Part shown: positions 1 through 64,000 of the stretch, piece after piece | How the letters are laid out: each line of letters opens with the position of its first letter | How positions within the stretch are numbered: the first letter of the stretch is position 1 | Source of the DNA: an uncultured Bacteroidales bacterium | GTDB taxonomy: Bacteria; Bacteroidota; Bacteroidia; Bacteroidales; F082 | NCBI GenBank assembly: GCA_900317055.1 | Contig: ONFF01000006.1 | Span: 62,001-126,000, forward strand | DNA length: 64,000 nucleotides | Direction: 5' to 3' | Program-made: the position numbers and the translations under genes | The notes under the pieces: generated by a model | The model's database searches: none | The model's input: the letters and a program-made list of their open reading frames with translations, nothing else | What the model was told of the DNA's origin: nothing

Positions 1-922
1 TCTTCTCAATTTCAGTCAAATGCGAAGCCACAATCGGCACACCCGCTTGGATGAAGTCGAAAAGCTTGTTGGGGAGGCTGAAACGATAGTTGAGGTTGGT
101 GTTCTTGTCGAGGCAGAAGCCCAACTCTGCGAGTTGCGTGTAAGCCATCATCTGCTGGTAAGGCATCCTTGGAAAGAAACGCACACGGTCAGTAATCTTC
201 AGGTCTTCAACCATTTGCTTCAACACTGGTAACACATCGCCGCCTCCAATAATCATTAGGAAGCAGTCGTCAAGCTGTGTCATGGCTTGTACCAATTCCT
301 CTGCCCCACGCTGGATGTTGATGCCAGAGCCTTGCAGAATCAGCAGGTGCTTGTCGGTGGGCAAGCCCAATTCCGTTTTATCGCCTTTTGGTGGCAAAGC
401 CTTTCGTGGAGGTATATTTCTGATGACATGGCACTTGACGCCGTATTTCTCACGGAACAGGTCGGCGATACTGTCGCAAACGGTAATCATCTCGCTCAAT
501 TTTGCCACCACAAAGCCTTCTATCCATTTCCATACCTTTTGCACCTTGGGCCGATGGACCAGCTCGGGTGTTTCGGTGAAATACTCATGGCTGTCGAAAA
601 CCATTTTACTTCCTTTCAGCATTGAGATGAAATAATTGGGCAGAATCGTATCCAAGTCATTGGACAGCAAAAGATTGGCACGATGGAAAAACAAGAATAG
701 AAACAGGCGGATGTTATATTCGGCATAAAAAAGCGGGCCTTTTTCGAAAAGTAATTTCATACGATGCGAAGCGTAAGGGCGTTCATCCATGGGTGGGCTC
801 TTACGCTGCTTCCTGCCGACCAAAAGCACTTCGTATCCAGCCTTTTGCAAAGCCAGGCACGACTTGTTGACCCTTTGGTCCGTGACCAAATCGTTAATCA
901 CCGATACGATAGCGCGTTTCAT
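1..922 (-). CDS. Glycosyltransferase family 4-like protein (3' end outside window)
   Basis: A 307-codon minus-strand frame begins at 922 and runs off the left edge, so its C-terminus is not visible. The protein opens with MKRAIVSVINDLVTDQRV, a Rossmann-type start typical of GT-B glycosyltransferases. It continues with VFDSHEYFTETPEL, then the donor-domain signatures LILQGSGINIQRGAEEL, VRFFPRMPYQQM and PNKLFDFIQAGVPIVAS. This pattern fits a cytoplasmic GT4 enzyme that transfers a sugar from a nucleotide donor to a growing glycan. The acceptor cannot be told from sequence. The ATG sits about five bases after a TACCTTTG element, so the message would have almost no leader. It is divergent from murB. 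Confidence 0.85.
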   Translation of the reverse strand, partial: MKRAIVSVINDLVTDQRVNKSCLALQKAGYEVLLVGRKQRKSPPMDERPYASHRMKLLFEKGPLFYAEYNIRLFLFLFFHRANLLLSNDLDTILPNYFISMLKGSKMVFDSHEYFTETPELVHRPKVQKVWKWIEGFVVAKLSEMITVCDSIADLFREKYGVKCHVIRNIPPRKALPPKGDKTELGLPTDKHLLILQGSGINIQRGAEELVQAMTQLDDCFLMIIGGGDVLPVLKQMVEDLKITDRVRFFPRMPYQQMMAYTQLAELGFCLDKNTNLNYRFSLPNKLFDFIQAGVPIVASHLTEIEK

Positions 923-927
923 GGGGG

Positions 928-935
928 CAAAGGTA
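928..935 (-). promoter_or_regulatory. Bacteroidetes -7 promoter element (TACCTTTG)
   Basis: The minus strand reads TACCTTTG, matching the TAnnTTTG consensus of the Bacteroidetes primary sigma factor. It lies only five bases before the glycosyltransferase ATG at 922, implying a leaderless or nearly leaderless transcript. Confidence 0.6.
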
Positions 936-977
936 CGAAGTTTTCTGTTGAAACGCAGAAAACACCAAGGAATTGTG

Positions 978-985
978 TATTTTTG
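978..985 (+). promoter_or_regulatory. Bacteroidetes -7 promoter element (TATTTTTG) of murB
   Basis: TATTTTTG matches the TAnnTTTG consensus and ends five bases before the ATG at 991. It rules out the more upstream in-frame ATG at 973, which would lie upstream of the expected transcription start. Confidence 0.65.
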
Positions 986-990
986 CACCC

Positions 991-2064
991 ATGAAAACCA
1001 ATGTCAACCTCAAACCTTACAACAGCTTTGGCTTCGATGCTGTGGCGAAGCATTTCGCTGAAATCAACGAGATTCAAGAGCTTGAATCCTTGATTCGCTC
1101 CGATGTGTTCAAGCATGAGAAGTATCTGATTCTCAGCGGAGGCAACAATGTGCTCTTTCGGGATGATTTTTTCGATGGTGTTGTTGTATATATCAATTCA
1201 AAAGGCATTGAGATTCTTCATGAAGACGGTAATGAAGTCGTCGTCCGCGCGCAGGCTGGCGAGGACTGGCCTGACTTTGTGAGGTTCTGCGTCGGCAAAG
1301 GTTGGCATGGGGTGGAGAACCTGGCTCATATCCCTGGCAAAGTGGGGGCGGCACCCGTACAAAACATCGGCGCTTATGGCATGGAACTGAAAGACAATTT
1401 CCTGCGATGCGAAGCCATGGATTTGACCACAGGCGAGACCAAGGTTTTCACCAAAAAGGAATGCCGTTTCGGCTACCGTGAGAGCGTTTTCAAAAATGAG
1501 TTAAAAGGACAATACATCATCACTTCGGTGGACTTCCTATTGAAGAAGGACGCCCCACTCAACCTAGAATACGGCAACATCAAATCTTATTTGGAACAAA
1601 ACGGCATTGAACGACCAAGCTTGCAACAGCTCCACGATGCTATTTGTGCCATCCGCGATGCCAAACTTCCCGATGTGAAACAGATCGGTAGCGCAGGAAG
1701 TTTCTTCAAGAATCCTGTCATTGAAAGGGCGCTATTTGAGGCTTTGCAGAAAGATTCTCCAACGATGCCGCACTACGATGAACCTAATGGCAAGGTGAAA
1801 GTGCCAGCGGGATGGCTGATTGAGCATAGCGGCCCTTCGACCCTTCGATTGGCCTCAGGGACCGCAGGCTCAGGGACTGCTGGAGCCACAAGTTGGAAAG
1901 GCTGGCGTAATGAACATGTGGGAGTGTATGAGAAACAGGCGCTCGTGCTGGTGCATTACGGTGGCGGCACGGGCCAAGACATTGTGGAACTCGCCCACAG
2001 AATACAAGATTCCGTGGAGGAAAAGTTTGGAATTAGGATTAGCCCGGAGGTGAATTTTGTGTAG
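991..2064 (+). CDS. murB: UDP-N-acetylenolpyruvoylglucosamine reductase MurB with a 20-residue insertion
   Basis: MurB is the cytoplasmic FAD- and NADPH-dependent enzyme that reduces enolpyruvyl-UDP-GlcNAc to UDP-MurNAc for peptidoglycan. Visible motifs are LSGGNNVLF (about 49-56), AHIPGKVGAAPVQNIGAYG (112-130), GYRES (161-165), the catalytic-serine motif GSAGSFFKNP (233-242) and a terminal SPEVNF carrying the conserved Glu. The layout fits the type I family. The frame is 357 aa and would be about 337 aa without an extra segment at residues 282-301. That segment lies between IEHSG and WKGWRNEHVG, which are contiguous in relatives as I remember them, and its DNA is a repeat-rich insertion (see the repeat entry). 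The start at 991 is fixed by the promoter. Identity is secure; whether the insertion alters activity is unknown. Confidence 0.95.
   Translation: MKTNVNLKPYNSFGFDAVAKHFAEINEIQELESLIRSDVFKHEKYLILSGGNNVLFRDDFFDGVVVYINSKGIEILHEDGNEVVVRAQAGEDWPDFVRFCVGKGWHGVENLAHIPGKVGAAPVQNIGAYGMELKDNFLRCEAMDLTTGETKVFTKKECRFGYRESVFKNELKGQYIITSVDFLLKKDAPLNLEYGNIKSYLEQNGIERPSLQQLHDAICAIRDAKLPDVKQIGSAGSFFKNPVIERALFEALQKDSPTMPHYDEPNGKVKVPAGWLIEHSGPSTLRLASGTAGSGTAGATSWKGWRNEHVGVYEKQALVLVHYGGGTGQDIVELAHRIQDSVEEKFGIRISPEVNFV
1834..1893 (+). repeat. In-frame small repeat insertion inside murB
   Basis: This 60-bp segment adds 20 residues rich in Gly, Ala, Ser and Thr to MurB without breaking the frame. It contains CCCTTCGA twice in tandem and GSCTCAGGGAC twice. 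These are the two halves of the small dispersed repeat CCTTCGAC...GCTCAGGGACC found between genes in many bacteria (recalled, not searched). Confidence 0.7.
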
Positions 2065-2073
2065 TTGGTGCAT

Positions 2074-2196
2074 TCAATCCAAATCCCCAAAAACCATCTC
2101 ATGATAATCGCAGATGGAGTCCCTATTTAGGCTTGCATAAAGACGGATATCGCTTTTCAGCCTTCCGATTTCTTTCTGCAAGGCTTGGCTAATTGA
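2074..2196 (-). pseudogene. 5'-truncated gene tail (remnant), left copy
   Basis: On the minus strand 40 codons remain open to a TGA at 2074-2076, with an in-frame stop immediately upstream and no start codon. The end reads DSICDYHEMVFGDLD, nearly the same as the short frame at 3652-3708 (DSIRDYHEMVLGDLE). The DNA at 2093-2122 matches 3671-3700 at 29 of 30 positions, in direct orientation. The two tails flank the ATPase gene. The parent family was not recognised. Confidence 0.5.
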
Positions 2197-2265
2197 CTAC
2201 AAATAACCGAACAAATCTGCCACAAATAACCGAATAAATTCACTACAAATAACCGAAAATTCGAG
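2197..2265. repeat. Three 23-bp iterons upstream of the ATPase gene
   Basis: Three head-to-tail units start at 2197, 2220 and 2243, exactly 23 bp apart (about two helical turns). Each carries the identical 13-base core ACAAATAACCGAA followed by a variable AT-rich 9-10 bases. The array ends about 30 bp before the ATPase -7 element, so a repressor or activator array, or autoregulation by the ATPase, is possible. Confidence 0.75.
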
Positions 2266-2294
2266 AAATGCTTTTATAATTAAAATAAAATCAG

Positions 2295-2302
2295 TAATTT
2301 TG
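2295..2302 (+). promoter_or_regulatory. Bacteroidetes -7 promoter element (TAATTTTG)
   Basis: TAATTTTG fits the TAnnTTTG consensus, 23 bases before the ATPase start at 2326 and just downstream of the 23-bp iterons. Confidence 0.6.
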
Positions 2303-2325
2303 CAGCGAAAACAAAAAGATGAATA

Positions 2326-3603
2326 ATGAAAAAAGAATATAAACCTCGGATTGCCGACAAGCTTCTTGCCCGCAAGCTGGCAGGTAAAGGGGCTGTGCTG
2401 ATTGAAGGGCCGAAGTGGTGTGGAAAAACCACCACAGCTCAACAGCAGGCCAAAAGTATGCTAGACCTTGGCGATAGCGAGGTGCTAAAGCAGAGTCGAA
2501 ACATGTTGGAAATAAGTCCAAAGACTTTGCTTCAGGGGGAAACGCCTCGTTTAATCGACGAATGGCAGACCTTGCCACCTTTATGGGACAGTATTCGCAG
2601 TGAAGTGGACCGTCGAGGAACCTTCTCTCAGTTTATCCTAACGGGGTCATCGGTGCTTCCACAAGCCGATGAGACCACACATAGTGGCACAGGGCGTTTC
2701 GCCCGATTGAAAATGAGGCCGATGAGCATTTTCGAATCGGGAGAGTCTTCAGGCCTAGTCAGTCTCCGAAAACTGTTTGACGGAGAGACCTTTGAACCGC
2801 AATCTTGCAATCTCGACCTGCAAAAGATGGCTTATCTCACCTGTCGTGGCGGTTGGCCTCAAGCGACATTGTTGGAAGGAGACTTGGCACTTGACCAAGC
2901 CTTTGACTATGTCGATGCCGTCGCCGAGCATGACATTCAGCGCGTTGACGGAGTGAAGCGCAGTCCTTCCCGAGCCCGTCTGCTTTTACGCTCGTATGCC
3001 CGCAACATTGCCCAACAAGTCTCTTACGCCACCATCAAGGCCGACATGCTTTCAAATGATTCAGCCACATTAGACGAGGACACCGTGGCAGACTATATCA
3101 AGGCCTTGAAACGCTTGTTCGTCATTGAGGATTTGGAGGCATGGAATCCAAATCTACGCAGCAAATCTGCCATCCGAACCAGCGACACCCGCCATTTCGT
3201 CGATCCCAGCATTGGCACGGCAGCCCTTGGCCTTGGCCCCAGCGACTTAATTAACGACCTTAATTCATTTGGGTTGTTCTTCGAAGACCTTGCCGTTCGT
3301 GACCTGCGCGTGTTCGCAGAAGCTCTCGATGGCAGACTCTACCATTACCGCGACAGCTCTGGCCTGGAATGCGATACGGTAATTCACCGCAGAAACGGAA
3401 CATACGCATTAGTTGAAGTCAAACTGGGGGGCGACAAACTTATAGAAGAAGGTGTAAATGCGCTCAAGACGCTCGCTACAGCCATAGACACGACTAAGAT
3501 GCCTAGCCCTTCGTTCATGATGGTGCTGACTGCTGTCGGGCAATACGCCTACCAACGCCCCGACGGTATTTTTGTCGTTCCAATCGGCTGTCTAAAAGAC
3601 TAA
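2326..3603 (+). CDS. AAA-type ATP-binding protein with DUF4143-like C-terminal region
   Basis: A 425-aa protein of the stand-alone AAA ATPase family common in gut Bacteroidetes. Walker A is GPKWCGKT (28-35), the Walker B-like segment is LIDEW (76-80), and FILTGSS (about 103-109) is the sensor motif. The C-terminal part has a DUF4143-like region with ECDTVIHRRNGTYALVEVK near 355-373, where the D...VEVK arrangement resembles a PD-(D/E)XK nuclease core. The biological role of this family is poorly defined; some members sit near toxin-antitoxin or mobile loci. Here the gene is alone, preceded by an iteron array and flanked by direct repeats of a gene tail, which suggests insertion or rearrangement. 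Family assignment is firm, function is not. Confidence 0.88.
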   Translation: MKKEYKPRIADKLLARKLAGKGAVLIEGPKWCGKTTTAQQQAKSMLDLGDSEVLKQSRNMLEISPKTLLQGETPRLIDEWQTLPPLWDSIRSEVDRRGTFSQFILTGSSVLPQADETTHSGTGRFARLKMRPMSIFESGESSGLVSLRKLFDGETFEPQSCNLDLQKMAYLTCRGGWPQATLLEGDLALDQAFDYVDAVAEHDIQRVDGVKRSPSRARLLLRSYARNIAQQVSYATIKADMLSNDSATLDEDTVADYIKALKRLFVIEDLEAWNPNLRSKSAIRTSDTRHFVDPSIGTAALGLGPSDLINDLNSFGLFFEDLAVRDLRVFAEALDGRLYHYRDSSGLECDTVIHRRNGTYALVEVKLGGDKLIEEGVNALKTLATAIDTTKMPSPSFMMVLTAVGQYAYQRPDGIFVVPIGCLKD

Positions 3604-3651
3604 GTCAGCTCGTTCGAGAACGCAATATCCAAACAATGTTGAGTTCTCCAA

Positions 3652-3708
3652 TCACTCCAAATCTCCTAAGACCATCTCATGATAATCGCGGATGGAGTCC
3701 TTGTTCAT
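3652..3708 (-). pseudogene. 18-codon gene-tail remnant, right copy
   Basis: A short minus-strand frame, MNKDSIRDYHEMVLGDLE, overlaps the stop of the upstream membrane-protein gene by one base (TGATG). It could in principle be translated by re-initiation. Its sequence repeats the tail at 2074-2196, so it is more likely the 3' remnant of a once longer gene. Confidence 0.45.
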
Positions 3709-4016
3709 CACAACATATCAACAATCGTAATGATTCCCGTGATGGCAAACGGTATCAAGAAAAACTGGAGAGCGTAGCTGAACGCATTCCAGACCCGATT
3801 GTCAAACAATTCGAGTTTCGACTTTACCCAAAACCAGCGTGGCGGCACTTCCTGCCCCCATGCCGACCAACCTACAATAAGCCCAAGCACGGCCAAAACC
3901 GCTCCGACAATGAATTCATATCCTTCAAACCCATCGCCGAAAAGCACTAGTGCCCCAAGGACGGTTAGTATCGGCGATACCTTTTGAAAAAACCATAATA
4001 ATGCTGTTATTAACAT
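3708..4016 (-). CDS. Small membrane protein, unrecognised
   Basis: A 102-aa frame with about three hydrophobic segments: residues 1-25 (MLITALLWFFQKVSPILTVL and following), 32-52 (EFIVGAVLAVLGLIVGWSAW) and 80-100 (FFLIPFAITGIITIVDML). No signal peptide cleavage site and no recognised domain. It lies about 100 bp downstream of the metallopeptidase gene on the same strand, so it may be the last gene of that operon. The stop overlaps the gene-tail remnant by one base. The composition looks like a real inner-membrane protein, but nothing indicates its role. Confidence 0.6.
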   Translation of the reverse strand: MLITALLWFFQKVSPILTVLGALVLFGDGFEGYEFIVGAVLAVLGLIVGWSAWGQEVPPRWFWVKSKLELFDNRVWNAFSYALQFFLIPFAITGIITIVDML

Positions 4017-4117
4017 ATTAATCTAATCTAACAGATTTACAACTACTCTTCTCAGAATTCTCGGCTTGTTTCAATTTTAGACTACAGCCAAACAATCAGT
4101 GTATTTCGGCAATTTTA

Positions 4118-4858
4118 TTACAGACTTTCCAAACAGTCATTTTTAATTACACTTCTGACAAATTCCAGGCAGTTCCTTAACTCATCTATTACACAACATT
4201 CCTCTGGCTTGTGGGCATTGTAATAACCGCAACTAATGTTGCAGCAGGGCACAGCAAGACCTCGACGCTTCAACGCAACGACATCAGTGGTGCCACCTGC
4301 CACAGGAATGTAGCCATATTGCTGCCTTAATTTCAACGGAATAAAACCATCATCGCAAAGGCGCAAATCCACTTTCTTGCTATAAGTCACAATGTCGCTA
4401 TTGCCTTTACGGTCGCATTGTATCACATATTTTACATCTTCAAAGAAAGCAAGATCACATGCTTTCGAGCCTCGGCATCCCTCAAAATCACCATCCTTTT
4501 CTTCTTGCACAAACAAAACTACCTTAAGCGTGATTTCTGTTCGTAACAGATTCAGTGCAATCCAAACACCGTTTTTATCGTCGGCACCAATGCCAACACA
4601 CTTTCCCTCTTCATCAGTCGCAAATATCACTCCATCCTCCTCATGCAAGATCCTTTTCTGTGGCCGATGAACTTCATCCAAATGTGCAGCCACACAAGGA
4701 TAAACCTTTGTTTTTCCCTTGACAATGAAAAGATTGCCAATAGCATCCTCTTCGATGGACAAATCCAATCCGTCGAGTTGGGTCAAAACAAAGCGTTTGA
4801 TTTCTTCCTCACGACCTGATTTGCTGTTAATAAGGTATAGTTGCTTGAGTAGCTGCAT
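4118..4858 (-). CDS. Zinc aminopeptidase-like protein (clan MH, M20/M28/M42 type)
   Basis: A compact 246-aa protein with the metal-ligand layout of co-catalytic zinc peptidases: AAHLDEVH (H59, D61), GIGADDKNGVWIAL (D93 or D94), LFVQEE (general base and ligand, E119/E120), IQCDRKG (D149) and YYNAHKPEE (H216). The segment AGGTTDVVAL recalls the GGTDA motif of M42 enzymes. It probably removes N-terminal residues from short peptides in the cytoplasm. It has no separate dimerisation domain, so it is smaller than PepT or M42 proteins. The start at 4858 was preferred because it lies four bases after the ion-channel stop, and longer starts would lie inside that gene. It is the third gene of the pcp operon. 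The exact subfamily is uncertain. Confidence 0.75.
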   Translation of the reverse strand: MQLLKQLYLINSKSGREEEIKRFVLTQLDGLDLSIEEDAIGNLFIVKGKTKVYPCVAAHLDEVHRPQKRILHEEDGVIFATDEEGKCVGIGADDKNGVWIALNLLRTEITLKVVLFVQEEKDGDFEGCRGSKACDLAFFEDVKYVIQCDRKGNSDIVTYSKKVDLRLCDDGFIPLKLRQQYGYIPVAGGTTDVVALKRRGLAVPCCNISCGYYNAHKPEECCVIDELRNCLEFVRSVIKNDCLESL

Positions 4859-4862
4859 AATG

Positions 4863-6623
4863 CTATGATTGTTTGTCCTCTTCCATTTTTGGCAATCCGT
4901 AGAGTTCGCGCCAATAATTTGATTCAGATGGCCGAACATTGTATTCTTCTGTATGCAAACCTTTGATTTTCTTTGTTTCAAGATTTCGGTTAAGCACATC
5001 GGCAATGTTGTAGATTGCGGAATGCACTTCCTTTTTGAACACCATAAGTTTATACGACACCGTAATCAGCAACACATTGGCGTTTGTTCTTGTTTTAATG
5101 TACCTCGCAATGTTATCCTTGTTTAGTTTTGGTTGTACCTGATGGGCATCTGTTGTTAGTTGCGCCTTTTCTGACAAGGTATTACTAAAATCGTCGAATA
5201 GTTGCTTTAATAACTTTTTGTCATGCGTTATACATTCCTCAAAATCGAAAGATGTCTCACCTTTTTCTCCGCCAAACTCAAAATGAAAATCGGTTATGTT
5301 CTTAACTACTTGTTCTCCGGCAATAACAATTATCCAATCGTTTTCACTTCTGTCGTTTGTAATGGCATCAATAAACTGTTGGAATACACTATTATTCTTG
5401 GTCTCTTCAACAATTGTGTAAAAATTGAATCGTTTCTCCCTGTCCAAGCCGTTCTGACGAGAATAAAACTCATTGGCTACATAGTTAAATCCACCTAATT
5501 GCGCAATATGCCAGTCGAAAAAACTCAACCCGTTGTCTGCTTTACCTATCGGGTTAACTATGGTAACACTTGAATTTCGGTCAATATGGCATCCATATTT
5601 TGTATTTGCAACAAATTGATTCACTACAAGCATATCGGTTTTCGGCCCTTCCGATATGGCATCGCTAAGATTCTTGATTCGAAGCCCTTTTGATGCAGCT
5701 ACCGACTTTACGATTTCATCTTCTGTAAGCCCCATGTCTAACTTCAGATTCCCAAGACTGACATTTTTAGCTGGCCAAAATATGCCTTCACGTTTTATGT
5801 TTTTTAAGAGCATAAATTCATTTATTGACTCAGCATTATCTTTTAGCGCTTTCGCGTCACGTTCAGCCTCCATCACTTCGGTGAATCCCGATCCAATAAG
5901 ACCAGCAGGCACCGCAAAAATGGCAATTCCAAGGACGCCTACGATGATAGCCAAGACGTTTCCCCATGCCGTCACCAAAGGATAATCCGCAATTTTACCT
6001 GGGTCGCCAAGGTATTTAGCAAAAGACCAAACCAAAGTTTTCCAACCGTTTTCACACAATTCAGGTTGAGCGGCATGTTCTGCAAAATACAGGAAAAACG
6101 ACAGAATCACTGTTAAGATGGTTAGGAAGGCTAGACTCACAGTCAATTCATGCTTTTTGGACGAGATGGCATCGCCCAAAATCCTGAACGACTTCATGTA
6201 ACGGAAAATGCGCAATAGGCGGAAAACCCTCAAGATCTTCAGCGCGGCATACGGCATCGGCATAAAGAAGTGTAAATAAAAAGAATATGTTGATAGTATA
6301 TCAATCAACCCGTAAAATGTGAAACAATAACACAACCTTCCTTTAAAGCCTTTGAATCTTGCATCTTGAAGGTCGGCAGTCCATATTCTTAAAGTGACCT
6401 CTATGGTAAAGAAAATGGTGGTAAACCAATCGATAAACTTCAAGATGTGCCCATATTTTTCAACGATGTTTTCGTAAGTCGACAGGAACACTTCAACGGT
6501 GCTGACAACAATCAGGCCGATGATAACATAATCGACAATGTTTTGCCATTGGCGTGTGCGAAAGTTGTCGTCAAATACCCGCGCCAGTTCTTTTTTAATT
6601 TGTTGAAAATTCATAGCGGTCAT
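4863..6623 (-). CDS. Voltage-gated-channel-like ion transporter with large cytoplasmic C-terminus
   Basis: A 586-aa membrane protein. The first 250 residues hold six hydrophobic segments of an ion-transport domain. An S4-like helix (ALKILRVFRLLRIFRYMKSF, about 127-146) has arginines at every third or fourth position. The pore loop reads WSFAKYLGDPGKIADYP instead of a TVGYGD potassium filter, followed by a pore helix ending in AVPAGLIGSGF. The remaining 330 residues are soluble and contain ITVSYKLMVFKKE-like strands but no domain I recognise. The ATG at 6623 overlaps the pcp stop (ATGA), so it is translationally coupled to pcp and followed four bases later by the peptidase gene. Ion selectivity cannot be predicted. 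Confidence 0.8.
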   Translation of the reverse strand: MTAMNFQQIKKELARVFDDNFRTRQWQNIVDYVIIGLIVVSTVEVFLSTYENIVEKYGHILKFIDWFTTIFFTIEVTLRIWTADLQDARFKGFKGRLCYCFTFYGLIDILSTYSFYLHFFMPMPYAALKILRVFRLLRIFRYMKSFRILGDAISSKKHELTVSLAFLTILTVILSFFLYFAEHAAQPELCENGWKTLVWSFAKYLGDPGKIADYPLVTAWGNVLAIIVGVLGIAIFAVPAGLIGSGFTEVMEAERDAKALKDNAESINEFMLLKNIKREGIFWPAKNVSLGNLKLDMGLTEDEIVKSVAASKGLRIKNLSDAISEGPKTDMLVVNQFVANTKYGCHIDRNSSVTIVNPIGKADNGLSFFDWHIAQLGGFNYVANEFYSRQNGLDREKRFNFYTIVEETKNNSVFQQFIDAITNDRSENDWIIVIAGEQVVKNITDFHFEFGGEKGETSFDFEECITHDKKLLKQLFDDFSNTLSEKAQLTTDAHQVQPKLNKDNIARYIKTRTNANVLLITVSYKLMVFKKEVHSAIYNIADVLNRNLETKKIKGLHTEEYNVRPSESNYWRELYGLPKMEEDKQS

Positions 6624-7240
6624 ACAATCAGATTTTGGGTTGCCAGGGTATGTATCACGGCTTTCAAAGCCTGTACTACAATTTCAGTTGACATAGAAGG
6701 TTGCTTGTTTTTTCCCACGACTTGGCAAGGCAAATAAGGGACATGGATAAATCCTGCTTGCATGTTTGGATATTTGCTATATACCAAATGCATGGCAGTA
6801 TAAAAAACGCTATTGCAAACATAAAGTCCAGCACTATTGGAGATAGTTGCAGGAATACCCTCATCTTGAACAGCTTCCACCAGCCGTTTCAGCGGCAAGT
6901 TGCTGAAGTAAGCATTCGGGGCATCTGCTTGCAATTGACACTCCTGAGGCTGATAGCCGTCATTATCGGGCTTTTTGCTGTCAGCTATGTTGATGGCAAC
7001 ACGCTCCACTTCGATTGCACATCGTCCTCCAGCTTGACCGATGCTCAGCACTACATCGGGACGATAATCGTCAACGGCCTGCTCCAGCATCATCATTGCT
7101 TTTTGAAACGAGACTGGCAGACATACTTTCAAAACCTCCACATCTTCCAAGAGTTCAGGAAACGCTTTTACCGCTTCCCATGAGGGATTCACTTCTTCTT
7201 GACCAAAAGGCTCAAAACCGGTAAGTAAGACCTTCATCAT
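6620..7240 (-). CDS. pcp: Pyroglutamyl-peptidase I
   Basis: A cysteine peptidase of family C15 that removes N-terminal pyroglutamate from peptides in the cytoplasm. The 206-aa length is usual. The start TGFEPFG is the family signature, and the triad is visible: E79 in GGRCAIEVERVAIN, C142 in SNSAGLYVCNSVFY and H166 in GFIHVPYLP. It is the first gene of an operon with the ion channel (4-bp overlap) and a zinc peptidase. Two ATG codons in tandem (7240 and 7237) make the exact start ambiguous by one residue. Confidence 0.93.
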   Translation of the reverse strand: MMKVLLTGFEPFGQEEVNPSWEAVKAFPELLEDVEVLKVCLPVSFQKAMMMLEQAVDDYRPDVVLSIGQAGGRCAIEVERVAINIADSKKPDNDGYQPQECQLQADAPNAYFSNLPLKRLVEAVQDEGIPATISNSAGLYVCNSVFYTAMHLVYSKYPNMQAGFIHVPYLPCQVVGKNKQPSMSTEIVVQALKAVIHTLATQNLIV

Positions 7241-7301
7241 CAGTTGTTTTAGTCATACAACTCCTAGTTGCCAGACTTTTAATTTTTTTGTTTGGATTGT
7301 T

Positions 7302-7334
7302 TACAAAAGAGGGCAGGCACGGTGCCTACCCTCC
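7302..7334 (-). terminator. Rho-independent terminator of the 7.3-13.8 kb gene block
   Basis: On the minus strand an 11-bp stem with one mismatch (AGGGTAGGCAC paired with GTGCCTGCCCT around a one-base centre, 7310-7332) is followed by TTTTGT. It lies just beyond the stop of the last gene of the block. Confidence 0.7.
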
Positions 7335-7350
7335 TCACAGAAAAAAAGGG

Positions 7351-7653
7351 TTATTTTCCCGCTGCGCTCAAGGTGATGCCGTTGTCGGCGAGGGCCGAAT
7401 CGTCCTTTGTGGCGACCTGCACCTTAATGCCGAACACTTCCTTGATCTTGTCCTCGAAGTTGCCGACCTTCATGTTGCCGACCACTTTCACCTCGCCGCC
7501 TTTGGCGCCTTCGGCACGGATGGATGCCAAAGTAGCGTTGTCGTCAGCAAAGCCTGGACCTTTGTAAACTCTCAATGTCGCACCGAAAGCCTCCTTGAAC
7601 TGGGCTTTCAACGTCTTGACCTTCATGCGGCCATCAATATTGAAATCTGCCAT
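7351..7653 (-). CDS. Two-repeat small-domain protein A (unrecognised paralogous family)
   Basis: A 100-aa protein made of two copies of a roughly 50-residue unit. Copy 1 reads FNIDGRMKVKTLKAQF then AFGATLRVYKG then ADDNATLASIR. Copy 2 reads EVKVVGNMKVGNFEDKI then VFGIKVQVATKD then ADNGITLSAAG. The pattern is strand, loop, helix ending in FG, strand, then D-x-x-[A/I]-TL. The same unit recurs in four other proteins of this block (7714-8391, 11246-11614, 12803-13375, 13392-13760). No signal peptide or catalytic motif is visible, so it is probably a cytoplasmic binding or scaffold module. The order of elements is reminiscent of a beta-grasp fold, but this is only an inference. Last gene of the block, followed by a terminator. 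Confidence 0.8.
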   Translation of the reverse strand: MADFNIDGRMKVKTLKAQFKEAFGATLRVYKGPGFADDNATLASIRAEGAKGGEVKVVGNMKVGNFEDKIKEVFGIKVQVATKDDSALADNGITLSAAGK

Positions 7654-7673
7654 AATAAAAAAGTGTTTAATGT

Positions 7674-7716
7674 TTGCCTACTCTTTATAGGATTTTCGGC
7701 GATGCTCCTATTATTA
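7674..7716. repeat. Leader repeat upstream of protein A
   Basis: About 42 bp repeated upstream of protein B at 8408-8449, with roughly three differences. It sits directly before the start of A and abuts the stop of B. It was presumably copied with the gene when A and B duplicated, or is a conserved regulatory leader. Confidence 0.65.
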
Positions 7717-8391
7717 TTGTTCTATTTCTTCGACAGTATATCCCAAAGCTTTCACTTGCTCCATAAAGGGGGTGAAATAGCGTTCGGGCCAATAATTCCA
7801 GACCACCACTTTGCCATTTTTCAAAGGAATTACCTCCTCTTCCTTCATGTAATAGTTTCCTCCTGGAGTGCCTTGGCTATCAACGATGGTCAAGGCCATC
7901 TCAGGCGTGGCCACAATCATATTCGTTGCCGTATTGAATGCCCTTTGCAGAGTCACCAAGGCCGCGTTGGGGTTTTGCTCTGCATAGTATTTTACTATTG
8001 CATGGCACAAACGTCCTTTCAACTTGTAGGTTTGTCCGTTGAAGACAAATGCCTTCTTTACTTTCTTCTCGGTATTGGGATTAAGCGATGCATTTCTCAC
8101 CTCACAGAGTTTCAAATCATTATCGACAAGGAAGCTGTTGTCGGGCGAAGCCACTTGAACCTCGATGCCATACAAGGCCATCATGAACTCCTCGAAATCG
8201 CCAACAATGTCGTTGTCGCCACAGTCCAGTTCGCCGCCTATGGCGCCCTCGCCACGGATAGCAGCCAGCGTGGCATTGTCGTCTGCAAAATGGTGGTGAT
8301 AATACACCCTAAGCACTGAACCGAAGTTGTTCATAAACTGTTCCTTCAGCGTTTTGACCTTCATTTGGCCCGTAATCTTAAATGATGCCAT
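7714..8391 (-). CDS. Two-repeat small-domain protein B fused to a restriction-associated C-terminal domain
   Basis: A 225-aa protein. Residues 1-100 repeat the unit of protein A closely (FKITGQMKVKTLKEQF, then ADDNATLAAIRGEGAIGG) with a diverged second copy (YGIEVQVASPDN). Residues about 115-225 form a different domain: FVFNGQTYKLKGRLCHAIVK, YYAEQNPNAALVTLQRAF, YYMKEEEVIPLKNGKVVVWN, then FTPFMEQVKALGYTVEEIE. I recall this pattern (KGRLVxAVVKxYVexNP... LGYxIE) as a small domain attached to, or encoded beside, restriction-type proteins; that is memory, not a search. It lies between the ferredoxin fusion gene and protein A, with the repeated leader on both sides. Confidence 0.78.
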   Translation of the reverse strand: MASFKITGQMKVKTLKEQFMNNFGSVLRVYYHHHFADDNATLAAIRGEGAIGGELDCGDNDIVGDFEEFMMALYGIEVQVASPDNSFLVDNDLKLCEVRNASLNPNTEKKVKKAFVFNGQTYKLKGRLCHAIVKYYAEQNPNAALVTLQRAFNTATNMIVATPEMALTIVDSQGTPGGNYYMKEEEVIPLKNGKVVVWNYWPERYFTPFMEQVKALGYTVEEIEQ

Positions 8392-8407
8392 AATTATTTC
8401 TTTTTTG

Positions 8408-8449
8408 TTGCCTACTCTTTACAGAATTTTCGGCGATGCTCCTATTATT
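8408..8449. repeat. Leader repeat upstream of protein B
   Basis: Second copy of the element at 7674-7716, lying 16 bp before the start codon of protein B. The shared core reads TTCGGCGATGCTCCTATTAT on the plus strand. Confidence 0.65.
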
Positions 8450-8463
8450 TTCTTACCAAGTAC

Positions 8464-9738
8464 TTACTTACCAAACAAACGAGCAAAAAAGCCTTTTTTC
8501 TTTTCTTCGATTTTCTCGTCTGGTTTTTCCTTCATGCGTCTTTGGATTCTCGAATCCAATATCATCTTGAACTCATCACGGCTCAAACCGATGGAATCCG
8601 CTTTTTTCAACAAAATTGCACGCTCCTCCTCCGTGACAACGAAGTCCTCAAGAGCCATGTCAATAAGACTGTTAATCACCGATATGTCATCTGGTGATGG
8701 TTTTTTAGTTGTAGGTCTTGGTTCAGACCCGACTTTATAAATTGCTCCAAACTTACAATTAATATCACACACACCACAACCATTACACTTTGCAGGATCA
8801 ATTATCAATGAAGGTAGTTTATGACCTATTGCGATATAATTGGTCTTAGAAATGGCATTAACAGTACAGTTCTTGGCACACTTACCGCAGCCGATACATT
8901 TCTCCTTATCAATTACATAGTTTGTTTCTTTGATATTATTAGATTGAGAAGGGGAATCGACCAAACTACCCAATGATGGGTCTTCAATAATGTTTTTAAA
9001 TTTGCCCCATAATGCATGATTTTTGTAAACATTCAATGCTCCTTTAGGAACAATAAGATGATCATCTTTTGATAAATTAACTACTTTTTCCACTACTGGA
9101 GGGGTTATATTTTGCATTCTCAAAATGACCGTTCCACTTTCTCCATCAATTCTGGAAATGGTAGAAACAGAGGGTGGAATTGTGATTTGACAGTTTCTCA
9201 ATATCGACAGCGATGTAATTGAAGACGGGATAGTGATATTTTTGCAACCACGAAGAGTACCCAATGATTTCACAGATGATGGGATGATGATATTTTCACA
9301 ACCACTTAACTCCTCTATTGATGTCACTGAAGATGGAATAATAATATCCTTGAAATCCAACAATGTTCCTATCGATATCACGGAAGATGGGATAATAATA
9401 TTCTCGCAACTCCACAATGTTCCTATCGATGTCACGGAAGAAGGTATAGTAATATTCTTGCAGTAGTACAATTGACCTATTGATGTTACGGAAGATGGAA
9501 TAATAATATTCTCACAATAAAACAATTGTCTTATCGATGTCACAGATGACGGAATTGTGATATTAACACAATGAAGCAATTCTCCAATAGCGGTTAATCT
9601 ATACTTTTTTCCACCTATTTCAACAATTTCTTGAAGAGGACCACTAGTAGTAGCCTTCTCTTCTCTGTTTACTATTACGGTATCCTTGCCACTGATTTCA
9701 TAGGTATAGCCCTTCTTAAGCACTATCTTGTTTTCCAT
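8464..9738 (-). CDS. Leucine-rich-repeat / two-cluster ferredoxin / TerB-like fusion protein
   Basis: A 424-aa protein with an unusual domain chain. Residues 57-199 hold eight 18-residue BspA-type repeats (consensus CENIIIPSSVTSIGTL), closed by the BspA-like cap VPKGALNVYKNHALWGKFKN (230-248). Residues 281-291 (CIGCGKCAKNC) and 318-328 (CNGCGVCDINC) are two CxxCxxCxxxC motifs, each able to bind a 4Fe-4S cluster. Residues 353-400 (ALEDFVVTEEERAILLKKA, then GLSRDEFKMILDSRI) resemble a TerB-like or SHOCT-type helical module, and the tail ends in KKKGFFARLFGK. There is no signal peptide, unlike typical surface BspA proteins, so it is predicted cytoplasmic. It could couple electron transfer or redox sensing to a protein-recognition surface. 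Domain calls are clear; the role is unknown. Confidence 0.82.
   Translation of the reverse strand: MENKIVLKKGYTYEISGKDTVIVNREEKATTSGPLQEIVEIGGKKYRLTAIGELLHCVNITIPSSVTSIRQLFYCENIIIPSSVTSIGQLYYCKNITIPSSVTSIGTLWSCENIIIPSSVISIGTLLDFKDIIIPSSVTSIEELSGCENIIIPSSVKSLGTLRGCKNITIPSSITSLSILRNCQITIPPSVSTISRIDGESGTVILRMQNITPPVVEKVVNLSKDDHLIVPKGALNVYKNHALWGKFKNIIEDPSLGSLVDSPSQSNNIKETNYVIDKEKCIGCGKCAKNCTVNAISKTNYIAIGHKLPSLIIDPAKCNGCGVCDINCKFGAIYKVGSEPRPTTKKPSPDDISVINSLIDMALEDFVVTEEERAILLKKADSIGLSRDEFKMILDSRIQRRMKEKPDEKIEEKKKGFFARLFGK
9142..9570. repeat. 54-bp tandem repeats encoding the leucine-rich region
   Basis: Eight consecutive units of about 54 bp encode the 18-residue repeats of the fusion protein. 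DNA similarity between units is high, so unit number could vary by slippage. Confidence 0.8.
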
Positions 9739-9764
9739 AAGTTTAGATTTTTCTCTATATTTCT

Positions 9765-10298
9765 TTAAATAACTGACAACAAAGCGGTTAACGAATAGTC
9801 TATTACACCTTTCCCAATTGTCTTTAGCGCCTCAAAAAGTGTTTTGTTCTTTGCTTTTTTAATAATGTCCTTGTCAATAAACAAATCATTGAGAACACCA
9901 ATAAAGTCTTTTGCATTAACACTTACGATTTCCGAATTAAAGGAACGGTCGGAAAATAACCCCTTGTCTTTCAATTTTCCATCTAGATAGCCACGCAACA
10001 TTTGGTTTTCCACAATGAAAACCAACTTTTTACCATCCGCCTTGAATTGGGCTTTTGCAAGAACTTCTTCCAAACTCTTTTTGAAAATCTCTTCAGTATT
10101 TTGTCCGTATTTCAATTCTGCTTCATATCTTAATCTTTTGACTTTTGTTTCTGGGATTCTCAATTCAAGACTTATTGTGCGATTAGACTTTGTAGTCCAG
10201 CCAGCATTAAGAAGTTCATTAAAAATAGCGACTTCAAAATCATTCTTATTCATTGAGCCGAAGCCCTTTTTTAAGTATTTGTCAATTAGTTCATTCAT
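9765..10298 (-). CDS. Hypothetical 177-aa protein of the small-domain block
   Basis: A soluble, Lys-rich, mostly helical protein. It begins MNELIDKYLKKGFGSMNKND and has RIPETKVKRLRYEAELKYG near residues 47-66, which could be a small helix-turn-helix. The C-terminal third (KNKTLFEALKTIGKGVIDYS and beyond) is amphipathic to hydrophobic. I do not recognise the family with confidence. It sits 27 bp from each neighbour between the GIY-YIG gene and the ferredoxin fusion, and is presumably co-transcribed with both. A DNA-binding or effector role would be a guess. Confidence 0.65.
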   Translation of the reverse strand: MNELIDKYLKKGFGSMNKNDFEVAIFNELLNAGWTTKSNRTISLELRIPETKVKRLRYEAELKYGQNTEEIFKKSLEEVLAKAQFKADGKKLVFIVENQMLRGYLDGKLKDKGLFSDRSFNSEIVSVNAKDFIGVLNDLFIDKDIIKKAKNKTLFEALKTIGKGVIDYSLTALLSVI

Positions 10299-10325
10299 TT
10301 TTTCGATTTTTTCAGCTAGATATTC

Positions 10326-11249
10326 TCAATTCATATTATACCCAAACAATCGTGTACAAAGTTTTTCTTTATACAGGTTCTCCCTATGGACAGCGTAATC
10401 ATCGGTCACGTCCAACGGGAAGGTTTCGAGGATGAACCATTGGAAATGGTCCCAAGCGTAGTCTTTATTCTTGCTTAGCAACTCAACCAGCATGTCGTTG
10501 TTGCCATGTCCGTTGGTTTCGGCATACACTTTCCAGCGGCCCCAGATGCCTTCGTCACCATAGGCTGATCCAACATAGAGCTTGCCGTTGCTTTGGTCGG
10601 CAATGCCATAGATGCCATTCACCGCCTTCAGCTTGTCGCGCCACTCCACGTTGTCGGTCTCGATGAGGTTCTTCAACTCCTTGAAAGAGAGCAGTACGTC
10701 ATTATACGAGGTGAAAGGAATCATCATGCGAATAATGCCTTCGTCGATGCGAAGCACTTTCTTGTCGCCTCTGAACCATTGCATCCAACGTAGGGCCGCC
10801 ACGCCACCCCAATCGACAAGCACACGACCACTATACTCCTTGAAAACTTTTAGTTCAACCACTTTCACAAAGACTCTATTCCTGAACGACTTTTTGTCAT
10901 CGGTCGGAACGGCGATCTTCTTGTCCAGGCCAAGGATCTTGTACACACCAACGAAACGGGAATACTTTCCGTCGACTACAAAGACAACAACATATGCCGC
11001 CTGCATCAGCAGTTTTGCATTTTCGGGCGTGTGCTCCCTGACGTAATCCTCAAACAAGCCATCATCCTGATGGTCGAGGAATAGGTCGAACAGGTTCTTG
11101 TCCCTGTGCATCTTTCCTTCGATGGTGATGGCCATGTTTTTCAAGCGCATCAGTTGCACCTTGCCTTCAGCCAAGGCTTGGTCGAATCGGACATCTTCGC
11201 CACTGAGCAACTCAATCAAAGATGTTGTATTTAGCTTTTCTCCTATCAT
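10326..11249 (-). CDS. GIY-YIG nuclease domain protein
   Basis: A 307-aa protein whose C-terminal third is a GIY-YIG nuclease: NGIYGI (211-216), KLYVGSAYG (223-231), R239 in WGRW, HRENLYKEKL with E290 as the likely metal-binding Glu, and N305 in the terminal YNMN. The first 200 residues (starting MIGEKLNTTSLIELLSGEDV) form a separate domain I cannot name, possibly DNA recognition, as in stand-alone GIY-YIG restriction enzymes. All family residues are present, so a divalent-metal-dependent DNA cut is plausible. The start at 11249 overlaps the stop of small-domain protein C by four bases, implying coupled expression. No partner methyltransferase is visible in the block. Confidence 0.82.
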   Translation of the reverse strand: MIGEKLNTTSLIELLSGEDVRFDQALAEGKVQLMRLKNMAITIEGKMHRDKNLFDLFLDHQDDGLFEDYVREHTPENAKLLMQAAYVVVFVVDGKYSRFVGVYKILGLDKKIAVPTDDKKSFRNRVFVKVVELKVFKEYSGRVLVDWGGVAALRWMQWFRGDKKVLRIDEGIIRMMIPFTSYNDVLLSFKELKNLIETDNVEWRDKLKAVNGIYGIADQSNGKLYVGSAYGDEGIWGRWKVYAETNGHGNNDMLVELLSKNKDYAWDHFQWFILETFPLDVTDDYAVHRENLYKEKLCTRLFGYNMN

Positions 11250-11614
11250 TTTTCGTACTCGCCTCTTGCGGCCTGCCCAATGGTTATCTCATTAGGAACG
11301 CAAATTTTTCCAGCCTTGTCCTTGATTTGAACCTTCACGCCAAAGTTGGTGTCAAACATCTTCTCAGCATCACCAACTTTTGTACTGCCTTTGATTTTGA
11401 TGCCTTCTGCTTTGGCGTTAACATCTTTGGTGGTTTTCTTGTTCAAGGCGGCCAAAGTCAAGTCACCTTCAGCGATGATGTTGCCTTTGTAGAACACCAA
11501 TTGCAGGTCAAATGCATCCAAGAACTCCTTGGAGAGGGTCTTGAATTTCTTCTGCGGAGCCACAGTGAATTCCGCTTTATTGAATCTGTCTTTCAGGTTG
11601 TTGATAAGTCCCAT
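11246..11614 (-). CDS. Two-repeat small-domain protein C
   Basis: A 122-aa member of the block's paralogous family. The N-terminus MGLINNLKDRFNKAEFTV precedes unit 1 (KKFKTLSKEFLDAFDLQLVF, then AEGDLTLAALN) and unit 2 (IKIKGSTKVGDAEKMFDTNF, then GVKVQIKDKAG, PNEITIGQAA). It differs from protein D (13392-13760) at only seven of 122 residues, and the flanking bases also match, so this is a recent duplication two kilobases apart. It is probably cytoplasmic with no visible active site. It overlaps the GIY-YIG gene start. Confidence 0.8.
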   Translation of the reverse strand: MGLINNLKDRFNKAEFTVAPQKKFKTLSKEFLDAFDLQLVFYKGNIIAEGDLTLAALNKKTTKDVNAKAEGIKIKGSTKVGDAEKMFDTNFGVKVQIKDKAGKICVPNEITIGQAARGEYEK

Positions 11615-11644
11615 AATATTAAGTATTTAAGTGAAACAATAATT

Positions 11645-11905
11645 CTATTTTTTCTTTGCTCTTTCCCTTTCGCGCGCCAAAGTTTCTTTGCAACGCTCTA
11701 TTTCCCGTTTTAGACTTTCAATCTTGCGGTCATGACCGGTGGCACGGTCAATTTTCGACTTGCGATAGCTGGCCTTGCTGCTTGGCGATGTAGCTCTTTT
11801 TATGAGGTCGGCATAATATGCGTTGTCTTTTTTCTTTGCCTCGCGCTCTTTAGCTACATCGGCCCGCAGGTCGATGAGACGTTTACGGTAGTATTCTACG
11901 CTCAT
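11645..11905 (-). CDS. Small basic coiled-coil protein
   Basis: An 86-aa, highly charged protein predicted to be nearly all helix (MSVEYYRKRLIDLRADVAK at the start, RKIESLKREIERCKETLARE near the end). The middle TSPSSKASYRKSKIDRATG may be a hinge. No membrane segment or enzyme motif. Its stop is 30 bp before protein C and its start is 4 bp after the 67-aa gene. A structural or nucleic-acid-binding role fits the charge but cannot be shown. Confidence 0.65.
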   Translation of the reverse strand: MSVEYYRKRLIDLRADVAKEREAKKKDNAYYADLIKRATSPSSKASYRKSKIDRATGHDRKIESLKREIERCKETLARERERAKKK

Positions 11906-11909
11906 GGTG

Positions 11910-12113
11910 TTATTCTTTTGAGTTTAAGAAATCGATGAGCTTGCTGCCGAACTGACGGGTGTTCCATTCGGGGTCGTACTCGAATCCCTCTTTCTCTGCC
12001 ACCTCACGGAGAGCGCCTTTAACATTGTCGTAAACACGGTAAACTTCGATACTACCGCTTTCGAGTACACCAAGCATGTACTCGCCACTGATTGCTGATT
12101 TTTTGTAAGCCAT
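11910..12113 (-). CDS. Small hypothetical protein, 67 aa
   Basis: A 67-aa acidic-to-neutral protein beginning MAYKKSAISGEYMLGVLESG, with SIEVYRVYDNVKGALREVAE and a terminal helix. The strand-then-helix layout is globular-looking, but I do not recognise the family. It is packed between the PD-(D/E)XK-like gene (33 bp) and the coiled-coil gene (4 bp), and is translated in the same direction as the block. Confidence 0.6.
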   Translation of the reverse strand: MAYKKSAISGEYMLGVLESGSIEVYRVYDNVKGALREVAEKEGFEYDPEWNTRQFGSKLIDFLNSKE

Positions 12114-12146
12114 TGTTTGTTGTTTTTAGAATTATTAATTAATTGA

Positions 12147-12806
12147 TCATATTGTCACTATACAATAGTGGAACTCCACGCTCTCGTAGGTGTTAGTATT
12201 CCAATGGATAGTGTATTCGTGCTCGAGGTCAAAGTCGGGATGCGTCTTGGCGCAGGTACTTTCAGGATTTTGCCAATGTTTGGCCTTTCCATGACGACCC
12301 TCTTCCATGCAGAATAGTCGATTGTTGGAGGCTTCTCGGCTGGGGCTGACATACTGCTTGTCGTTGGTGACAAATACCGCCAAGCCGTTTTTTACAGCGT
12401 CAAAACGGTTACGTACCAGTTCCAGTCGGCGTACGTCTTTCCAGAAGTCGTACATGCCCAAATCCTGTGCACCATGATTTTTCAACACATCCACGGCTTC
12501 GTTGAGCTGTTCGCCAAAACGCAGTAGCCGTTTGCTGTGTTTTTTGGTTTTGTATTTCAATTCTACTGGCAGGAACTCTTGATTCATACGTAGCAGGATG
12601 TCCAGTTTTAACTCGTTCTTCCAGATGTAGTTATCCAACTCCTCGAAAGGCACATAATATTCTACATCCACATCATCGTAGTGTCCACTCCCGATGAGAT
12701 ACAACGCCAAATGCATCTGCAAATCGCGCTCATTGAACAGCAGTTTCCCGTCCTCACGGTCGAGGTATTGCTGTATATCGGCTTTTGCTTGTTCGATTAA
12801 CGTCAT
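12147..12806 (-). CDS. PD-(D/E)XK-like nuclease-fold protein
   Basis: A 219-aa protein with a restriction-endonuclease-like core: E26 in LLFNERDLQ, D69 in ELKLDILLRM and E82/K84 in FLPVELKYKTKK. This is the D...ExK arrangement of the fold. The remainder (FGEQLNEAVDVLKNHGAQD, LAVFVTNDKQY) fits the helical and strand decorations of this superfamily. Its ATG at 12806 overlaps the stop of protein E (ATGA), so it is translationally coupled to the histone-tailed paralogue. The upstream in-frame start at 12923 lies inside that gene and was rejected. Superfamily assignment is from motif spacing only. Confidence 0.72.
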   Translation of the reverse strand: MTLIEQAKADIQQYLDREDGKLLFNERDLQMHLALYLIGSGHYDDVDVEYYVPFEELDNYIWKNELKLDILLRMNQEFLPVELKYKTKKHSKRLLRFGEQLNEAVDVLKNHGAQDLGMYDFWKDVRRLELVRNRFDAVKNGLAVFVTNDKQYVSPSREASNNRLFCMEEGRHGKAKHWQNPESTCAKTHPDFDLEHEYTIHWNTNTYESVEFHYCIVTI

Positions 12807-13375
12807 TTCCACAAGCCTTTTTGGCAGCCGTCGGCTTCGCACTTCTTGTTGAAGGCGGCAAGAGTCATCTCGTCGGCGGAACCACTTGTATAGTAACGGT
12901 GGCCATCCTTCTCTGTGTAGCATACTTGGACATAGAGGCCAAAGACGGTATCGAATTCCTTCTCCAGCGACTTGATTTTCTTGTTGCCGCTGATGGAGAT
13001 GTCACCACCCGAGTCGGCACGGCGTACCGAAGCAAGGGTCTTATCGGGATCAATACCGCTGATGCTCTCTCCTTTAGCCACAGCTTGACGGGCATAACTA
13101 TAGCATATCTTCAGGCGCAGATAAGGGAACTGCTTGTTGAACTCCTTCATCAGGGTGCCAATCTTTTTGTTGCCTGTCACTGACAGCTCGACGGCAGTCT
13201 TCAAAGGAGCGGCTTTCTTCGTAGCAGGTTTTGCTGCAGGCTTGGCCGTTGTGGCTTTCTTTACGGGAGCGGCTTTCTTGGCCGTTGTGGTGGTCTTCTT
13301 GGCGGCGGGTTTGGCCGTCGTTGTCTTCTTTGCTGCAGTCTTTGTTGTTGTTGCCTTTTTGGTTGTTGTTGCCAT
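12803..13375 (-). CDS. Two-repeat small-domain protein E with histone H1-like N-terminal tail
   Basis: A 190-aa protein. Residues 1 to about 62 are a low-complexity Lys/Ala/Thr/Pro tail (repeats such as TTKKATTTKTAAKK and AKPAAKKTTT) like histone H1 or AlgP tails, which bind DNA through charge. Residues about 65-190 hold two copies of the block's unit: ELSVTGNKKIGTLMKEFNKQ with DPDKTLASVR, and DISISGNKKIKSLEKEFDTV with SADEMTLAAFN. The ATG at 13375 was preferred over the one at 13426 because the latter lies within protein D. The tail suggests that at least this member acts on the nucleoid or on nucleic acid. Its stop overlaps the nuclease-like gene. Confidence 0.78.
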   Translation of the reverse strand: MATTTKKATTTKTAAKKTTTAKPAAKKTTTTAKKAAPVKKATTAKPAAKPATKKAAPLKTAVELSVTGNKKIGTLMKEFNKQFPYLRLKICYSYARQAVAKGESISGIDPDKTLASVRRADSGGDISISGNKKIKSLEKEFDTVFGLYVQVCYTEKDGHRYYTSGSADEMTLAAFNKKCEADGCQKGLWK

Positions 13376-13391
13376 AACTTTATTGTTTAAA

Positions 13392-13760
13392 CTATCGGTC
13401 ATACTCGCCTCTTGCGGCCTGCCCAATGGTTATCTCATTAGGAACGCAAATTTTTCCAGCCTTGTCCTTGATTTGCACCTTTACGCCAAAGTTGGTGTCA
13501 AACATCTTCTCAGCATCGCCAACTTTTGTGCTGCCTTTGATTTTGATACCGTCTGCTTTGGCATTAACATCTTTGGTGGTTTTCTTGTTCAAGGCAGCCA
13601 AAGTCAAGTCGCCTTCAGCGATGACAGAGCCTTTGTAGAACACCAATTGCAGGTCAAACGCATCCAAAAACTCCTTGGAGAGGGTCTTGAGTTTCTTCTG
13701 CGGAGCCACGGTGAATTCTGCCTTGTTGAATTTGTCTTTCAAATTGTTAATCAGTCCCAT
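13392..13760 (-). CDS. Two-repeat small-domain protein D (first gene of the block)
   Basis: A 122-aa near-identical copy of protein C (about 94% identical residues), ending GEYDR instead of GEYEK. It has the same two units and the same upstream AT-rich leader (AAGTATTTAA on the plus strand). It is the 5'-most gene of the minus-strand block and so probably follows the block's promoter, for which no clean TAnnTTTG element was seen. The gap to protein E is 16 bp. Confidence 0.8.
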   Translation of the reverse strand: MGLINNLKDKFNKAEFTVAPQKKLKTLSKEFLDAFDLQLVFYKGSVIAEGDLTLAALNKKTTKDVNAKADGIKIKGSTKVGDAEKMFDTNFGVKVQIKDKAGKICVPNEITIGQAARGEYDR

Positions 13761-13894
13761 GATTTTAAGTATTTAAATGAAACAATAATTCTTGTTATAT
13801 TTCCCACCTGCAAAGAAACGCACTTCCACACAATCTTTTCAGGTTCATTTTGGTTCATATTTGTTCGTTTCTTGTCAGCACAAAAAAAGCGTGA

Positions 13895-13902
13895 TACTTT
13901 TG
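13895..13902 (+). promoter_or_regulatory. Promoter for a candidate non-coding RNA
   Basis: TACTTTTG matches TAnnTTTG, and a TTG at 13872-13874 lies 20 bp upstream, giving a complete Bacteroidetes -33/-7 pair. No reading frame follows on the plus strand; the long hairpin at 13909 begins about seven bases later. Confidence 0.6.
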
Positions 13903-13908
13903 CATCCG

Positions 13909-14024
13909 CTTATCGAGGTGTTTGGCATACCTAAAGAAACCGGATGTTGAAAAGCACACGCCATTCGTGTAACTTTCAGCATCATTCTGGTTTCTTTATC
14001 TCAAATCGCCAAACTTTCGATAAG
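13909..14024 (+). ncRNA. Candidate structured RNA: long imperfect hairpin
   Basis: The 116 bases fold back on themselves almost along their whole length. The outer stem pairs CTTATCGA..TGTTTGGC (13909-13926) with GCCAAAC..TCGATAAG (14008-14024). After an internal loop, AAAGAAACC..ATG pairs with CAT..GGTTTCTTT. The inner stem pairs TGAAA and ACACG with CGTGT and TTTCA around a short CCATT loop. A good promoter precedes it, and no protein is encoded. It could be a regulatory RNA with a 6S-like rod shape, or a MITE-like inverted repeat. It ends before an unexplained stretch that includes the 33-bp iterons. The structure is clear; expression is inferred. Confidence 0.5.
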
Positions 14025-14187
14025 ACAGAATATTGCTAATCGTCTGATTATATGAACTATATTGCTTATTATTGCGCCTTGCGGCGGGTTATTCCATAGG
14101 CTTTTCTTTTAGTTTTACGCTCCAAAATTAGGGATTTTTTGGGAAAAGCAAAAGAAAATTGAGGATTTTGCGGCAAAGGATGGTATT

Positions 14188-14262
14188 ATTCGTTCAGAAA
14201 AACGGGTCAAATTATGAATTATTCGTTCATAAAAATGGGTAATTATTTGCTTAATTCGTTCA
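14188..14262. repeat. 33-bp iterons (2.3 copies)
   Basis: Units begin at 14188, 14221 and 14254, exactly 33 bp (three helical turns) apart. Each starts with the identical ATTCGTTCA; the first two continue with AAAAA-GGGT and an AT-rich end. The 14025-14363 region otherwise shows only a short GC hairpin near 14077 and no gene. The phased copies look like a protein-binding array. The layout recalls the 23-bp array at 2197. Confidence 0.7.
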
Positions 14263-14363
14263 AAATGTGTTATTTACTTAAAATCTACTAAAAAATGCCG
14301 AATTGTATGTCACCACACCATTCGGCATTCAATGTCCAAAATCAAGAAAAGAAACTACTATGA

Positions 14364-14681
14364 TCAGTCATCATCGCAGAGTTTTTCTTCCATCCGTTCA
14401 TATTTTCTTTCAAGTTGTTTGATGGAAAGGTCAAGCTCGTCTTCCTCTTCGTCCGTCATTTCCTGACCTTTTGCATAATCCTTGTCCGTTAAAAGTTCCG
14501 TGGCATCATCAAACGCCTCGTAGGCGTCTTCTAACTCCTCGCAACTTTTGGCCTTGTCAATGGCTTTCTCAAGCTTGGAACAAACCTTTTTCCAATCCTT
14601 GTACTCCTGTGAACCACTCGACCCACAAGACACAAAAAACAATGCCATCATTACAAACATTACAAAATACAACTTTTTCAT
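14364..14681 (-). CDS. Small acidic lipoprotein
   Basis: A 105-aa protein with a lipoprotein signal peptide (MKKLYFVMFVMMALFFVSCG; Cys19 is the lipidation site) and a very acidic helical mature part (EMTDEEEDELDLSIKQLERK). It is probably anchored in the outer or inner membrane facing the periplasm. It resembles in size and style the small secreted protein at 15437-15784, and shares with it a nearly identical 38-nt leader, although the coding sequences differ. No enzymatic motif. Function unknown. Confidence 0.75.
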   Translation of the reverse strand: MKKLYFVMFVMMALFFVSCGSSGSQEYKDWKKVCSKLEKAIDKAKSCEELEDAYEAFDDATELLTDKDYAKGQEMTDEEEDELDLSIKQLERKYERMEEKLCDDD

Positions 14682-14719
14682 TTTCTAATCCCTAATTCCG
14701 TGTCGGGCGCAACTTTTAA
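14682..14719 (-). promoter_or_regulatory. Conserved 38-nt leader, copy 1
   Basis: The 38 bases directly before the ATG at 14681 match those before the ATG at 15784 at 37 of 38 positions. The identity stops at the coding sequence, which points to a shared regulatory leader rather than gene duplication. The core on the coding strand reads GCGCCCGACACGGAATTAGG. Confidence 0.6.
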
Positions 14720-14754
14720 TATGTTTTAATGTTGTTGTCATTCTTTTCCAGAAT

Positions 14755-15051
14755 TCAATTGACCATGTTTTGATACACCATATTGAACATAAGCATAACC
14801 GCATCTATTATTAGCGCAATCATAACCGCCTTCTTGCCAGGAAACCCAAAAAGTCTCCAAAGACAGACCATCAGCAAGGTTATCGCCAGCGGCAACAAGG
14901 GTGGAAACATCTTCATGCTGTCCCAAACATGTCCTTGAAATAGTAAAGCAACCGCCCGTTGGCCTCCGCATACCGGGCACGAAACCTCAAATACCTGTTT
15001 GTAGAAACACGGCAACATGTTGACCAAAAGCCATTGGGCGGTTAGTATCAT
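14755..15051 (-). CDS. DUF2752 family membrane protein
   Basis: A 98-aa membrane protein with the DUF2752 signature CPVCGGQRA near residues 25-33 (family form CPxCGxTR) and two following hydrophobic helices (LLPLAITLLMVCLWRLFGF and VMIALIIDAVMLMFNMVY). Members of this family are small inner-membrane proteins of unknown function with a paired-cysteine motif. It lies 12 bp downstream of the DUF4190/CCC-type gene and is likely co-transcribed with it. Confidence 0.8.
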   Translation of the reverse strand: MILTAQWLLVNMLPCFYKQVFEVSCPVCGGQRAVALLFQGHVWDSMKMFPPLLPLAITLLMVCLWRLFGFPGKKAVMIALIIDAVMLMFNMVYQNMVN

Positions 15052-15063
15052 AGCATTGGGTGA

Positions 15064-15408
15064 TTAGAAATCCAATAAATCTTCAAACAAGTCAGAGTCA
15101 AAGAGCATAAATGATCCGCCCAAAACCAAGGCGGAAATAATGCCCCATATTATTGCAATGGCTCCCAAAATCACACCAATAATGGATAGGATGCGACCTG
15201 CATTCAACATTCCAAAATTAACATATTTCATCGGATTCATTCGATACATCATCATAGGTTTCTTGGACAACGCCAAGCCAATAATTCCACAGATAAAGCC
15301 CACAAATACGCATCCAAATAGGATTGAACAGATGCCCAAAATGAGCACGGCAGTGGCATTCGGCAACTTTTCAAATTGTTGATTGGCTGTCAGAGGTTGG
15401 TTTTCCAT
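15064..15408 (-). CDS. DUF4190/CCC-motif-like membrane protein
   Basis: A 114-aa protein with two to three membrane segments. AVLILGICSILFGCVFVGFI (about 19-38) is followed by CGIIGLALSKKPM, then ILSIIGVILGAIAIIWGIIS (about 74-93). The first hairpin fits the DUF4190-like pattern common in Bacteroidetes, where it often occurs with DUF2752 partners (recalled). It is probably an inner-membrane protein of unknown role. It is followed at 12 bp by the DUF2752 gene. Confidence 0.72.
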   Translation of the reverse strand: MENQPLTANQQFEKLPNATAVLILGICSILFGCVFVGFICGIIGLALSKKPMMMYRMNPMKYVNFGMLNAGRILSIIGVILGAIAIIWGIISALVLGGSFMLFDSDLFEDLLDF

Positions 15409-15436
15409 AACTTTTCTTTTTTATAAGGTCTACTTT

Positions 15437-15784
15437 TTAATCCATCAAAGCTTTCGTCATCTTCTCAGTGATCTTGGCATAGCGCTTCAGCTGGGCAGCA
15501 GACATGTCGTCTTCAGCGTCCTCCAGTTGTTCAGCAAGCTTCTGTGCCTTCTCTGCCAGTTTCACATACTCGCCCACGGCCGTCATGTCACCTTTCATTG
15601 CCTTTTTGTAAGTTTTGATGTACTGGTCGACATACTTCTCATATTCGTCAAGAAGCTTGTCCCATTTGTCTCCCATGGAGATCTCAGTGGCATTCTTTGC
15701 AGGAGCCACATTGGCGGAAGCAGTGACGCAGAAGCCTCCCATAAGGAAAGCGATAACAGCAGCGGTAATAATTCTTTTTTTCAT
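15437..15784 (-). CDS. Small secreted helical protein
   Basis: A 115-aa protein with a cleavable signal peptide (MKKRIITAAVIAFLMGGFCV, then TASAN, cleaved after ASA) and an amphipathic helical mature domain (KWDKLLDEYEKYVDQYIKTY, then LAEKAQKLAEQLEDAEDDMS). It resembles small periplasmic proteins found as families in Bacteroidetes and is similar in style to 14364-14681 and 23780-24136. It has the shared 38-nt leader and lies downstream of the kinase gene. No catalytic residues. Confidence 0.75.
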   Translation of the reverse strand: MKKRIITAAVIAFLMGGFCVTASANVAPAKNATEISMGDKWDKLLDEYEKYVDQYIKTYKKAMKGDMTAVGEYVKLAEKAQKLAEQLEDAEDDMSAAQLKRYAKITEKMTKALMD

Positions 15785-15822
15785 TTTCTAATCCCTAATT
15801 CCGTGTCGGGCGCAACCTTTAA
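15785..15822 (-). promoter_or_regulatory. Conserved 38-nt leader, copy 2
   Basis: Second copy of the leader at 14682-14719 with one substitution, directly before the ATG at 15784. A degenerate -7-like TTATTTTG lies about 40 bases further upstream on the minus strand. Confidence 0.6.
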
Positions 15823-15891
15823 ACGTTTAACAGAATGTTTACGGCTGCAAAATAAGATAATAAAAACGGAATCAGTTTGGTTCATGTTGGT

Positions 15892-17055
15892 TCATTTCGC
15901 CTGAACCCGGTCGAACATCATAAAAGCGATCTGGTTATACTTATCGTTATGCACTTTTTCCCATGCACTTCTGAACTCATCGCTCGTCTTGCGGTCGTCA
16001 AGCAACGGCGACTGGATGTTTTGCAACAATGAACGACAGATCTTCATCCTGTTAGTAAAATCATTGTTGACACCGACAACATCAGCCTCATATTTTCCAT
16101 TGTTTATGTCGTCGATGACAGGCTGATACATGCTGTCGATGATACGCTCTGCCCTGCCTAGCAACGCCATGAACTCGTCGGAATACCCATTGGGATTACG
16201 TTCCACGATAATGGTGTCAATCACATGCTGCACCTCGGTCCTGACAGTTTCCTTGGGTCTCAAAAACAAAGGGATAACCGCCAACGCCACTCCTATCAAT
16301 ATGGGGAGCATCCAAAGCCAGCGCGAATGCCGTTCAAAAGCCTTCCTTAATGCTTCAGCATTGGCATAACGGCGGTCACGGTCAGCACGGGAACACTTGG
16401 CAGCGATGTGTTTGTAGCGACGCGGAAAGATTTCCTTCAACAACAATCCAAAAGCATAGATGTCGGCGCGGCCATCTATCTTCACATCCGGCTCCTTTTG
16501 CTCGGGAGCCATATATTTCAAGGTGCCGGCAGGTTGCTTCAACACGGCATAGTCATCGGCATCGGAAAGACCGAAATCGATGATTTTCACATTATTGCCG
16601 TTTCTTGTCACCAAAATGTTGCTCGGCTTCAAGTCGCGGTGGATGATCTGCTTGCCATGGATGTAAACGAGAACCTCCACCAATTGTTCCACCACTTTTT
16701 TTCGAGCAGCTACGGAGGGTTTACCTTCAAGAAATTCATCCAAGGTCACGCCGTCCACATACTCCATCACGATGCAAGGCCCAACCTCGGGGTTCATTTC
16801 CTTGGCGAGTATCTTCACGATGTTGGGATGGTCGAGCTGGGTGCCTAAGTCAAACTCCTTCTTCAGCAACTCGATATAAGCCTGCTGGTCGCGATATTCG
16901 GGTTTCAAGCCTTTCAAGATGAACCACTTGCCTTGGCGCCGCACCTTCACCACTTGGTTGAAACCACTCGACGACGAGGACTCGTACACCGTCAAGGCAT
17001 CCGTCTCGGTGATGAAACTCCCATTGATGATTCCCGATGTGCTGCTGTCGTCCAT
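15892..17055 (-). CDS. Serine/threonine protein kinase with one membrane helix
   Basis: A 387-aa Hanks-type kinase. The Gly-loop region SSSSSGFNQVVKVRR is loose, but the other elements are intact: K48 in WFILKGL, E67, HRDLKPSN (139-146), DFG (160-162), and APEQ (183-186) with the downstream GRADIYAFG. A single helix (about 247-266, LWMLPILIGVALAVIPLFLR) leads to a periplasmic 120-residue domain rich in helices. That topology suggests an envelope sensor kinase acting on cytoplasmic proteins. The start at 17055 is placed by a TATTTTTG element at 17073-17080. It is divergent from a putative regulator and upstream of small secreted proteins, so the three may belong together. Confidence 0.88.
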   Translation of the reverse strand: MDDSSTSGIINGSFITETDALTVYESSSSSGFNQVVKVRRQGKWFILKGLKPEYRDQQAYIELLKKEFDLGTQLDHPNIVKILAKEMNPEVGPCIVMEYVDGVTLDEFLEGKPSVAARKKVVEQLVEVLVYIHGKQIIHRDLKPSNILVTRNGNNVKIIDFGLSDADDYAVLKQPAGTLKYMAPEQKEPDVKIDGRADIYAFGLLLKEIFPRRYKHIAAKCSRADRDRRYANAEALRKAFERHSRWLWMLPILIGVALAVIPLFLRPKETVRTEVQHVIDTIIVERNPNGYSDEFMALLGRAERIIDSMYQPVIDDINNGKYEADVVGVNNDFTNRMKICRSLLQNIQSPLLDDRKTSDEFRSAWEKVHNDKYNQIAFMMFDRVQAK

Positions 17056-17072
17056 GGCCAATATTTTTTCGG

Positions 17073-17080
17073 CAAAAATA
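17073..17080 (-). promoter_or_regulatory. Bacteroidetes -7 promoter element of the kinase gene
   Basis: TATTTTTG on the minus strand, 17 bases before the ATG at 17055. It excludes the longer in-frame start at 17316. Confidence 0.6.
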
Positions 17081-17173
17081 AGCGAAAACGCATTGACGCG
17101 GTCAAAATGAACCAAAAAGAATTTCGCTATTTTGGAAAGAAGTCGCATTTTTGCAGCATAAAAACAAATCGCC

Positions 17174-17761
17174 ATGCAGAAGACCAGTCCCGAAATCTCC
17201 GAACTCAAGCAGCAAATCGAGGAAAGCGTAGGACGCAAGATGAAGACCTCGAATGATTTCACTTTTCTCAGTGGTGCCATTTGGGAGCGCACGCACGAGA
17301 ACATCAGTACCTCCACGCTGAAACGTCTTTGGGGCTATGTCGACGGTCCCGACACCACCCGCAACAGCACCCTTGAAATCTTGTCGAAATTCTTAGGGTT
17401 TAAGGATTGGGACGGTTTTTTGGAGCATATCGGCCAAGACAACGGATCGGATCGCGTGACCAAACAGCACATCAAGACGGATGACTTGAAGGTCGGCGAC
17501 CTTATCTCCGTGTCGTGGAAACCCAATCGTCGATGCATGTTCCGCTATCTCGGCGACTACCGTTTCATCGTGGAGCAAGCCGAAAACTCCAAGTTAAAGG
17601 TGGGCAACACCTTTCGCTGCGGTCTGTTCATCCTCGGCGAGCCACTCTACCTGAACGACCTTGTGCAAGGCGACAATCCGCCCGTAGCCTTTGTGGTGGG
17701 CAACAAGGATGGATTGTGCGAATTGGGAATCAACACTCCAAAGCCCCTATCAAATCCGTAG
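17174..17761 (+). CDS. Putative HTH-type regulator divergent from the kinase
   Basis: A 195-aa cytoplasmic protein. The N-terminal 90 residues ([40 protein letters not shown], then [18 protein letters not shown]) look like a Cro/XRE-type helical DNA-binding domain seen in Bacteroidetes regulators. A beta-rich C-terminal part follows ([40 protein letters not shown]). The family is recalled only loosely. A near-consensus GCATTTTTGCAG lies 24 bases upstream. Its 3' end overlaps the convergent pyrD gene by 32 bp. It may control the kinase operon, by inference from the divergent arrangement. Confidence 0.65.
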
Positions 17762-18644
17762 CCTTTTGGAAGCCGTGCCTTTCGCAATACTCGTTAATTC
17801 CCCAAGCGACCTTTGCCGAAATCGCTGGATCGATGAAATTGGCCGTGCCGATTTCGATGGCGGAGGCTCCGGCAAGCATGAATTCCACGGCATCGTTGGC
17901 ATTGGAAATGCCGCCCAGACCCACTACGGGGATCTTCACTGCTTTGACCACCTGCCACACCATGCGCAAAGCCACGGGCTTCACACAAGCACCCGACAAG
18001 CCTCCCGTAATCACTGACAATTTCGGCTTGCGCTTCTCCGCATCAATGGCCATGCCCATCAGCGTATTGATGAGCGACACCGAATCGGCACCAGCAGCCT
18101 CGGCTGCCATGGCGATTTCAGCAATATTGGTCACATTGGGCGATAGCTTTACCATCAAGTGTTTGTGATATACCTTACGAACTTCTGAAACCACTTGGGA
18201 GATACCCGTCGTAGTCACGCCGAAAGCCATGCCGCCTTGCTTTACATTGGGACACGACACATTCAACTCGATGGCGGGAATCTTTTCCAAAGCATCCACC
18301 ATCTCGGCACCTTTCACATAGTCCTCCAAAGTGGAACCCGAGAGGTTGAGCAACACATTGGTATCGTAGTCCTTAATGCGCGGATAAATCGTGTCGATGA
18401 AGTATTGAACGCCTTTGTTTTGCAGTCCAACGCAGTTGAGCATTCCCGAAGGCGTTTCGGCCATACGCGGATAGGGGTTGCCCTCACGCGGATGAAGCGT
18501 CGTGCCTTTCACAATGATGCCGCCCAGCTGGGCCAAGTCCACGAAGTCGGTGTACTCCTCGCCATAGCCGAAGGTACCCGAAGCCGTCATCACAGGATTG
18601 CGCAGCACTAGGCCGCAACCCAAGTCTATCGTCATGTTCACCAT
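17730..18644 (-). CDS. pyrD: Dihydroorotate dehydrogenase B, catalytic subunit
   Basis: Class 1B dihydroorotate dehydrogenase, an FMN enzyme that oxidises dihydroorotate to orotate in pyrimidine synthesis and passes electrons to PyrK. The 304-aa chain shows the N-terminal [26 protein letters not shown] with the family's catalytic Cys region, [13 protein letters not shown], and the phosphate-binding [20 protein letters not shown]. Length and motifs are typical. It overlaps pyrK by seven bases, matching the usual PyrD-PyrK operon. Confidence 0.95.
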
Positions 18645-19399
18645 TTCAACCTCCTTGTATTAAATACCGGTCCTTCCTTACAGACGCACACATGACCGTC
18701 GACGGTGTCCTCCACACAGCAGAGGCAGGCACCCAAGCCGCAAGCCATCAGGTTCTCAAGCGAAACCTCGCACCTGACATCTTTTTCCGCAGCCAACTTC
18801 GCCACAGACTTCATCATGGGTTTCGGGCCACAGACATAGATTTTGTCAAAACTTTGTTGCTGCCATATCGAGTGCATCGTCACAAATCCTTTCTCGCCCA
18901 ACGAGCCGTCTTCTGTGGTCACAAAAGTCTCGCCAAGTTGTTGATAGTCAGTCAAACGAAGCAAGTCGGTCTCTGTTTTACCTCCCAAAAGCAAAGTTGG
19001 TCGTATGCCTTTCTCGTTCAGCACTTTGGCAAAATAATATAAAGGTGCAATGCCGATGCCACCTCCGACGAGCAGGCACTTCTCCCCTTTCTCAGGAAGA
19101 CTGAAGCCATTGCCAAGCGGCAATATGATATTGATGATATCGTCCTTCTCTGCTGCAGCCAAATGCCGCGTGCCTTCTCCGATTTGTTGCACCAAAAGAG
19201 TGATTTCATGGTTTTGGAAGTCCACATCGTGAATTGAAATCGGGCGACGCAGATAGGTGGACGGCGAGCCGTCGACGCGCACCTGAACGAACTGTCCAGG
19301 CAATATTTCGGGCAAGTCGCGTTCCGTGCGCAACCGCAGCAGCACCGAACGACCAAAGTCTTGCTTTTCGACGAGTTTAAAGTCTATTATTTGCTTCAT
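18638..19399 (-). CDS. pyrK: Dihydroorotate dehydrogenase B, electron transfer subunit
   Basis: A 253-aa FAD and 2Fe-2S protein that carries electrons from PyrD to NAD. FAD-binding residues are in PGQFVQVRV and [12 protein letters not shown]; the nucleotide-binding loop is [15 protein letters not shown]. The 2Fe-2S ligands are the cysteines in [11 protein letters not shown] and the later [10 protein letters not shown]. It is the first gene of the pyrK-pyrD pair. An inverted repeat lies immediately upstream. Confidence 0.93.
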
Positions 19400-19416
19400 A
19401 ATACTATCTCCTTCAT

Positions 19417-19497
19417 CATTGCGAGCGAAGCAATATAGGATAAAACCTTATATAAAAACCACAACTCTAGATTGCTTCGTCGTTCCTCCTCGCAATG
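19417..19497. repeat. Dispersed inverted repeat (CATTGCGAGC...GCAATG type)
   Basis: Left arm 19417-19434 (CATTGCGAGCGAAGCAAT) pairs imperfectly with the right arm 19471-19497 (ATTGCTTCG...CTCGCAATG). I recall this pair as a widespread small intergenic repeat. It lies between pyrK and the DUF5606 gene, not in coding sequence. Confidence 0.7.
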
Positions 19498-19521
19498 ACG
19501 GTTAGCACGGGACAAAGATAC

Positions 19522-19545
19522 AAAAAAAGCCGCAAAAGCGGCTTT
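19522..19545 (-). terminator. Rho-independent terminator of the DUF5606 gene
   Basis: Read on the minus strand, AAAGCCGC and GCGGCTTT form an 8-bp stem around TTTT, followed by a run of T. It lies 25 bp after the stop at 19571. Confidence 0.85.
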
Positions 19546-19570
19546 CCAATCAAAATATGCTATGAAAAAC

Positions 19571-20020
19571 TTAGTCTTTTTCAGCTGGGGCTTCAGCGTT
19601 TTCAGCTTCTGCCTCGGGTTTTGCTTCCTCTTCGGTGAAGTCAAGCAGGTTCTTGTCCATCAGCATCTGATACCAAGCGAAGACCTTCTTCATGTCGGAA
19701 GGATAAACAGCATCCTCATCATAGTCAGGCATAACGAAGGCAAATTTCTCGCGCAACTCATCATTGCTGGCCTTCTTGTAGTCGAAGTCCACCTTATCAC
19801 CCATCTTCTCATGAATCATCTTGAAGACATCCTTCAGCGGGCGATCCTCATCGGTGGAGAAAATCGAAATCTCCTCAAGGGAACTCATACGGTCGCGAGC
19901 GAAAGCAGGCGTGCACTTACCATCAAGGACAGATTCCACAATAAGCCTTCCAATGGCTTGAGATTTAATCACATACAGTCCAGGTTTACCGGATATCGAA
20001 ACAATTTTAGTCAAATCCAT
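19571..20020 (-). CDS. DUF5606 family protein
   Basis: A 149-aa cytoplasmic protein beginning MDLTKIVSISGKPGLYVIKS, with SSLEEISIFSTDEDRPLKDV near 46-65. This is the characteristic start of the Bacteroidetes-specific DUF5606 family (recalled). The family's function is unknown. The C-terminal 25 residues are an acidic Ala/Glu tail. A TATTTTTG element at 20047-20054 lies just upstream and a terminator follows, so it is likely a single-gene unit. Confidence 0.85.
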   Translation of the reverse strand: MDLTKIVSISGKPGLYVIKSQAIGRLIVESVLDGKCTPAFARDRMSSLEEISIFSTDEDRPLKDVFKMIHEKMGDKVDFDYKKASNDELREKFAFVMPDYDEDAVYPSDMKKVFAWYQMLMDKNLLDFTEEEAKPEAEAENAEAPAEKD

Positions 20021-20046
20021 AGTTCAATTTTTTTCAAAAGCGGCTG

Positions 20047-20054
20047 CAAAAATA
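20047..20054 (-). promoter_or_regulatory. Bacteroidetes -7 promoter element of the DUF5606 gene
   Basis: TATTTTTG on the minus strand, 26 bases before the ATG at 20020. Confidence 0.6.
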
Positions 20055-20086
20055 GGGAAAAGATTGGAATTGGCAATTTTTTTCTT

Positions 20087-20902
20087 CTACTTCACCTTCT
20101 TCCAAATCCTATCCACAAGTTTTTTGGGCAACAAGGCAATCAGCGGGGGCAAATACATATTCATCAAACCCGGCTTCATAACCCTTTTCTTGCGCATCAT
20201 GCCTTTCAATGCCTTCCGCACAAGCCATTGGGGTGTTCCAATCAGTCCAACTTTCACGCCGAGCTTTAACAGCCGAGGTTTAAGCTTGTACAATGGCGTG
20301 GCTATGGCTGCTGGACAAACCGTGGTAACGCCCACACCATACGGACGCATCTCGAAATAGAGCGACTTGCCGAAGCTCTTCAGATAAGCCTTTGTGGCAG
20401 AATAGATGGTGATGCCTGGACAAGGCAACTGGGCCGCCATCGACGACATATTAATAATGTATCCAAAACCTCGTTGCTTCATCTCCTCACCGAAAAGAAC
20501 GCATAACCTTGTGGGTGTCAAGATATGCAAGCGCATCATTGTCAAGGCTTTGACCTCATTCTCATTGGTCAGTTCCTCAAAGAAAAACATACCCGCGTTG
20601 TTGATGAGGATGTCGATGGTAAGGTTTTCGGTTTGACAAAAAGATAACAATTCCTCTGCCGCGGTCTCGGTCGCCAGATTTTGGTAATGCGATATGACTT
20701 GGATAGTTCTTCCTTGCTGCAATTCCTCGACAGCCTTTTGCAGTTCCACCTCTTGATTGCTGACCAGCAACAGGTTGCATCCGATTTCAGCCAACTGACG
20801 AGCATATTCCAAGCCCATACCCGAGCTACCGCCCGTAATCAAAGCCCAAGGTCGCCGACCACGAGTTTCCTCAAACCGATTGAACCATTTTTTGCTGTTC
20901 AT
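20087..20902 (-). CDS. Short-chain dehydrogenase/reductase, steroid-dehydrogenase-like
   Basis: A 271-aa SDR. The cofactor loop is TGGSSGMG (23-30), NNAG is in ILINNAGMFFFEEL, and the active-site pair is in YSATKAYLKSFG, preceded by the catalytic Ser of INMSSMAAQ. The C-terminus is basic and hydrophobic (MYLPPLIALLPKKLVDRIWK), as in the hydroxysteroid dehydrogenase 12/KAR-like branch. It probably interconverts a hydroxyl and keto group using NAD(P)H. Its ATG overlaps the stop of the old-yellow-enzyme gene (ATGA). With that gene and the 5-alpha-reductase-like gene it forms a set resembling gut Bacteroidetes clusters that reduce 3-oxo-delta-4 bile acids. Substrate is inferred. Confidence 0.85.
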   Translation of the reverse strand: MNSKKWFNRFEETRGRRPWALITGGSSGMGLEYARQLAEIGCNLLLVSNQEVELQKAVEELQQGRTIQVISHYQNLATETAAEELLSFCQTENLTIDILINNAGMFFFEELTNENEVKALTMMRLHILTPTRLCVLFGEEMKQRGFGYIINMSSMAAQLPCPGITIYSATKAYLKSFGKSLYFEMRPYGVGVTTVCPAAIATPLYKLKPRLLKLGVKVGLIGTPQWLVRKALKGMMRKKRVMKPGLMNMYLPPLIALLPKKLVDRIWKKVK

Positions 20903-22134
20903 AGTGTTCTTTCCGCTTCATCAACCTCTTTCTGCAACTTCGAGGGCAGATTTTCCACACAATGATGACATTTCATCTCCAAAGTGTACATGCGCCCGAT
21001 GCAATAGTTGGAATGCTTGCACTCGCTGCGCGTCACCTCACCGCGTTGGAGCTTGTTGATGAAATCGGTGTCGTTAACCAAGGCACGTGCCATTTGCAAG
21101 GCTACGAAACCAGAGTCAAGCACTTCCTCCATCTTTTCTTTCGAGACCATGCCGCCCACATAGATGAGGGGCATTTTCAGGTTGGCGCGAAAGACCTTGG
21201 CATCCTCCAAAAAATAGCCCTCGCTAAAAGGCACCGTGGGAATCATCAGACGACCTGCAAAAGCCAATCCAGCCTTGAGCCACCAGAACTTCTTCATGTC
21301 CATGTAATAGCGTAAGGTCTTGAGCGGCATCGCGCCACGCATCACCTCCATCGGGGCCTTGCTGACAAAGCCTGCTGTGAGCACAAGTGCATGAACACCA
21401 AGGCGTTCCAACTCCTGCGCCACTTTGATGCACTCCTCCTGCTGCATACCACGCCTAAAGCCGTCATGCATGTTCACCTTGACCACTACGGCCATGTCAT
21501 CGCCAGCAGCACGCATTACTTCTTCTATGACAAGGCGCATGAAACGCATGCGGTTGTCCAACGAACCACCAAATTCATCGTGGCGCCGGTTGGTATAAGG
21601 CGACAGAAACTGACTGATGAGGTAACCATGACCCGCATGGATCTCCACACAGTCGAAGCCTGCCTTGCGTGCCAAATTGACGGCTTTGCCAAAATCACGC
21701 ACCAGGTCGTAAATCTCTTCTTTTTTCAATTTCCTATGGAAGGTCGGGGAATAAAGGTTAAAACCTCCTGAAGCACCCACAGGCTTGCAGCCGCAAGTGG
21801 CTCGGTGCGTCATATTGCCGCAATGACCCAACTGGATGGAGGCCTTGGCACCATAGGAATGAACAGCATCAGTGAGGCGCTTCAATTCGGGGACAACCTC
21901 CTCACGCATCCACAGCTGGCCGTCGAACGAAAGGCCCGACTGGCAAACGGCTGCGTAGGCCACCGTCGTCATGCCGACACCGCCACGGGCTACAGCCGTA
22001 TGATAGTTGAACAAATCCTCAGAAGGACGATTGCCATAGGCCATATTCTCGAAGGCAGCAGATCGTATCACTCTGTTACGCAGTGTGATGGGACCTATCT
22101 GGCAAGGTGTGAAAATCTTGGATTCCATAAACAA
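20899..22134 (-). CDS. Old yellow enzyme-family NADH:flavin oxidoreductase (putative steroid 5-beta-reductase type)
   Basis: A 411-aa FMN TIM-barrel enzyme: FTPCQIGPITLRNRVIRSAA (8-27), SIQLGHCGNMTHRA, EIHAGHGYLISQFLSPYTNR (active-site region) and the FMN-phosphate motif IYVGGMVSKEKMEEV. The C-terminus has a Cys-rich segment (CKHSNYCIGRMYTLEMKCHH) that could bind an Fe-S cluster. The C-terminal FAD/NAD(H) domain of long family members such as BaiCD is absent, so the length is that of the barrel alone. It would reduce an activated C=C bond, as in steroid 4-ene reduction. It overlaps the SDR start by four bases and follows the 5AR-like gene by six. The start could also be 22128. Confidence 0.88.
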   Translation of the reverse strand: MFMESKIFTPCQIGPITLRNRVIRSAAFENMAYGNRPSEDLFNYHTAVARGGVGMTTVAYAAVCQSGLSFDGQLWMREEVVPELKRLTDAVHSYGAKASIQLGHCGNMTHRATCGCKPVGASGGFNLYSPTFHRKLKKEEIYDLVRDFGKAVNLARKAGFDCVEIHAGHGYLISQFLSPYTNRRHDEFGGSLDNRMRFMRLVIEEVMRAAGDDMAVVVKVNMHDGFRRGMQQEECIKVAQELERLGVHALVLTAGFVSKAPMEVMRGAMPLKTLRYYMDMKKFWWLKAGLAFAGRLMIPTVPFSEGYFLEDAKVFRANLKMPLIYVGGMVSKEKMEEVLDSGFVALQMARALVNDTDFINKLQRGEVTRSECKHSNYCIGRMYTLEMKCHHCVENLPSKLQKEVDEAERTL

Positions 22135-22140
22135 ATTGTT

Positions 22141-22908
22141 TTACCAGATGAAGGGAATAAAGCGCTTCGTTTTTTTCGTATCAAGTTCGTTACCAAATTC
22201 TACCTTATAAGCGTCATAAATCCTATGAGCCCGAGGTGCCAGATTGGCAAACGTCCACCAAGCGAACACCGCCCCTGCCCATGACCAAGTCAGAATGGCG
22301 AAACCCACCCATTCCACGAACTCGCCAAAATAATTGGCCGAAGTCACATAGCGGAACAGGCCTCCCTTGGGCAGATAGTGGTTCGTGTCGCCATCCTTTC
22401 GCAAGTTTCGGACAATGTCATCGGATTGGATATTGATATACATGCCTATGAGAAAAACCAAGAAACCACCGATAAACCTTGGGTCAGTCAACCAATCACG
22501 ACCATAATAGTCATCTGGTGAGACATAGAAAATCCATCCCCCTTGCATCAAAGCGTTCAAGACATTGAAAACCACACCCATTAAAATGATAGACAGTGGC
22601 ATCACGCTTTTTCCGCGCAAACGGAAAGGAAACACAAACGAACGCTGGAAATAATGCAACTCAAAAAGGAAAAGGAACGCCAGCCTCACCAAATCGCCAC
22701 GACGGTCGGATAAAAGCCACAGTAACAGCATGGCGATAAACACCGGCGACTCCATCAGCACCCAGCCGAGCTTGTTGTTGACCGACGGTCCCCATTTCGG
22801 GTTGTAAAACTTACCATAGCCCGCATCAACGAAAAACAGGCTCACATACACCACAAGGGCGATGCTCGACATAATAATCAAGAATAGGTTAAAGGTATGG
22901 ATCGACAT
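22141..22908 (-). CDS. Steroid 5-alpha-reductase family membrane protein
   Basis: A 255-aa integral membrane protein with about six hydrophobic helices. Near the C-terminus it has the steroid 5-alpha-reductase signature: GDTNHYLPKGGLFRYVTSAN, then YFGEFVEWVGFAILTW, followed by ANLAPRAHRIYDAYK. These residues bind NADPH in the family, which reduces the delta-4 double bond of 3-oxo steroids. The start at 22908 is set by a TAATTTTG element at 22929-22936; the ATG at 22950 would be upstream of transcription. First gene of the three-gene operon. The substrate (bile acid, hormone, other) is not visible. Confidence 0.85.
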   Translation of the reverse strand: MSIHTFNLFLIIMSSIALVVYVSLFFVDAGYGKFYNPKWGPSVNNKLGWVLMESPVFIAMLLLWLLSDRRGDLVRLAFLFLFELHYFQRSFVFPFRLRGKSVMPLSIILMGVVFNVLNALMQGGWIFYVSPDDYYGRDWLTDPRFIGGFLVFLIGMYINIQSDDIVRNLRKDGDTNHYLPKGGLFRYVTSANYFGEFVEWVGFAILTWSWAGAVFAWWTFANLAPRAHRIYDAYKVEFGNELDTKKTKRFIPFIW

Positions 22909-22928
22909 TTTCGGTAAGTAAAAGTTTT

Positions 22929-22936
22929 CAAAATTA
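22929..22936 (-). promoter_or_regulatory. Bacteroidetes -7 promoter element of the steroid-reductase operon
   Basis: TAATTTTG on the minus strand, 20 bases before the ATG at 22908. It lies between two divergent units; the plus-strand element at 22992 serves the other. Confidence 0.6.
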
Positions 22937-22991
22937 GGGAAAAATGGCATTGGCTGATGAGATTTTCACCAAACAATTAAAAAAAATCCAC

Positions 22992-22999
22992 TATCTTTG
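22992..22999 (+). promoter_or_regulatory. Bacteroidetes -7 promoter element of the YugP-type gene
   Basis: TATCTTTG fits the consensus, 27 bases before the ATG at 23027. The longer in-frame start at 22997 overlaps this element and was rejected. Confidence 0.6.
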
Positions 23000-23026
23000 C
23001 ACTTTAAACATCAAAATCTGATTAAA

Positions 23027-23704
23027 ATGAATGGATATTGGTTTCTTATCATTGTCATCGGCCTTGTCGGGCTGTTGGTACAATGGAAGCTTAAAAGTGT
23101 GTTTGCCAAATACTCAAAGGTAGTGTCGCCAGGAGGACTTACTGGTGCACAAATCGCACAAAAGATGTTGAACGACAACGGCATTTATGATGTTTCCGTG
23201 ACCTGCGTCAAAGGGCAGCTCACCGACCATTATAACCCTAGCAAGAAGACCGTCAACCTCAGCGAAGATGTGTACCGCATGAACAGTGTGTCGGCCGCTG
23301 CAGTAGCTGCCCACGAATGCGGCCATGCCGTGCAACACAAAGTGGGTTATGCCCCTTTGCGCCTCCGTTCGGCCTTAGTGCCTGCCGTTAACATCTCATC
23401 CAAATTGTCGATGATTGTCATCATCATCGGACTGTTAATCATCAACATTTTCCCTGCCCTGTTTTGGGTCGGCATCGCCATGTTTGCGATGGTGTTCCTC
23501 TTCAGTGTAATCACTCTGCCGGTCGAGTTCAACGCATCGCGCCGTGCCTTGGCATGGCTGCAATCGTCCAATGCGCTCGGCGAAACCGAGTTGGCGCAAG
23601 CCAAGGAAGCCCTCAGATGGGCTGCCAGCACCTATGTCGTGGCCGCCTTGTCGTCATTGGCTTCACTCCTATATTACATAGGTTTGGGAAACAGCAGAAG
23701 ATAA
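23027..23704 (+). CDS. YugP-type membrane zinc metallopeptidase
   Basis: A 225-aa membrane protein with an N-terminal helix (FLIIVIGLVGLLVQW), the zinc motif HECGH (96-100, in AVAAHECGHAVQHK), a downstream hydrophobic pair (about 135-175, LSMIVIIIGLLIINIFPALF and following) and the third-ligand region PVEFNASRRALAWL. This is the layout of the DUF2227/YugP family of putative membrane zinc peptidases, whose physiological substrates are unknown. The gene is a single unit with its own promoter and is followed by a strong terminator. Confidence 0.88.
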   Translation: MNGYWFLIIVIGLVGLLVQWKLKSVFAKYSKVVSPGGLTGAQIAQKMLNDNGIYDVSVTCVKGQLTDHYNPSKKTVNLSEDVYRMNSVSAAAVAAHECGHAVQHKVGYAPLRLRSALVPAVNISSKLSMIVIIIGLLIINIFPALFWVGIAMFAMVFLFSVITLPVEFNASRRALAWLQSSNALGETELAQAKEALRWAASTYVVAALSSLASLLYYIGLGNSRR

Positions 23705-23721
23705 CTTTTGACAAGCAACAA

Positions 23722-23758
23722 ACAAAAAACTCCGAACTACCATTCGGAGTTTTTTGTT
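23722..23758. terminator. Bidirectional rho-independent terminator
   Basis: AACTCCGAA (23729-23737) and TTCGGAGTT (23743-23751) form a perfect 9-bp stem, with A-rich and T-rich flanks on both sides. It can end transcription of the YugP-type gene and of the convergent lipoprotein gene. Confidence 0.9.
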
Positions 23759-23779
23759 TACTTATGTTCCAATTTATTT

Positions 23780-24136
23780 CTAGTCAACCACTTGACTATA
23801 AGCTTCTTTCACTTGCTTGGCAATATCAGCACTGCCGTTCGCATCAATGGCACGCATAAACTGGAGTCGGGCATTGTCGAATCGCATTTGATCATCTGGT
23901 TTTAGCGAACGGCGGTTCTCCACATAGTCTTTACTCATAGCAACAAATTGATCTACAGCAACTTGCCAATCTTCTGCAGAATAATGCTTCGAGTATTTTT
24001 CGGTCTGTTTCACGAATTTCTCGACATGATCGACAAATTGATTTGGATTTTCAGCTTTTTCATACATGGCCGGTCCCCTTTGGCAACCAGCAAAGGCAAA
24101 CATAATGATCAATAAAAGAGGTAATACTTTTTTCAT
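23780..24136 (-). CDS. Small helical lipoprotein
   Basis: A 118-aa protein with a lipoprotein signal (MKKVLPLLLIIMFAFAGCQR; the Cys is the lipidation site) and an amphipathic helical mature region (DHVEKFVKQTEKYSKHYSAE, then LQFMRAIDANGSADIAKQVK). It resembles the small Bacteroidetes envelope proteins in the 14-16 kb region but is not an obvious duplicate. The start at 24136 was preferred because the TATTTTTG at 24155-24162 would place the ATG at 24157 upstream of transcription. No known function. Confidence 0.75.
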   Translation of the reverse strand: MKKVLPLLLIIMFAFAGCQRGPAMYEKAENPNQFVDHVEKFVKQTEKYSKHYSAEDWQVAVDQFVAMSKDYVENRRSLKPDDQMRFDNARLQFMRAIDANGSADIAKQVKEAYSQVVD

Positions 24137-24154
24137 CTTTCTAAAAATTTGGCG

Positions 24155-24162
24155 CAAAAATA
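24155..24162 (-). promoter_or_regulatory. Bacteroidetes -7 promoter element of the lipoprotein gene
   Basis: TATTTTTG on the minus strand, 18 bases before the ATG at 24136. This decides the start. Confidence 0.6.
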
Positions 24163-24327
24163 ATACATTTTATAATTGCGAACGAAAAAAAATCCGTATT
24201 TTAGCCGTCCATTTTGCTGTGGAGTTGTTAGCAGTTGAACTGTTTTCTTGATAAGCGGACAACTGCAAGCCTTCACAACAACCAATGAAACAACATTAAA
24301 CAAATCAACAATAAACAATCAACATCA

Positions 24328-25797
24328 ATGAGCACTATCAAAGATTTGGAACCGAATGGCGTGTGGAGAAACTTCTACAGTCTCACCCAAATTCCGCGCC
24401 CTTCGAAAAAAGAAGCAAAGGTAATCGCTTTCATGAAACAATGGGGCGAAGAACATGGTCTGGAAACCATTATTGAAGACTGCGGCAATGTCATCATGCG
24501 CAAGCCTGCCACGCCTGGCATGGAGAACCGCAAGGGTGTCATCCTGCAAGCCCACTTGGACATGGTTCCCCAAAAGAATGCCGACAAAGTACATGATTTC
24601 GAAAACGATCCGATTGAAACCCATATCGAAGACGGTTGGGTGAAGGCCAATGGCACCACCCTCGGTGCCGATGATGGTTTGGGCGCCGCCGCCGCTATGG
24701 CTGTCCTCGAAGCCACCGACCTACAACATGGTCCCATCGAGGCCCTCTTCACCATCGATGAAGAGACCGGCATGACAGGCGCCAACAAGCTGCAACCTGG
24801 TTTGCTTCAGGGCGACATCCTGATGAACATGGACTCGGAGACCGAAGGCGAACTCTATGTGGGTTGCGCTGGTGGTGTCGACAACATCGGTACCTGGACG
24901 CCTACCTTTGAAGCCGTTCCTGCTGGCATGAAAGCCTTCCGTCTCTTCGTGAAAGGACTGAAAGGCGGCCACTCGGGCATGGACATCAACCTAGGTCGCG
25001 CCAATGCCAACAAGGTGCTGAACACCATGCTGCTGATGGCAGCCGAGAAATACGGTCTGCGTCTTGCCTGCATCGATGGCGGTAGCTTGCGCAATGCCAT
25101 CCCAAGAGAAGCCGAAGCCATCGTGGTCATCCCTGCCGACAAGGAAGAGGAGTTCAAGCTGTATGCCGCTGAATATGAAGGCATCTGCAAGGAAGAATTC
25201 GCTGAAGTCGAGCCCGAATTGGCCATTCTCTGCGAAGCTACAGAGATGCCTAAGCAGATCATTGACGTGAAGACGCAAGACAACATGTTCTGCGCCATTG
25301 CCCGCTATCCCAATGGTGTCATCGCCATGTCGGAAGATTTTGAAGGCACCACCGAGACCTCGAGCAACCTGGCTACATGGAAGATGGAAAACGGCAAGAT
25401 CGAGTGCGTCTCACTGACTCGTAGCCTTGTCGATGCCGCAAAGGACAAGTTGGCCGAGGAGATTCGCAAGAACCTGACCGACAACGGTGCAGAGGCCTAC
25501 TCCACCGGCGACTATCCTGGCTGGAAGCCTAACATCAACTCGACCATCCTCAACCTGATGAAGAAGGTCTATCTAGAGAAGTTCGGCAAAGAACCTAAGG
25601 TGATGGTCATCCACGCCGGCTTGGAATGTGGCATCCTCGGATCGAAGTATCCGCACTGGGACATGGTCTCATTCGGTCCCACCTTGGTGCACCCACACTC
25701 ACCCGACGAAGCCCTGCTCATCGAGAGTGTGCAGCCCTTCTGGGACTTCCTCGTTGAAACACTGAGGAACATCCCCGAAAAAGAGGTCGTTGCATAA
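24328..25797 (+). CDS. pepD: Cytosol non-specific dipeptidase (aminoacyl-histidine dipeptidase), family M20
   Basis: A 489-aa metallopeptidase cleaving many dipeptides, including Xaa-His, in the cytoplasm. The zinc ligands and catalytic residues lie in GVILQAHLDMVPQ (His, Asp), TTLGADDGLGAAAAMAVLE (bridging Asp), IDEETGMTGA (general base Glu and ligand) and MDSETEGELYVGCAGG. The dimerisation domain follows and the last ligand His is in VHPHSPDEAL. Length and motif order fit PepD. It is a single-gene unit followed by a terminator, with a 130-base leader after a near-consensus TATTTTAG. Confidence 0.93.
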   Translation: MSTIKDLEPNGVWRNFYSLTQIPRPSKKEAKVIAFMKQWGEEHGLETIIEDCGNVIMRKPATPGMENRKGVILQAHLDMVPQKNADKVHDFENDPIETHIEDGWVKANGTTLGADDGLGAAAAMAVLEATDLQHGPIEALFTIDEETGMTGANKLQPGLLQGDILMNMDSETEGELYVGCAGGVDNIGTWTPTFEAVPAGMKAFRLFVKGLKGGHSGMDINLGRANANKVLNTMLLMAAEKYGLRLACIDGGSLRNAIPREAEAIVVIPADKEEEFKLYAAEYEGICKEEFAEVEPELAILCEATEMPKQIIDVKTQDNMFCAIARYPNGVIAMSEDFEGTTETSSNLATWKMENGKIECVSLTRSLVDAAKDKLAEEIRKNLTDNGAEAYSTGDYPGWKPNINSTILNLMKKVYLEKFGKEPKVMVIHAGLECGILGSKYPHWDMVSFGPTLVHPHSPDEALLIESVQPFWDFLVETLRNIPEKEVVA

Positions 25798-25820
25798 GCG
25801 ATTCATTATCATGGATTTGA

Positions 25821-25862
25821 AAAAGACAAAACTGGTTTCAGTTTTGCCTTTTTCTTTTTTTT
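25821..25862 (+). terminator. Rho-independent terminator of pepD
   Basis: CAAAACTG (25827-25834) and CAGTTTTG (25839-25846) form a perfect 8-bp stem around GTTT, followed by CCTTTTTCTTTTTT. Confidence 0.9.
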
Positions 25863-25895
25863 CAAAAAAAATGTTGGAGCAAAGGAAATTCTTTG

Positions 25896-25903
25896 TACTT
25901 TTG
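25896..25903 (+). promoter_or_regulatory. Promoter of rpmH (-33/-7 pair)
   Basis: TACTTTTG with TTG at 25874-25876 upstream, a 19-bp spacer. This matches the Bacteroidetes primary sigma-factor promoter closely. Leader of about 50 bases to the ATG at 25957. Confidence 0.75.
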
Positions 25904-25956
25904 CAGCCCGATTCAAAGAGATTCTAGCGAATAGTAACAATAAATAAGATAGAGAG

Positions 25957-26103
25957 ATGAAGCGCACTTATCAACCTTCGAACAGAAAACGTAGAAATAA
26001 ACACGGTTTCAGAGAGAGAATGTCAACGGCTAACGGCCGTAAGGTCTTGGCCCGCCGCAGAGCCAAAGGCAGAAAAAAACTTACAGTTTCTGACGAGTAT
26101 TAA
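25957..26103 (+). CDS. rpmH: 50S ribosomal protein L34
   Basis: A 48-residue highly basic protein: [20 protein letters not shown], then [20 protein letters not shown], ending KLTVSDEY. This is the L34 sequence, including the conserved TYQPSxRKR start and the GRxVLxxRRxKGR core. It belongs to the large ribosomal subunit. It has its own promoter and terminator. The usual rnpA and dnaA neighbours are not visible here, as is common in Bacteroidetes. Confidence 0.97.
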
Positions 26104-26140
26104 TTTTCGGAAGCCGTTATATTTCTCATTTAAGGTAACG

Positions 26141-26170
26141 AAGGCGAACCCGCTAAGGATTCGCCTTTTG
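26141..26170 (+). terminator. Rho-independent terminator of rpmH
   Basis: AAGGCGAA (26141-26148) and TTCGCCTT (26160-26167) form an 8-bp stem followed by TTG and T-rich sequence, 38 bases after the rpmH stop. Confidence 0.8.
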
Positions 26171-26186
26171 TTGTTTTTCATTGTCG

Positions 26187-26246
26187 CAAACTGCGTCTCG
26201 CAGTTTGTTTATATAATTCCCTTTTTTGAACTGCGAGACGCAGTTC
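26187..26246. repeat. Pair of REP-like palindromes
   Basis: AAACTGCGTCTCGCAGTTT (about 26188-26206) and GAACTGCGAGACGCAGTTC (26228-26246) are each self-complementary and related to each other in inverted orientation. The second touches the stop region of the methyltransferase gene. This is a typical small repeated extragenic palindrome pair. Confidence 0.75.
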
Positions 26247-27021
26247 ATGACAACGAGCAACGATAAATGATTTCCTCTCCCCTACGCGCCAAATGCATCC
26301 GCTCGCGCTGCTCTTCGGAAATCTCATAGTAAATCCTGTCCTCCGTCACTTTGAAGCCCGCCTTGCGAAGCACCTCGGCATAGTCGCGGCCGAATTGGCG
26401 TACATGGTCATATTGTCCGTATAAGCGTTGCCGTTCCTTTGGGTCGGTGACGCTCGGGTCTTCAAAGGTGTCAACATCGGGATTGATGGGAACCAACAGA
26501 ATCGCCCAGCCATTAGGCTTCAGGATACGCTGGATCTCAGAGAAAGCCTTATTGGCATCGCTGACATGTTCAAGGACATGATTGCAGATGACCACATCAT
26601 AAGTGGCGTTCGGCTGGTCGATGGCAGTGACATCGAGATGCAAGTCGGCAATGGGAGAATCTAAGTCAGCGGTGGTGTAGTCGAGGTTTTTCAAAGCACG
26701 GAAACGCTTCAAGAAAGGCTGTTCAGGCGCGAAATGCAACACCTTGAGCGGGGCCGTGAAGAAATCCGTTTTCTCTTTCAGATAGAGCCACAGCAAACGA
26801 TGGCGTTCAAGCGAAAGGCAATTGGGACACAATCTGTTATCCATCGCCTTGCCATAACCGTAAGGCAAAAACCTACGAAAATGCTTGCCACATACAGGAC
26901 ATTCCACCTTGTTGCCCCAATAAAACGGGCGGATTAGGATACTGAATACATAGCTCAGCCTTATGAGCCACTGACGGGGAAATATCTTGGTGAAAAGAGA
27001 AATCAACTTCTTCATAATCAT
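26245..27021 (-). CDS. Zinc-ribbon SAM-dependent methyltransferase
   Basis: A 258-aa protein with an N-terminal zinc-ribbon-like pair (VECPVCGKHF and RLCPNCLSLER, about 40-75) and a class I methyltransferase domain. The SAM loop region is LKVLHFAPEQPFLKRF, the acidic post-I motif is YTTADLDSPIADLHLD, and motif IV is YDVVICNHVLEHV. It probably methylates a glycan or small molecule; genes like this often sit beside glycosyltransferases. The ATG at 27021 overlaps the stop of the upstream glycosyltransferase gene (ATGA), so they form an operon. The target is unknown. Confidence 0.85.
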   Translation of the reverse strand: MIMKKLISLFTKIFPRQWLIRLSYVFSILIRPFYWGNKVECPVCGKHFRRFLPYGYGKAMDNRLCPNCLSLERHRLLWLYLKEKTDFFTAPLKVLHFAPEQPFLKRFRALKNLDYTTADLDSPIADLHLDVTAIDQPNATYDVVICNHVLEHVSDANKAFSEIQRILKPNGWAILLVPINPDVDTFEDPSVTDPKERQRLYGQYDHVRQFGRDYAEVLRKAGFKVTEDRIYYEISEEQRERMHLARRGEEIIYRCSLS

Positions 27022-28163
27022 TTGTCAGATTTGATTTTACATGCATTATGAACCGACATAATGGTTTCGGTCATGCGAGTCCATGAGTACTTTTTCTTCT
27101 CTTCCACAATATGAGTCTCGAAATCAGACATGCGATGGTTGGAGAAGAAATCATGGAGAGCATCTGCAATGCTTTGAGGATTGGGATCCACTGCATAACC
27201 CACGACCCCATTGGGAACAATCTCCTCAAGACCTCCCACATTGGTCACCAACATAGGTTTCTCGAAATGGTAAGCAACCTGAGTGACACCACTTTGAGTG
27301 GCCGATTTGTAAGGTTGCACCACAATATCGCAGGCATTGAAATAATCCTTCACCTGCTCATCGGGGACGAACTGGTTGACGATGATGACCTTATCCTGCA
27401 AGCCAAGCGATTTCATTTTTTCCAAATAAGGCGATTCGTCATCATAAAATTCACCTGCGACAATCAACTTTAAAGGATAGGCCCTCAAACGCTCGTCGGC
27501 AAAAGCCTCCAAAAGCCAGTCAAGGCCCTTATAGGCGCGCACCAAACCGAAAAACAGCATATATCGAAAACCTTGGTCAAGACCGAGATGCTCCAATGCG
27601 GTCTTGCGAGGTTCCTTCGCTCCATAATGGTCATAAATAGGATGCGGCGCCCATGCCTTAGGTTTCAAGTGTTTGTCAAGCTTTGCCACCTCTTCCATCA
27701 CCGACTTTGAAAGCGCGACAAAGCCATCCATCGACTTTACGAAATAAGGTGTCAGCCATCTGTCAATCAGCGAACCTTCATGCGGCATCATATTGTGTAT
27801 CAATGCAATGCATTTAGCATTTTTGACTCGTCGAGCTATACTACCATAACAAGGTGCGAAAAACGACATCCAATAGGCAAACACCACCATGTCGTAATGA
27901 CCACGATTGACCATTCGCCCGACTTTCTTCCAATTGAATGGATTGATCGAGTTCACGCATCTTTCGATGTGAAGATCCTCAGGGGCTGGGGCGATAGTAT
28001 ATTGCGTCTTTCCAGGAAAAAGGAAGTTCGGATACTGGAGGGTAAAGGTAATGATGGAAACATCATGGCCTTCAGCCTGAAACTGATGTGCCAATCGCTC
28101 ATTGAAAGCGGCGATACCGCCACGATAAGGATAGGCTGTTCCCAAAATAACTATCTTACTCAT
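27018..28163 (-). CDS. Glycosyltransferase family 4
   Basis: A 381-aa GT-B glycosyltransferase. The N-terminus is VILGTAYPYRGGIAAFNERL, and the donor domain has LFFGLVRAYKGLDWLLEAF, VIIVNQFVPDEQVKDYFNAC, and the nucleotide-sugar binding stretch QSGVTQVAYHFEKPMLVTNV then GGLEEIVPNG. It is a cytoplasmic enzyme adding a sugar to a lipid-linked or surface glycan. First gene of the operon with the methyltransferase. A TAACTTTG element lies at 28225-28232. Confidence 0.9.
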   Translation of the reverse strand: MSKIVILGTAYPYRGGIAAFNERLAHQFQAEGHDVSIITFTLQYPNFLFPGKTQYTIAPAPEDLHIERCVNSINPFNWKKVGRMVNRGHYDMVVFAYWMSFFAPCYGSIARRVKNAKCIALIHNMMPHEGSLIDRWLTPYFVKSMDGFVALSKSVMEEVAKLDKHLKPKAWAPHPIYDHYGAKEPRKTALEHLGLDQGFRYMLFFGLVRAYKGLDWLLEAFADERLRAYPLKLIVAGEFYDDESPYLEKMKSLGLQDKVIIVNQFVPDEQVKDYFNACDIVVQPYKSATQSGVTQVAYHFEKPMLVTNVGGLEEIVPNGVVGYAVDPNPQSIADALHDFFSNHRMSDFETHIVEEKKKYSWTRMTETIMSVHNACKIKSDK

Positions 28164-28224
28164 AATGGTTTACAAACAGATTGCCAATAAGACATAATGG
28201 CAAGACACTATCGCCAATTCGGGG

Positions 28225-28232
28225 CAAAGTTA
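28225..28232 (-). promoter_or_regulatory. Bacteroidetes -7 promoter element of the GT4-methyltransferase operon
   Basis: TAACTTTG on the minus strand, about 60 bases before the ATG at 28163. It is divergent from the DUF4834 unit, whose own weaker element is TAATTTCG at 28296-28303. Confidence 0.6.
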
Positions 28233-28324
28233 TTAAAAAAAGGCTGACCCGGCACTTAAATTGTCGTTTTCGAGGGAAAGAACCGATTTTATTCGTAATT
28301 TCGCAGCACCTTAATTAAAAGAAA

Positions 28325-28540
28325 ATGGGGGATTTTTGGAAAATACTACTCATCACCATCTTGATTTTCTATGTATTTAACATGATTATCAAATTGGTTT
28401 TCAGGAGAAAGGTAAGAAAACTCCAGCAACAGATGGAGCAATATACCCAGGGCGAAACCGAGTCAAGAACTGATGAGTCCAAGACCCCCCATGTCGACCC
28501 AAATATAGGTGAATACACTGATTTTGAAGAAATTGAATAG
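28325..28540 (+). CDS. DUF4834 family membrane protein
   Basis: A 71-aa protein with one N-terminal membrane helix (WKILLITILIFYVFNMIIKL), a short basic stretch (VFRRKVRKLQQQ) and an acidic tail (PNIGEYTDFEEIE). This matches the Bacteroidetes DUF4834 family, usually found just upstream of yfhO (recalled). Function unknown. It is followed 15 bp later by the YfhO gene. Confidence 0.85.
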   Translation: MGDFWKILLITILIFYVFNMIIKLVFRRKVRKLQQQMEQYTQGETESRTDESKTPHVDPNIGEYTDFEEIE

Positions 28541-28555
28541 AAAAACAGCAAAATA

Positions 28556-31048
28556 ATGAAGAATAACTTTTTCCAAAAAAACAAGAAAATCCTAGGCATC
28601 GCGGCAGCCATCATTGCTTTTGCGGTCATCACTTTGGTTTATTTCTCACCCATCTTTGAAGGAAAGCGCCTTCAACAGCATGACATCGGCATGTATAAGG
28701 GTATGTCGAAAGAGATTGCCGACTACCGTGAAAGCACTGGCGAAACCACCCTTTGGACCAACTCTATGTTTGGCGGCATGCCTGCATGGAACATCTCGGC
28801 TCGACAGAATTCAAACCTCTTTAACGAAATCCATCCCATACTGTCATTGGGCTTGCCGAGTCCGATTGGGTCGGTATTCATTGCGATGTTAGGTTTCTTC
28901 CTTCTCATGCTGGTGCTCGATTGTAGTATATGGCTGAGTTTTGTAGGAGCGCTAGCCTACGGCTTTACATCCTATCTTTTCATCATCATCGGAGCAGGGC
29001 ACAACACGAAAGCCTTTGCCATGGCCTACATGGCTCCAGTCATCGCTGGCGTGCTCTTGGCCTACAAAGGGAAATACCTTTGGGGAGCACTCCTCACTGC
29101 ATTCGCACTTGCTCTTGAAGTGAAGGCTAATCACCTCCAAATCACCTATTATCTATTACTGATACTTATCATCATCATCGTTGCCGAATTCATCGGCGAC
29201 ATAAAGGCAAAGAAGATAGGTCATTTCTTCAAGGCCTCGGCTGTACTATTGGTGGCTGCCATCTTCGGCATCTTGACTAACTTCACCATCCTGTATGCCA
29301 ACTACGACTATGGTAAGGAAACCACCCGTGGCAACCCTGTTTTGGCGAGTGATGAAAGCAACCAGACTAAGGGGCTCGACCGCGACTACATTACCCAATG
29401 GAGCTATGGCAAGGGCGAGACATGGAGTCTGCTGATACCCAATGTCAAAGGAGGCGCTTCAGCCTACATCGGCAACCAGAATACAGCTTTGGAAAAAGCC
29501 GATAGTCGTTTCCGGTCCAACATTGCCCAAAGCAATGCCTATTGGGGCGACCAACCCGGAACAAGTGGTCCCGTATATGTAGGTGCCATCGTTGTGTTCC
29601 TTTTTGTACTTGGAGCCTTGACTGTGAAAGGCAAGCTCAAATGGGCCTTGCTCATTGCCACAATACTCTCCATCTTGCTCAGCTGGGGGAAGAACTTCAT
29701 GGGCTTCACCGATTTCTTCATTGACCATGTCCCCGGCTACAACAAGTTCCGAGCCGTATCCATGACATTAGTTATCGCGGAGGTTTGCATGCCACTACTG
29801 GGATTCCTTGGCCTAGCTGAAATCGCCAAAGACCAAGAAACCTTCAAGAAGAATCTGCCCAAGTTTTTCATCGCCTTGGGCATCACGGCTGGATTCTGCC
29901 TTCTCTTCTACCTCATGCCAAAGACCTTCTTTAATTTCCTCAGCCAAGGCGAAGCCAAACAATTTGCGCAACTGAGTTCGGGTAAGGAAGGTGCCATCTA
30001 TACCCAGTTTGCCTCACAGCTCGAAAATGTCAGAGTGGCCATCTTCCGCAAGGATGCTATCCGCAGCTTCGTCTTCATCATCTTGGCTGCTGTACTTCTC
30101 TTTATTTATGGCAAGGGAAAGTTGAAGGCTATTCCTGCCATGGCCATCCTTGCTGCCTTGGTGATTATCGACATGTATCCTATCGACAAACGTTACCTCA
30201 ACAACGACAATTTCGTTGACAAGGCTAAGTTTGACAAGCCTTTCGTCGCCTCAGCTGCCGATAAATACATCCTAGACGACAAGAGCCTTGACTTCAGGGT
30301 GGCGGACATCACCAAAGACATGTTCAACGACGCCAGCACCTCCTATTTCCACAAGTCGATTGGTGGCTATTCGGGAGCCAAACTCCGCCGTTATCAAGAT
30401 GTCATCACCAAGTATCTCAGCACAGAGCTCAACCAACTAAGAACAGCAAAGACCTCACAAGAAATGATTCTAAGCTTGGAGCAACAAGAAGTGCTTAACA
30501 TGTTGAACACCAAATACATCATCTACAACCCTCAGAGCCAGCCGTTTGAAAACCCGTTTGCCTATGGTAACGCATGGATGGTAAGCAATGTTCAACTGGC
30601 CAGCACAGCCAACGAGGAATTTGATGCCTTAGCCACAACCGACATGCATCACACTGCCATTATTGGCAAGGAGTTTGAGCAACAGGTAACAGGTTATAAA
30701 GCCAATCCAGGAGAAGGCAGCATCACTTTGACCGACTACCAACCCAATCAACTGACTTACACTTTCTCAGCAAACGAGAACAAGTTAGTGGTTTTCTCCG
30801 AGATATGGACAAGCAAAGGTTGGACCATGCATATTGACGGCCAAGAACACCCTATCCTCCGTGCCAACTACCTGCTCCGTGCCGCCATGATTCCTGCTGG
30901 ACAGCACGAAATCGTGATGCGCTACGAGCCTAAGATCTGGAAAGTGGGCGGAATGATTTCACTGGTGAGTTCGTTGGCCATTTTGCTCGCTGTTGTGGGT
31001 GCCGTCATCTTCTCGCTGAAGAAGCAAAAAGTTTCGACAAAAGAATGA
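28556..31048 (+). CDS. YfhO family membrane protein
   Basis: An 830-aa integral membrane protein with a dozen or so helices (for example ILGIAAAIIAFAVITLVYFS, IAMLGFFLLMLVLDCSIWL) and a large soluble C-terminal part. That part ends in a domain with LVVFSEIWTSKGWTMHIDGQ and ILRANYLLRAAMIPAGQHE, typical of YfhO-type proteins. YfhO belongs to the GT-C-like glycosyltransferase superfamily and is linked to surface-polymer glycosylation. Donor and acceptor are not known here. The spacing to DUF4834 and the following GT2 gene (3 bp) indicates an operon. Confidence 0.9.
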   Translation: MKNNFFQKNKKILGIAAAIIAFAVITLVYFSPIFEGKRLQQHDIGMYKGMSKEIADYRESTGETTLWTNSMFGGMPAWNISARQNSNLFNEIHPILSLGLPSPIGSVFIAMLGFFLLMLVLDCSIWLSFVGALAYGFTSYLFIIIGAGHNTKAFAMAYMAPVIAGVLLAYKGKYLWGALLTAFALALEVKANHLQITYYLLLILIIIIVAEFIGDIKAKKIGHFFKASAVLLVAAIFGILTNFTILYANYDYGKETTRGNPVLASDESNQTKGLDRDYITQWSYGKGETWSLLIPNVKGGASAYIGNQNTALEKADSRFRSNIAQSNAYWGDQPGTSGPVYVGAIVVFLFVLGALTVKGKLKWALLIATILSILLSWGKNFMGFTDFFIDHVPGYNKFRAVSMTLVIAEVCMPLLGFLGLAEIAKDQETFKKNLPKFFIALGITAGFCLLFYLMPKTFFNFLSQGEAKQFAQLSSGKEGAIYTQFASQLENVRVAIFRKDAIRSFVFIILAAVLLFIYGKGKLKAIPAMAILAALVIIDMYPIDKRYLNNDNFVDKAKFDKPFVASAADKYILDDKSLDFRVADITKDMFNDASTSYFHKSIGGYSGAKLRRYQDVITKYLSTELNQLRTAKTSQEMILSLEQQEVLNMLNTKYIIYNPQSQPFENPFAYGNAWMVSNVQLASTANEEFDALATTDMHHTAIIGKEFEQQVTGYKANPGEGSITLTDYQPNQLTYTFSANENKLVVFSEIWTSKGWTMHIDGQEHPILRANYLLRAAMIPAGQHEIVMRYEPKIWKVGGMISLVSSLAILLAVVGAVIFSLKKQKVSTKE

Positions 31049-31051
31049 TTC

Positions 31052-31963
31052 ATGCTCTCCATCATCGTCTGCACATATAACCGCGACAAATACCTTTATG
31101 GTGCACTTCGATGCATCGCCGAAAACGGTTTCCCGGCAGAAGCATACGAAATCATTTTGGTCAACAACATGTCGACCGACAACACCGAAAGCGAATGCCA
31201 AAAGTTTGGGAAAGACTATCCCGATGTGAATTTTCGTTATTTTGTCGAGACCAGCCAAGGACTTTCATATGCACGAAATCGAGGCATCAAAGAAAGCCAC
31301 GGAGAGACCTTGCTCTTTTTGGATGACGACTCCTACATACAACAAGATTACCTGAAAAACTTACAGCGACAACTAAACGATCATCCTGAAGCGGACGCTT
31401 TTGGAGGCAAAATCGATCCCATATTCGAGTCGGGGGAAGCGCCGAAATGGCTTTCCAAATGGAACTATTCATGGGTGTCGGCCATCGACATGGGCGACGA
31501 GGTTTGCCAATTTGAGGGCAAAGCATTCCCCATTGGTGCCAATATGGGTATCAGGAAAGCGACGATAGAGAAAACAGGTGTTTTCAACACGCAATTGGGG
31601 CGAAGCAAAAAGAACCTGATGGGCGGCGAGGAGAAAGACCTTTTTGAGCGCATCCGTCAGCAAGGTGGAAACATTTACTACTTCCCCGATGTGGTAGTGC
31701 AGCATGTAATTCCGCCCTCAAGGACCACCCTAGACTATGTGAAACGCTTAGGTGAAGGCGTGGGTAGCAGTGAGAGAATCAGGACATTGGGCGTATCGAA
31801 AGGGAAATATTTGAAACGACTGTTTTCAGAACTTGTCAAATGGGGCGGGACTGTTATTCTTTGGATGATTTCAGTTTTTCAAGGGAAACCCCAAATCGGC
31901 CGTGCTCTGATATTGTTCAGACACCATGTGAGCAAGGGCCTGCTCGGCCATATCAAGGAATAA
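31052..31963 (+). CDS. Glycosyltransferase family 2
   Basis: A 303-aa GT-A enzyme. LSIIVCTYNRDKYLYGALRC opens the fold, EIILVNNMSTDNTESECQKF holds the first acidic motif, SYARNRGIKESHGETLLFLD gives the DDD metal-binding motif (FLDDDSY), and the acceptor-side region includes GGEEKDLFERIRQQG. The C-terminal helix is hydrophobic (VILWMISVFQGKPQIGRALI), suggesting membrane association. It likely acts on the same glycan as YfhO and the neighbouring GT4 enzymes. It converges with the TagB-like gene, with which its 3' end overlaps by 11 bases. Confidence 0.9.
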   Translation: MLSIIVCTYNRDKYLYGALRCIAENGFPAEAYEIILVNNMSTDNTESECQKFGKDYPDVNFRYFVETSQGLSYARNRGIKESHGETLLFLDDDSYIQQDYLKNLQRQLNDHPEADAFGGKIDPIFESGEAPKWLSKWNYSWVSAIDMGDEVCQFEGKAFPIGANMGIRKATIEKTGVFNTQLGRSKKNLMGGEEKDLFERIRQQGGNIYYFPDVVVQHVIPPSRTTLDYVKRLGEGVGSSERIRTLGVSKGKYLKRLFSELVKWGGTVILWMISVFQGKPQIGRALILFRHHVSKGLLGHIKE

Positions 31964-33149
31964 AACCCCGAAAATACCCTGCCACTCTCTCCGAAGACTG
32001 ACTCACATTACCAGCCCAAGTTTTACTGACAAGATTTTCCTTTTGTTGCTCGTCTATCTCCAGTTGGTTTTCCTTGAAAGTTCCCAACAATCCCTCAAAA
32101 TCAAAGACCCTCTTCCCTATGGTTATTTCATCAAATGGCCATATAAAGCTCCTTTCTCCCGTGAATTTATGATAATCAAACAGATACAAAACCACACTTT
32201 TTTTCTCCATCAATAGATAATCATTGAGCACTGATGAATAATCAGTTATCAGCACATCAGTATATGGCAATATCGGGTAAAAATCGGTCTTTGCCGTAAG
32301 TATTCTAACATTGGTAAAACTCGAACCATCAACTTCCGTGATTGTGGTATTGGCATGAGGTTTAAAAATCATAAGTGCACGGCATTCTCTCATTACCTTA
32401 TCAATGGCTTTCAGATCAAAGTCTTTTCCTAAAAAATCATAATTCGAGTCACGCCATGTCGGGAGATAGATATATATGCGATTATAAATTCCAGACTTCA
32501 ATTCGGCAAGCAGTTGTTGGGTTGTCTCAGGTTCATACCGTTTCACAAAAGCCAAGCGTCTGTCTTCAGGCCAAGTCAAGACATCATTGCGGGGATTTCC
32601 CAGCTCCAGGCATTGGCTGACATCGATACGAAAAGCACGTGAAAACATCTCCGAATACATCGGAGAGGCTGAGAGCATATAATCAGGCCGTTTGAAAGAC
32701 TCAGGGTGAAAGAATCGTTCCTTTAGGGTTTTCTTCACATAACGGTCAGCCAACGGACCCGAATCAATGTCAAACTCTATCTTTTTCATGGGCAAACCAT
32801 GCCAAAGGTTGACAAGTGTGGCATTTCCGGATAGGCAAAACATAATGTCGGATGAGTAGGCATTGAAGAACCAAAACTTTGAGGTCAAGGCAAACCAAAC
32901 GCCTTTAAGGCTGAAAATCCAGTAAGCTTTCAGTCCCTTGCTTCTTACTTCCTTCACCGTCATTTTGTTAGTGCTCAACCATACAGCATCAATCTCAGGC
33001 ATTTGATCCGACACATGGATGAAAAGATACTTGGCATTGCCATCGAACCCACCGCGAAAACTTCCATAAGCCCATTTTTTCCTATTTCTTGGAAACAGAA
33101 ACGAGAACGGGTAAATGCAATAGCAAACCAAATAGGCTAGGAATTTCAT
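31953..33149 (-). CDS. CDP-glycerol glycerophosphotransferase family protein (TagB/TagF-like)
   Basis: A 398-aa membrane-associated enzyme of the family that transfers glycerol-phosphate or ribitol-phosphate from a CDP-alditol, as in teichoic acid synthesis. Visible signatures are WLSTNKMTVKEVRSKGLKAY, NLWHGLPMKKIEFD with the conserved His, ASPMYSEMFSRAFRI, YIYLPTWRDSNYD, and the C-terminal TDVLITDYSSVLNDYLLMEK. The ATG at 33149 follows the upstream stop by four bases; an in-frame TTG at 33167 would overlap it. It is last in an operon with LicD, a cytidylyltransferase and an asparagine-synthase-like gene. In a Gram-negative host this implies an alditol-phosphate-modified surface glycan rather than wall teichoic acid. 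Confidence 0.85.
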   Translation of the reverse strand: MKFLAYLVCYCIYPFSFLFPRNRKKWAYGSFRGGFDGNAKYLFIHVSDQMPEIDAVWLSTNKMTVKEVRSKGLKAYWIFSLKGVWFALTSKFWFFNAYSSDIMFCLSGNATLVNLWHGLPMKKIEFDIDSGPLADRYVKKTLKERFFHPESFKRPDYMLSASPMYSEMFSRAFRIDVSQCLELGNPRNDVLTWPEDRRLAFVKRYEPETTQQLLAELKSGIYNRIYIYLPTWRDSNYDFLGKDFDLKAIDKVMRECRALMIFKPHANTTITEVDGSSFTNVRILTAKTDFYPILPYTDVLITDYSSVLNDYLLMEKKSVVLYLFDYHKFTGERSFIWPFDEITIGKRVFDFEGLLGTFKENQLEIDEQQKENLVSKTWAGNVSQSSERVAGYFRGFIP

Positions 33150-33153
33150 CGGA

Positions 33154-34209
33154 TCATTGTTTATCAACGAACAGGTTCAAGAACAACTCGGCGCACCACA
33201 GCTGCCATTTTTGGTTTCCCGTCAGTTGGCTCATCGGAATATCATGTCGGAATTCGTTTCGTTTGGGGCCTTCCCAGTCCTTGAAAATCATGTCGACAGG
33301 ACGAGGCATAGGTATTTTTGTGGGAACCTCACGCTCTGGATATTTCATTCGGTAGAGATCCCTAACGAGATATTTTGACTCGCCGCCCCTAATCCGCTGT
33401 AAGTCTTTTGGTTCAGCCATTACCAAGTTCTCGTATGGATCAAAATATGGCAAACCTGATGCCTTAAAAGCATTATAATAGGAGCTATAGCTTTCGTTCG
33501 TGCACAAATCATCCATAAATCCGAGGAAGTCTATCCCGTCCTTCCCCATTCGATACTTTTCGAAAGGTTCGTAAACATCTACAGGATGCGTGAGAACCAA
33601 TTCAGGATCCAATGATATATACCGTTGGACAAACTCATCAAATTTCCAATCTTTACTCAGCAACTTGTCCATCCCCCCAAAGACATAATCCGCACCATCT
33701 CCGATAATCATAAGCTGTACGCCATCAGCCTGTGCTTGTTTGGCAGCTTTGTAAATTTGTGGTTCGATAGAGTGAACCGGACCACATTTTTCTCTCATAA
33801 CGATAGGAGTAAACTCCTTGTAGTCCTCAAAAGTGATGTCTACCAGCACTTGTTTGAGTCCGTATTGCTCAGCATACTCTTTTGACCTTTCAATATCTGC
33901 ATCAAAGATTTTGGTCTCTTTCGAAACAAAGGTATAAGCGATACTTCCAGATTTCATATAGGAAGCCAACACGGCACTATCCATGCCTCCTGACAAAAGG
34001 ATGCCTATTTTTTCGTACATTCCATTCAGTCTGTCGAAATCGCGCTGAATCTTTTCATCAATCTCGCGGGCAGTTTTCACAGCAACTTTCTTGTCGTCGG
34101 GAATGGGAGGGAAATTCTCATGGCACATTCCTTCAACATAGTCAACACCATCCTTGAAGGTGTACCTATAAGCCATATAGGAACTCAAACAAAAATCTAT
34201 GTCTGTCAT
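33154..34209 (-). CDS. Asparagine synthase-like amidotransferase (no glutaminase domain)
   Basis: A 351-aa protein with the ATP-pyrophosphatase loop ILLSGGMDSAVL (about 68-79) and the synthase-domain stretch LMIIGDGADYVFGGMDKL. The N-terminal glutamine-amidotransferase Cys and its domain are absent, so ammonia would come from elsewhere or another chemistry is catalysed. Such short AsnB-like enzymes occur in polysaccharide clusters and may amidate or adenylate a sugar acid. The neighbouring cytidylyltransferase and TagB-like genes suggest that it modifies the same polymer. The reaction is inferred. Confidence 0.82.
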   Translation of the reverse strand: MTDIDFCLSSYMAYRYTFKDGVDYVEGMCHENFPPIPDDKKVAVKTAREIDEKIQRDFDRLNGMYEKIGILLSGGMDSAVLASYMKSGSIAYTFVSKETKIFDADIERSKEYAEQYGLKQVLVDITFEDYKEFTPIVMREKCGPVHSIEPQIYKAAKQAQADGVQLMIIGDGADYVFGGMDKLLSKDWKFDEFVQRYISLDPELVLTHPVDVYEPFEKYRMGKDGIDFLGFMDDLCTNESYSSYYNAFKASGLPYFDPYENLVMAEPKDLQRIRGGESKYLVRDLYRMKYPEREVPTKIPMPRPVDMIFKDWEGPKRNEFRHDIPMSQLTGNQKWQLWCAELFLNLFVDKQ

Positions 34210-34224
34210 ATCATCTATATATGA

Positions 34225-34707
34225 TTATTTCAAATCTCGCAAGTCGTGTTTGCGAACAGCATCCAATGCCTCATTAATCTTTGTCGAAGAAATGCCCTTC
34301 GTATACGGGAAATATACAATCTTGATGCCTTCCTTGGCAAATTCCTTCTCGTAATTCTGCCATTTTTCGGTGCCATACCAGTCGTCGCCTACAAACAAAA
34401 ACTTCGCCCCAAGCTTTTTGCAAGCGGTAAGTTTGTCCATATCATATTGGGGCACAGCCGCGTCCACATATTTGCAAGACCTAACTATCTCAATCCTGTC
34501 TTCGAAAGGAATCATCGCCTTCTTGCCCTTATAAGCGACCAGTTCATCAACCGTTACACCTACTACCAAATAATCGCACATCCCTTTGGCATTCTTCAAC
34601 AGATTCAGATGACCGATATGAAAAAGGTCATACACTCCCGTAGTATATCCAATAACCAATTGGCCTTGATAGTGCCGTTCTCCGGTTTGTTTCGTAGTAT
34701 TATCCAT
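34225..34707 (-). CDS. Glycerol-3-phosphate cytidylyltransferase-like protein (TagD/TarD type)
   Basis: A 160-aa nucleotidyltransferase. VIGYTTGVYDLFHIGHLNLL has the HIGH motif that binds the CTP phosphates, and the later FPYTKGISSTKI corresponds to the (I/T)SST motif. It likely makes a CDP-alditol (glycerol or a related polyol) that the TagB-like enzyme uses. It sits 8 bp after licD and 15 bp before the AsnB-like gene, and closely resembles the C-terminal half of the fusion protein at 35616-36785. Confidence 0.85.
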   Translation of the reverse strand: MDNTTKQTGERHYQGQLVIGYTTGVYDLFHIGHLNLLKNAKGMCDYLVVGVTVDELVAYKGKKAMIPFEDRIEIVRSCKYVDAAVPQYDMDKLTACKKLGAKFLFVGDDWYGTEKWQNYEKEFAKEGIKIVYFPYTKGISSTKINEALDAVRKHDLRDLK

Positions 34708-34715
34708 ATTATCTC

Positions 34716-35519
34716 TTATTTAATGAGTTCTACATTGTGGACATTCTTCATGATTTCCTCTTCGTCAGGAACTTGTCTCCAATTCCCATAGATATTTGTC
34801 AGGAATGCGTCCCCATCGTGAGGCACAGGCAATTTCACCATTTCAAAAACGACCTCACTTATAGGGAACACCTCCGATTCCCACATATAATGCTTGGCAA
34901 ACCCCTGTCCAATCCCATAATGCAATTCACCTTTTCTCCTGAAGACATTCAGCGGCCATGTCAATGGAGTCAAACAGTGATAAACGCCCCATTGGACCTT
35001 TGTCACAAGCTTCCTAAGCTTTTCATTCTTAATGAGATAAGTATAATGAAGCAATGCAACCCTTAACTTCCCACAGACAAAAGAGCGGATGTAACTGTTC
35101 TTATCCACACAAAAAATATCGACCCCTACTCCCTTATATTTGTATAGTTTTCCTCTCTTTGGAAAAGCCCCCAACAAATTGCCTTCTTTTTCGCGGAATT
35201 TCGGAAATCCGTTGATATAATTGAAGTCAGAATGACGGTCTTGGAGGACATATTGGTGGCAATCCGACTCGTGCAGAATGTCGACCAACTTCCGGTAATC
35301 CTCCTTCGGAAGCGCTATATCCATATCATCGTCCCAAGGAATGAAACCATGATGTCTAATGGCTCCCAATGCGCTGCCACCCGTAAGGAAATAGGTCAGA
35401 TGGTTGTCCTTGCAAACTTTATCCAAGAACAAAACCTCCTCCAACATTTTAATTTGAAGGTTTCTCAAATCTGAGCCTTCAGGGGCATATTTCCGTTTCA
35501 ATCCTTCAGTATCAATCAT
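34716..35519 (-). CDS. LicD family protein
   Basis: A 267-aa protein with the LicD nucleotidyltransferase-fold signature FLTGGSALGAIRHHGFIPWD then DDMDIALPKEDYRKL. LicD members transfer phosphocholine or related phosphoryl groups to surface glycans. It is probably cytoplasmic, first in the minus-strand operon. The start at 35519 was chosen because the -7 element TATTTTTG at 35538-35545 overlaps the upstream ATG at 35540. The transferred group is unknown. Confidence 0.88.
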   Translation of the reverse strand: MIDTEGLKRKYAPEGSDLRNLQIKMLEEVLFLDKVCKDNHLTYFLTGGSALGAIRHHGFIPWDDDMDIALPKEDYRKLVDILHESDCHQYVLQDRHSDFNYINGFPKFREKEGNLLGAFPKRGKLYKYKGVGVDIFCVDKNSYIRSFVCGKLRVALLHYTYLIKNEKLRKLVTKVQWGVYHCLTPLTWPLNVFRRKGELHYGIGQGFAKHYMWESEVFPISEVVFEMVKLPVPHDGDAFLTNIYGNWRQVPDEEEIMKNVHNVELIK

Positions 35520-35537
35520 ACCAGGCTTTTTCAAGTG

Positions 35538-35545
35538 CAAAAATA
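35538..35545 (-). promoter_or_regulatory. Bacteroidetes -7 promoter element of the licD operon
   Basis: TATTTTTG on the minus strand, 18 bases before the ATG at 35519. It decides the start of licD. Confidence 0.65.
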
Positions 35546-35577
35546 GTTAAATTAATCGTCGCAACACAAATTTTTCC

Positions 35578-35585
35578 TAATTTTG
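35578..35585 (+). promoter_or_regulatory. Bacteroidetes -7 promoter element of the SDR-cytidylyltransferase gene
   Basis: TAATTTTG, 30 bases before the ATG at 35616. The in-frame ATG-like start at 35583 overlaps the element and was rejected. Confidence 0.65.
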
Positions 35586-35615
35586 CGCTCCAATTCAAAA
35601 CGGTTCCAAAATCAT

Positions 35616-36785
35616 ATGAAGGAAGCTTTAGTCATCGGAGGAAGCAATGGCATCGGCTTAGCCATCACTTTGGAGTTGCAGAAGCAAGGGTATCTCGTCC
35701 ATGTTGTCGACAAAACCCAAAACGACCTGTTTGACAGCTCAAACGACATCCATTTCGAGCTGGTCAACTTATTGTCCACGGATTTTTCTTTTTTAGAGCA
35801 TTACAAAAGCATCGACACCCTTGTCATCACTGCTGGATTTGGCCGCATTGCGCCTTTCGAGGACATTTTGGAGCAAGAGATCCAGAACAGTTTCCAGGTC
35901 AATAGCATTGCTGTCTTAAAAGTGTTGCATTTCTTCTTCCCAAAAATGAAGGGAAGGGCACCATTCCATTGCGCCGTGATGGGAAGCATCGCTGGACTCA
36001 TCAGTTCTCCCCTATTTGCTACATACGGAGCTACGAAAGCCGCCCTATGCAATGGCATCGAGAGTTTGAACATCGAGCTTGAAATGGCTGGCACGGAAAA
36101 CCGCATATTGAATGTTTCTCCAGGTTCCATCAAAGGCACAAAGTTCAACGGAGGCGACAACGACTTGAACAAAACAGTAGCGTTGGCACAAGCCATCCTC
36201 GAAAAGATGGAAGAAAGACAAACGCTTTTTATTCCGGAATATGAAGAAGTGTTTCGTGGTGTAATTGAGCGATATCGTCAAGACCCTCGCCAATTTGGCT
36301 TGCAAAGTTACCAATACAAAATGGAAAGCGGACGCGTCAGCAGCAAGCCACAGTTGAAAATCGGCTATTTGAGTGGCACTTTCGACTTGTTTCACATCGG
36401 ACATCTGAACCTATTACGCCGCGCCAAGCAATACTGTGACTATCTCGTTGTGGGCGTGCATAAGGATGCCTCCCATAAAGGCAAATCGACATTCATTTCC
36501 TTCGAGGAACGATGTGAAATCGTCAGAAACATCAAGTATGTCGACCAGGTTATTCCATCAGAACGAGAAGACTGTGATGTTTACCTCAAAGGCATCGTAA
36601 AATACGATTATCTCTTTGTGGGTTCAGACTATAAGGGAACAGAGCGTTTCAACAGATACGAGCAAATCTTTGCCGACAAAGGTGTGAAAATCATCTATTT
36701 TCCTTATACCCAAGGCACCAGCAGCTCTCAACTCAGAAATGCACTGTCAGCTATCAATAATCCTACCGCAAACAATAACGCTTAA
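35616..36785 (+). CDS. Fusion of a short-chain dehydrogenase and a TagD-like cytidylyltransferase
   Basis: A 389-aa bifunctional protein. The first 240 residues are an SDR: cofactor loop GGSNGIG (8-14), VITAGFGRIAPFEDI, and the active-site pair in YGATK (137-141). From about residue 248 a cytidylyltransferase begins, KIGYLSGTFDLFHIGHLNLL with HIGH at 260-263, ending FPYTQGTSSSQL. It probably makes a reduced sugar or polyol phosphate and activates it with CTP. In known bifunctional ribitol enzymes the cytidylyltransferase comes first (recalled), so the order here is reversed. It is divergent from licD. The substrate is unknown. Confidence 0.88.
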   Translation: MKEALVIGGSNGIGLAITLELQKQGYLVHVVDKTQNDLFDSSNDIHFELVNLLSTDFSFLEHYKSIDTLVITAGFGRIAPFEDILEQEIQNSFQVNSIAVLKVLHFFFPKMKGRAPFHCAVMGSIAGLISSPLFATYGATKAALCNGIESLNIELEMAGTENRILNVSPGSIKGTKFNGGDNDLNKTVALAQAILEKMEERQTLFIPEYEEVFRGVIERYRQDPRQFGLQSYQYKMESGRVSSKPQLKIGYLSGTFDLFHIGHLNLLRRAKQYCDYLVVGVHKDASHKGKSTFISFEERCEIVRNIKYVDQVIPSEREDCDVYLKGIVKYDYLFVGSDYKGTERFNRYEQIFADKGVKIIYFPYTQGTSSSQLRNALSAINNPTANNNA

Positions 36786-36883
36786 GCCATAAGGGCATCG
36801 TATCCTTCTATTGCACATATATTTATATTCTATTTAAAAATGTACTATTATTGTAAACAATTTGTGGATTTGAATTAAATATG

Positions 36884-36891
36884 TAATTTTG
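36884..36891 (+). promoter_or_regulatory. Promoter of the FG-GAP T9SS protein gene
   Basis: TAATTTTG with TTG at 36862-36864, a 19-bp spacer, 25 bases before the ATG at 36916. A clear Bacteroidetes promoter. Confidence 0.7.
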
Positions 36892-36915
36892 CCACAATTA
36901 CAAATAATAAAGTGC

Positions 36916-39516
36916 ATGAAAAAGACCTCTTTGCTTATCGCCATTCTAATATCCTCGCTTATCGGCTTCGGGCAATCCTTACCTGACAATATCCTAGAGA
37001 ACGAATGCAACGCGCCCTTGCCGGGGAGCACATGGAACGTACACTTACTGTATTCAACGCCAGGCAACCCGATAGCCTCCTATGCTCCAGTCCTGGCAGG
37101 CGACATCGACGACAACGGCATCGTTGACATCGTGATGGCCCATTACAAAGGCAACAACTATCGCACCAACACATTAGACATATACAGCGGTCTTGACCTA
37201 TCGCTACAATATAGGTTCAACATCCAAGACTCTATCTATGTCTCCAACGGTCCCTATGCCTTAGGTAAATACACCAAGGCAAACGGCGACCAACAAGGCG
37301 CCATCTTTGTCCACGGTTACGACAGAAGAATACGCTCCTACACCATCAATGGTACTTTACTGAATGTTTCCGACCGTGCCACTGCTTGTGACGGTATGGT
37401 CTCCTTGGCTGACTTCAACGGTGACGGCTATCCAGAAGTATATGCCGGCAGCGACATTTTCGACGCTGCAACACTGAAATGGCTTTGTTCCGGCCCTGCT
37501 GATAACAATATGGGGCTCAGCTTCAGGGGTGCTGCAGTAGGTGTTGTCAACCACCACCGTTGCTATTTCGCAATGTCGTTGGCCAGCAATGTACTCGGCG
37601 ACGAGAAACAGGAACTGATATGCGGCAATACGATCTACAATGTCAACATCGAAAGTCGTACAGAACCAAGCCTGAATTCCATCACTGTCAACAAGACCAT
37701 TACCCCGCCGAGCGGATACGCACAAGACGGTCATGCCAGCCTCGCTGACTTCGACCTTGACGGCGAATGCGAAGTGCTTGTTGTGCGTGACAATACCGAC
37801 GACCATACATGGGGCACATGCTACTTTTATGCCTACAAACCTTCGAGTGGGCAAATCCTCTTCCAAAATTCCATCCAATGCCTATGTGCAGGTTATCCTC
37901 TTATCGGCAATGTCGACAATGACCCACATCCTGAAATAGTGTTTCTTGAAAAACGAAGTTACGCCCCAATGTACATCTATTGCTGGCGTTACACCCCCCA
38001 AGATGGACTCACTACCGTATGGCAAAAAACGCACGACGACACCTCCGGACAAACGGGCATCACACTGTTCGACTTCAACCAAGACAACATCATGGAGCTT
38101 GTCTATCGCGACAGCGAAAACCTTCGCATCATCAACGGCAGCGGTAAGAGCCACATCACTGGCAACGACACCATTTGTCCTTACAATCTTTTCGCTCGTA
38201 GGATGGCCGCCGGAACGGGTGTCGAATACCCAATTGTGGCCGATGTAAACGGTGACGGCTCGGCCGAAATCATAGCTACGGGCTTACTCGACCAGTATTC
38301 CTCCAACCTTCCCGGCCAAGGTGGCGTTCATGTTTTCGGCAACCCAGGAGGCTGGTCGCCCGCACGGCCAGTTTGGAACCAATATATGTATCATGTTACC
38401 AATGTGAACGAAGACCTCACCATTCCCACTTACTGCTTTGACAAGGCGACAACTTTTACAGGTTCTGACGGTGCCACACATCGTCCCTACAACAATTTCC
38501 TGCAACAGGCGTGCTACATCACACCCCAAGGCGAGCCTTACAACCCAAGTGGTTATGTAGTAGTGAATCATTTCGGAGAAGGCTGCGGAACCTATACCTT
38601 TCAGGACTCTACCTATACCGAAAACGGTGTCTATGAATACTACATCGAAAACCCTTTAGGTTGCGACACGCTGATGTTGGTTCAAGTAGAACTGGGCGAC
38701 ACCATCCGCATTGAACAATCCGAAACCGTTTGCACCTCTTACTCTTGGAATGGAACGACTTATGATATGACAGGCGATTACGAACAGTATTTTAAGACTG
38801 AATCAGGCTGCGACAGCATCGTCACCCTGCATCTGACTATCGATAATCAAGTTTACACCGACATTGCTGTCAGTACCTGCGACAGCTATACCTGGAACGG
38901 CACGACCTACAATGAAAGCGGGACTTACACTCAGACCTTCTCTGCTGCTAATGATTGCGACAGCATCGTCACATTAAACCTGACGATAAAGAACTCCATG
39001 CAGGTCGGTCCCATCCATGGCGAAGACCTCATATTCTACCAAACCAACGGTGAATACACTTATAGCATCGACCCCGTACCTGGCTGCTTCGGTTACGAAT
39101 GGGACATCGACGGACCTTGGAGCATCGAGTCTTCTCCCGACTCGCCAGAGTGTACTGTCGACATCTACTCTCCTGGCACTGCCACCCTAAAAGTGCGAGT
39201 CTACACTGAATGTGGCTTCATTGAACGCAGCCTTTACATCAACCACGACGCCCGACCTGACATTGTCATCTACCCCAATCCCACCATGGCAGACTTCAGC
39301 CTGAAACTTTACGGAATGGAAGGAACTGCCTATATCATCATCTACGATTATCTGGGGCAACTTATCGACCGATTCAGTGTTGAGGCCTCAGTGGGAGGCA
39401 CCCTAGTACCCTACTCCCTGACAGGCAAAGCTGCAGGCGTGTATCTTATTTGTGTCATGAATAGTTTTGAAGTACTAACAAGAAGAGTCATCAAGGACAC
39501 ACCCAGCACCATATGA
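36916..39516 (+). CDS. FG-GAP/VCBS-repeat cell-surface protein with T9SS sorting domain
   Basis: An 866-aa secreted protein. The signal peptide is MKKTSLLIAILISSLIGFGQ. The N-terminal 520 residues hold FG-GAP/VCBS calcium-binding repeats with DxDxxGxxD-type loops (ADFNGDGYPE, ADFDLDGECE, ADVNGDGSAE). Three adhesion-like repeats of the CDSYTWNGTTYNESGTYTQT type follow, each ending in CDSIVTLNLTI-like sequence. The C-terminal T9SS domain starts at PDIVIYPNPTMADFSLKLYG. It is probably displayed or released at the surface. The repeats reappear in the C25 protease at 52068 and the PKD proteins. The function is not predicted. Confidence 0.88.
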   Translation: MKKTSLLIAILISSLIGFGQSLPDNILENECNAPLPGSTWNVHLLYSTPGNPIASYAPVLAGDIDDNGIVDIVMAHYKGNNYRTNTLDIYSGLDLSLQYRFNIQDSIYVSNGPYALGKYTKANGDQQGAIFVHGYDRRIRSYTINGTLLNVSDRATACDGMVSLADFNGDGYPEVYAGSDIFDAATLKWLCSGPADNNMGLSFRGAAVGVVNHHRCYFAMSLASNVLGDEKQELICGNTIYNVNIESRTEPSLNSITVNKTITPPSGYAQDGHASLADFDLDGECEVLVVRDNTDDHTWGTCYFYAYKPSSGQILFQNSIQCLCAGYPLIGNVDNDPHPEIVFLEKRSYAPMYIYCWRYTPQDGLTTVWQKTHDDTSGQTGITLFDFNQDNIMELVYRDSENLRIINGSGKSHITGNDTICPYNLFARRMAAGTGVEYPIVADVNGDGSAEIIATGLLDQYSSNLPGQGGVHVFGNPGGWSPARPVWNQYMYHVTNVNEDLTIPTYCFDKATTFTGSDGATHRPYNNFLQQACYITPQGEPYNPSGYVVVNHFGEGCGTYTFQDSTYTENGVYEYYIENPLGCDTLMLVQVELGDTIRIEQSETVCTSYSWNGTTYDMTGDYEQYFKTESGCDSIVTLHLTIDNQVYTDIAVSTCDSYTWNGTTYNESGTYTQTFSAANDCDSIVTLNLTIKNSMQVGPIHGEDLIFYQTNGEYTYSIDPVPGCFGYEWDIDGPWSIESSPDSPECTVDIYSPGTATLKVRVYTECGFIERSLYINHDARPDIVIYPNPTMADFSLKLYGMEGTAYIIIYDYLGQLIDRFSVEASVGGTLVPYSLTGKAAGVYLICVMNSFEVLTRRVIKDTPSTI

Positions 39517-39548
39517 TTTACAATTGAAAATGGTGAAGCAAAACCTGG

Positions 39549-41075
39549 CTATTTCTTGCTCACAAAATCCAAACCCTTATCAATCAAATCATTCACCGAC
39601 TGGGAAATCTTCAGCTTATAAACAGAGAACAGCCCTACCACAAGGAAAAACATGGACTTCAGCAACGAGTCGATGACCAAACCAATCACCGGCTTGCCAA
39701 ATTGTCCGACAAACCAAGGCGTCAGCGTCTTCGACCACAGCCAGTCAAGCCCAAACAAAACGACCACAACCAAAACGACCAGCAGTTGCTTTGACGACAA
39801 GGGCAAGGTGCCGATTTTCCAGCGAATCAGAGTCAAGAGGAGCGTATAGTGCACCATATAGGCCACCAAGGTCGCCATGGCTGCGCCATTCACGCCCCAA
39901 TCGCCTACCCAACGCGCATTGAGCCACCAGGCCAAAACCGTCAGCAAGATGGTGAAAAACAGGGAGTAATAGTAGATTTTGGAATAGCTCAGCACCGTAG
40001 TTCCGACATTTAAAGTCGAATTGATCAAACGGCTGAGGCTCAAGATGAGCACGGCCCATTTGCCTGCCGCGAACACTTCGCCGTTGGGCAACAGGGCAAA
40101 AACCGTGTCGATATTGATCCAAATGAAGAAAAACACCAATGAGCCAACAAGGAACTGGTGCAAGGAGACGCTCTTGCAGATACGATCAGCCTCCTTCACA
40201 TTGCCATCGGCCATGGCCTGCGAAATCTGTGGCTTGCTGATGGTGCCTAGAGAGCGGTAAGGCATCTCTACCAACGAGGCGATATAGATGGCGATAGTCA
40301 AGATGCCACCCACGGCAAGACCTTGCTTGCCCGCAACAAAATAGCGGTTGAGCAAGGGAGTAATGTTGCCTGCCAAAGCTGAAGTGATAAGGAAGACGGT
40401 GTAAATCAAGAAGTCACGTTTCAGTTTAGGTGTAATATACTTCTTTTCGATGCGGAACGACACTCGATGCAAAGTCAGCAAATATACGATGTTGACCACT
40501 GTGGCTAAGCCATATGACACGCAAAACGCTATGACCATGCCCGTGAGGGAGAGGACATGGAAACCATAGAGCAAGTAGATGACCAAAGTCATCACCCGCA
40601 AACCCACCTCGCGGATGAATCGGGGCACCACGATGCGCATCAACAGGTTGGAGTTGGTCTCGAACACCGAGATGTAGAGCATAAAGAAAGCCAGCGGGAT
40701 TACATAATAGATGTAATCGATGAACAAGGCCGATTTCTCGGAGAAAAACGAAGCGATGGGACTTCGCAACGCAAAGAAGCAACCCAAGAAAACGGCAAAA
40801 CCTATTAAGGGCACAATAAGCGTCCAGCCGAAAAAACCATGGTCGCGATTATCTTCGTCCTTGAAATAGGGGTAATAGCGCATCGCCGAGGTGTTAGTAC
40901 CCAACTGAGCCAAACCCGAAAACAGCAAGGCTGATTGAAGCAACACATCGACCAGGCCGATCTCCTCCGTGGTCAGATATTTGGTCTGCACGAAGAAAGT
41001 CGTGATGATGCCCACTGCCACTCCAATATAGGTGGCAATGGTGCCCTTGATGCTCTGTCGTGCTACGATACCCAT
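39549..41075 (-). CDS. Polysaccharide flippase (MOP superfamily)
   Basis: A 508-aa membrane protein with about 14 helices, typical of Wzx-like oligosaccharide flippases. It begins VARQSIKGTIATYIGVAVGI, then shows SALLFSGLAQLGTNTSAMRY and MPYRSLGTISKPQISQAMAD. It likely moves lipid-linked oligosaccharides across the inner membrane for the surface glycan encoded nearby. It is nine bases downstream of the YihY-family gene and probably co-transcribed. The substrate is unknown. Confidence 0.88.
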   Translation of the reverse strand: MGIVARQSIKGTIATYIGVAVGIITTFFVQTKYLTTEEIGLVDVLLQSALLFSGLAQLGTNTSAMRYYPYFKDEDNRDHGFFGWTLIVPLIGFAVFLGCFFALRSPIASFFSEKSALFIDYIYYVIPLAFFMLYISVFETNSNLLMRIVVPRFIREVGLRVMTLVIYLLYGFHVLSLTGMVIAFCVSYGLATVVNIVYLLTLHRVSFRIEKKYITPKLKRDFLIYTVFLITSALAGNITPLLNRYFVAGKQGLAVGGILTIAIYIASLVEMPYRSLGTISKPQISQAMADGNVKEADRICKSVSLHQFLVGSLVFFFIWINIDTVFALLPNGEVFAAGKWAVLILSLSRLINSTLNVGTTVLSYSKIYYYSLFFTILLTVLAWWLNARWVGDWGVNGAAMATLVAYMVHYTLLLTLIRWKIGTLPLSSKQLLVVLVVVVLFGLDWLWSKTLTPWFVGQFGKPVIGLVIDSLLKSMFFLVVGLFSVYKLKISQSVNDLIDKGLDFVSKK

Positions 41076-41084
41076 AACAATGGA

Positions 41085-42410
41085 CTAATCTTGGTATACT
41101 GGCTCTTTGGCATCGTCGTCCTCGTCGAAGCCTTTGTTGTATTGTTCATCGGAGTTCTTACGCTCCTGCTCGGCATAGTCCTGATATGCCTTGATAATCA
41201 GCTCGTAGTCCTTTTTCTTCTCTTCCAAATCCTGGATAAGGGCTTGTTTTGCCTCGACCTCTTTTTTCAATTCCTCAATCCTGGTGTCACGATTCTGATT
41301 GGCAACTTGATAGGCAACAATGTGTTTCCTCAAGTCCTCGATGACGATTTTCTTTCTGCGGGTGGCATCCTCAGCCGAGCTCAGTTTCATGGCTTCGCGA
41401 CGTATACCAGAGTTCAAGTCATCGCCTGCCAAAATCAATATGGCGACAACCCAAATCCAAAGCAGCAGGATGATGAGCGTTCCAATAGAGCCATACAACA
41501 CATTGTAACGAGAAAAGTTGGAAATATAGGAATTGAATCCAACTGTGCCAAGGATGAAAAGTGAAGTGGCGAGAATCGTTCCCGGGCTGAAAACGACAAA
41601 CTCGCGATATTTCTTACCATTTGCTCGCGGATGCTTGAGTTCCTTGCGATAATGTTCGTTAAACCTAACATTACCAAAATAATACAGCATGGAGATACCG
41701 ATGCTCAAGGCAAAGATGCCGACCACCCATCGCAACACGACGAACAGGAAAAAGGTGAACGAGCCCCATTCGATGATATTGCTATCCACCAAATACTTGA
41801 TAGCCGTGCCACCCAATGAAATCAGCAGCACCGAAATCACAATCAATATGCCAATAACGACAAGCATAATGAGGGCAAAAACACGTTGGATGATCCACCC
41901 TTTAAAGCCCAATCCTTTGGAGGTGACATAGTCGGCATACACATTCCGGAAGCCATTGAAGAAAGCCACGACACCGCCCGAACCGAAGACCAAGCACAAA
42001 ACGATACTGATGGAGAGCAAGCCGTCGTGCGGTTGGTTCATGATGCCGTCAATGGTCTCTTTCACGAAGTCGAGCGTCCCCGAGGGGATGAAGAAATCGT
42101 TAAGGAGCATCATCACTCGCTCATAGAGGTGGGGGATGGGAATATAGGGTATCAGCGTGAAAAAGAACAACACTAACGGGAACAGCGCCACAAAGAAGTT
42201 GAATGCCACACCCGCTGCTCGGTCGACCGTACGACCTTTTGTAAACGACTTGATAAAGTCAATCAATACGGTCAAAAGAGGGAGCTTGGTACCAGGAAAG
42301 CGAACCCGACGCAAGTAATTGTCGTCCTTGTTGTACCACTCCGTCACGGCCTTCACCTTAGCCTGAAACCATGTCTTCAGTTTACCGTCTTTTTTCTCTT
42401 TTTTGGACAT
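41085..42410 (-). CDS. YihY/virulence factor BrkB family membrane protein
   Basis: A 441-aa protein with about six membrane helices (VAFNFFVALFPLVLFFFTLI, LSISIVLCLVFGSGGVVAFF and others) in the YihY pattern, including the conserved DRAAGVAFNFFVA. After the membrane part the last 110 residues are a charged coiled coil (RRKKIVIEDLRKHIVAYQVA, ELKKEVEAKQALIQDLEEKK), an extension not in the short family members. The transport role is unproven. First gene before the flippase, with a TATTTTTG element at 42431-42438. Confidence 0.85.
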   Translation of the reverse strand: MSKKEKKDGKLKTWFQAKVKAVTEWYNKDDNYLRRVRFPGTKLPLLTVLIDFIKSFTKGRTVDRAAGVAFNFFVALFPLVLFFFTLIPYIPIPHLYERVMMLLNDFFIPSGTLDFVKETIDGIMNQPHDGLLSISIVLCLVFGSGGVVAFFNGFRNVYADYVTSKGLGFKGWIIQRVFALIMLVVIGILIVISVLLISLGGTAIKYLVDSNIIEWGSFTFFLFVVLRWVVGIFALSIGISMLYYFGNVRFNEHYRKELKHPRANGKKYREFVVFSPGTILATSLFILGTVGFNSYISNFSRYNVLYGSIGTLIILLLWIWVVAILILAGDDLNSGIRREAMKLSSAEDATRRKKIVIEDLRKHIVAYQVANQNRDTRIEELKKEVEAKQALIQDLEEKKKDYELIIKAYQDYAEQERKNSDEQYNKGFDEDDDAKEPVYQD

Positions 42411-42430
42411 AATTCCAATGAATTAAATTG

Positions 42431-42438
42431 CAAAAATA
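42431..42438 (-). promoter_or_regulatory. Bacteroidetes -7 promoter element of the yihY-flippase operon
   Basis: TATTTTTG on the minus strand, 20 bases before the ATG at 42410. It is divergent from the rseC element at 42469. Confidence 0.6.
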
Positions 42439-42468
42439 GTGGTTTTTGGTTGAATGGTGAAAAAAAAG

Positions 42469-42476
42469 TATTTTTG
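42469..42476 (+). promoter_or_regulatory. Bacteroidetes -7 promoter element of rseC (near-leaderless)
   Basis: TATTTTTG ends four bases before the ATG at 42481, so the transcript would have almost no leader. The longer in-frame start at 42454 would lie upstream of transcription and was rejected. Confidence 0.65.
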
Positions 42477-42480
42477 CGGC

Positions 42481-42897
42481 ATGAAAAACGCAGAAACCAT
42501 CTCCCATGAGGGTGTCGTCGCCAAAATCACCGACGACGAACTGGAAATCAAGATACTGGCACAGAGTGCCTGCGCAGCCTGCCATGCCAAAAGCGCATGC
42601 GGCATGGGCGAACAAGCCGAGAAGATCCTCACCGTGCCCCGTCCTAAAGGCAGGGACTTTGCCCTCAACCAAAAAGTCAATGTTAGAATGGCCATCGGAC
42701 AAGGCAACAAAGCGGCTATCTTAGCTTATCTAATCCCTATCGTTTTGCTTTTGGCCGTGCTTTTTGTCTGCTTAGGCCTAGGCATGAATGAAGGCCTCGC
42801 TGCCCTCGTCAGTATCGTTTCGCTTGTACCTTATTATATTGTGCTTTACCTGAAACGGGACAAACTCAAAAAACGGTTCGAGTACACCATCGAATAA
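42481..42897 (+). CDS. SoxR-reducing system protein RseC family
   Basis: A 138-aa membrane protein with the RseC cysteine cluster in QSACAACHAKSACGMG and a later transmembrane pair (AILAYLIPIVLLLAVLFVCL, then LVSIVSLVPYYIVLYL). RseC family proteins associate with Rnf complexes and may help reduce an Fe-S regulator or partner. In Bacteroidetes they often precede rnfB, as here. It has its own promoter, and the rnf genes follow from a second promoter. Confidence 0.88.
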   Translation: MKNAETISHEGVVAKITDDELEIKILAQSACAACHAKSACGMGEQAEKILTVPRPKGRDFALNQKVNVRMAIGQGNKAAILAYLIPIVLLLAVLFVCLGLGMNEGLAALVSIVSLVPYYIVLYLKRDKLKKRFEYTIE

Positions 42898-42937
42898 AAA
42901 ACCGAAAATTTTCCTTTGTCGAAAAAAGGAGTTTCCG

Positions 42938-42945
42938 TATTTTTG
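42938..42945 (+). promoter_or_regulatory. Promoter of the rnf operon
   Basis: TATTTTTG with TTG at 42916-42918, a 19-bp spacer, 39 bases before the rnfB ATG at 42985. Confidence 0.7.
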
Positions 42946-42984
42946 CAGGTTTAAAATTGAAAACAAACTCAAAATTCTATACAG

Positions 42985-43929
42985 ATGAGTAATACTTTAC
43001 TAATTTCCCTTGCGGTTCTCGGAATCCTAGGCGGCATCTTAGCCGTGGTTCTGTACATCGTGGCACAGAAGTTCAAGGTGGAAGAGAACCCTTTGATTGA
43101 TGAAGCGGAGGCCTGTCTGCCCGGCGCCAACTGCGGTGGCTGCGGCTTTGCAGGCTGCCGTGCCTTGGCCGAGGCTTGTGTGAAGCAAGCCGCCGAAAAA
43201 GGCAACATCGACGGACTGGCCTGTCCTGGCACCGACATGGGCAAGGTGGCCGCTGTCCTTGGGCTGACCGCTGGCACCTTCGAGCCTAAGATTGCCGTGG
43301 TGCGCTGCAACGGTAGCTGCCAGAACTCACCCGCCAAGGTGCATTATGAAGGCGCCGACATTTGCGCTTTCGCCAACACCCTATATGCTGGCGAAGGCGG
43401 CTGCTCGAAAGGCTGTCTTGGCCTCGGCGACTGCGTGAAGAAGTGTAACTTCGATGCGCTGCACATCGACAAGGAGACGGGACTGCCCGTCGTCGACCCC
43501 GACAAATGCGTGGGGTGCGGTGTGTGCGCCAAGACCTGCCCGCGTGGCATCATCGAAGTACGTCCGCGCGGCAAGAAAGACCGTCGCGTCTATGTATGCT
43601 GCGTCAACACCGACAAGGGTGCCTTGGTCGTCAAGAACTGCTCGGTGGGCTGCATCGGTTGCCAAAAGTGCTTGAAAGAATGTCCCTTCGAGGCTATCGA
43701 GATGCGCGGCAACCTCGCCTACATCGACCCGGCCAAGTGCAAGGCCTGTGGCAAGTGCGCCAAAGTCTGTCCTCGTGGCACCATTCACGCCATCAACTTC
43801 CCCGCTCCCAAGCCAGAAGCTCCAGCCTTACAAGATGCTGAACCCGCTGTGAAGCCCCAACCAAAACCGGAAGCACAGCCTGTGGAAGTGAAAACTGAAG
43901 TCAAACCCGAAAACACCGTCACAGCATGA
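42985..43929 (+). CDS. rnfB: Rnf complex subunit RnfB (ferredoxin-type)
   Basis: A 314-aa membrane-anchored Fe-S protein, the electron-entry subunit of the Rnf complex. After an N-terminal helix (LISLAVLGILGGILAVVLYI) come the RnfB Cys cluster (GANCGGCGFAGCRALAEACV) and several 4Fe-4S motifs: CVGCGVCAKTC, CIGCQKCLKEC and CKACGKCAKVC. The C-terminal 40 residues are a Pro/Glu/Lys-rich tail. It receives electrons from reduced ferredoxin and passes them on to NAD, coupled to Na+ or H+ movement. It overlaps rnfC by four bases. Confidence 0.95.
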   Translation: MSNTLLISLAVLGILGGILAVVLYIVAQKFKVEENPLIDEAEACLPGANCGGCGFAGCRALAEACVKQAAEKGNIDGLACPGTDMGKVAAVLGLTAGTFEPKIAVVRCNGSCQNSPAKVHYEGADICAFANTLYAGEGGCSKGCLGLGDCVKKCNFDALHIDKETGLPVVDPDKCVGCGVCAKTCPRGIIEVRPRGKKDRRVYVCCVNTDKGALVVKNCSVGCIGCQKCLKECPFEAIEMRGNLAYIDPAKCKACGKCAKVCPRGTIHAINFPAPKPEAPALQDAEPAVKPQPKPEAQPVEVKTEVKPENTVTA

Positions 43930-45278
43930 ACCCGATAAAGACTTTCAAAAAGGGTGGCGTACATCCGGAAGAGAACAAACTCTCGGCCGAGCTGCCCATA
44001 CAAGACTTTCCGATGCCCAAACAAATCATCGTCCCGCTGGGACAATGTCTTGGCGCACCGGCTGACTGCATCGTCAACAAAGGCGACCATGTGCTGACGG
44101 GTCAACTCATCGGCACAGCCAAAGGCTTTATCTCAGCCAATGTCCACTCCCCTGCCACTGGCACTGTCTCCAAAATCGATGTGGTAATGGATCATACGGG
44201 CTACTACAAGCCCGCCGTCTTCATCGATGTGGAACCCGACCAATGGGCTGAAGGCATCATCGAAACCGATAAACTGCTTACGGACATCAAGTTGGACTCC
44301 AAACAAATCATCGACAAAGTGAAGGAATGCGGCATCGTCGGCATGGGCGGCGCCACCTTCCCCACCCATGTCAAGCTGATGGTCCCCGAAGGTAAAAAAG
44401 CCGAATATGTCATCATCAACGCTGCCGAATGTGAGCCTTACCTGACCTGCGACTATCGCCTACTTTTGGAGAAGACCCAAGAGTTCCTCATGGGTGTCAA
44501 GATTCTTATGAAGGCCGTCAATACTAACAAAGGCATTATCGGCATCGAGCAAAACAAGATGAAAGCCATCGAATTACTCGATAAGACCATCAACGAGCAT
44601 AAAGATTTGTACGCTGGCATCGAGGTGCAGCCTTTGAAGACCAAATACCCGCAAGGCGGTGAAAAGCAAATCATCAAGGCCATCACCGGCCGCGAGGTGC
44701 CTTCGGGCAAGCTACCCATCGAGACGGGTTGCGTCGTAGTCAATGTGGCTTCGACCTACGCCGTCTATGAGGCCGTGCAGAAGAACAAGCCTTTGATTGA
44801 GCGTATCGTTACCGTCACGGGCAAGTCGGTCAAGAAGCCGGGCAACTTCCGCGTGCGTTTTGGCACCCCTGCCGACCTCCTCATCGAGGCCGCTGGCGGT
44901 CTGCCCGAGGACATCACCGATGTCATCAACGGTGGTCCTATGATGGGCAAATCTGTCTCCGTCACCAACTTCCCGTGCATCAAAGGCACATCGGGCATTC
45001 TGCTAATGACCCTCAAGGAAGCCCAAGACCGTCGACAGACCAACTGCATCCGCTGCGGTCGTTGCGCAGGTGCTTGCCCGATGGGATTGCAGCCCTTCCT
45101 GCTCCACAAGGTGGCCAAGCAGAACAATTTCGACGAGACCGAGAAGAACCACATCATGGACTGCATCGAATGCGGTTCCTGCGAGTTCACCTGTCCCGCC
45201 AACATCCCGCTGCTCGACTACATCCGTTACGGCAAGGCCAAGACCGGCGCCATCATCCGTGCGCGTAATCAGAAATAA
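43926..45278 (+). CDS. rnfC: Rnf complex subunit RnfC
   Basis: A 450-aa peripheral subunit that binds NADH and FMN. The N-terminal part has GGVHPEENKLSAELPIQDFP and GMGGATFPTHVKLMVPEGKK, followed by the nucleotide region NAAECEPYLTCDYRLLLEKT. The C-terminal 80 residues carry two 4Fe-4S motifs, CIRCGRCAGACPMGL and CIECGSCEFTCPANI. Motifs and order match RnfC. It overlaps rnfB and is separated from rnfD by about 96 bp containing a repeat. Confidence 0.95.
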   Translation: MNPIKTFKKGGVHPEENKLSAELPIQDFPMPKQIIVPLGQCLGAPADCIVNKGDHVLTGQLIGTAKGFISANVHSPATGTVSKIDVVMDHTGYYKPAVFIDVEPDQWAEGIIETDKLLTDIKLDSKQIIDKVKECGIVGMGGATFPTHVKLMVPEGKKAEYVIINAAECEPYLTCDYRLLLEKTQEFLMGVKILMKAVNTNKGIIGIEQNKMKAIELLDKTINEHKDLYAGIEVQPLKTKYPQGGEKQIIKAITGREVPSGKLPIETGCVVVNVASTYAVYEAVQKNKPLIERIVTVTGKSVKKPGNFRVRFGTPADLLIEAAGGLPEDITDVINGGPMMGKSVSVTNFPCIKGTSGILLMTLKEAQDRRQTNCIRCGRCAGACPMGLQPFLLHKVAKQNNFDETEKNHIMDCIECGSCEFTCPANIPLLDYIRYGKAKTGAIIRARNQK

Positions 45279-45280
45279 GC

Positions 45281-45344
45281 CATCAGCTGTCAGCTATCAG
45301 CTAGGTCAGCGCTTGCTGAAAGCTGATTGCTGAGAGCTGAAAGC
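45281..45344. repeat. Small repeat of CAGCT/AGCTGA units between rnfC and rnfD
   Basis: Direct and inverted AGCTGTCAGCTATCAGCT and GCTGAAAGCTGATTGCTGAG-type units pair with one another. It looks like a dispersed intergenic repeat that inserted between two genes usually close together. Confidence 0.65.
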
Positions 45345-45374
45345 CAAAATACTAAACGATTAAACATTTCAACA

Positions 45375-46370
45375 ATGAATAAATACACAATATCCGGTTC
45401 GCCGCATGTGCATTCGACGGAAAACACGAGGAAAATCATGTATCGTGTGCTCCTCGCCTTGCTTCCCGCCTTGCTTGTGGCCATTTACTATTTCGGCTGG
45501 TATGCCCTTCGCCTGACCCTCATCACGATGGCCACCTGCATGCTAACCGAATGGCTCATTCAGAAATTCCTTATCAAAGGTCCCTTGACCATCAACGACG
45601 GTTCGGCCGCACTGACGGGTCTCTTGTTGGCCTTCAATGTGCCTGCCAACCTTCCCATCTGGATGGCCATCGTGGGTAGTGTTGTCGCCATCGGCATCGG
45701 CAAGATGGCTTTCGGTGGCTTGGGCAAGAACCCCTTCAACCCCGCCTTGGTAGGCCGTGTGTTCATGCTTGTGTCGTTCCCGACCGCCATGACCACCTGG
45801 CCGCAGGCCGCACCTATCTTTGACAAAGGCTTCTTCGCCGACGCTGTTACGGGTCCCACACCGCTCGGCATCCTGAAAGAAGCTGGTGTCGGCTCGTTGG
45901 CCGAAACTGGCAACCTGCAGTTCCTTGACATGGTTTTAGGTAACCGTGGCGGTGCCTTCGGCGAGGTCTGTGCCATCGCCTTGTTGCTTGGTGCCATCTA
46001 CCTCATCTGCCGTAAAGTCATCGACATCTGGACACCGTTGAGCATCCTGCTCACCGTGTTCATCTTCACGGGTATCTGCTACCTCATCAACCCAGCCCAA
46101 TACATTGCTCCTTGGTATCATCTGGTGTATGGCGGTCTCATCCTCGGTGCTTTCTTCATGGCTACCGATATGGTGACCTCCCCGATGACAGTACGAGGCA
46201 AGCTCTTGTTCGGCTTTGGCATCGGCGCCATCACGGTCATCATTCGTCTGTGGGGTGCCTATCCCGAGGGCGTGTCGTTCGCCATCTTGATTATGAACGC
46301 TTTCACGCCACTCATCAACAAGGCTTTCAAGCCCAAAGTTTTCGGTGTTGTCAAACCCTCTAAAAACTAA
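45375..46370 (+). CDS. rnfD: Rnf complex subunit RnfD
   Basis: A 331-aa integral membrane subunit with about eight helices and a covalently bound FMN. The attachment motif is near DAVTGPTPLGIL, where the threonine is the predicted linkage site. Further signatures are GGLGKNPFNPALVGRVFMLV near the middle and a C-terminal helix FAILIMNAFTPLINKAF. The start at 45375 was preferred because upstream codons from 45327 run through the repeat region. It is followed by rnfG after 5 bp. Confidence 0.93.
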   Translation: MNKYTISGSPHVHSTENTRKIMYRVLLALLPALLVAIYYFGWYALRLTLITMATCMLTEWLIQKFLIKGPLTINDGSAALTGLLLAFNVPANLPIWMAIVGSVVAIGIGKMAFGGLGKNPFNPALVGRVFMLVSFPTAMTTWPQAAPIFDKGFFADAVTGPTPLGILKEAGVGSLAETGNLQFLDMVLGNRGGAFGEVCAIALLLGAIYLICRKVIDIWTPLSILLTVFIFTGICYLINPAQYIAPWYHLVYGGLILGAFFMATDMVTSPMTVRGKLLFGFGIGAITVIIRLWGAYPEGVSFAILIMNAFTPLINKAFKPKVFGVVKPSKN

Positions 46371-46375
46371 TCGCC

Positions 46376-47050
46376 ATGGCAAAGAAACCATCCACTTTAA
46401 TTAATATGCTCGTTGCCCTGCTCGTCATCGCAGCGGTGTCGGGCGGCGTGCTCGGCTTGGTTTATGGCGTGACCAAAGACACCATCGCCCAAGTCGACCA
46501 GAAGAAGAACGAAGCAGCCATCCAAGCCGTGTTGCCGCTTGATGGAGAAATCACTTATAAGGCTGACACGATTCGATACACCTATGAAGGTGTCGACATG
46601 ACCTTCCCCTGCAACCTCGCTTTTGACGCCAATGGCAACTTTAAAGGTGCTGCCGTCAAGACCAGCGAAGGCGGCTTCGGTGGCAAGATCGAAATGATGG
46701 TCGGCTTCCTCGCCGATGGCACCATCAAAGGTACCTCGGTGCTGTCGCACAGCGAGACCCCAGGCCTCGGTGCCAACATGACGGGTAAGTTCAAGGACCA
46801 ATTTGTCGACAAGAACCCCAGCGGCTTCAAGCTGATCGTCAAGAAAGACGGCGGCGATGTCGACGCCATCACCGCGGCCACCATCACCTCGAGAGCCTTC
46901 TCGAAGGCTGTCGATAAGGCTTACCAAGCCTTCATGGCCAACAAGGCACAATTCATGAACAACGCTCCCGCCAAGGAAGCAGCTCCCGTTATGGAAGAGG
47001 CTCCCGCTGAGGAGAACAATGAAACGGAAGGAGGACAAAGCAATGAGTAA
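46376..47050 (+). CDS. rnfG: Rnf complex subunit RnfG
   Basis: A 224-aa protein with one N-terminal helix (LVALLVIAAVSGGVLGLVYG) and a periplasmic FMN-binding domain: SHSETPGLGANM and DAITAATITSRAF, whose threonine is the site of covalent FMN attachment. It passes electrons within the membrane part of Rnf. The C-terminus is an acidic extension. The gene overlaps rnfE by eight bases. Confidence 0.93.
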   Translation: MAKKPSTLINMLVALLVIAAVSGGVLGLVYGVTKDTIAQVDQKKNEAAIQAVLPLDGEITYKADTIRYTYEGVDMTFPCNLAFDANGNFKGAAVKTSEGGFGGKIEMMVGFLADGTIKGTSVLSHSETPGLGANMTGKFKDQFVDKNPSGFKLIVKKDGGDVDAITAATITSRAFSKAVDKAYQAFMANKAQFMNNAPAKEAAPVMEEAPAEENNETEGGQSNE

Positions 47051-47636
47051 CAACCTGCAAACCTTTACCAAAGGCCTTATCAAAGAAAACCCCATCCTGG
47101 TGTTGCTATTGGGCTGCTGCCCAACCTTGGCAACGACCACCAGTGCCATCAATGGCATGTCGATGGGTTTGGCCACCACCTTCGTGTTGGTGCTGTCGAA
47201 CATCTTCATCTCCCTGCTGAAGGGTTTCATCCCCGACAAGGTGCGTATCCCCTGCTTCATCGTGGTCATCGCCTCCTTCGTGACGGTGGTGCAACTCGTC
47301 ATGCAGGCTTATGTACCCGACATCTATGAGACCCTCGGTCTCTTCATCCCCCTCATTGTGGTGAACTGCATCGTGCTGGGTCGCGCTGAGGCTTTTGCCT
47401 CGAAGAACCCCGTGTGGCCTTCACTGTTGGACGGCCTTGGCATGGGCTTAGGCTTCACCCTCGCCCTGACCCTGTTGGGCTGCATCCGTGAGTTTCTCGG
47501 CAGTGGCTCCATCTTCGGCCTTACCATCCTGCCCGAGACGGCCAACATCCTGGTGTTCATCCTGCCTCCTGGTGCCTTCATCTGCCTCGGCTTCGTTATC
47601 GCTATCGTCAACAAACTCAAAAAAGAAAGTCACTAA
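47043..47636 (+). CDS. rnfE: Rnf complex subunit RnfE
   Basis: A 197-aa integral membrane subunit with six helices (for example ENPILVLLLGCCPTLATTTS, MGLATTFVLVLSNIFISLLK, LLDGLGMGLGFTLALTLLGC). The conserved CCP and NCIVLGRAEAFA segments are typical of RnfE, which forms the membrane channel with RnfA around an Fe-S cluster. It overlaps the rnfG stop by eight bases and is followed by rnfA after 3 bp. Confidence 0.93.
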   Translation: MSNNLQTFTKGLIKENPILVLLLGCCPTLATTTSAINGMSMGLATTFVLVLSNIFISLLKGFIPDKVRIPCFIVVIASFVTVVQLVMQAYVPDIYETLGLFIPLIVVNCIVLGRAEAFASKNPVWPSLLDGLGMGLGFTLALTLLGCIREFLGSGSIFGLTILPETANILVFILPPGAFICLGFVIAIVNKLKKESH

Positions 47637-47639
47637 GCC

Positions 47640-48239
47640 ATGAAATACCTCATCATTATCTTATCGACCATCTTGGTCAACAATGTGATCTTCTCCCAGT
47701 TCCTGGGTATCTGCCCCTTCTTGGGTACCTCTAAGAAGACCTCGACCGCATTGGGTATGGGCGCAGCCGTCATCTTCGTGTTGACCCTGGCCACCCTCGT
47801 GACATGGCTGACGAACCAGTACATCCTGATTCCCTTGAAGCTGACTTTCTTGCAGACCATCACCTTCATCCTCATCATCGCTGCTTTGGTGCAGATGGTG
47901 GAGATCATCCTGAAGAAAATCAGTCCGTCATTATACACTGCCTTGGGTGTGTTCCTGCCGCTGATTACGACCAACTGCGCCGTCCTTGGCGTGTCGCTGA
48001 CCGTGGTCACCAAGGAGTTCAACTATGGTGGTGTGGCCCACATGTTGAGCCTCGGCGAGTCCATCGTCTATGCCGTCGGCATCGCCCTCGGCTTCGCCAT
48101 GGCTTTGGTCATCTTCGCTGGCATCCGTGAGCACATCGACCTGATGGAGCCTCCCAAGGGCATGAAGGGTACCCCTATCGCCCTGATTACCGCCGGCATC
48201 TTGGCCTTGGCGTTCATGGGATTCACGGGGATTGTGTGA
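47640..48239 (+). CDS. rnfA: Rnf complex subunit RnfA
   Basis: A 199-aa integral membrane subunit with six helices and the motifs NNVIFSQFLGICPFLGTSKK and LITTNCAVLGVSLTVVTKEF, whose cysteines ligand the Fe-S cluster shared with RnfE. The C-terminal GTPIALITAGILALAFMGF is typical. Last gene of the operon. A strong terminator follows at 48333. Confidence 0.93.
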   Translation: MKYLIIILSTILVNNVIFSQFLGICPFLGTSKKTSTALGMGAAVIFVLTLATLVTWLTNQYILIPLKLTFLQTITFILIIAALVQMVEIILKKISPSLYTALGVFLPLITTNCAVLGVSLTVVTKEFNYGGVAHMLSLGESIVYAVGIALGFAMALVIFAGIREHIDLMEPPKGMKGTPIALITAGILALAFMGFTGIV

Positions 48240-48332
48240 TCTGTGATATGGATGGCCTATACGGCCATGCGTAAAAGCAGGGACTCACGTCGCCTGCTTA
48301 CTGATGTGTCGTCCCTATGGGACTAAACTGAT

Positions 48333-48362
48333 AAAAAGAGCTGCCATTTGGTGGCTCTTTTT
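48333..48362 (+). terminator. Rho-independent terminator of the rnf operon
   Basis: AAAAAGAGC pairs with GCTCTTTTT, with a further CCA/TGG pairing towards the loop, ending in a T run. Upstream, 48250-48320 holds two further small hairpins (ATGGCC/GGCCAT and AAGCAGG/CCTGCTT) and no gene. Confidence 0.85.
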
Positions 48363-48405
48363 GCATTTGATAAACATTTTTTCCTAGTTTTTTCCAAGAA
48401 AGTTG

Positions 48406-48413
48406 TACTTTTA
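48406..48413 (+). promoter_or_regulatory. Near-consensus -7 element of the first C25 gene
   Basis: TACTTTTA differs from TAnnTTTG only at the last base, 38 bases before the ATG at 48451. The longer in-frame start at 48403 overlaps it and was rejected. Confidence 0.5.
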
Positions 48414-48450
48414 CAGCCTCATTTTGTGGTTATTACAAAAACGCTCTAAT

Positions 48451-51400
48451 ATGAAACGCTGTTCTATTGCTCTCATACTCTTGATGGTTATTCCGTTCTT
48501 CGCCATTGGGCAAACCTTCACCATCACCTCTTCTGACCGTGGCCACATCAGTCTCCACTTCGAATTGAACGACTTCCGCGTCGACACCATCAACCTCGAA
48601 GGTGAGCTGATGCACACCATATCCAGCAAAGGCATCGTCATGCCTAACGACTACGGTCTACCCGACCTGCCCTCCTTCAACCGCTTCATCGCCGTACCTC
48701 AAGGCGCAAAAGCCATTGTAGAGGTCAGGACAAGACGCGACGAAGTACTCTCTGGCATCAACATCGCGCCCTCCGACGGTAGCCAAGCCGAAAACGATGC
48801 CCAACGACCTTTCTTCAAAGACCCGAAAGTATATGCCAACAACGCTTTCTACCCTTCTGAAGCCGTGATAGCCACCGAACCGCAATCGCTTCGAGGAGTG
48901 GATGCCATACACCTCGGTGTTTGTCCCATGCAATTCAACCCCATGACGAAAGAGCTCTCCGTTCACCGCCAAATCGACATCGACATCCGTTTTGAAGGCG
49001 GCAATGGGCATTTTGGCGACGACCGTTTGCGCTCACGCTACTGGGACCCCATCCTAAGAAACAACATCCTCAACTATGAGTGTTTGGAGCCCATAGACTA
49101 CGATGCACGGATGCAGCAATGGACACAACCCCGAACCACTGGCTGCGAATACCTCATCCTCACACCCGACAACGATGCCTACTATAATGCAGGAAAAGAA
49201 CTTGCTGACTACCGCAACAAACAAGGCATCCTAACCAAAGTGATGCGCGTCACCGAGACAAACGCTTACGATCAACTCACGCTAAGACAATGGTTCAGAG
49301 ACATCTACGCAAATTGGGATATTCCTCCTGCGGCCATCTGTATCCTCGGCAAGAGTGGTGACGACCTTCAACAATATGTGCCAGGCTATCGTACACTGCA
49401 TCCTAAAGATAATTTCATCATCTCCGACAACCCTTACGCTGACATCAACGACGACCATTTGCCTGATATCTGCTTTTCACGCATTCTCGTCCAAAACGAG
49501 TCGGAGCTCCCAATCATTATGGGCAAACTCTATGAATACGAATACACCAATGTGGTCACTGACCCGTATTATTACGAACATCCCTTGACAGCGGCGGGAT
49601 GGCAAGACAACAAATGGTTCCAAATTACCATAGCGACCATCAGTGGCTACTTGACCCAACACGGCAAGACACCAGAACGAATCAACGAGATTTACAGTGG
49701 AACTCAAGGCCCTGACTGGTCGACAGCACCCGGCACCAACTCCGTAGTCAGCTACTTTGGCCCAGAAGGTGTCGGCTACATTCCAGCCACACCTGACGAA
49801 CTTGGGGGCTGGACTGGTGGCAATGCACAACAAGTCATCCGGGCCATCAACCACGGTTGCTACCTCATCCAACACCGCGACCATGGATGGAACGCCCATT
49901 GGTATCAACCCGAGATTCACACCACCGACTTTGGCGAAATCTACAACATAGACAAACTCACCTACCTCATCTCAGTCAACTGCCGCACAGGCATGTACGA
50001 CAATTCTGGCGGCTGTTTCATAGAATCCTTACTGCGTATGACCCGAGACGGGCAAAATGCCGGCATCATGGGTGCCATCGGCCCTGTCGGACAGACCTAT
50101 TCCTATGCCAACGACATCTTCCTTTGGGGCGTTTGGGACCTCTTTGACCCGACCTTCCTCCCAGAATACGGCCCCTTCGCCGACCATTTTGACTCATGGA
50201 TGCCCGCCTTTGCATGCGTCTCGGGAAAGTACTTCCTTGACACCCATGTTTTTCCTAGCACCGACGACAACATGTGCTCCACAACTAACAACACATTCCA
50301 CACCTTTGGTGATGCCTTCATTAGGTTGTTCACCGAGGTGCCTCAACCTATCACTGCCACACATGATGAGAGCATACAATGCTTCTCACCTTTCCACCTC
50401 ACCGCCCCCGAAGGCTCACTGATTGCATTGTCAACATACACGAACAGGCAATGGCACATCGTGGCCACTGCCATTGGTACAGGAGAAGAACAAACTATTA
50501 CCGTTTTAGAAAATATCCCCATTGGTACAATCCATCTCACCATCACGGGAGAGAATCTCATTCGTTGGGAAGAAGACATCCCTTTGGAACCTTTCAATAG
50601 ACCTTTCGTCGTAATTGACAACATTGCCTTGAACGGAGGTGAACTCACGCAACACTACAACCAGTCCATCGTTGCTGACATCAATGTCACCAATGTGGGA
50701 TTGCAAGACTGCGACGGTGGCACGGTCAGCATGACCTCCGATTCACAGTTGCTGACCATCTCACAAGGCGAAACCTCATTTGATGCCCTAGCGTCGAACG
50801 CGAGCCAATTCATCAGTGATGCGTTCCAATTTGCACTTAGCGACAGTATTCACGACAGGACGCATATTCCCTTCACCCTCACTACTCATTTTGGCGACGA
50901 GGACTATTCACAAGCATACGAAATCGAAGTGCTTTCCCCTAATATCACGGCTGAGCTCATCAACATTAACGACTCGCAGGGCAACAACAATGGTCGACTC
51001 GATCCAGGCGAATATGCTAGCCTCACCTTCCGCCTCACTAACACCGGCCACTATCCAGCCGATAGTCCCCGTATCTCCTTGAGCAACAACGAAGGTCACA
51101 TCCGTGTCATATCACCCGAAACGCCCATCAACGACTTGGAAATTGACGAATCTGCCGAGGTCACTTTCGACATCTATGTCGAGTATGCTGCAGGCGAAGT
51201 GTCATTTGTTCATCTCATGGTCCATTCCACCATTAACAACCTAAAAATACATCAAGATATACTTTGTGAAATGGGGTTTGTGACGGACAGCTTCGAACAC
51301 GGCGTTTTCGATCCTGCCTATTGGACCAACGACCCACAGCATCCCTGGACTATCACCACAACACATCCCTACCATGGAACTCACTGCGCCATGTCGGGCG

Positions 51401-51936
51401 ACATTGACCACAACGAGTCTTCTCAACTCATCTTGACTTTCACTTCGACGGAACCAGAGAAAATCCACTTCTTCAGGAGGGTGTCGAGTGAAGCTAACTG
51501 GGATTATCTCATTTTCTATATTGACGACGAAGAGCAGGAGCGTTGGTCGGGTGATCAATGGTGGACGGAACACACATACCAAATCACACCAGGTCGTCAC
51601 ACCTACAAATGGGAATACGCCAAAGACAACTCCGTTGACGGCGGTGCCGATTGTGCTTCTATCGATTACATTACGCTGCCACCCTGTCTCGACGAAACCA
51701 ACGAGCAAACCGAACTACCACTGACTCTGCACCCCAATCCCACAACCGACCAAGTCATGGTCGAATTGGATCAAGAAGGTGATTTCAACATCCTTGTATT
51801 TGACACCGACGGGAAGCTCATCCTCTCGGAACGCAACGGGCAAGTCGTTTCTTTTAGGGGTCTACCTTCGGGCATATACCAAATCATGGTGGAACAAAAC
51901 GGTCAACGGTGGAGTCGTAAAATCATTAAGATTTAA
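48451..51936 (+). CDS. Gingipain-family (C25) cysteine protease with T9SS sorting domain
   Basis: A 1161-aa secreted protease. The signal peptide is MKRCSIALILLMVIPFFAIG. A propeptide-like region (SFNRFIAVPQGAKAIVEVRT) precedes a C25 domain beginning at CEYLILTPDNDAYYNAGKEL. The catalytic dyad is in HRDHG (H475, H478) and SVNCRTG (C511), with the family's SYANDIFLWGVWDLFDP downstream. After the catalytic domain come Ig-like folds, including NNNGRLDPGEYASLTFRLTN, a jelly-roll-like domain, and a T9SS domain (LTLHPNPTTDQVMVELDQEG). It would be exported to the outer surface. Cleavage specificity is not predictable. Confidence 0.88.
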   Translation: MKRCSIALILLMVIPFFAIGQTFTITSSDRGHISLHFELNDFRVDTINLEGELMHTISSKGIVMPNDYGLPDLPSFNRFIAVPQGAKAIVEVRTRRDEVLSGINIAPSDGSQAENDAQRPFFKDPKVYANNAFYPSEAVIATEPQSLRGVDAIHLGVCPMQFNPMTKELSVHRQIDIDIRFEGGNGHFGDDRLRSRYWDPILRNNILNYECLEPIDYDARMQQWTQPRTTGCEYLILTPDNDAYYNAGKELADYRNKQGILTKVMRVTETNAYDQLTLRQWFRDIYANWDIPPAAICILGKSGDDLQQYVPGYRTLHPKDNFIISDNPYADINDDHLPDICFSRILVQNESELPIIMGKLYEYEYTNVVTDPYYYEHPLTAAGWQDNKWFQITIATISGYLTQHGKTPERINEIYSGTQGPDWSTAPGTNSVVSYFGPEGVGYIPATPDELGGWTGGNAQQVIRAINHGCYLIQHRDHGWNAHWYQPEIHTTDFGEIYNIDKLTYLISVNCRTGMYDNSGGCFIESLLRMTRDGQNAGIMGAIGPVGQTYSYANDIFLWGVWDLFDPTFLPEYGPFADHFDSWMPAFACVSGKYFLDTHVFPSTDDNMCSTTNNTFHTFGDAFIRLFTEVPQPITATHDESIQCFSPFHLTAPEGSLIALSTYTNRQWHIVATAIGTGEEQTITVLENIPIGTIHLTITGENLIRWEEDIPLEPFNRPFVVIDNIALNGGELTQHYNQSIVADINVTNVGLQDCDGGTVSMTSDSQLLTISQGETSFDALASNASQFISDAFQFALSDSIHDRTHIPFTLTTHFGDEDYSQAYEIEVLSPNITAELININDSQGNNNGRLDPGEYASLTFRLTNTGHYPADSPRISLSNNEGHIRVISPETPINDLEIDESAEVTFDIYVEYAAGEVSFVHLMVHSTINNLKIHQDILCEMGFVTDSFEHGVFDPAYWTNDPQHPWTITTTHPYHGTHCAMSGDIDHNESSQLILTFTSTEPEKIHFFRRVSSEANWDYLIFYIDDEEQERWSGDQWWTEHTYQITPGRHTYKWEYAKDNSVDGGADCASIDYITLPPCLDETNEQTELPLTLHPNPTTDQVMVELDQEGDFNILVFDTDGKLILSERNGQVVSFRGLPSGIYQIMVEQNGQRWSRKIIKI

Positions 51937-51987
51937 GCCTTTAGCACAAAAAATCAGCATTTTAGCAGAAAAATGCTACTAGATTTC

Positions 51988-52017
51988 AAAAAAGTGCGTA
52001 TCTTTACGCGCTTTTTT
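51988..52017 (+). terminator. Rho-independent terminator of the first C25 gene
   Basis: AAAAAAGTGCGT pairs with ACGCGCTTTTTT with one G-T wobble around ATCTTT, followed by ATTT. It lies about 50 bases after the stop at 51936. Confidence 0.85.
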
Positions 52018-52067
52018 ATTTAAAATAAGTTACTTTTTAACTACAAACAACTACTAATATCAGACTT

Positions 52068-55000
52068 ATGAAGTTCAGGCTTACCACTCTACTCGTAACC
52101 ATCTTATTGCTTTCGTCCATAACAACGCAGGCACAGAAACGCGAATTCACCTTCAACAACACAGCCCAAAGTGAAGGTCTAACCGTTGAACAGAATACCC
52201 GTTCCAGTCTCAAGATGCGCCACACGCTGAAGCAATTACAAATCCTCAACATCACTGACAACGGCTATACGGGCGACATTGTCCAAGGTGGTTCAGACAT
52301 CGTCCTGCCCGCCAATCCTGGCGAGCCCAACCTACCCGCATTCAGCCGTTTTGTGGCCGTCCCTAATGGTGCCACTGCCCGTGTTGAGATGGGTTACCGC
52401 AGCATGACCATCGTACAGAATGTTGACCTGTTGCCTGCTGCACCCATCAAATTTGATACTGACGACAGCCCCAATACCTACGAGAAGGACCTGAGCATCT
52501 ATAATACTGACACTTTCTTTCCTGCACAACCCGTCACGATTTCCGAGCCGTTCAGCATGCGCGGCGTGCAAACCGTAGCCGTTACTGTGACACCCTATCA
52601 ATATAATCCTGTCACCAAAGAATTGCGCGTTTATGACGACTTACAGTTCGATATACGTTTCGATGGCGGCAATGGTGAGTTTGGTGACACTCGCCTGCGT
52701 TCTCCCTATTGGGATCCTATCCTCATGCAGAACTTGGTCAACTACAACCAATTGCCTGTCGTCGACTATGAGGCTCGTATGCAGCAATGGCTGACCTCAC
52801 GCCCCGAAGGCTGTGAATACCTCATCGTCATCCCCAACAACGAGAGTTTCAGACCATATGCCGACCAATTAGCCGAATATCGTATCAAGCAAGGCATCCT
52901 AACCGAAGTAAAAAGCCTCAACGACATGGGTTGCACCAACACCAACCAAATGAAGTCTTACTTCCACAATGCCTACAACAGTTGGGACATTCCACCCGTG
53001 GCAGTGCTACTTCTAGCCGACCACAACAGCAACATGAGCGCAGGCATCCCAGCCGAATACACCTTCCATTCCCAGAACTATGGCAACTGTATCACCGACA
53101 ACGGCTATGCCGACGTCACGGGCGACAATCTGCCTGAGATGGCTTTCTCACGTCTTGTGGCCGCCAACGCCAACGAAGCTCAGATGATGGTGAGCAAGCA
53201 AATCGAGTACGAATTCACCAACCCCAACATGAATGCCAGTACTTACGACGAGCCTATCACCGCCTTAGGATGGCAAACAGAACGTTGGTTCCAGATTTGC
53301 TCTGAGGTCGTTGGAGGCTATTGGCGCAACCAAGGCAAACACCCTGTGCGCATCAATGCCATTTATGAGGGCTATCCTGGCAATGTTTGGTCGAGTAACC
53401 AGAACACTTATATGGTCGTCAACTACTTTGGTCCCAATGGTTTAGGCTATCTCCCCGCATCACCTTCCGAACTTGGTGGATGGACCGGTGGTGTAGCATC
53501 CCAAGTGGTGCAAGCCGTCAACAACGGCTGCATGTTGCTCCAGCATCGTGACCATGGCTATTACCAAGGTTGGGGCGAGCCTGATTTCGACAACAACAAT
53601 GTTGCCCAAATGAACAACGTCGGCAAGATGACCTTCGTCAACACCATCAATTGCCAAACCGGCACCTTTGACCATAATCCTCAATGCCTTATCGAGGCCT
53701 TTATGCGCCGCACCAGTGACGGACAAAATGCCGGTGCCGTGGGTTGCATAGGGCCCACTCAAACATCCTACTCTTTCGTTAATGACGCTTACGCTTGGGG
53801 CATGTACGACCAATTCGACCCCCAGTTCATGCCCACCTATGGCCCTTATGCCGACTACGAAGGTAATTGGAGACCCGCTTTCGGCAATGTGGCTGGCAAA
53901 TATTTCCTCGCCCAGAGCAACTGGCCCTACAACACCCAAAGCAAGGCCATCACCTATAAGATGTTTACCGCCCACTGCGATGCTTTTCTGACACTTTACA
54001 CGCAAGTGCCCACCGCGATGGCCGTCAACTACCCATCGCAAATCACACCTGCTACCACCAGCATCAACATCAATGCCCCACAAGGTGCGGTCATCGCTCT
54101 GACAAATGGCAACAACATCTTGGCTGTAGCCACAGCCACAGGCAACACACAGAGCATCACTTTCCAAGCTCAGCCTTCAAACGCCGAAATTACTATTGTG
54201 GCCACCAAACAAGACAAGCTACGCTATGTGGGCACCATCCACGTCAATAGTGAGCCTGTGCTAACGCTCACCGAAGTCATCCCTCACGATGCCAGTGGCA
54301 ACCAACAACTTGAAAATGGTGAACAGTCATCGTTTGACATGGTCATCAAAAATGCGGGTGACGTAGCGGCTTCGTCGGCCACTGCCACCCTCACTTCCAG
54401 AACTCTTTTATACATCACTATCAATCAGAACACTGCTACCATACCAGCTTTGGATCCTGGACAAACTACCGATTTGAATGAAGTGTTCGATATCACTATC
54501 TCAGACGCCGTGCCTCATGGAACCGAGCTTCAATTCACTCTTACTATGGTCAGCGGAAGCCACACTTGGACATCAGACTTCGCTTTCGATGCATACGCGC
54601 CTGACTTGAAACTCTCAAACACCATGACCATCAATGACGGAACCGACAACAAAGGAAATGTCAATGGTCGCCTCGACCCAGGCGAAGCCGCCGAGATAGC
54701 TTTTACCTATACCAACGATGGAGGAATCCCTGCCAACAACGTGACGGCAACCTTAACCTCAGCAAAGCAACAATATATTTTCATCGACAACGCCACCATT
54801 ACAACAGCGACAGTCGATGCAGGTGAAACCGTTGAGGTGACCTATCATGTAAGAGTGGCAGCCACCATGCCGCGTGGCGAAGATGCACAGTTTACGATGC
54901 ACGTCACATACGGCTCCTACACCAAAGAATGCAGCTACTCACATCGTGTAGGACTTGAAGCCGCCAACTTTGAAAACGGTTTGGATGGCCTTGAATGGCA

Positions 55001-56834
55001 GAATGACCCAGAACATCCTTGGGTCATCTCCTCTACTGACCCGTATTCGGGCCAATACTGCCTGCAATCGGGCGCCATCGGCGTCAACACCAGCTCAACA
55101 CTGAGCCTACCTTTCTATGTGGAAAACGAAACCGACGAAATACGTTTCTCCAAAAAAACCAACTGCCACGCTAGTGACTACCTAAAGTTCTATATTGACG
55201 ATACAGAAATCCAGCAATGGGGCGGTAGCACGAATTGGCGCGAAATAACCTTCCCCGTCACTCAAGGTGAGCACGTGTTCACTTGGGCGTACGAGAAGGA
55301 CGGTAGCGGCACAGCGGGTAGCGACCATGTCTGGATTGACGACATCATCCTCCCTGTGCGCCACCTTACCTTCGACTGCAATGCGGGTGCCAACCAGAAT
55401 ATTTGCCAAGCGGCAGCCCAAATGGATGCTTATGTCATCGGTGGTGAGAGTCTTCTTTGGACTACCAATGGTGACGGCAGCTTCGACCAAAACAACATCC
55501 TCAATCCCATTTATACCCCGGGCGAGCAAGACTTAGCCAACAAGACCGTCACATTGACCCTTACTGCCACCAACGAGGCAGGCGAGACACTCAGCGATAA
55601 TGTGTCCATTAACTTCCACGATGCCGCCAACATCGAAATGGATGAAGCAGGCGAGATTTGTGAAGACGAAGCCTTCCAACCCATTGCTGTGGTGAACGAG
55701 GCAGGCATTGTTATTTGGGTGACTGACGGCGACGGCAGCTTCGACCATCCCAACAACCTCGACGCCAACTACATCCCAGGCGAGCAAGACAAAGCCAATG
55801 GCCAAGTCACGCTGACTCTGAAAGCCATTTCAGAATATGGGTGCGGCGATACGGAACACAGTATGGTACTGACCATCTACCCCTTGCAACATACCGAAAT
55901 CGAGATACCCTCTTGTGGTACCTACACCTGGAACGGCATCGAATACAATGAGGAAGGTGTTTACGAACAAACCCTGCAAAGCATCCACGGCTGCGACTCT
56001 ACTGTGGTCATGCACCTCACAATGGTTGACGCTTACAATGTTGAGGTTGAACAAAGCGCCTGCGAAAGCTACATCTGGGCTGGTGAGACCATCACCGAAA
56101 GCGGTATTTACGAACGAACCTTCACTTCTCTCCATGACTGCGACTCCACAGTGGTGATGCACCTCACCATCAACGAGTCTTCGCCAGAATATGGTTTTTC
56201 CGTCGATGCTTGCGAACCCTACGAATGGGACGGCATTGTCTATGCAGAGAGCGGATTCTATGAGCGGATTTACACCAACATCTATGGTTGTGACTCGATT
56301 GTAACCATGGACTTGGCCATCATCCCAGCCCCTGTGATTGAGACCATCAACGGTGATACAGAGGTTGATGTGCGGCTCACACCAACGAGTGTCTACTCTA
56401 CCGCACCCAATGGAGGCACTTTCTGGAGCCTTGATCCAGAGGAAGCAGGTACTGTTGTTGTCGAAGAGGGCATAGCCACTATCACTTGGAGCGAAACCTT
56501 CAAAGGCGATGTTATCCTCCATGTGTGGGCGCTTGGATACTGTGGTCAAGACGAAAACAGCATGACCGTCAATGTGAAGAACTCCACGGATGTGAACGAA
56601 TACAGCATTAGCGCCAAAATATACCCCAACCCGACCCATGGCATTGTCACCATTGATGCAGAAGGAATGCAACGCTTGACCGTGACAAACACCCTTGGCC
56701 AAATTCTTTATGACCGCAAGGTGGAATCCGACAATGCGCAGATTAATATGACCGAATTCGGCACAGGCACCTACCTCGTCCGAATCTACACTGATAGCGG
56801 CACAACTGTTAAACGCATAAATGTGATACAATAA
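52068..56834 (+). CDS. Large gingipain-family (C25) protease with adhesion repeats and T9SS domain
   Basis: A 1588-aa secreted protein. The signal peptide is MKFRLTTLLVTILLLSSITT, and the C25 domain begins at CEYLIVIPNNESFRPYADQL. The catalytic dyad is in HRDHG (H493, H496) and TINCQTG (C529). It is homologous to the upstream protease along the catalytic half. The C-terminal half adds Ig-like repeats (NGDGSFDQNNILNPIYTPGE and a second copy), then three repeats of the CESYIWAGETITESGIYERT type, and ends in a T9SS domain (AKIYPNPTHGIVTIDAEGMQ). The repeats resemble those in the FG-GAP protein at 36916. The gene follows the terminator of the first protease and has no visible consensus promoter. 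Confidence 0.9.
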   Translation: MKFRLTTLLVTILLLSSITTQAQKREFTFNNTAQSEGLTVEQNTRSSLKMRHTLKQLQILNITDNGYTGDIVQGGSDIVLPANPGEPNLPAFSRFVAVPNGATARVEMGYRSMTIVQNVDLLPAAPIKFDTDDSPNTYEKDLSIYNTDTFFPAQPVTISEPFSMRGVQTVAVTVTPYQYNPVTKELRVYDDLQFDIRFDGGNGEFGDTRLRSPYWDPILMQNLVNYNQLPVVDYEARMQQWLTSRPEGCEYLIVIPNNESFRPYADQLAEYRIKQGILTEVKSLNDMGCTNTNQMKSYFHNAYNSWDIPPVAVLLLADHNSNMSAGIPAEYTFHSQNYGNCITDNGYADVTGDNLPEMAFSRLVAANANEAQMMVSKQIEYEFTNPNMNASTYDEPITALGWQTERWFQICSEVVGGYWRNQGKHPVRINAIYEGYPGNVWSSNQNTYMVVNYFGPNGLGYLPASPSELGGWTGGVASQVVQAVNNGCMLLQHRDHGYYQGWGEPDFDNNNVAQMNNVGKMTFVNTINCQTGTFDHNPQCLIEAFMRRTSDGQNAGAVGCIGPTQTSYSFVNDAYAWGMYDQFDPQFMPTYGPYADYEGNWRPAFGNVAGKYFLAQSNWPYNTQSKAITYKMFTAHCDAFLTLYTQVPTAMAVNYPSQITPATTSININAPQGAVIALTNGNNILAVATATGNTQSITFQAQPSNAEITIVATKQDKLRYVGTIHVNSEPVLTLTEVIPHDASGNQQLENGEQSSFDMVIKNAGDVAASSATATLTSRTLLYITINQNTATIPALDPGQTTDLNEVFDITISDAVPHGTELQFTLTMVSGSHTWTSDFAFDAYAPDLKLSNTMTINDGTDNKGNVNGRLDPGEAAEIAFTYTNDGGIPANNVTATLTSAKQQYIFIDNATITTATVDAGETVEVTYHVRVAATMPRGEDAQFTMHVTYGSYTKECSYSHRVGLEAANFENGLDGLEWQNDPEHPWVISSTDPYSGQYCLQSGAIGVNTSSTLSLPFYVENETDEIRFSKKTNCHASDYLKFYIDDTEIQQWGGSTNWREITFPVTQGEHVFTWAYEKDGSGTAGSDHVWIDDIILPVRHLTFDCNAGANQNICQAAAQMDAYVIGGESLLWTTNGDGSFDQNNILNPIYTPGEQDLANKTVTLTLTATNEAGETLSDNVSINFHDAANIEMDEAGEICEDEAFQPIAVVNEAGIVIWVTDGDGSFDHPNNLDANYIPGEQDKANGQVTLTLKAISEYGCGDTEHSMVLTIYPLQHTEIEIPSCGTYTWNGIEYNEEGVYEQTLQSIHGCDSTVVMHLTMVDAYNVEVEQSACESYIWAGETITESGIYERTFTSLHDCDSTVVMHLTINESSPEYGFSVDACEPYEWDGIVYAESGFYERIYTNIYGCDSIVTMDLAIIPAPVIETINGDTEVDVRLTPTSVYSTAPNGGTFWSLDPEEAGTVVVEEGIATITWSETFKGDVILHVWALGYCGQDENSMTVNVKNSTDVNEYSISAKIYPNPTHGIVTIDAEGMQRLTVTNTLGQILYDRKVESDNAQINMTEFGTGTYLVRIYTDSGTTVKRINVIQ

Positions 56835-56873
56835 ACAACAAGTATGAATAATCCAATAAAACAACTCAATCCT

Positions 56874-59800
56874 ATGAAAAGATTTGCAAAAATCTTACTT
56901 CTCGCCATCATGCTGCTTGCCATGCCAATGAAGCAGTGGGGCCAACAACCTTACAGACAATATGCCGACGATGGTATCTTGCTGAACTTCCACGAAATTG
57001 ACAATGTCTATTTTAGAGCTTTCTTGCTTTATGATATTAGCATGGACGACCGATTCGTTTTAGTTCCTGAAGAAACGTACGGACAATTCTATCTCACTGC
57101 TACGGATGACAACATCCGCATTATGGAGGAATTCGAAAGATTCTATGCGGATGCCGAAACCGACTTCTCTTTGTTAAGCAAGATTGAAATCACGAACCAG
57201 ATGAGTGTGTGGAAAAGCTCCGTTGAAGCTTCCGACTACCTCTCGATTATGATGGATGTAAATACAGCCACTCTGAGATCTGATAATGACCAGTGCTTGA
57301 ACTCCATGCCTTTTTGCACTTCAGAAGTGATAGAGTTTGAAGCCGCTTACCAAGGTGGTGCCACTGGAGAGTCTGGTCCTGAATACGGTTGCCTCTCCAG
57401 TCAGCCTTATCCTTCGTGGTATCACATGAGAATACAGACTGCCGGTCAGTTTATCATCCACATGGAAGCCCACGATGCTTCTGGAACAGGCCATGACATT
57501 GACTACTGCATTTGGGGTCCGTTCACCGATCCTTATGAGCCTTGCGTTAACGGCCTGACTTGCGGCAAGATGATCGATTGTAGCTACTCAACCTCAAGCG
57601 TTGAAAATGCGTACCTCGGTTATCCTATTTCGCAACATAACCACACAAATCTCGCTGATGGCAGTTGCGTTACTGCTAACAATAACCCGCCTCATATACC
57701 ACAAGTTGGTGAGTACTATATCCTGATGATTACGAACTTCTCGCAATATCAACAAACCATCTCTTTCACTAAAACGCCCAACTCAGGTCCTGGTGAAACT
57801 GACTGCGGTATCCTTCCCGGTGTTGTGGAGAATGACGGACCTTATTGTGTAGGCGAAACCATCCATCTGACAGTCAGTTCACAGAATGGTGCGACATACT
57901 CATGGACTGGTCCCGGTGGCTGGACCTCAAACCAACAAAATCCCACCCGTCCCAACTGCACCATGGCCATGGCGGGCACTTATTCCTGCACAACCACAGT
58001 CGGTACTCAAACCACTACTGGTACCACCACTGTAGTCATTTACCCCCAGCCCACCGCCAACTTCACCTTCACTACCGTATGTGCAGGCGAAGCCACGCAA
58101 TTCACCAGCACCTCCACCACCAACCCTTCGGGACAGCAAATATCTAGTTATCAATGGAACTTTGGCGACGGACAAACCTCGAATCAGCAAAACCCATCAC
58201 ACCAATATGCCGCTGCTGGTACATACACCGTGACCCTTAACGTGAGCACAGGCGGCCACTGCACCAGCACAAAAACCCAAACCGTCACCGTTTATGCCCA
58301 ACCTGCTGCCAATGCTGGTCCCGACCAAACCATCGCATACGGAGGCACTGCACAACTGAGCGGCTCGGGCGGTTCTGGTACATTCAACTTCCACTGGGAA
58401 CCCGCCAATATGGTGACCAACGCCAACACACAAAACACCCAAACGGTGCCTTTGACCCAAGACCAAACTTACACCCTCACCGTCACAAATCCCCAAGGCG
58501 GATGCTCAAGCACCGATGAAGTAACCATTCACATCAACGGTAGTGCCATGACCGTAAACGCCTCTGCTGACCCGTCAAGCATCTGCCAAGGTGGCAGCAC
58601 GCAACTGGTGGCCAATGCTGGTGGTGGCACAGGTAACTTCACTTATTCTTGGACACCCACCACAGGTCTAAGCAATCCCAATATTTACAATCCAATTGCC
58701 TCACCCTCACAAACCACTACCTACACCTGTCATGTCAGCGACGGACAAACTTCACAAGATGTCACTGTGACCGTGACCGTAAATGATATCATTGTCGAAG
58801 ACGAATACATGACCATCTGCCCAAGCGATGTCTACCATTGGCACAACACTCCATACAGTGAAGTCGGAACTTACCAGTTTGACACTGTCACCGATCAAGG
58901 TTGCCTCAAAACCTTATACTTGCACCTCGACCATTATCCCACCTATGACGAAACTATAATTGAAGAAGCCATCTGTTTCGGTGAAAGCTACTCGTTCTAT
59001 GGCACCACTTACACCTCTCCTGGCCTTTATCAAATACCTTATACCGACCACACCATTCATGGCTGCGACAGTATAGTCAGGTTGAACCTCACCATTTATC
59101 CCAACAATGGTGTCACAGACCATCCTGTGACCGTGTGCGAAAGCCAATTGCCATTCTACTACGAAGAAGATCCAAACCAAATCCCGCTCTATGCCGGCGA
59201 CCACCTGTTCCATCTACAAGACATCCATGGCTGCGATAGTATCGTTGTCGTTCAACTGTCCGTCAGTAATTACTACATTCCACCAACTCAGACGGAATAT
59301 GTTTGTTACGATGACGAACCTTCCTTCTATTGGGAGGTCAACGGTCAAACCTACCATACGAGCGGTTCGTATGTAGACACCATTCCTTATTCCAATTGCG
59401 AAGGTATCTTCAGCCTCGATCTGCATTTCCAACAGACACCCGAACGGATTATATATGACACTGTCGTATGTGACGGCTACACATGGCCAGTAACAGGTAT
59501 TAACTACAGTCAATCCGATACTATTTATCACAGTGTTTCCATGTTCCCCTATCCCTGCAGTCAAGAGTATCAGTTGAACCTCACCGTCAACCATAAAAGT
59601 GTCAACAACTCCGATACTTTTGATGGCATCCAAGACCACATTTGCGATGTCTTCACCTACTATAACCCGTATCTCGGTGACACACTTCGTTATACAGAGA
59701 ATATCAACACCACACTTAACGGCCAAACTTCCGAAGGATGCGACTACAGAGTACATCTGCAAATCAATAACATGCAATACACGCCCCACCCTGTAATCGA

Positions 59801-60389
59801 TTGCTCCGACCTCAATGTCCCTAATCCGCATTGGCCCATCACTGCGACGGAATTCAATGTGAACCGTTACACCTACCAAGTGAAAGACGAAGTATCCGAT
59901 ATCTCCAGATGGATTTTAAGCGAATGCAAATGGGATATCTCCAAGGCCAGTTGGCGCATCGTCCCCAATCCCTCAGGAAACAATCCTCTCGAGTGCATGG
60001 TCTATGCCATGGACTGGGTGCCCGATTCCATCTGCCTCAGCTTTAAAGCCGTCAACTCCTGCTCGGGCAATGAAGGCGTGATTGCGGAATATTGGCTCCA
60101 TCCTTCTTTCTATGGCGTGGAAGAGCAAGAAGCCTACCCAGCCTCTGTCAGTGTCATTCCCAATCCCAACAATGGACAGATGCGATTGCAATTCGACAAT
60201 ATACAAGGTGACTTGAATATAAAGGTGTACAGCTTGACAGGCACCCTTGTCGATGCGTTCGAACTGAAGTCCATCGAAGTCGGCCAAAGCCATGAGTATT
60301 CGATGAAGCGACTGATGAACGGCATCTATTTCTTCACCATCAGCGATGGGAAGCGAAGCGTCACCAAGAAAGTCGTTGTCATCCATTAA
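56874..60389 (+). CDS. PKD-domain secreted protein with T9SS sorting domain (paralogue 1)
   Basis: A 1171-aa secreted protein. The signal peptide is MKRFAKILLLAIMLLAMPMK; an in-frame ATG at 56844 would add ten residues before it. The N-terminal half (PYRQYADDGILLNF, then WYHMRIQTAGQFIIHMEAHD and DYCIWGPFTDPYEPCVNGLT) matches the paralogue at 60445. PKD domains follow (SSYQWNFGDGQTSNQQNPSH), then HGCDSIVRLNLTI-type repeats and a T9SS domain (VSVIPNPNNGQMRLQFDNIQ). It probably presents a surface or released adhesin. It follows the C25 gene by 39 bases. Confidence 0.85.
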   Translation: MKRFAKILLLAIMLLAMPMKQWGQQPYRQYADDGILLNFHEIDNVYFRAFLLYDISMDDRFVLVPEETYGQFYLTATDDNIRIMEEFERFYADAETDFSLLSKIEITNQMSVWKSSVEASDYLSIMMDVNTATLRSDNDQCLNSMPFCTSEVIEFEAAYQGGATGESGPEYGCLSSQPYPSWYHMRIQTAGQFIIHMEAHDASGTGHDIDYCIWGPFTDPYEPCVNGLTCGKMIDCSYSTSSVENAYLGYPISQHNHTNLADGSCVTANNNPPHIPQVGEYYILMITNFSQYQQTISFTKTPNSGPGETDCGILPGVVENDGPYCVGETIHLTVSSQNGATYSWTGPGGWTSNQQNPTRPNCTMAMAGTYSCTTTVGTQTTTGTTTVVIYPQPTANFTFTTVCAGEATQFTSTSTTNPSGQQISSYQWNFGDGQTSNQQNPSHQYAAAGTYTVTLNVSTGGHCTSTKTQTVTVYAQPAANAGPDQTIAYGGTAQLSGSGGSGTFNFHWEPANMVTNANTQNTQTVPLTQDQTYTLTVTNPQGGCSSTDEVTIHINGSAMTVNASADPSSICQGGSTQLVANAGGGTGNFTYSWTPTTGLSNPNIYNPIASPSQTTTYTCHVSDGQTSQDVTVTVTVNDIIVEDEYMTICPSDVYHWHNTPYSEVGTYQFDTVTDQGCLKTLYLHLDHYPTYDETIIEEAICFGESYSFYGTTYTSPGLYQIPYTDHTIHGCDSIVRLNLTIYPNNGVTDHPVTVCESQLPFYYEEDPNQIPLYAGDHLFHLQDIHGCDSIVVVQLSVSNYYIPPTQTEYVCYDDEPSFYWEVNGQTYHTSGSYVDTIPYSNCEGIFSLDLHFQQTPERIIYDTVVCDGYTWPVTGINYSQSDTIYHSVSMFPYPCSQEYQLNLTVNHKSVNNSDTFDGIQDHICDVFTYYNPYLGDTLRYTENINTTLNGQTSEGCDYRVHLQINNMQYTPHPVIDCSDLNVPNPHWPITATEFNVNRYTYQVKDEVSDISRWILSECKWDISKASWRIVPNPSGNNPLECMVYAMDWVPDSICLSFKAVNSCSGNEGVIAEYWLHPSFYGVEEQEAYPASVSVIPNPNNGQMRLQFDNIQGDLNIKVYSLTGTLVDAFELKSIEVGQSHEYSMKRLMNGIYFFTISDGKRSVTKKVVVIH

Positions 60390-60444
60390 AACAACCCATA
60401 CAATAATACCCTTCGCTTAGAGTTATATATTAGACTTAACCGAG

Positions 60445-63135
60445 ATGAACAGATTTATAAAAGTTGCAATTGCCGTCCTGCTGCTGACGGTCATGCCCTT
60501 GAAACAATGGGCACAAACGCCCTATAGACAATATGCCGACGAAGGCATCTTGTTGAACTTTTTTGAGATTGACAACCATGATTTCAGGTTATTCTTGTTG
60601 TACAACCTCGACCAAGACGACCGCTTCATCGTCACCCCTGACGAGCAATTCGGTTTGTTCACCCTCACTCCCAGCAGCGATGGACAAGAAGAAGATTTTC
60701 TTGGAACATTTGAATCTTTCTACGGTGATGCCTATGCCAACTTCAGGGTCATCGACAAGGTTTTTCTGCAGGATCTTGTCACCCAGTGGAAATCGGCCGT
60801 TCCACCCACACATTTCGCCTCCATCACCATGGATCTTGCCTTGGGTAGAGCCGTCACCGTCAACAACCATTGTGTGGATTCCGACCCATTCTGTACCTCC
60901 GACTTAATCCAATTTCAGGCTGCCACCACCTCTCAAACCGCTGATGATCTTGAAGGTGCCTATTTCGATGATGGCTGCATCGGCAATTCCTACAACCCAT
61001 CCTGGTACCACATGAGAATCAACACACCAGGGCAATTCATCATCCACATGGAAGGCCGTGACCCTGACAATGGTACCGAAAGAGACATTGACTTCTGCAT
61101 GTGGGGACCTTTCGACGACCCAACGGCACCTTGCGTGGCTCAATTGACCACAAGCAAAATCATTGACTGCAATTATTCCGGTCACTATTCAGAAGATATC
61201 TATTTGGGTTATCCTGCAAATGAGCACTATCACCAAGCCGATCATGGAACTGTTAATTATCACATGCCGGAAACTGGAGAGTATTATATCGCCATGATTT
61301 GCAACTACTCGCGCCAGCCTTGCGTCATCACATTCACCAAGGCTGAAAACTCCGGTCCTGGTACCACCGACTGTGGCATCCTTCCTGGTATCGCCACCAA
61401 CGATGGCCCCTATTGCGTTGGTGAGACTATCCAACTGAGGGTCACCACACAAGCTGGTGCCACTTATCGTTGGACAGGCCCCAATGGATTTAACTCCGCC
61501 GAGCAGAATCCCACTATTCCCAACTGCACCTTTGAGATGGGAGGCACATACACTTGCGTCACCGCCGTTGACGGACAAACCACCTCTGGCAGTACCGATG
61601 TTGTCGTTTTTGCCGAACCCATTGCCGACTTTAACTTCAACAATGTTTGTGAAGGCAATGTCACCCAATTGACCAGCACCGCAACAACAGAACCTGCCGG
61701 CCATGAAATCGCGAGCTACCATTGGGACTTCGGCGACGGCGAGACCTCCGACGAGCAAAATGTGGAACACACCTACGCGACAGCAGGTGAATATGAAGTG
61801 ACCCATAGCATTCTGGTTGGTCGCAGATGCACTGACGAAATCACCAAAACCGTGACCGTCTATGCCCAACCGATTGCCGATGCTGGAGAAGACCAAAGTC
61901 TGCCCTATCCTGGCCTTTCAGCACAATTGAGCGGCTCAGGCGGCGGTAGCGGCTTCACCTACCACTGGGAACCTTCCAATATGGTGGTGAATCCAAACAG
62001 CCAAAACACCCAAACCGTGACTTTATTTGAAACTCAAGGATATATACTGACTGTCACCAACCCTCAGGGCGGTTGCACCAGTACCGATACGGTTTTCGTA
62101 TACATCGGCACAGCTCCCTTAAATGTTGATGCCACTGCCACTCCCAATGCCCTTTGTAAAGATGAAAGCACACAGTTGCATGTCAACGCTAATGGCGGCT
62201 CTGGCGATTTCACTTATTCATGGTCTCCTACCGACTACCTTAATGCCAGCAACATCAGCGACCCTGTTGCCACCCCACCCCACACCATTACCTACACCTG
62301 CACTGTAACCGACAACATAACCACTGAAGTAAAACAAAAAACCGTTACAGTCATAGTCAACATGCCCATGTATTTAAGTGACTCCACTATTAGGGAACAA
62401 TGCGATACTGTTCGAATTACATGGAGGGATGGACAAAACAACGAACAATATGCCGAATTCCATGAAAACGGTTTTGTCAAGTTCGAAGGCCTTACCGAAG
62501 CAGGATGCCATCTCGAACAGACCTATTTCATTGAGGACATGCAATACACACCTCAACCTTACATCGAAAGCGAGAACCCGAACCCCCACTATCCTATCAC
62601 AGCTACCGAGTTCAATGTGAACCGCTATACCTACACCGTGAATGACGACATTTCCAATATTGCTGATTGGTATCTCAGCAAATGCAAATGGGATATTTCC
62701 AAAGACAGTTGGCGCATTGAGCCTAATCCCAATGGGGACAATCCCCTCCTGTGCGAAGTCTATGCCATGGACTGGACTGAAGATATTGTTTGGCTAAGCT
62801 TCACTGCAGTGAATGAATGCGATAGCGTGACTGTAATGTACGACCTCCATCCTTCATACTACGGTGTGGAAGAAAACGAAGCTTATCCGGCTATGGTCAG
62901 CATCATCCCCAACCCAAACAACGGCCACATGCAAATGAAATTTGAGAATCTGGATGGCCACCTGACCATAAAACTATACAATTCTACGGGTATCTTAGTG
63001 GACAACTTTGAGCTTTATTCCTCCGTTGGAGAAACTTACGAGTATGCTGCAAAGCATCTCAACAATGGCATATACTTTTTCCAAATCACTGATGGCAAAA
63101 GAGTTGTCAACAAAAAAGTCGTTATCATTAACTAA
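60445..63135 (+). CDS. PKD-domain secreted protein with T9SS sorting domain (paralogue 2)
   Basis: An 896-aa paralogue of the preceding protein. The signal peptide is MNRFIKVAIAVLLLTVMPLK. PYRQYADEGILLNFFEIDNH, WYHMRINTPGQFIIHMEGRD and SGPGTTDCGILPGIATNDGP match it closely. It carries two PKD-type units (YHWDFGDGETSDEQNVEHTY) and ends with the T9SS domain SIIPNPNNGHMQMKFENLDG. It lacks the multiple GCDSI repeats of paralogue 1. Function is unknown beyond being a secreted structural or binding protein. Confidence 0.85.
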   Translation: MNRFIKVAIAVLLLTVMPLKQWAQTPYRQYADEGILLNFFEIDNHDFRLFLLYNLDQDDRFIVTPDEQFGLFTLTPSSDGQEEDFLGTFESFYGDAYANFRVIDKVFLQDLVTQWKSAVPPTHFASITMDLALGRAVTVNNHCVDSDPFCTSDLIQFQAATTSQTADDLEGAYFDDGCIGNSYNPSWYHMRINTPGQFIIHMEGRDPDNGTERDIDFCMWGPFDDPTAPCVAQLTTSKIIDCNYSGHYSEDIYLGYPANEHYHQADHGTVNYHMPETGEYYIAMICNYSRQPCVITFTKAENSGPGTTDCGILPGIATNDGPYCVGETIQLRVTTQAGATYRWTGPNGFNSAEQNPTIPNCTFEMGGTYTCVTAVDGQTTSGSTDVVVFAEPIADFNFNNVCEGNVTQLTSTATTEPAGHEIASYHWDFGDGETSDEQNVEHTYATAGEYEVTHSILVGRRCTDEITKTVTVYAQPIADAGEDQSLPYPGLSAQLSGSGGGSGFTYHWEPSNMVVNPNSQNTQTVTLFETQGYILTVTNPQGGCTSTDTVFVYIGTAPLNVDATATPNALCKDESTQLHVNANGGSGDFTYSWSPTDYLNASNISDPVATPPHTITYTCTVTDNITTEVKQKTVTVIVNMPMYLSDSTIREQCDTVRITWRDGQNNEQYAEFHENGFVKFEGLTEAGCHLEQTYFIEDMQYTPQPYIESENPNPHYPITATEFNVNRYTYTVNDDISNIADWYLSKCKWDISKDSWRIEPNPNGDNPLLCEVYAMDWTEDIVWLSFTAVNECDSVTVMYDLHPSYYGVEENEAYPAMVSIIPNPNNGHMQMKFENLDGHLTIKLYNSTGILVDNFELYSSVGETYEYAAKHLNNGIYFFQITDGKRVVNKKVVIIN

Positions 63136-63140
63136 TCTTT

Positions 63141-64000
63141 ATGAAAACACACATGCATCGTTTAAGAAAAAAAGCATTGGCATTTACTGCGATAGCAGCC
63201 TGTTCGCTGTTTTGTACAATTTCATGTCAAAAATACGAAAAGCCAACCGCGCAGGAGCTCGAAGATGCGGATTTGGTTGACTATGCCCTGCAAGTCATCC
63301 CTGACATCTATTGGCATGCAGAGCATGCCACAGACCATCATGACCAGCAGCATGCTGCCACAAAACTATTGCATATCATGGATACGATTCGTTTTGAAAC
63401 CACCATGAACGGTCAAAATACCACTATTTATAAAAGTGCCCTCCATTTCGGAGACAATCCACCCGATTTGTTCAAAGTGGAAAACGATAAGAATATAGGT
63501 TTTGCTGGAAATCCTATCGTTAGATTATTATACCTTCCCTCTGATTCAAATTATGAATGGACAATGACCACAGGGCAGCCCATGCCTTACACAGAGTATC
63601 TCCGAATTACAGACCAACACCGAGGAGTTGCAAAACTGGATTATAAACGAGTGTATATGGATGTTACTTATGGGGATCTTCATCAATATTACATTGAGTA
63701 TGCCAATGTAGATGAAGTTTTCATTATGGGCGAAAAACCCTACTTCACGATTTATTTCACCCAGAATCGAATCAAGGAAAACTCTGCAGACCCAAATAGC
63801 GAATCCGATTACAAGTCAAAGGAATATGTCGTCATAAGCGGAGAGTTGACAAGTACTGGCATTAAGGATTATTATTTTGGCATGATGATTTTAGACTTTG
63901 ATCGACCTGGCTATTATGGGAATGGCTATAACATTGACGACATTGACCTTATTCATATAGACTATTTACCTTTCACCTATTGGGATCCCAGTGAACATTA
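63141..64000 (+). CDS. Partial lipoprotein (3' end outside window)
   Basis: A frame of 286 codons that continues past the right edge. It begins MKTHMHRLRKKALAFTAIAA, then CSLFCTISCQKY, where the Cys after TIS fits a lipidation site. The mature part (DLVDYALQVIPDIYWHAEHA and onward) is soluble with beta-rich segments and no motif I recognise. It starts five bases after the PKD paralogue stop and may be co-transcribed with it, giving a surface-anchored partner. The C-terminus and any domain there cannot be seen. Confidence 0.7.
   Translation, partial: MKTHMHRLRKKALAFTAIAACSLFCTISCQKYEKPTAQELEDADLVDYALQVIPDIYWHAEHATDHHDQQHAATKLLHIMDTIRFETTMNGQNTTIYKSALHFGDNPPDLFKVENDKNIGFAGNPIVRLLYLPSDSNYEWTMTTGQPMPYTEYLRITDQHRGVAKLDYKRVYMDVTYGDLHQYYIEYANVDEVFIMGEKPYFTIYFTQNRIKENSADPNSESDYKSKEYVVISGELTSTGIKDYYFGMMILDFDRPGYYGNGYNIDDIDLIHIDYLPFTYWDPSEH

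Follow-up and report, generated by a model that had tools for sequence, protein, structure and literature searches.

Uzume (UzuA) is a single-gene system with a published anti-phage role, and CBASS and Bil are bacterial systems in which ubiquitin-like conjugation operates in defence. PvuRts1I prefers 5hmC DNA, and in the GIY-YIG fold generally an arginine and a glutamate are the catalytic residues. PD-T4-3 is described, in the available part of PMC12923530, under the name CMoRE: a type IV restriction enzyme that acts on 5hmC/5ghmC DNA, is active as a single component and carries a GIYxY-YIG motif. In conflict systems with effector-associated domains, as the available part of Kaur et al. (2020, PMC7159879) presents them, small domains are common to core and effectors and the effectors can be swapped; the available part of PMC8195603 gives KAP as an alternative NTPase.

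Here we analyse a block of genes at 7351-13760 of a 64,000-nucleotide stretch (the window; contig ONFF01000006.1, positions 62,001 to 126,000) from an uncultured Bacteroidales bacterium of gut type. Five of its proteins, here termed REP, share a small repeated unit and fall into subtypes A, B and C. The block was compared with other REP loci in a set of 74, nearly all from Bacteroidota; since these loci are phylogenetically related, counts made over them are not independent. The window encodes a UzuA homologue and, whereas Uzume is known as a single gene, this one lies inside a multi-gene locus. As in the systems of PMC7159879, so far as the available part describes them, small domains are found in both core and putative effector proteins, and FGS-type domains are present in two REP loci (L038, L047). 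The MoxR-vWA, VMAP or GTPase cores given there are, in contrast, absent from the window proteins scanned, and the adaptors in the available part of PMC8195603 are alpha-helical, whereas REP is modelled as alpha/beta. With belief and doubt about evenly balanced, we read the block as the window's version of a modular Bacteroidota conflict locus, most likely anti-phage; REP, together with the small modules o67 and M4, would be the non-covalent adaptors of its exchangeable effectors.

Gene content of the locus

The preliminary description of eleven closely spaced genes on one strand holds: an ORF check returned eleven ORFs at the same coordinates, all on the minus strand, with gaps of -4 to 72 bases when likely starts are taken. 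At the upstream end is a REP protein of subtype C (13392..13760, 122 aa, two units; subtype given by the best phmmer seed), a near-duplicate of a second copy at 11246..11614 recognised by ORF and pairwise comparison. Next is REP-B (12803..13375; likely ATG near 13375, ORF open to 13426), whose lysine/alanine/threonine-rich N-terminal tail weakly resembles histone-H1-like profiles (E 4e-5, far under cut-off). It is followed by a candidate PD-(D/E)XK-type nuclease (12147..12806, likely ATG near 12806), by o67 (11910..12113), a small module elsewhere fused to KAP, LRR and REP proteins, and by o86 (11645..11905), which is basic, probably coiled-coil as judged by eye, and has relatives in 46 of the 74 loci. 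Beyond the second REP-C copy lie the UzuA homologue (10326..11249) and o177 (9765..10298), a protein predicted from its ORF with no relative in the remaining 73 REP loci at the threshold used. The protein at 8464..9738 combines LRR_5-like repeats, a dicluster ferredoxin and a weak TerB-like C-terminus (Fer4 E 3.7e-12; LRR_5 2.2e-4 and TerB 0.22, both under cut-off).

The last two genes encode REP-A proteins. The first (7714..8391) ends in the module M4: phmmer matches the C-terminal part to the C-termini of KAP proteins, and M4 also terminates KAP proteins elsewhere. A homologue in locus L047 is tagged as REP plus M4; the window protein itself falls under the M4 tagging threshold. The second (7351..7653, 100 aa, C-terminus GK) is preceded by a DUF805b cis-regulatory RNA hairpin at 7675..7710 on the same strand (RF02914, 38.5 bits against a gathering score of 35.6) and followed by a hairpin at 7306..7336, likewise on the minus strand, which bears out the terminator proposed for the end of the block. 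It has 14 pairs, its 3' arm runs into TTTTG, and its folding energy of -23.6 kcal/mol (z -4.7) was matched by none of 200 shuffles; a terminator pattern scanner did not return it. Hairpins at the equivalent place in L036, L038 and L041 have z of -4.8, -2.6 and -1.7.

Eleven genes do lie between the limits first drawn, but the functional locus probably extends past 7351, through an ion channel, to about 3708. The channel (4863..6623, Ion_trans PF00520, E 1.2e-16), also on the minus strand, has a peptidase-fold-like C-terminal domain. Around it on that strand are a pyroglutamyl peptidase of uncertain membership (6620..7240, Peptidase_C15 E 5.7e-73, in 15 of 74 loci), an M20/M42-type peptidase whose membership is doubtful (4118..4858, Peptidase_M20 E 1.8e-6, in 3 of 74) and C5mem (3708..4016), a hydrophobic, probably membrane protein of 102 aa without a Pfam match, with relatives in 30 of 74 loci, mapped in 28. 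That the terminator separates REP-A from the channel counts against a single system in the window.

The REP unit and its possible likeness to ubiquitin

A unit of about 50 residues occurs ten times in the five REP proteins (genes at 7351, 7714, 11246, 12803 and 13392); because sequence identity between the proteins of 11246 and 13392 is 94%, eight copies are distinct, the number originally counted. Each of the 45 unit pairs was compared with 200 shuffles. All 20 pairings of first with first and second with second units scored z 5.2 to 51.5, while the 25 mixed pairings divide into nine above z 5, three at z 3-5 and thirteen below 3; both units within one protein score below 3 in three of the five (7714, 11246, 13392). 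When homologues are included, the profiles of unit 1 and unit 2 match each other with a probability of 97.4 and E 1.2e-11, and by this sequence measure the two are related. The preliminary description held that a known family for the repeat, with an unrelated function, would speak against it; Pfam, NCBIfam, PHROG and PADLOC hold no family fitting the four REP proteins scanned. Further REP genes were sought in the 3.5 Mb assembly, and all five matches lie inside the block.

The AlphaFold model of REP-A (7351..7653) shows strand-helix-strand-short helix, twice. A beta-grasp or ubiquitin relationship had been suggested, and part of it stands. The best 50 of 640 Foldseek matches to the PDB (E up to 10) are ubiquitin-family chains throughout, and polyubiquitin heads the PDB sequence matches of the unit-2 profile with strand-helix register agreeing (E 0.01 when the ubiquitin repeats are added together; no single stretch is significant). 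The best Foldseek E is nonetheless 8.1e-3, with nothing below 0.001, and the modelled unit lacks the complete beta-beta-alpha-beta-beta grasp; the unit-1 profile did not find ubiquitin among PDB sequences. Tandem units weakly resemble di-ubiquitin and ISG15 (di-ubiquitin alignments at rmsd about 14-18 A), and among the 12 single-domain matches listed four superpose at 2.1-2.9 A across 41-48 columns; the other eight give 5.0-6.5 A. On the model, REP would mostly comprise two copies of a strand-helix-strand unit weakly resembling half of the ubiquitin fold.

This hint of a ubiquitin-like fold, in which the tandem units may weakly recall the CBASS and Bil systems, together with the GK terminus of many REP-A proteins and the peptidase genes nearby in the window, might indicate that REPs are covalent modifiers, part of a stripped conjugation system using enzymes from elsewhere in the cell. 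We hold that to be very improbable. E1 (ThiF), E2 and JAB were absent from the ten block proteins scanned (all but the near-duplicate encoded at 13392), from the further window genes scanned and from the 28 unclassified families inside arrays that, unlike the 67 at array edges, were scanned as a set; that the block has no activating or conjugating enzyme had been noted from the start. No window REP ends in the Gly-Gly of a conjugated modifier: the C-termini are AAGK, GEYEK, GEYDR and KGLWK, the 7714 fusion ending in its C-terminal module, and in the model a short helix is the last element of unit 2.

Nucleases, channels and NTPases beside REP

The protein at 10326..11249 is, by homology, a full-length member of the described UzuA family: it matches PADLOC profile PDLC03973 at E 1.4e-65, with residues 26-307 of 307 aligned to profile positions 14-278 of 278, and the GIY-YIG residues Y214, Y225, G227, R238 and E275 are invariant in eight sequences, the window's included. 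The PD-(D/E)XK candidate at 12147..12806 matches no family in the profile databases scanned, and its D108, E121 and K123 are invariant in 16 sequences, again including the window's. Other loci hold other nucleases. PD-T4-3 is tagged in six of the 74. Homologues in L073, L088 and L131 match at PADLOC E 1.9e-49, 5e-39 and 3.6e-44, with Y16, Y18, Y30, G32, R38 and E87 (L073 numbering) invariant in six sequences, which fits the motif reported for CMoRE in the available part of PMC12923530; in L073 a region like its C-terminus is also fused to LRR-like repeats recognised by eye. PvuRts1I-like proteins with SRA occur in two (L063 and L078). PD-T4-3 had no match in the window's genome, nor PvuRts1I-like proteins among the window proteins scanned.

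The three REP subtypes are accompanied by varying cargo: UzuA, PD-T4-3/CMoRE, PvuRts1I-like or PD-(D/E)XK nucleases, KAP NTPases and ion channels. A slot similar to that of the window's channel holds a KAP NTPase or short channel in other loci; KAP is tagged in 15 of 74, that of L041 being related to PifA and QatA profiles. A scored nuclease is present in 32 loci, a channel or KAP in 46, and at least one effector in 52. The remaining 22 carry no scored effector, some being on short contigs, yet L079-L087 look like solitary REP genes; these loci count against a conflict role, as does the weak fold similarity. The preliminary description had ventured an undescribed conflict or nucleic-acid-associated system, to be abandoned if REP never accompanied nucleases. 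They do co-occur, recurrently and with some related to anti-phage enzymes, which makes a conflict function plausible; the GIY-YIG gene, however, belongs to a described family. The preliminary description had not foreseen that the ion channel/KAP slot seems part of the locus or that cargo is exchanged between genomes.

REP might instead mark a defence hot spot whose neighbours are independent single-gene systems with no functional linkage, which we regard as rather improbable. The window, L036 and L038 have both flanks in common (77-87% DNA identity) and L047 shares the downstream flank (93-96% to L038), yet array content differs among them, so that one site carries different cargo. Across 173 family genomes, UzuA lies within 10 kb of REP in 9 of 21 cases and PD-T4-3 in 1 of 8; with 12 and 7 matches elsewhere, neither requires REP, a pattern that also weighs against the conflict reading, and PD-T4-3 is a single-component enzyme in the available part of PMC12923530. 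Against mere co-residence, all nine full-length channel relatives (E<1e-100), spread over nine genomes, fall within that distance; a further genome, the REP-positive G086, has a C-domain-only match (E 9.5e-30) on a separate contig, away from REP. The corresponding figures for PD-(D/E)XK and KAP are 5 of 6 and 11 of 47. Distant lineages, moreover, repeat the association, L088 with a channel, A-B-C and PD-T4-3, L078 and L089 with KAP and A-B-C. Finally, small domains are fused across core and cargo: REP, o67 or M4 is joined to KAP, OmpA, LRR and TerB-like proteins (M4+OmpA in 29 ORFs, M4+KAP in 4, o67+KAP in 2, REP+o67 in 4, others single). M4 itself matches only the PADLOC candidate PDC-S57 (E 2e-7).

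The strongest competitor, unlikely in our estimate though less so than a hot spot, places REP in a cell-envelope or energy-stress system of channels, OmpA-type and TerB-like proteins and peptidases, the nucleases hitch-hiking at a recombination hot spot. OmpA-type proteins occur in 30 of 74 loci and TerB-like in 14; in the same genome the DUF805b RNA lies upstream of REP genes and also before genes whose small products have a signal-like N-terminus; and most of eight distant Bacteroidota REP genes (L123-L130) adjoin, by eye, genes of stress type (Usp-, CBS-, PEP-synthase-, Hsp20- or microaerobic oxidase-like), which likewise tells against a conflict locus. Hitch-hiking sits poorly with the specificity of the PD-(D/E)XK and channel cargo within 10 kb of REP, with two unrelated nucleases of modification-dependent type in distant lineages, and with adaptor modules fused to KAP NTPases. 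Searches of phages (two queries) and plasmids (one query) returned no REP, and in IMG/VR it is on one contig only; both results count against a conflict role.

A proposed mechanism and its implications

We favor the modular conflict locus because relatives of known anti-phage nucleases turn up repeatedly among the cargo, because 52 of the 74 loci have a scored effector, because in the 173 family genomes the full-length channel is confined to the vicinity of REP, because one site carries different cargo, because small domains are common to several protein types, because distant lineages keep the pattern of channel or KAP beside A-B-C, and because the modelled fold, weakly, recalls ubiquitin. 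Half-ubiquitin-like small proteins alongside varying DNA-cutting enzymes and membrane channels point to what is likely a new modular anti-virus system. Its core would be REP-A, REP-B and REP-C with o86; around it would stand exchangeable DNA nucleases, which in the window are the UzuA-type GIY-YIG and the PD-(D/E)XK protein, together with an effector on the membrane side: the ion channel in the window, and in other loci a shorter channel or KAP NTPase. REP, o67 and M4 would bring sensors, nucleases and membrane effector together non-covalently, and the lysine-rich REP-B tail would keep the assembly on DNA. On infection foreign DNA would be cut, with the channel, once opened, or KAP as a membrane-damaging second line.

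A bolder version is possible, though we hold it only tentatively: REP may be an unrecognised class of non-conjugating half-ubiquitin adaptors, A, B and C assembling at the membrane as well as on DNA and accepting interchangeable plug-ins, which may include nucleases, modification-sensing regions joined to LRR-like repeats, KAP NTPases and voltage-gated-type channels. One locus could then re-equip itself against changing phages, those with modified cytosine included, a bacterial parallel to the ubiquitin-fold scaffolds of animal innate immunity without a conjugation cascade.

If the conflict-locus reading is right, there would exist a family of small ubiquitin-like proteins that is linked to defence and has no conjugation enzymes, as well as a type of locus whose adaptors are fixed while nuclease and membrane effectors are swapped. 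Voltage-gated-type channels would be tied to phage defence, 5hmC-type restriction enzymes would be seen built into larger assemblies, and several unannotated Bacteroidota protein families would gain testable roles.

Organisation of the array and the fold of its REP units

The window corresponds to positions 62001-126000 of contig C9 in an assembly of 3.5 Mb. All eleven genes of the block at 7351-13760 lie on the minus strand, as first described, with a terminator hairpin 3′ of the last REP gene. Five of the genes (at 7351, 7714, 11246, 12803 and 13392) encode REP proteins, with two units in each. The likely true starts of the 12803 and 12147 genes are near 13375 and 12806, respectively, both shorter than the open reading frame; intergenic gaps accordingly range from -4 to 72 bases. 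The proteins encoded at 11246 and 13392 share 94% identity, and the DNA similarity extends from approximately 28 bases 5′ of the gene to near the gene end, a pattern such as would be left by single-gene duplication.

The preliminary description held that these proteins are built from one repeated unit. Comparison of units at the same position (first with first, second with second) placed 20 of 20 pairs above shuffled sequences (z of 5.2 to 51.5); for cross pairs between first and second units z is below 3 in 13 of 25. Profiles incorporating homologues (37 and 36) are related with a probability of 97.4. This led us to conclude that the claim of a single homologous unit is correct, although the repeat is in part visible only by way of homologues or by reading of the pattern.

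Four of the five REPs in the window (P0011, the near-duplicate at 13392, was left out) gave no meaningful match to a known family in Pfam, NCBIfam, PHROGs or PADLOC, and no description of a REP-like family, or of this combination of genes, was found in the titles and abstract openings of the open-licence papers listed. A beta-grasp fold of the ubiquitin kind had been suggested from the order of elements, and a structural search gives this partial backing. The AlphaFold model of REP-A, built from 46 sequences (pLDDT 85, pTM 0.69), consists of strand, helix, strand and short helix, two times over. The best 50 of 640 Foldseek rows against the PDB contain nothing but ubiquitin-like chains, among them ubiquitin, di-ubiquitin and ISG15, but the top E value is only 8.1e-3 and no row falls below 0.001. 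Against PDB sequences, the whole-protein profile reaches ubiquitin chains at E values of 0.1 or more, interspersed with other proteins; the unit-2 profile has polyubiquitin as its top match (a sum over ubiquitin repeats, E 0.01), and the strand and the helix align in the register predicted; the unit-1 profile finds no ubiquitin match. On these models and alignments we consider it reasonably probable that the REP unit is a ubiquitin-like half-grasp. As the preliminary description had it, activating or conjugating enzymes (E1, E2) are absent from the scanned window proteins and the 28 unclassified array families; these contain no JAB domain either.

In the viral structure library BFVD the first two ranks are W6B1I5, a 96-residue protein of Erwinia phage Ea35-70 (E 0.025), and the unnamed A0A1B2IAQ8 (E 0.029). 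Both have an overall fold similar to that of REP (TM about 0.5, rmsd about 7 Å), a likeness between models that could be due to chance; lower-ranked matches include viral ubiquitins and pestivirus polyprotein fragments.

Distribution of REP genes

Related records are metagenome-derived Bacteroidota, most of them from ruminant guts according to their titles. Within the family, REP was found in 23 of the 173 genomes, and a single genus out of 16 accounts for all 23. Across the phylum it was found in 11 of 395 sampled genomes, the window's own counted. A contig scan with just two peptide patterns yielded 71 loci, which together with the window, L122 and L131 make up the 74 mapped loci; L001-L035 were kept out of the counts because their genomes overlap, and the 74 contain near-duplicates (e.g., L043 and L044). 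Assigned by best seed, two or three REP subtypes occur in 52 of the 74 loci, and A, B and C together in 22. Among flavobacterial or marine loci, all three subtypes are found in L078, L088, L089 and L099, and A with C in L090.

REP genes also occur outside such arrays. Loci L079-L087 hold solitary genes of about 200 codons, with no scored effector in the stretch examined; the one that was domain-mapped (L085) encodes two tandem REP pairs. Distant REP genes in other Bacteroidota (L123-L130) are single except for two in L124, and most of them have neighbors that, judged by eye, resemble universal stress, CBS, PEP-synthase, Hsp20 or microaerobic oxidase genes.

A plasmid origin was rejected on the basis of one REP-B query that found no plasmid match, and a phage origin because neither one REP-B query nor P0001 (the REP-A at 7351, at E 10) matched a phage. 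In IMG/VR, P0001 has no relative and P0006 (the REP-C at 11246) has one. A 4.2 kb IMG/VR contig (L131) carries a REP-C gene, a PD-T4-3-like gene and a phage-type integrase.

Differing cargo at a shared chromosomal site

A family search identifies the GIY-YIG protein encoded at 10326-11249 as UzuA, the nuclease of Uzume, which has a published experimental basis. The product of 12147-12806 is a candidate PD-(D/E)XK nuclease: the assignment has no family match behind it and is drawn from the conservation of the catalytic residues D108, E121 and K123, invariant in 16 sequences. The 8464 protein contains a dicluster ferredoxin (Fer4, 3.7e-12), together with LRR_5-like and weak TerB-like parts that both score under curated cut-offs. 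Downstream of the terminator are a pyroglutamyl peptidase, an M20/M42-type peptidase, a 102-aa hydrophobic protein and an Ion_trans channel (4863-6623) with a 324-residue C-terminal domain. An AAA/DUF4143 ATPase gene at 2326-3603 adjoins the array, and its relatives were tagged in 14 of the 74 loci.

The model of the channel C-terminal domain (pLDDT 89, pTM 0.89) resembles poly-gamma-glutamate hydrolase (3a9l, best E 7.4e-5) and M14 carboxypeptidases; its alignment, run against PDB sequences, found nothing. An active peptidase was rejected, since no histidine is invariant, or nearly so, across 21 aligned sequences; for the same reason the domain may bind a ligand rather than act as an enzyme.

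Cargo differs among the 74 loci, its domain names being taken from scans of representatives. Membrane-slot genes comprise the C-domain channel (26), KAP NTPase (15) and a short Ion_trans channel (12); one type occurs alone in 39 loci, two in 7 and none in 28. At least one scored nuclease type is present in 32 loci, the tags being PD-(D/E)XK (16), UzuA (8), PD-T4-3 (6), GIY_YIG_2 (4), PvuRts1I-like (2) and a second PD-(D/E)XK-like type (2); PvuRts1I prefers 5hmC. Counting nucleases and membrane-slot genes together, 52 loci carry at least one, and the 22 with neither include short contigs and the solitary genes of L079-L087.

Small domains are shared among these proteins. Fusions of M4 involve OmpA-type proteins (29 ORFs), KAP (4) and, in L047, REP; phmmer places a tail of this kind on the 7714 protein of the window as well. 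The partners of o67 are KAP (2), LRR together with an 8464-type C-terminal segment (1), and a helical protein (1). REP is joined to o67 (4), to a TerB-like protein (1) and to the 8464 C-terminal segment (1, and again within one o67 fusion); by eye, the match to that segment is confined to its TerB-like part. FGE-sulfatase domains in L047 bear a lysine-rich tail like that of REP-B. The L073 protein at 11950-13464 of that locus combines LRR-like repeats, recognized by eye, with an Ala/Lys/Glu-rich stretch and a CMoRE-type C-terminal region; it adjoins a complete CMoRE-like nuclease gene, to whose C-terminal part it aligns (residues 161-246 to 36-120, 33% identity, E 5e-10). The CMoRE C-terminal domain is described as modification-sensing (PMC12923530).

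The window, L036 and L038 have both flanks in common (77-87% DNA identity), and L047, whose contig starts at the array, shares the downstream flank (93-96% to L038); between the flanks, the gene content of these four arrays differs. Two genomes with no REP match (G129 and G100) have the same upstream flank followed by other genes, their downstream flank being unmatched within the stretches compared. These comparisons point to turnover of cargo at one chromosomal site.

Across the 173 family genomes, repeat and nuclease genes occur together in part of the cases: 9 of 21 UzuA genes lie within 10 kb of REP, and the remainder lie away from it. The corresponding numbers are 9 of 9 for the full-length channel, 5 of 6 for PD-(D/E)XK, 11 of 47 for KAP and 1 of 8 for PD-T4-3. 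Other channel matches give 0 of 11, including a C-domain-only match in a REP-positive genome (G086); the split (full length being E<1e-100) was chosen after the channel search results were known. At least one of these cargo genes lies within 10 kb in 18 of the 23 REP genomes. Given an assumed mean genome of 2.8 Mb and uncorrected relatedness, we use the counts alone.

Regulatory elements and a proposed role for REP

The Rfam DUF805b cis-regulatory hairpin lies directly 5′ of a REP-A gene (7675-7710), and a second copy, under the gathering score, directly 5′ of the other (8409-8444). The window and 14 loci yielded 13 matches, every one ending 15-24 bases 5′ of a REP gene (subtype A in 12, subtype B in L047); six of the 15 sources (L048, L050, L056, L073, L088 and L090) had none. 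The window's genome has five matches, of which two fall inside the REP array and three outside it (one under the gathering score in each group), which rules out an element specific to REP.

Just upstream of the array, at about 13870-14100 on the minus strand, is a candidate structured RNA with a single copy in the genome and no Rfam family at the gathering score. It was aligned from 14 loci, two of them without REP; 50 pairs are predicted, 8 with compensatory changes, and by eye it terminates in a hairpin bearing a T run.

Further upstream are a protein kinase (15892-17316) and a paired regulator (about 17174-17761). Relatives of the kinase at E 1e-40 (paralogues counted) occur in 51 of 173 genomes against 23 for REP, the pair is retained at the site in L147 and L148 with no REP following, and contig C11 of the window's genome holds a second pair; on these grounds we set both genes aside, for this genus, as parts of the system. 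A regulatory link to REP is nonetheless possible, since the two genes are mutually adjacent beside REP in 27 of the 28 loci with a kinase match. After the second pair, within C11 1679-10846 (L156), come genes for small proteins whose N-termini look signal-like; DUF805b-type RNA matches lie 5′ of three of them.

The analysis establishes homologies, the conservation of catalytic residues, the sharing of small domains and the differences in cargo. Two observations argue most strongly against an adaptor role for REP in defense: within the family, most UzuA and PD-T4-3 genes are not close to REP, and distant REP genes occur near stress-type genes. We nevertheless favor REP as a non-covalent adaptor within an anti-phage locus, whose workings would entail complex formation, a trigger, tethering to DNA, opening of the channel and, ultimately, protection.
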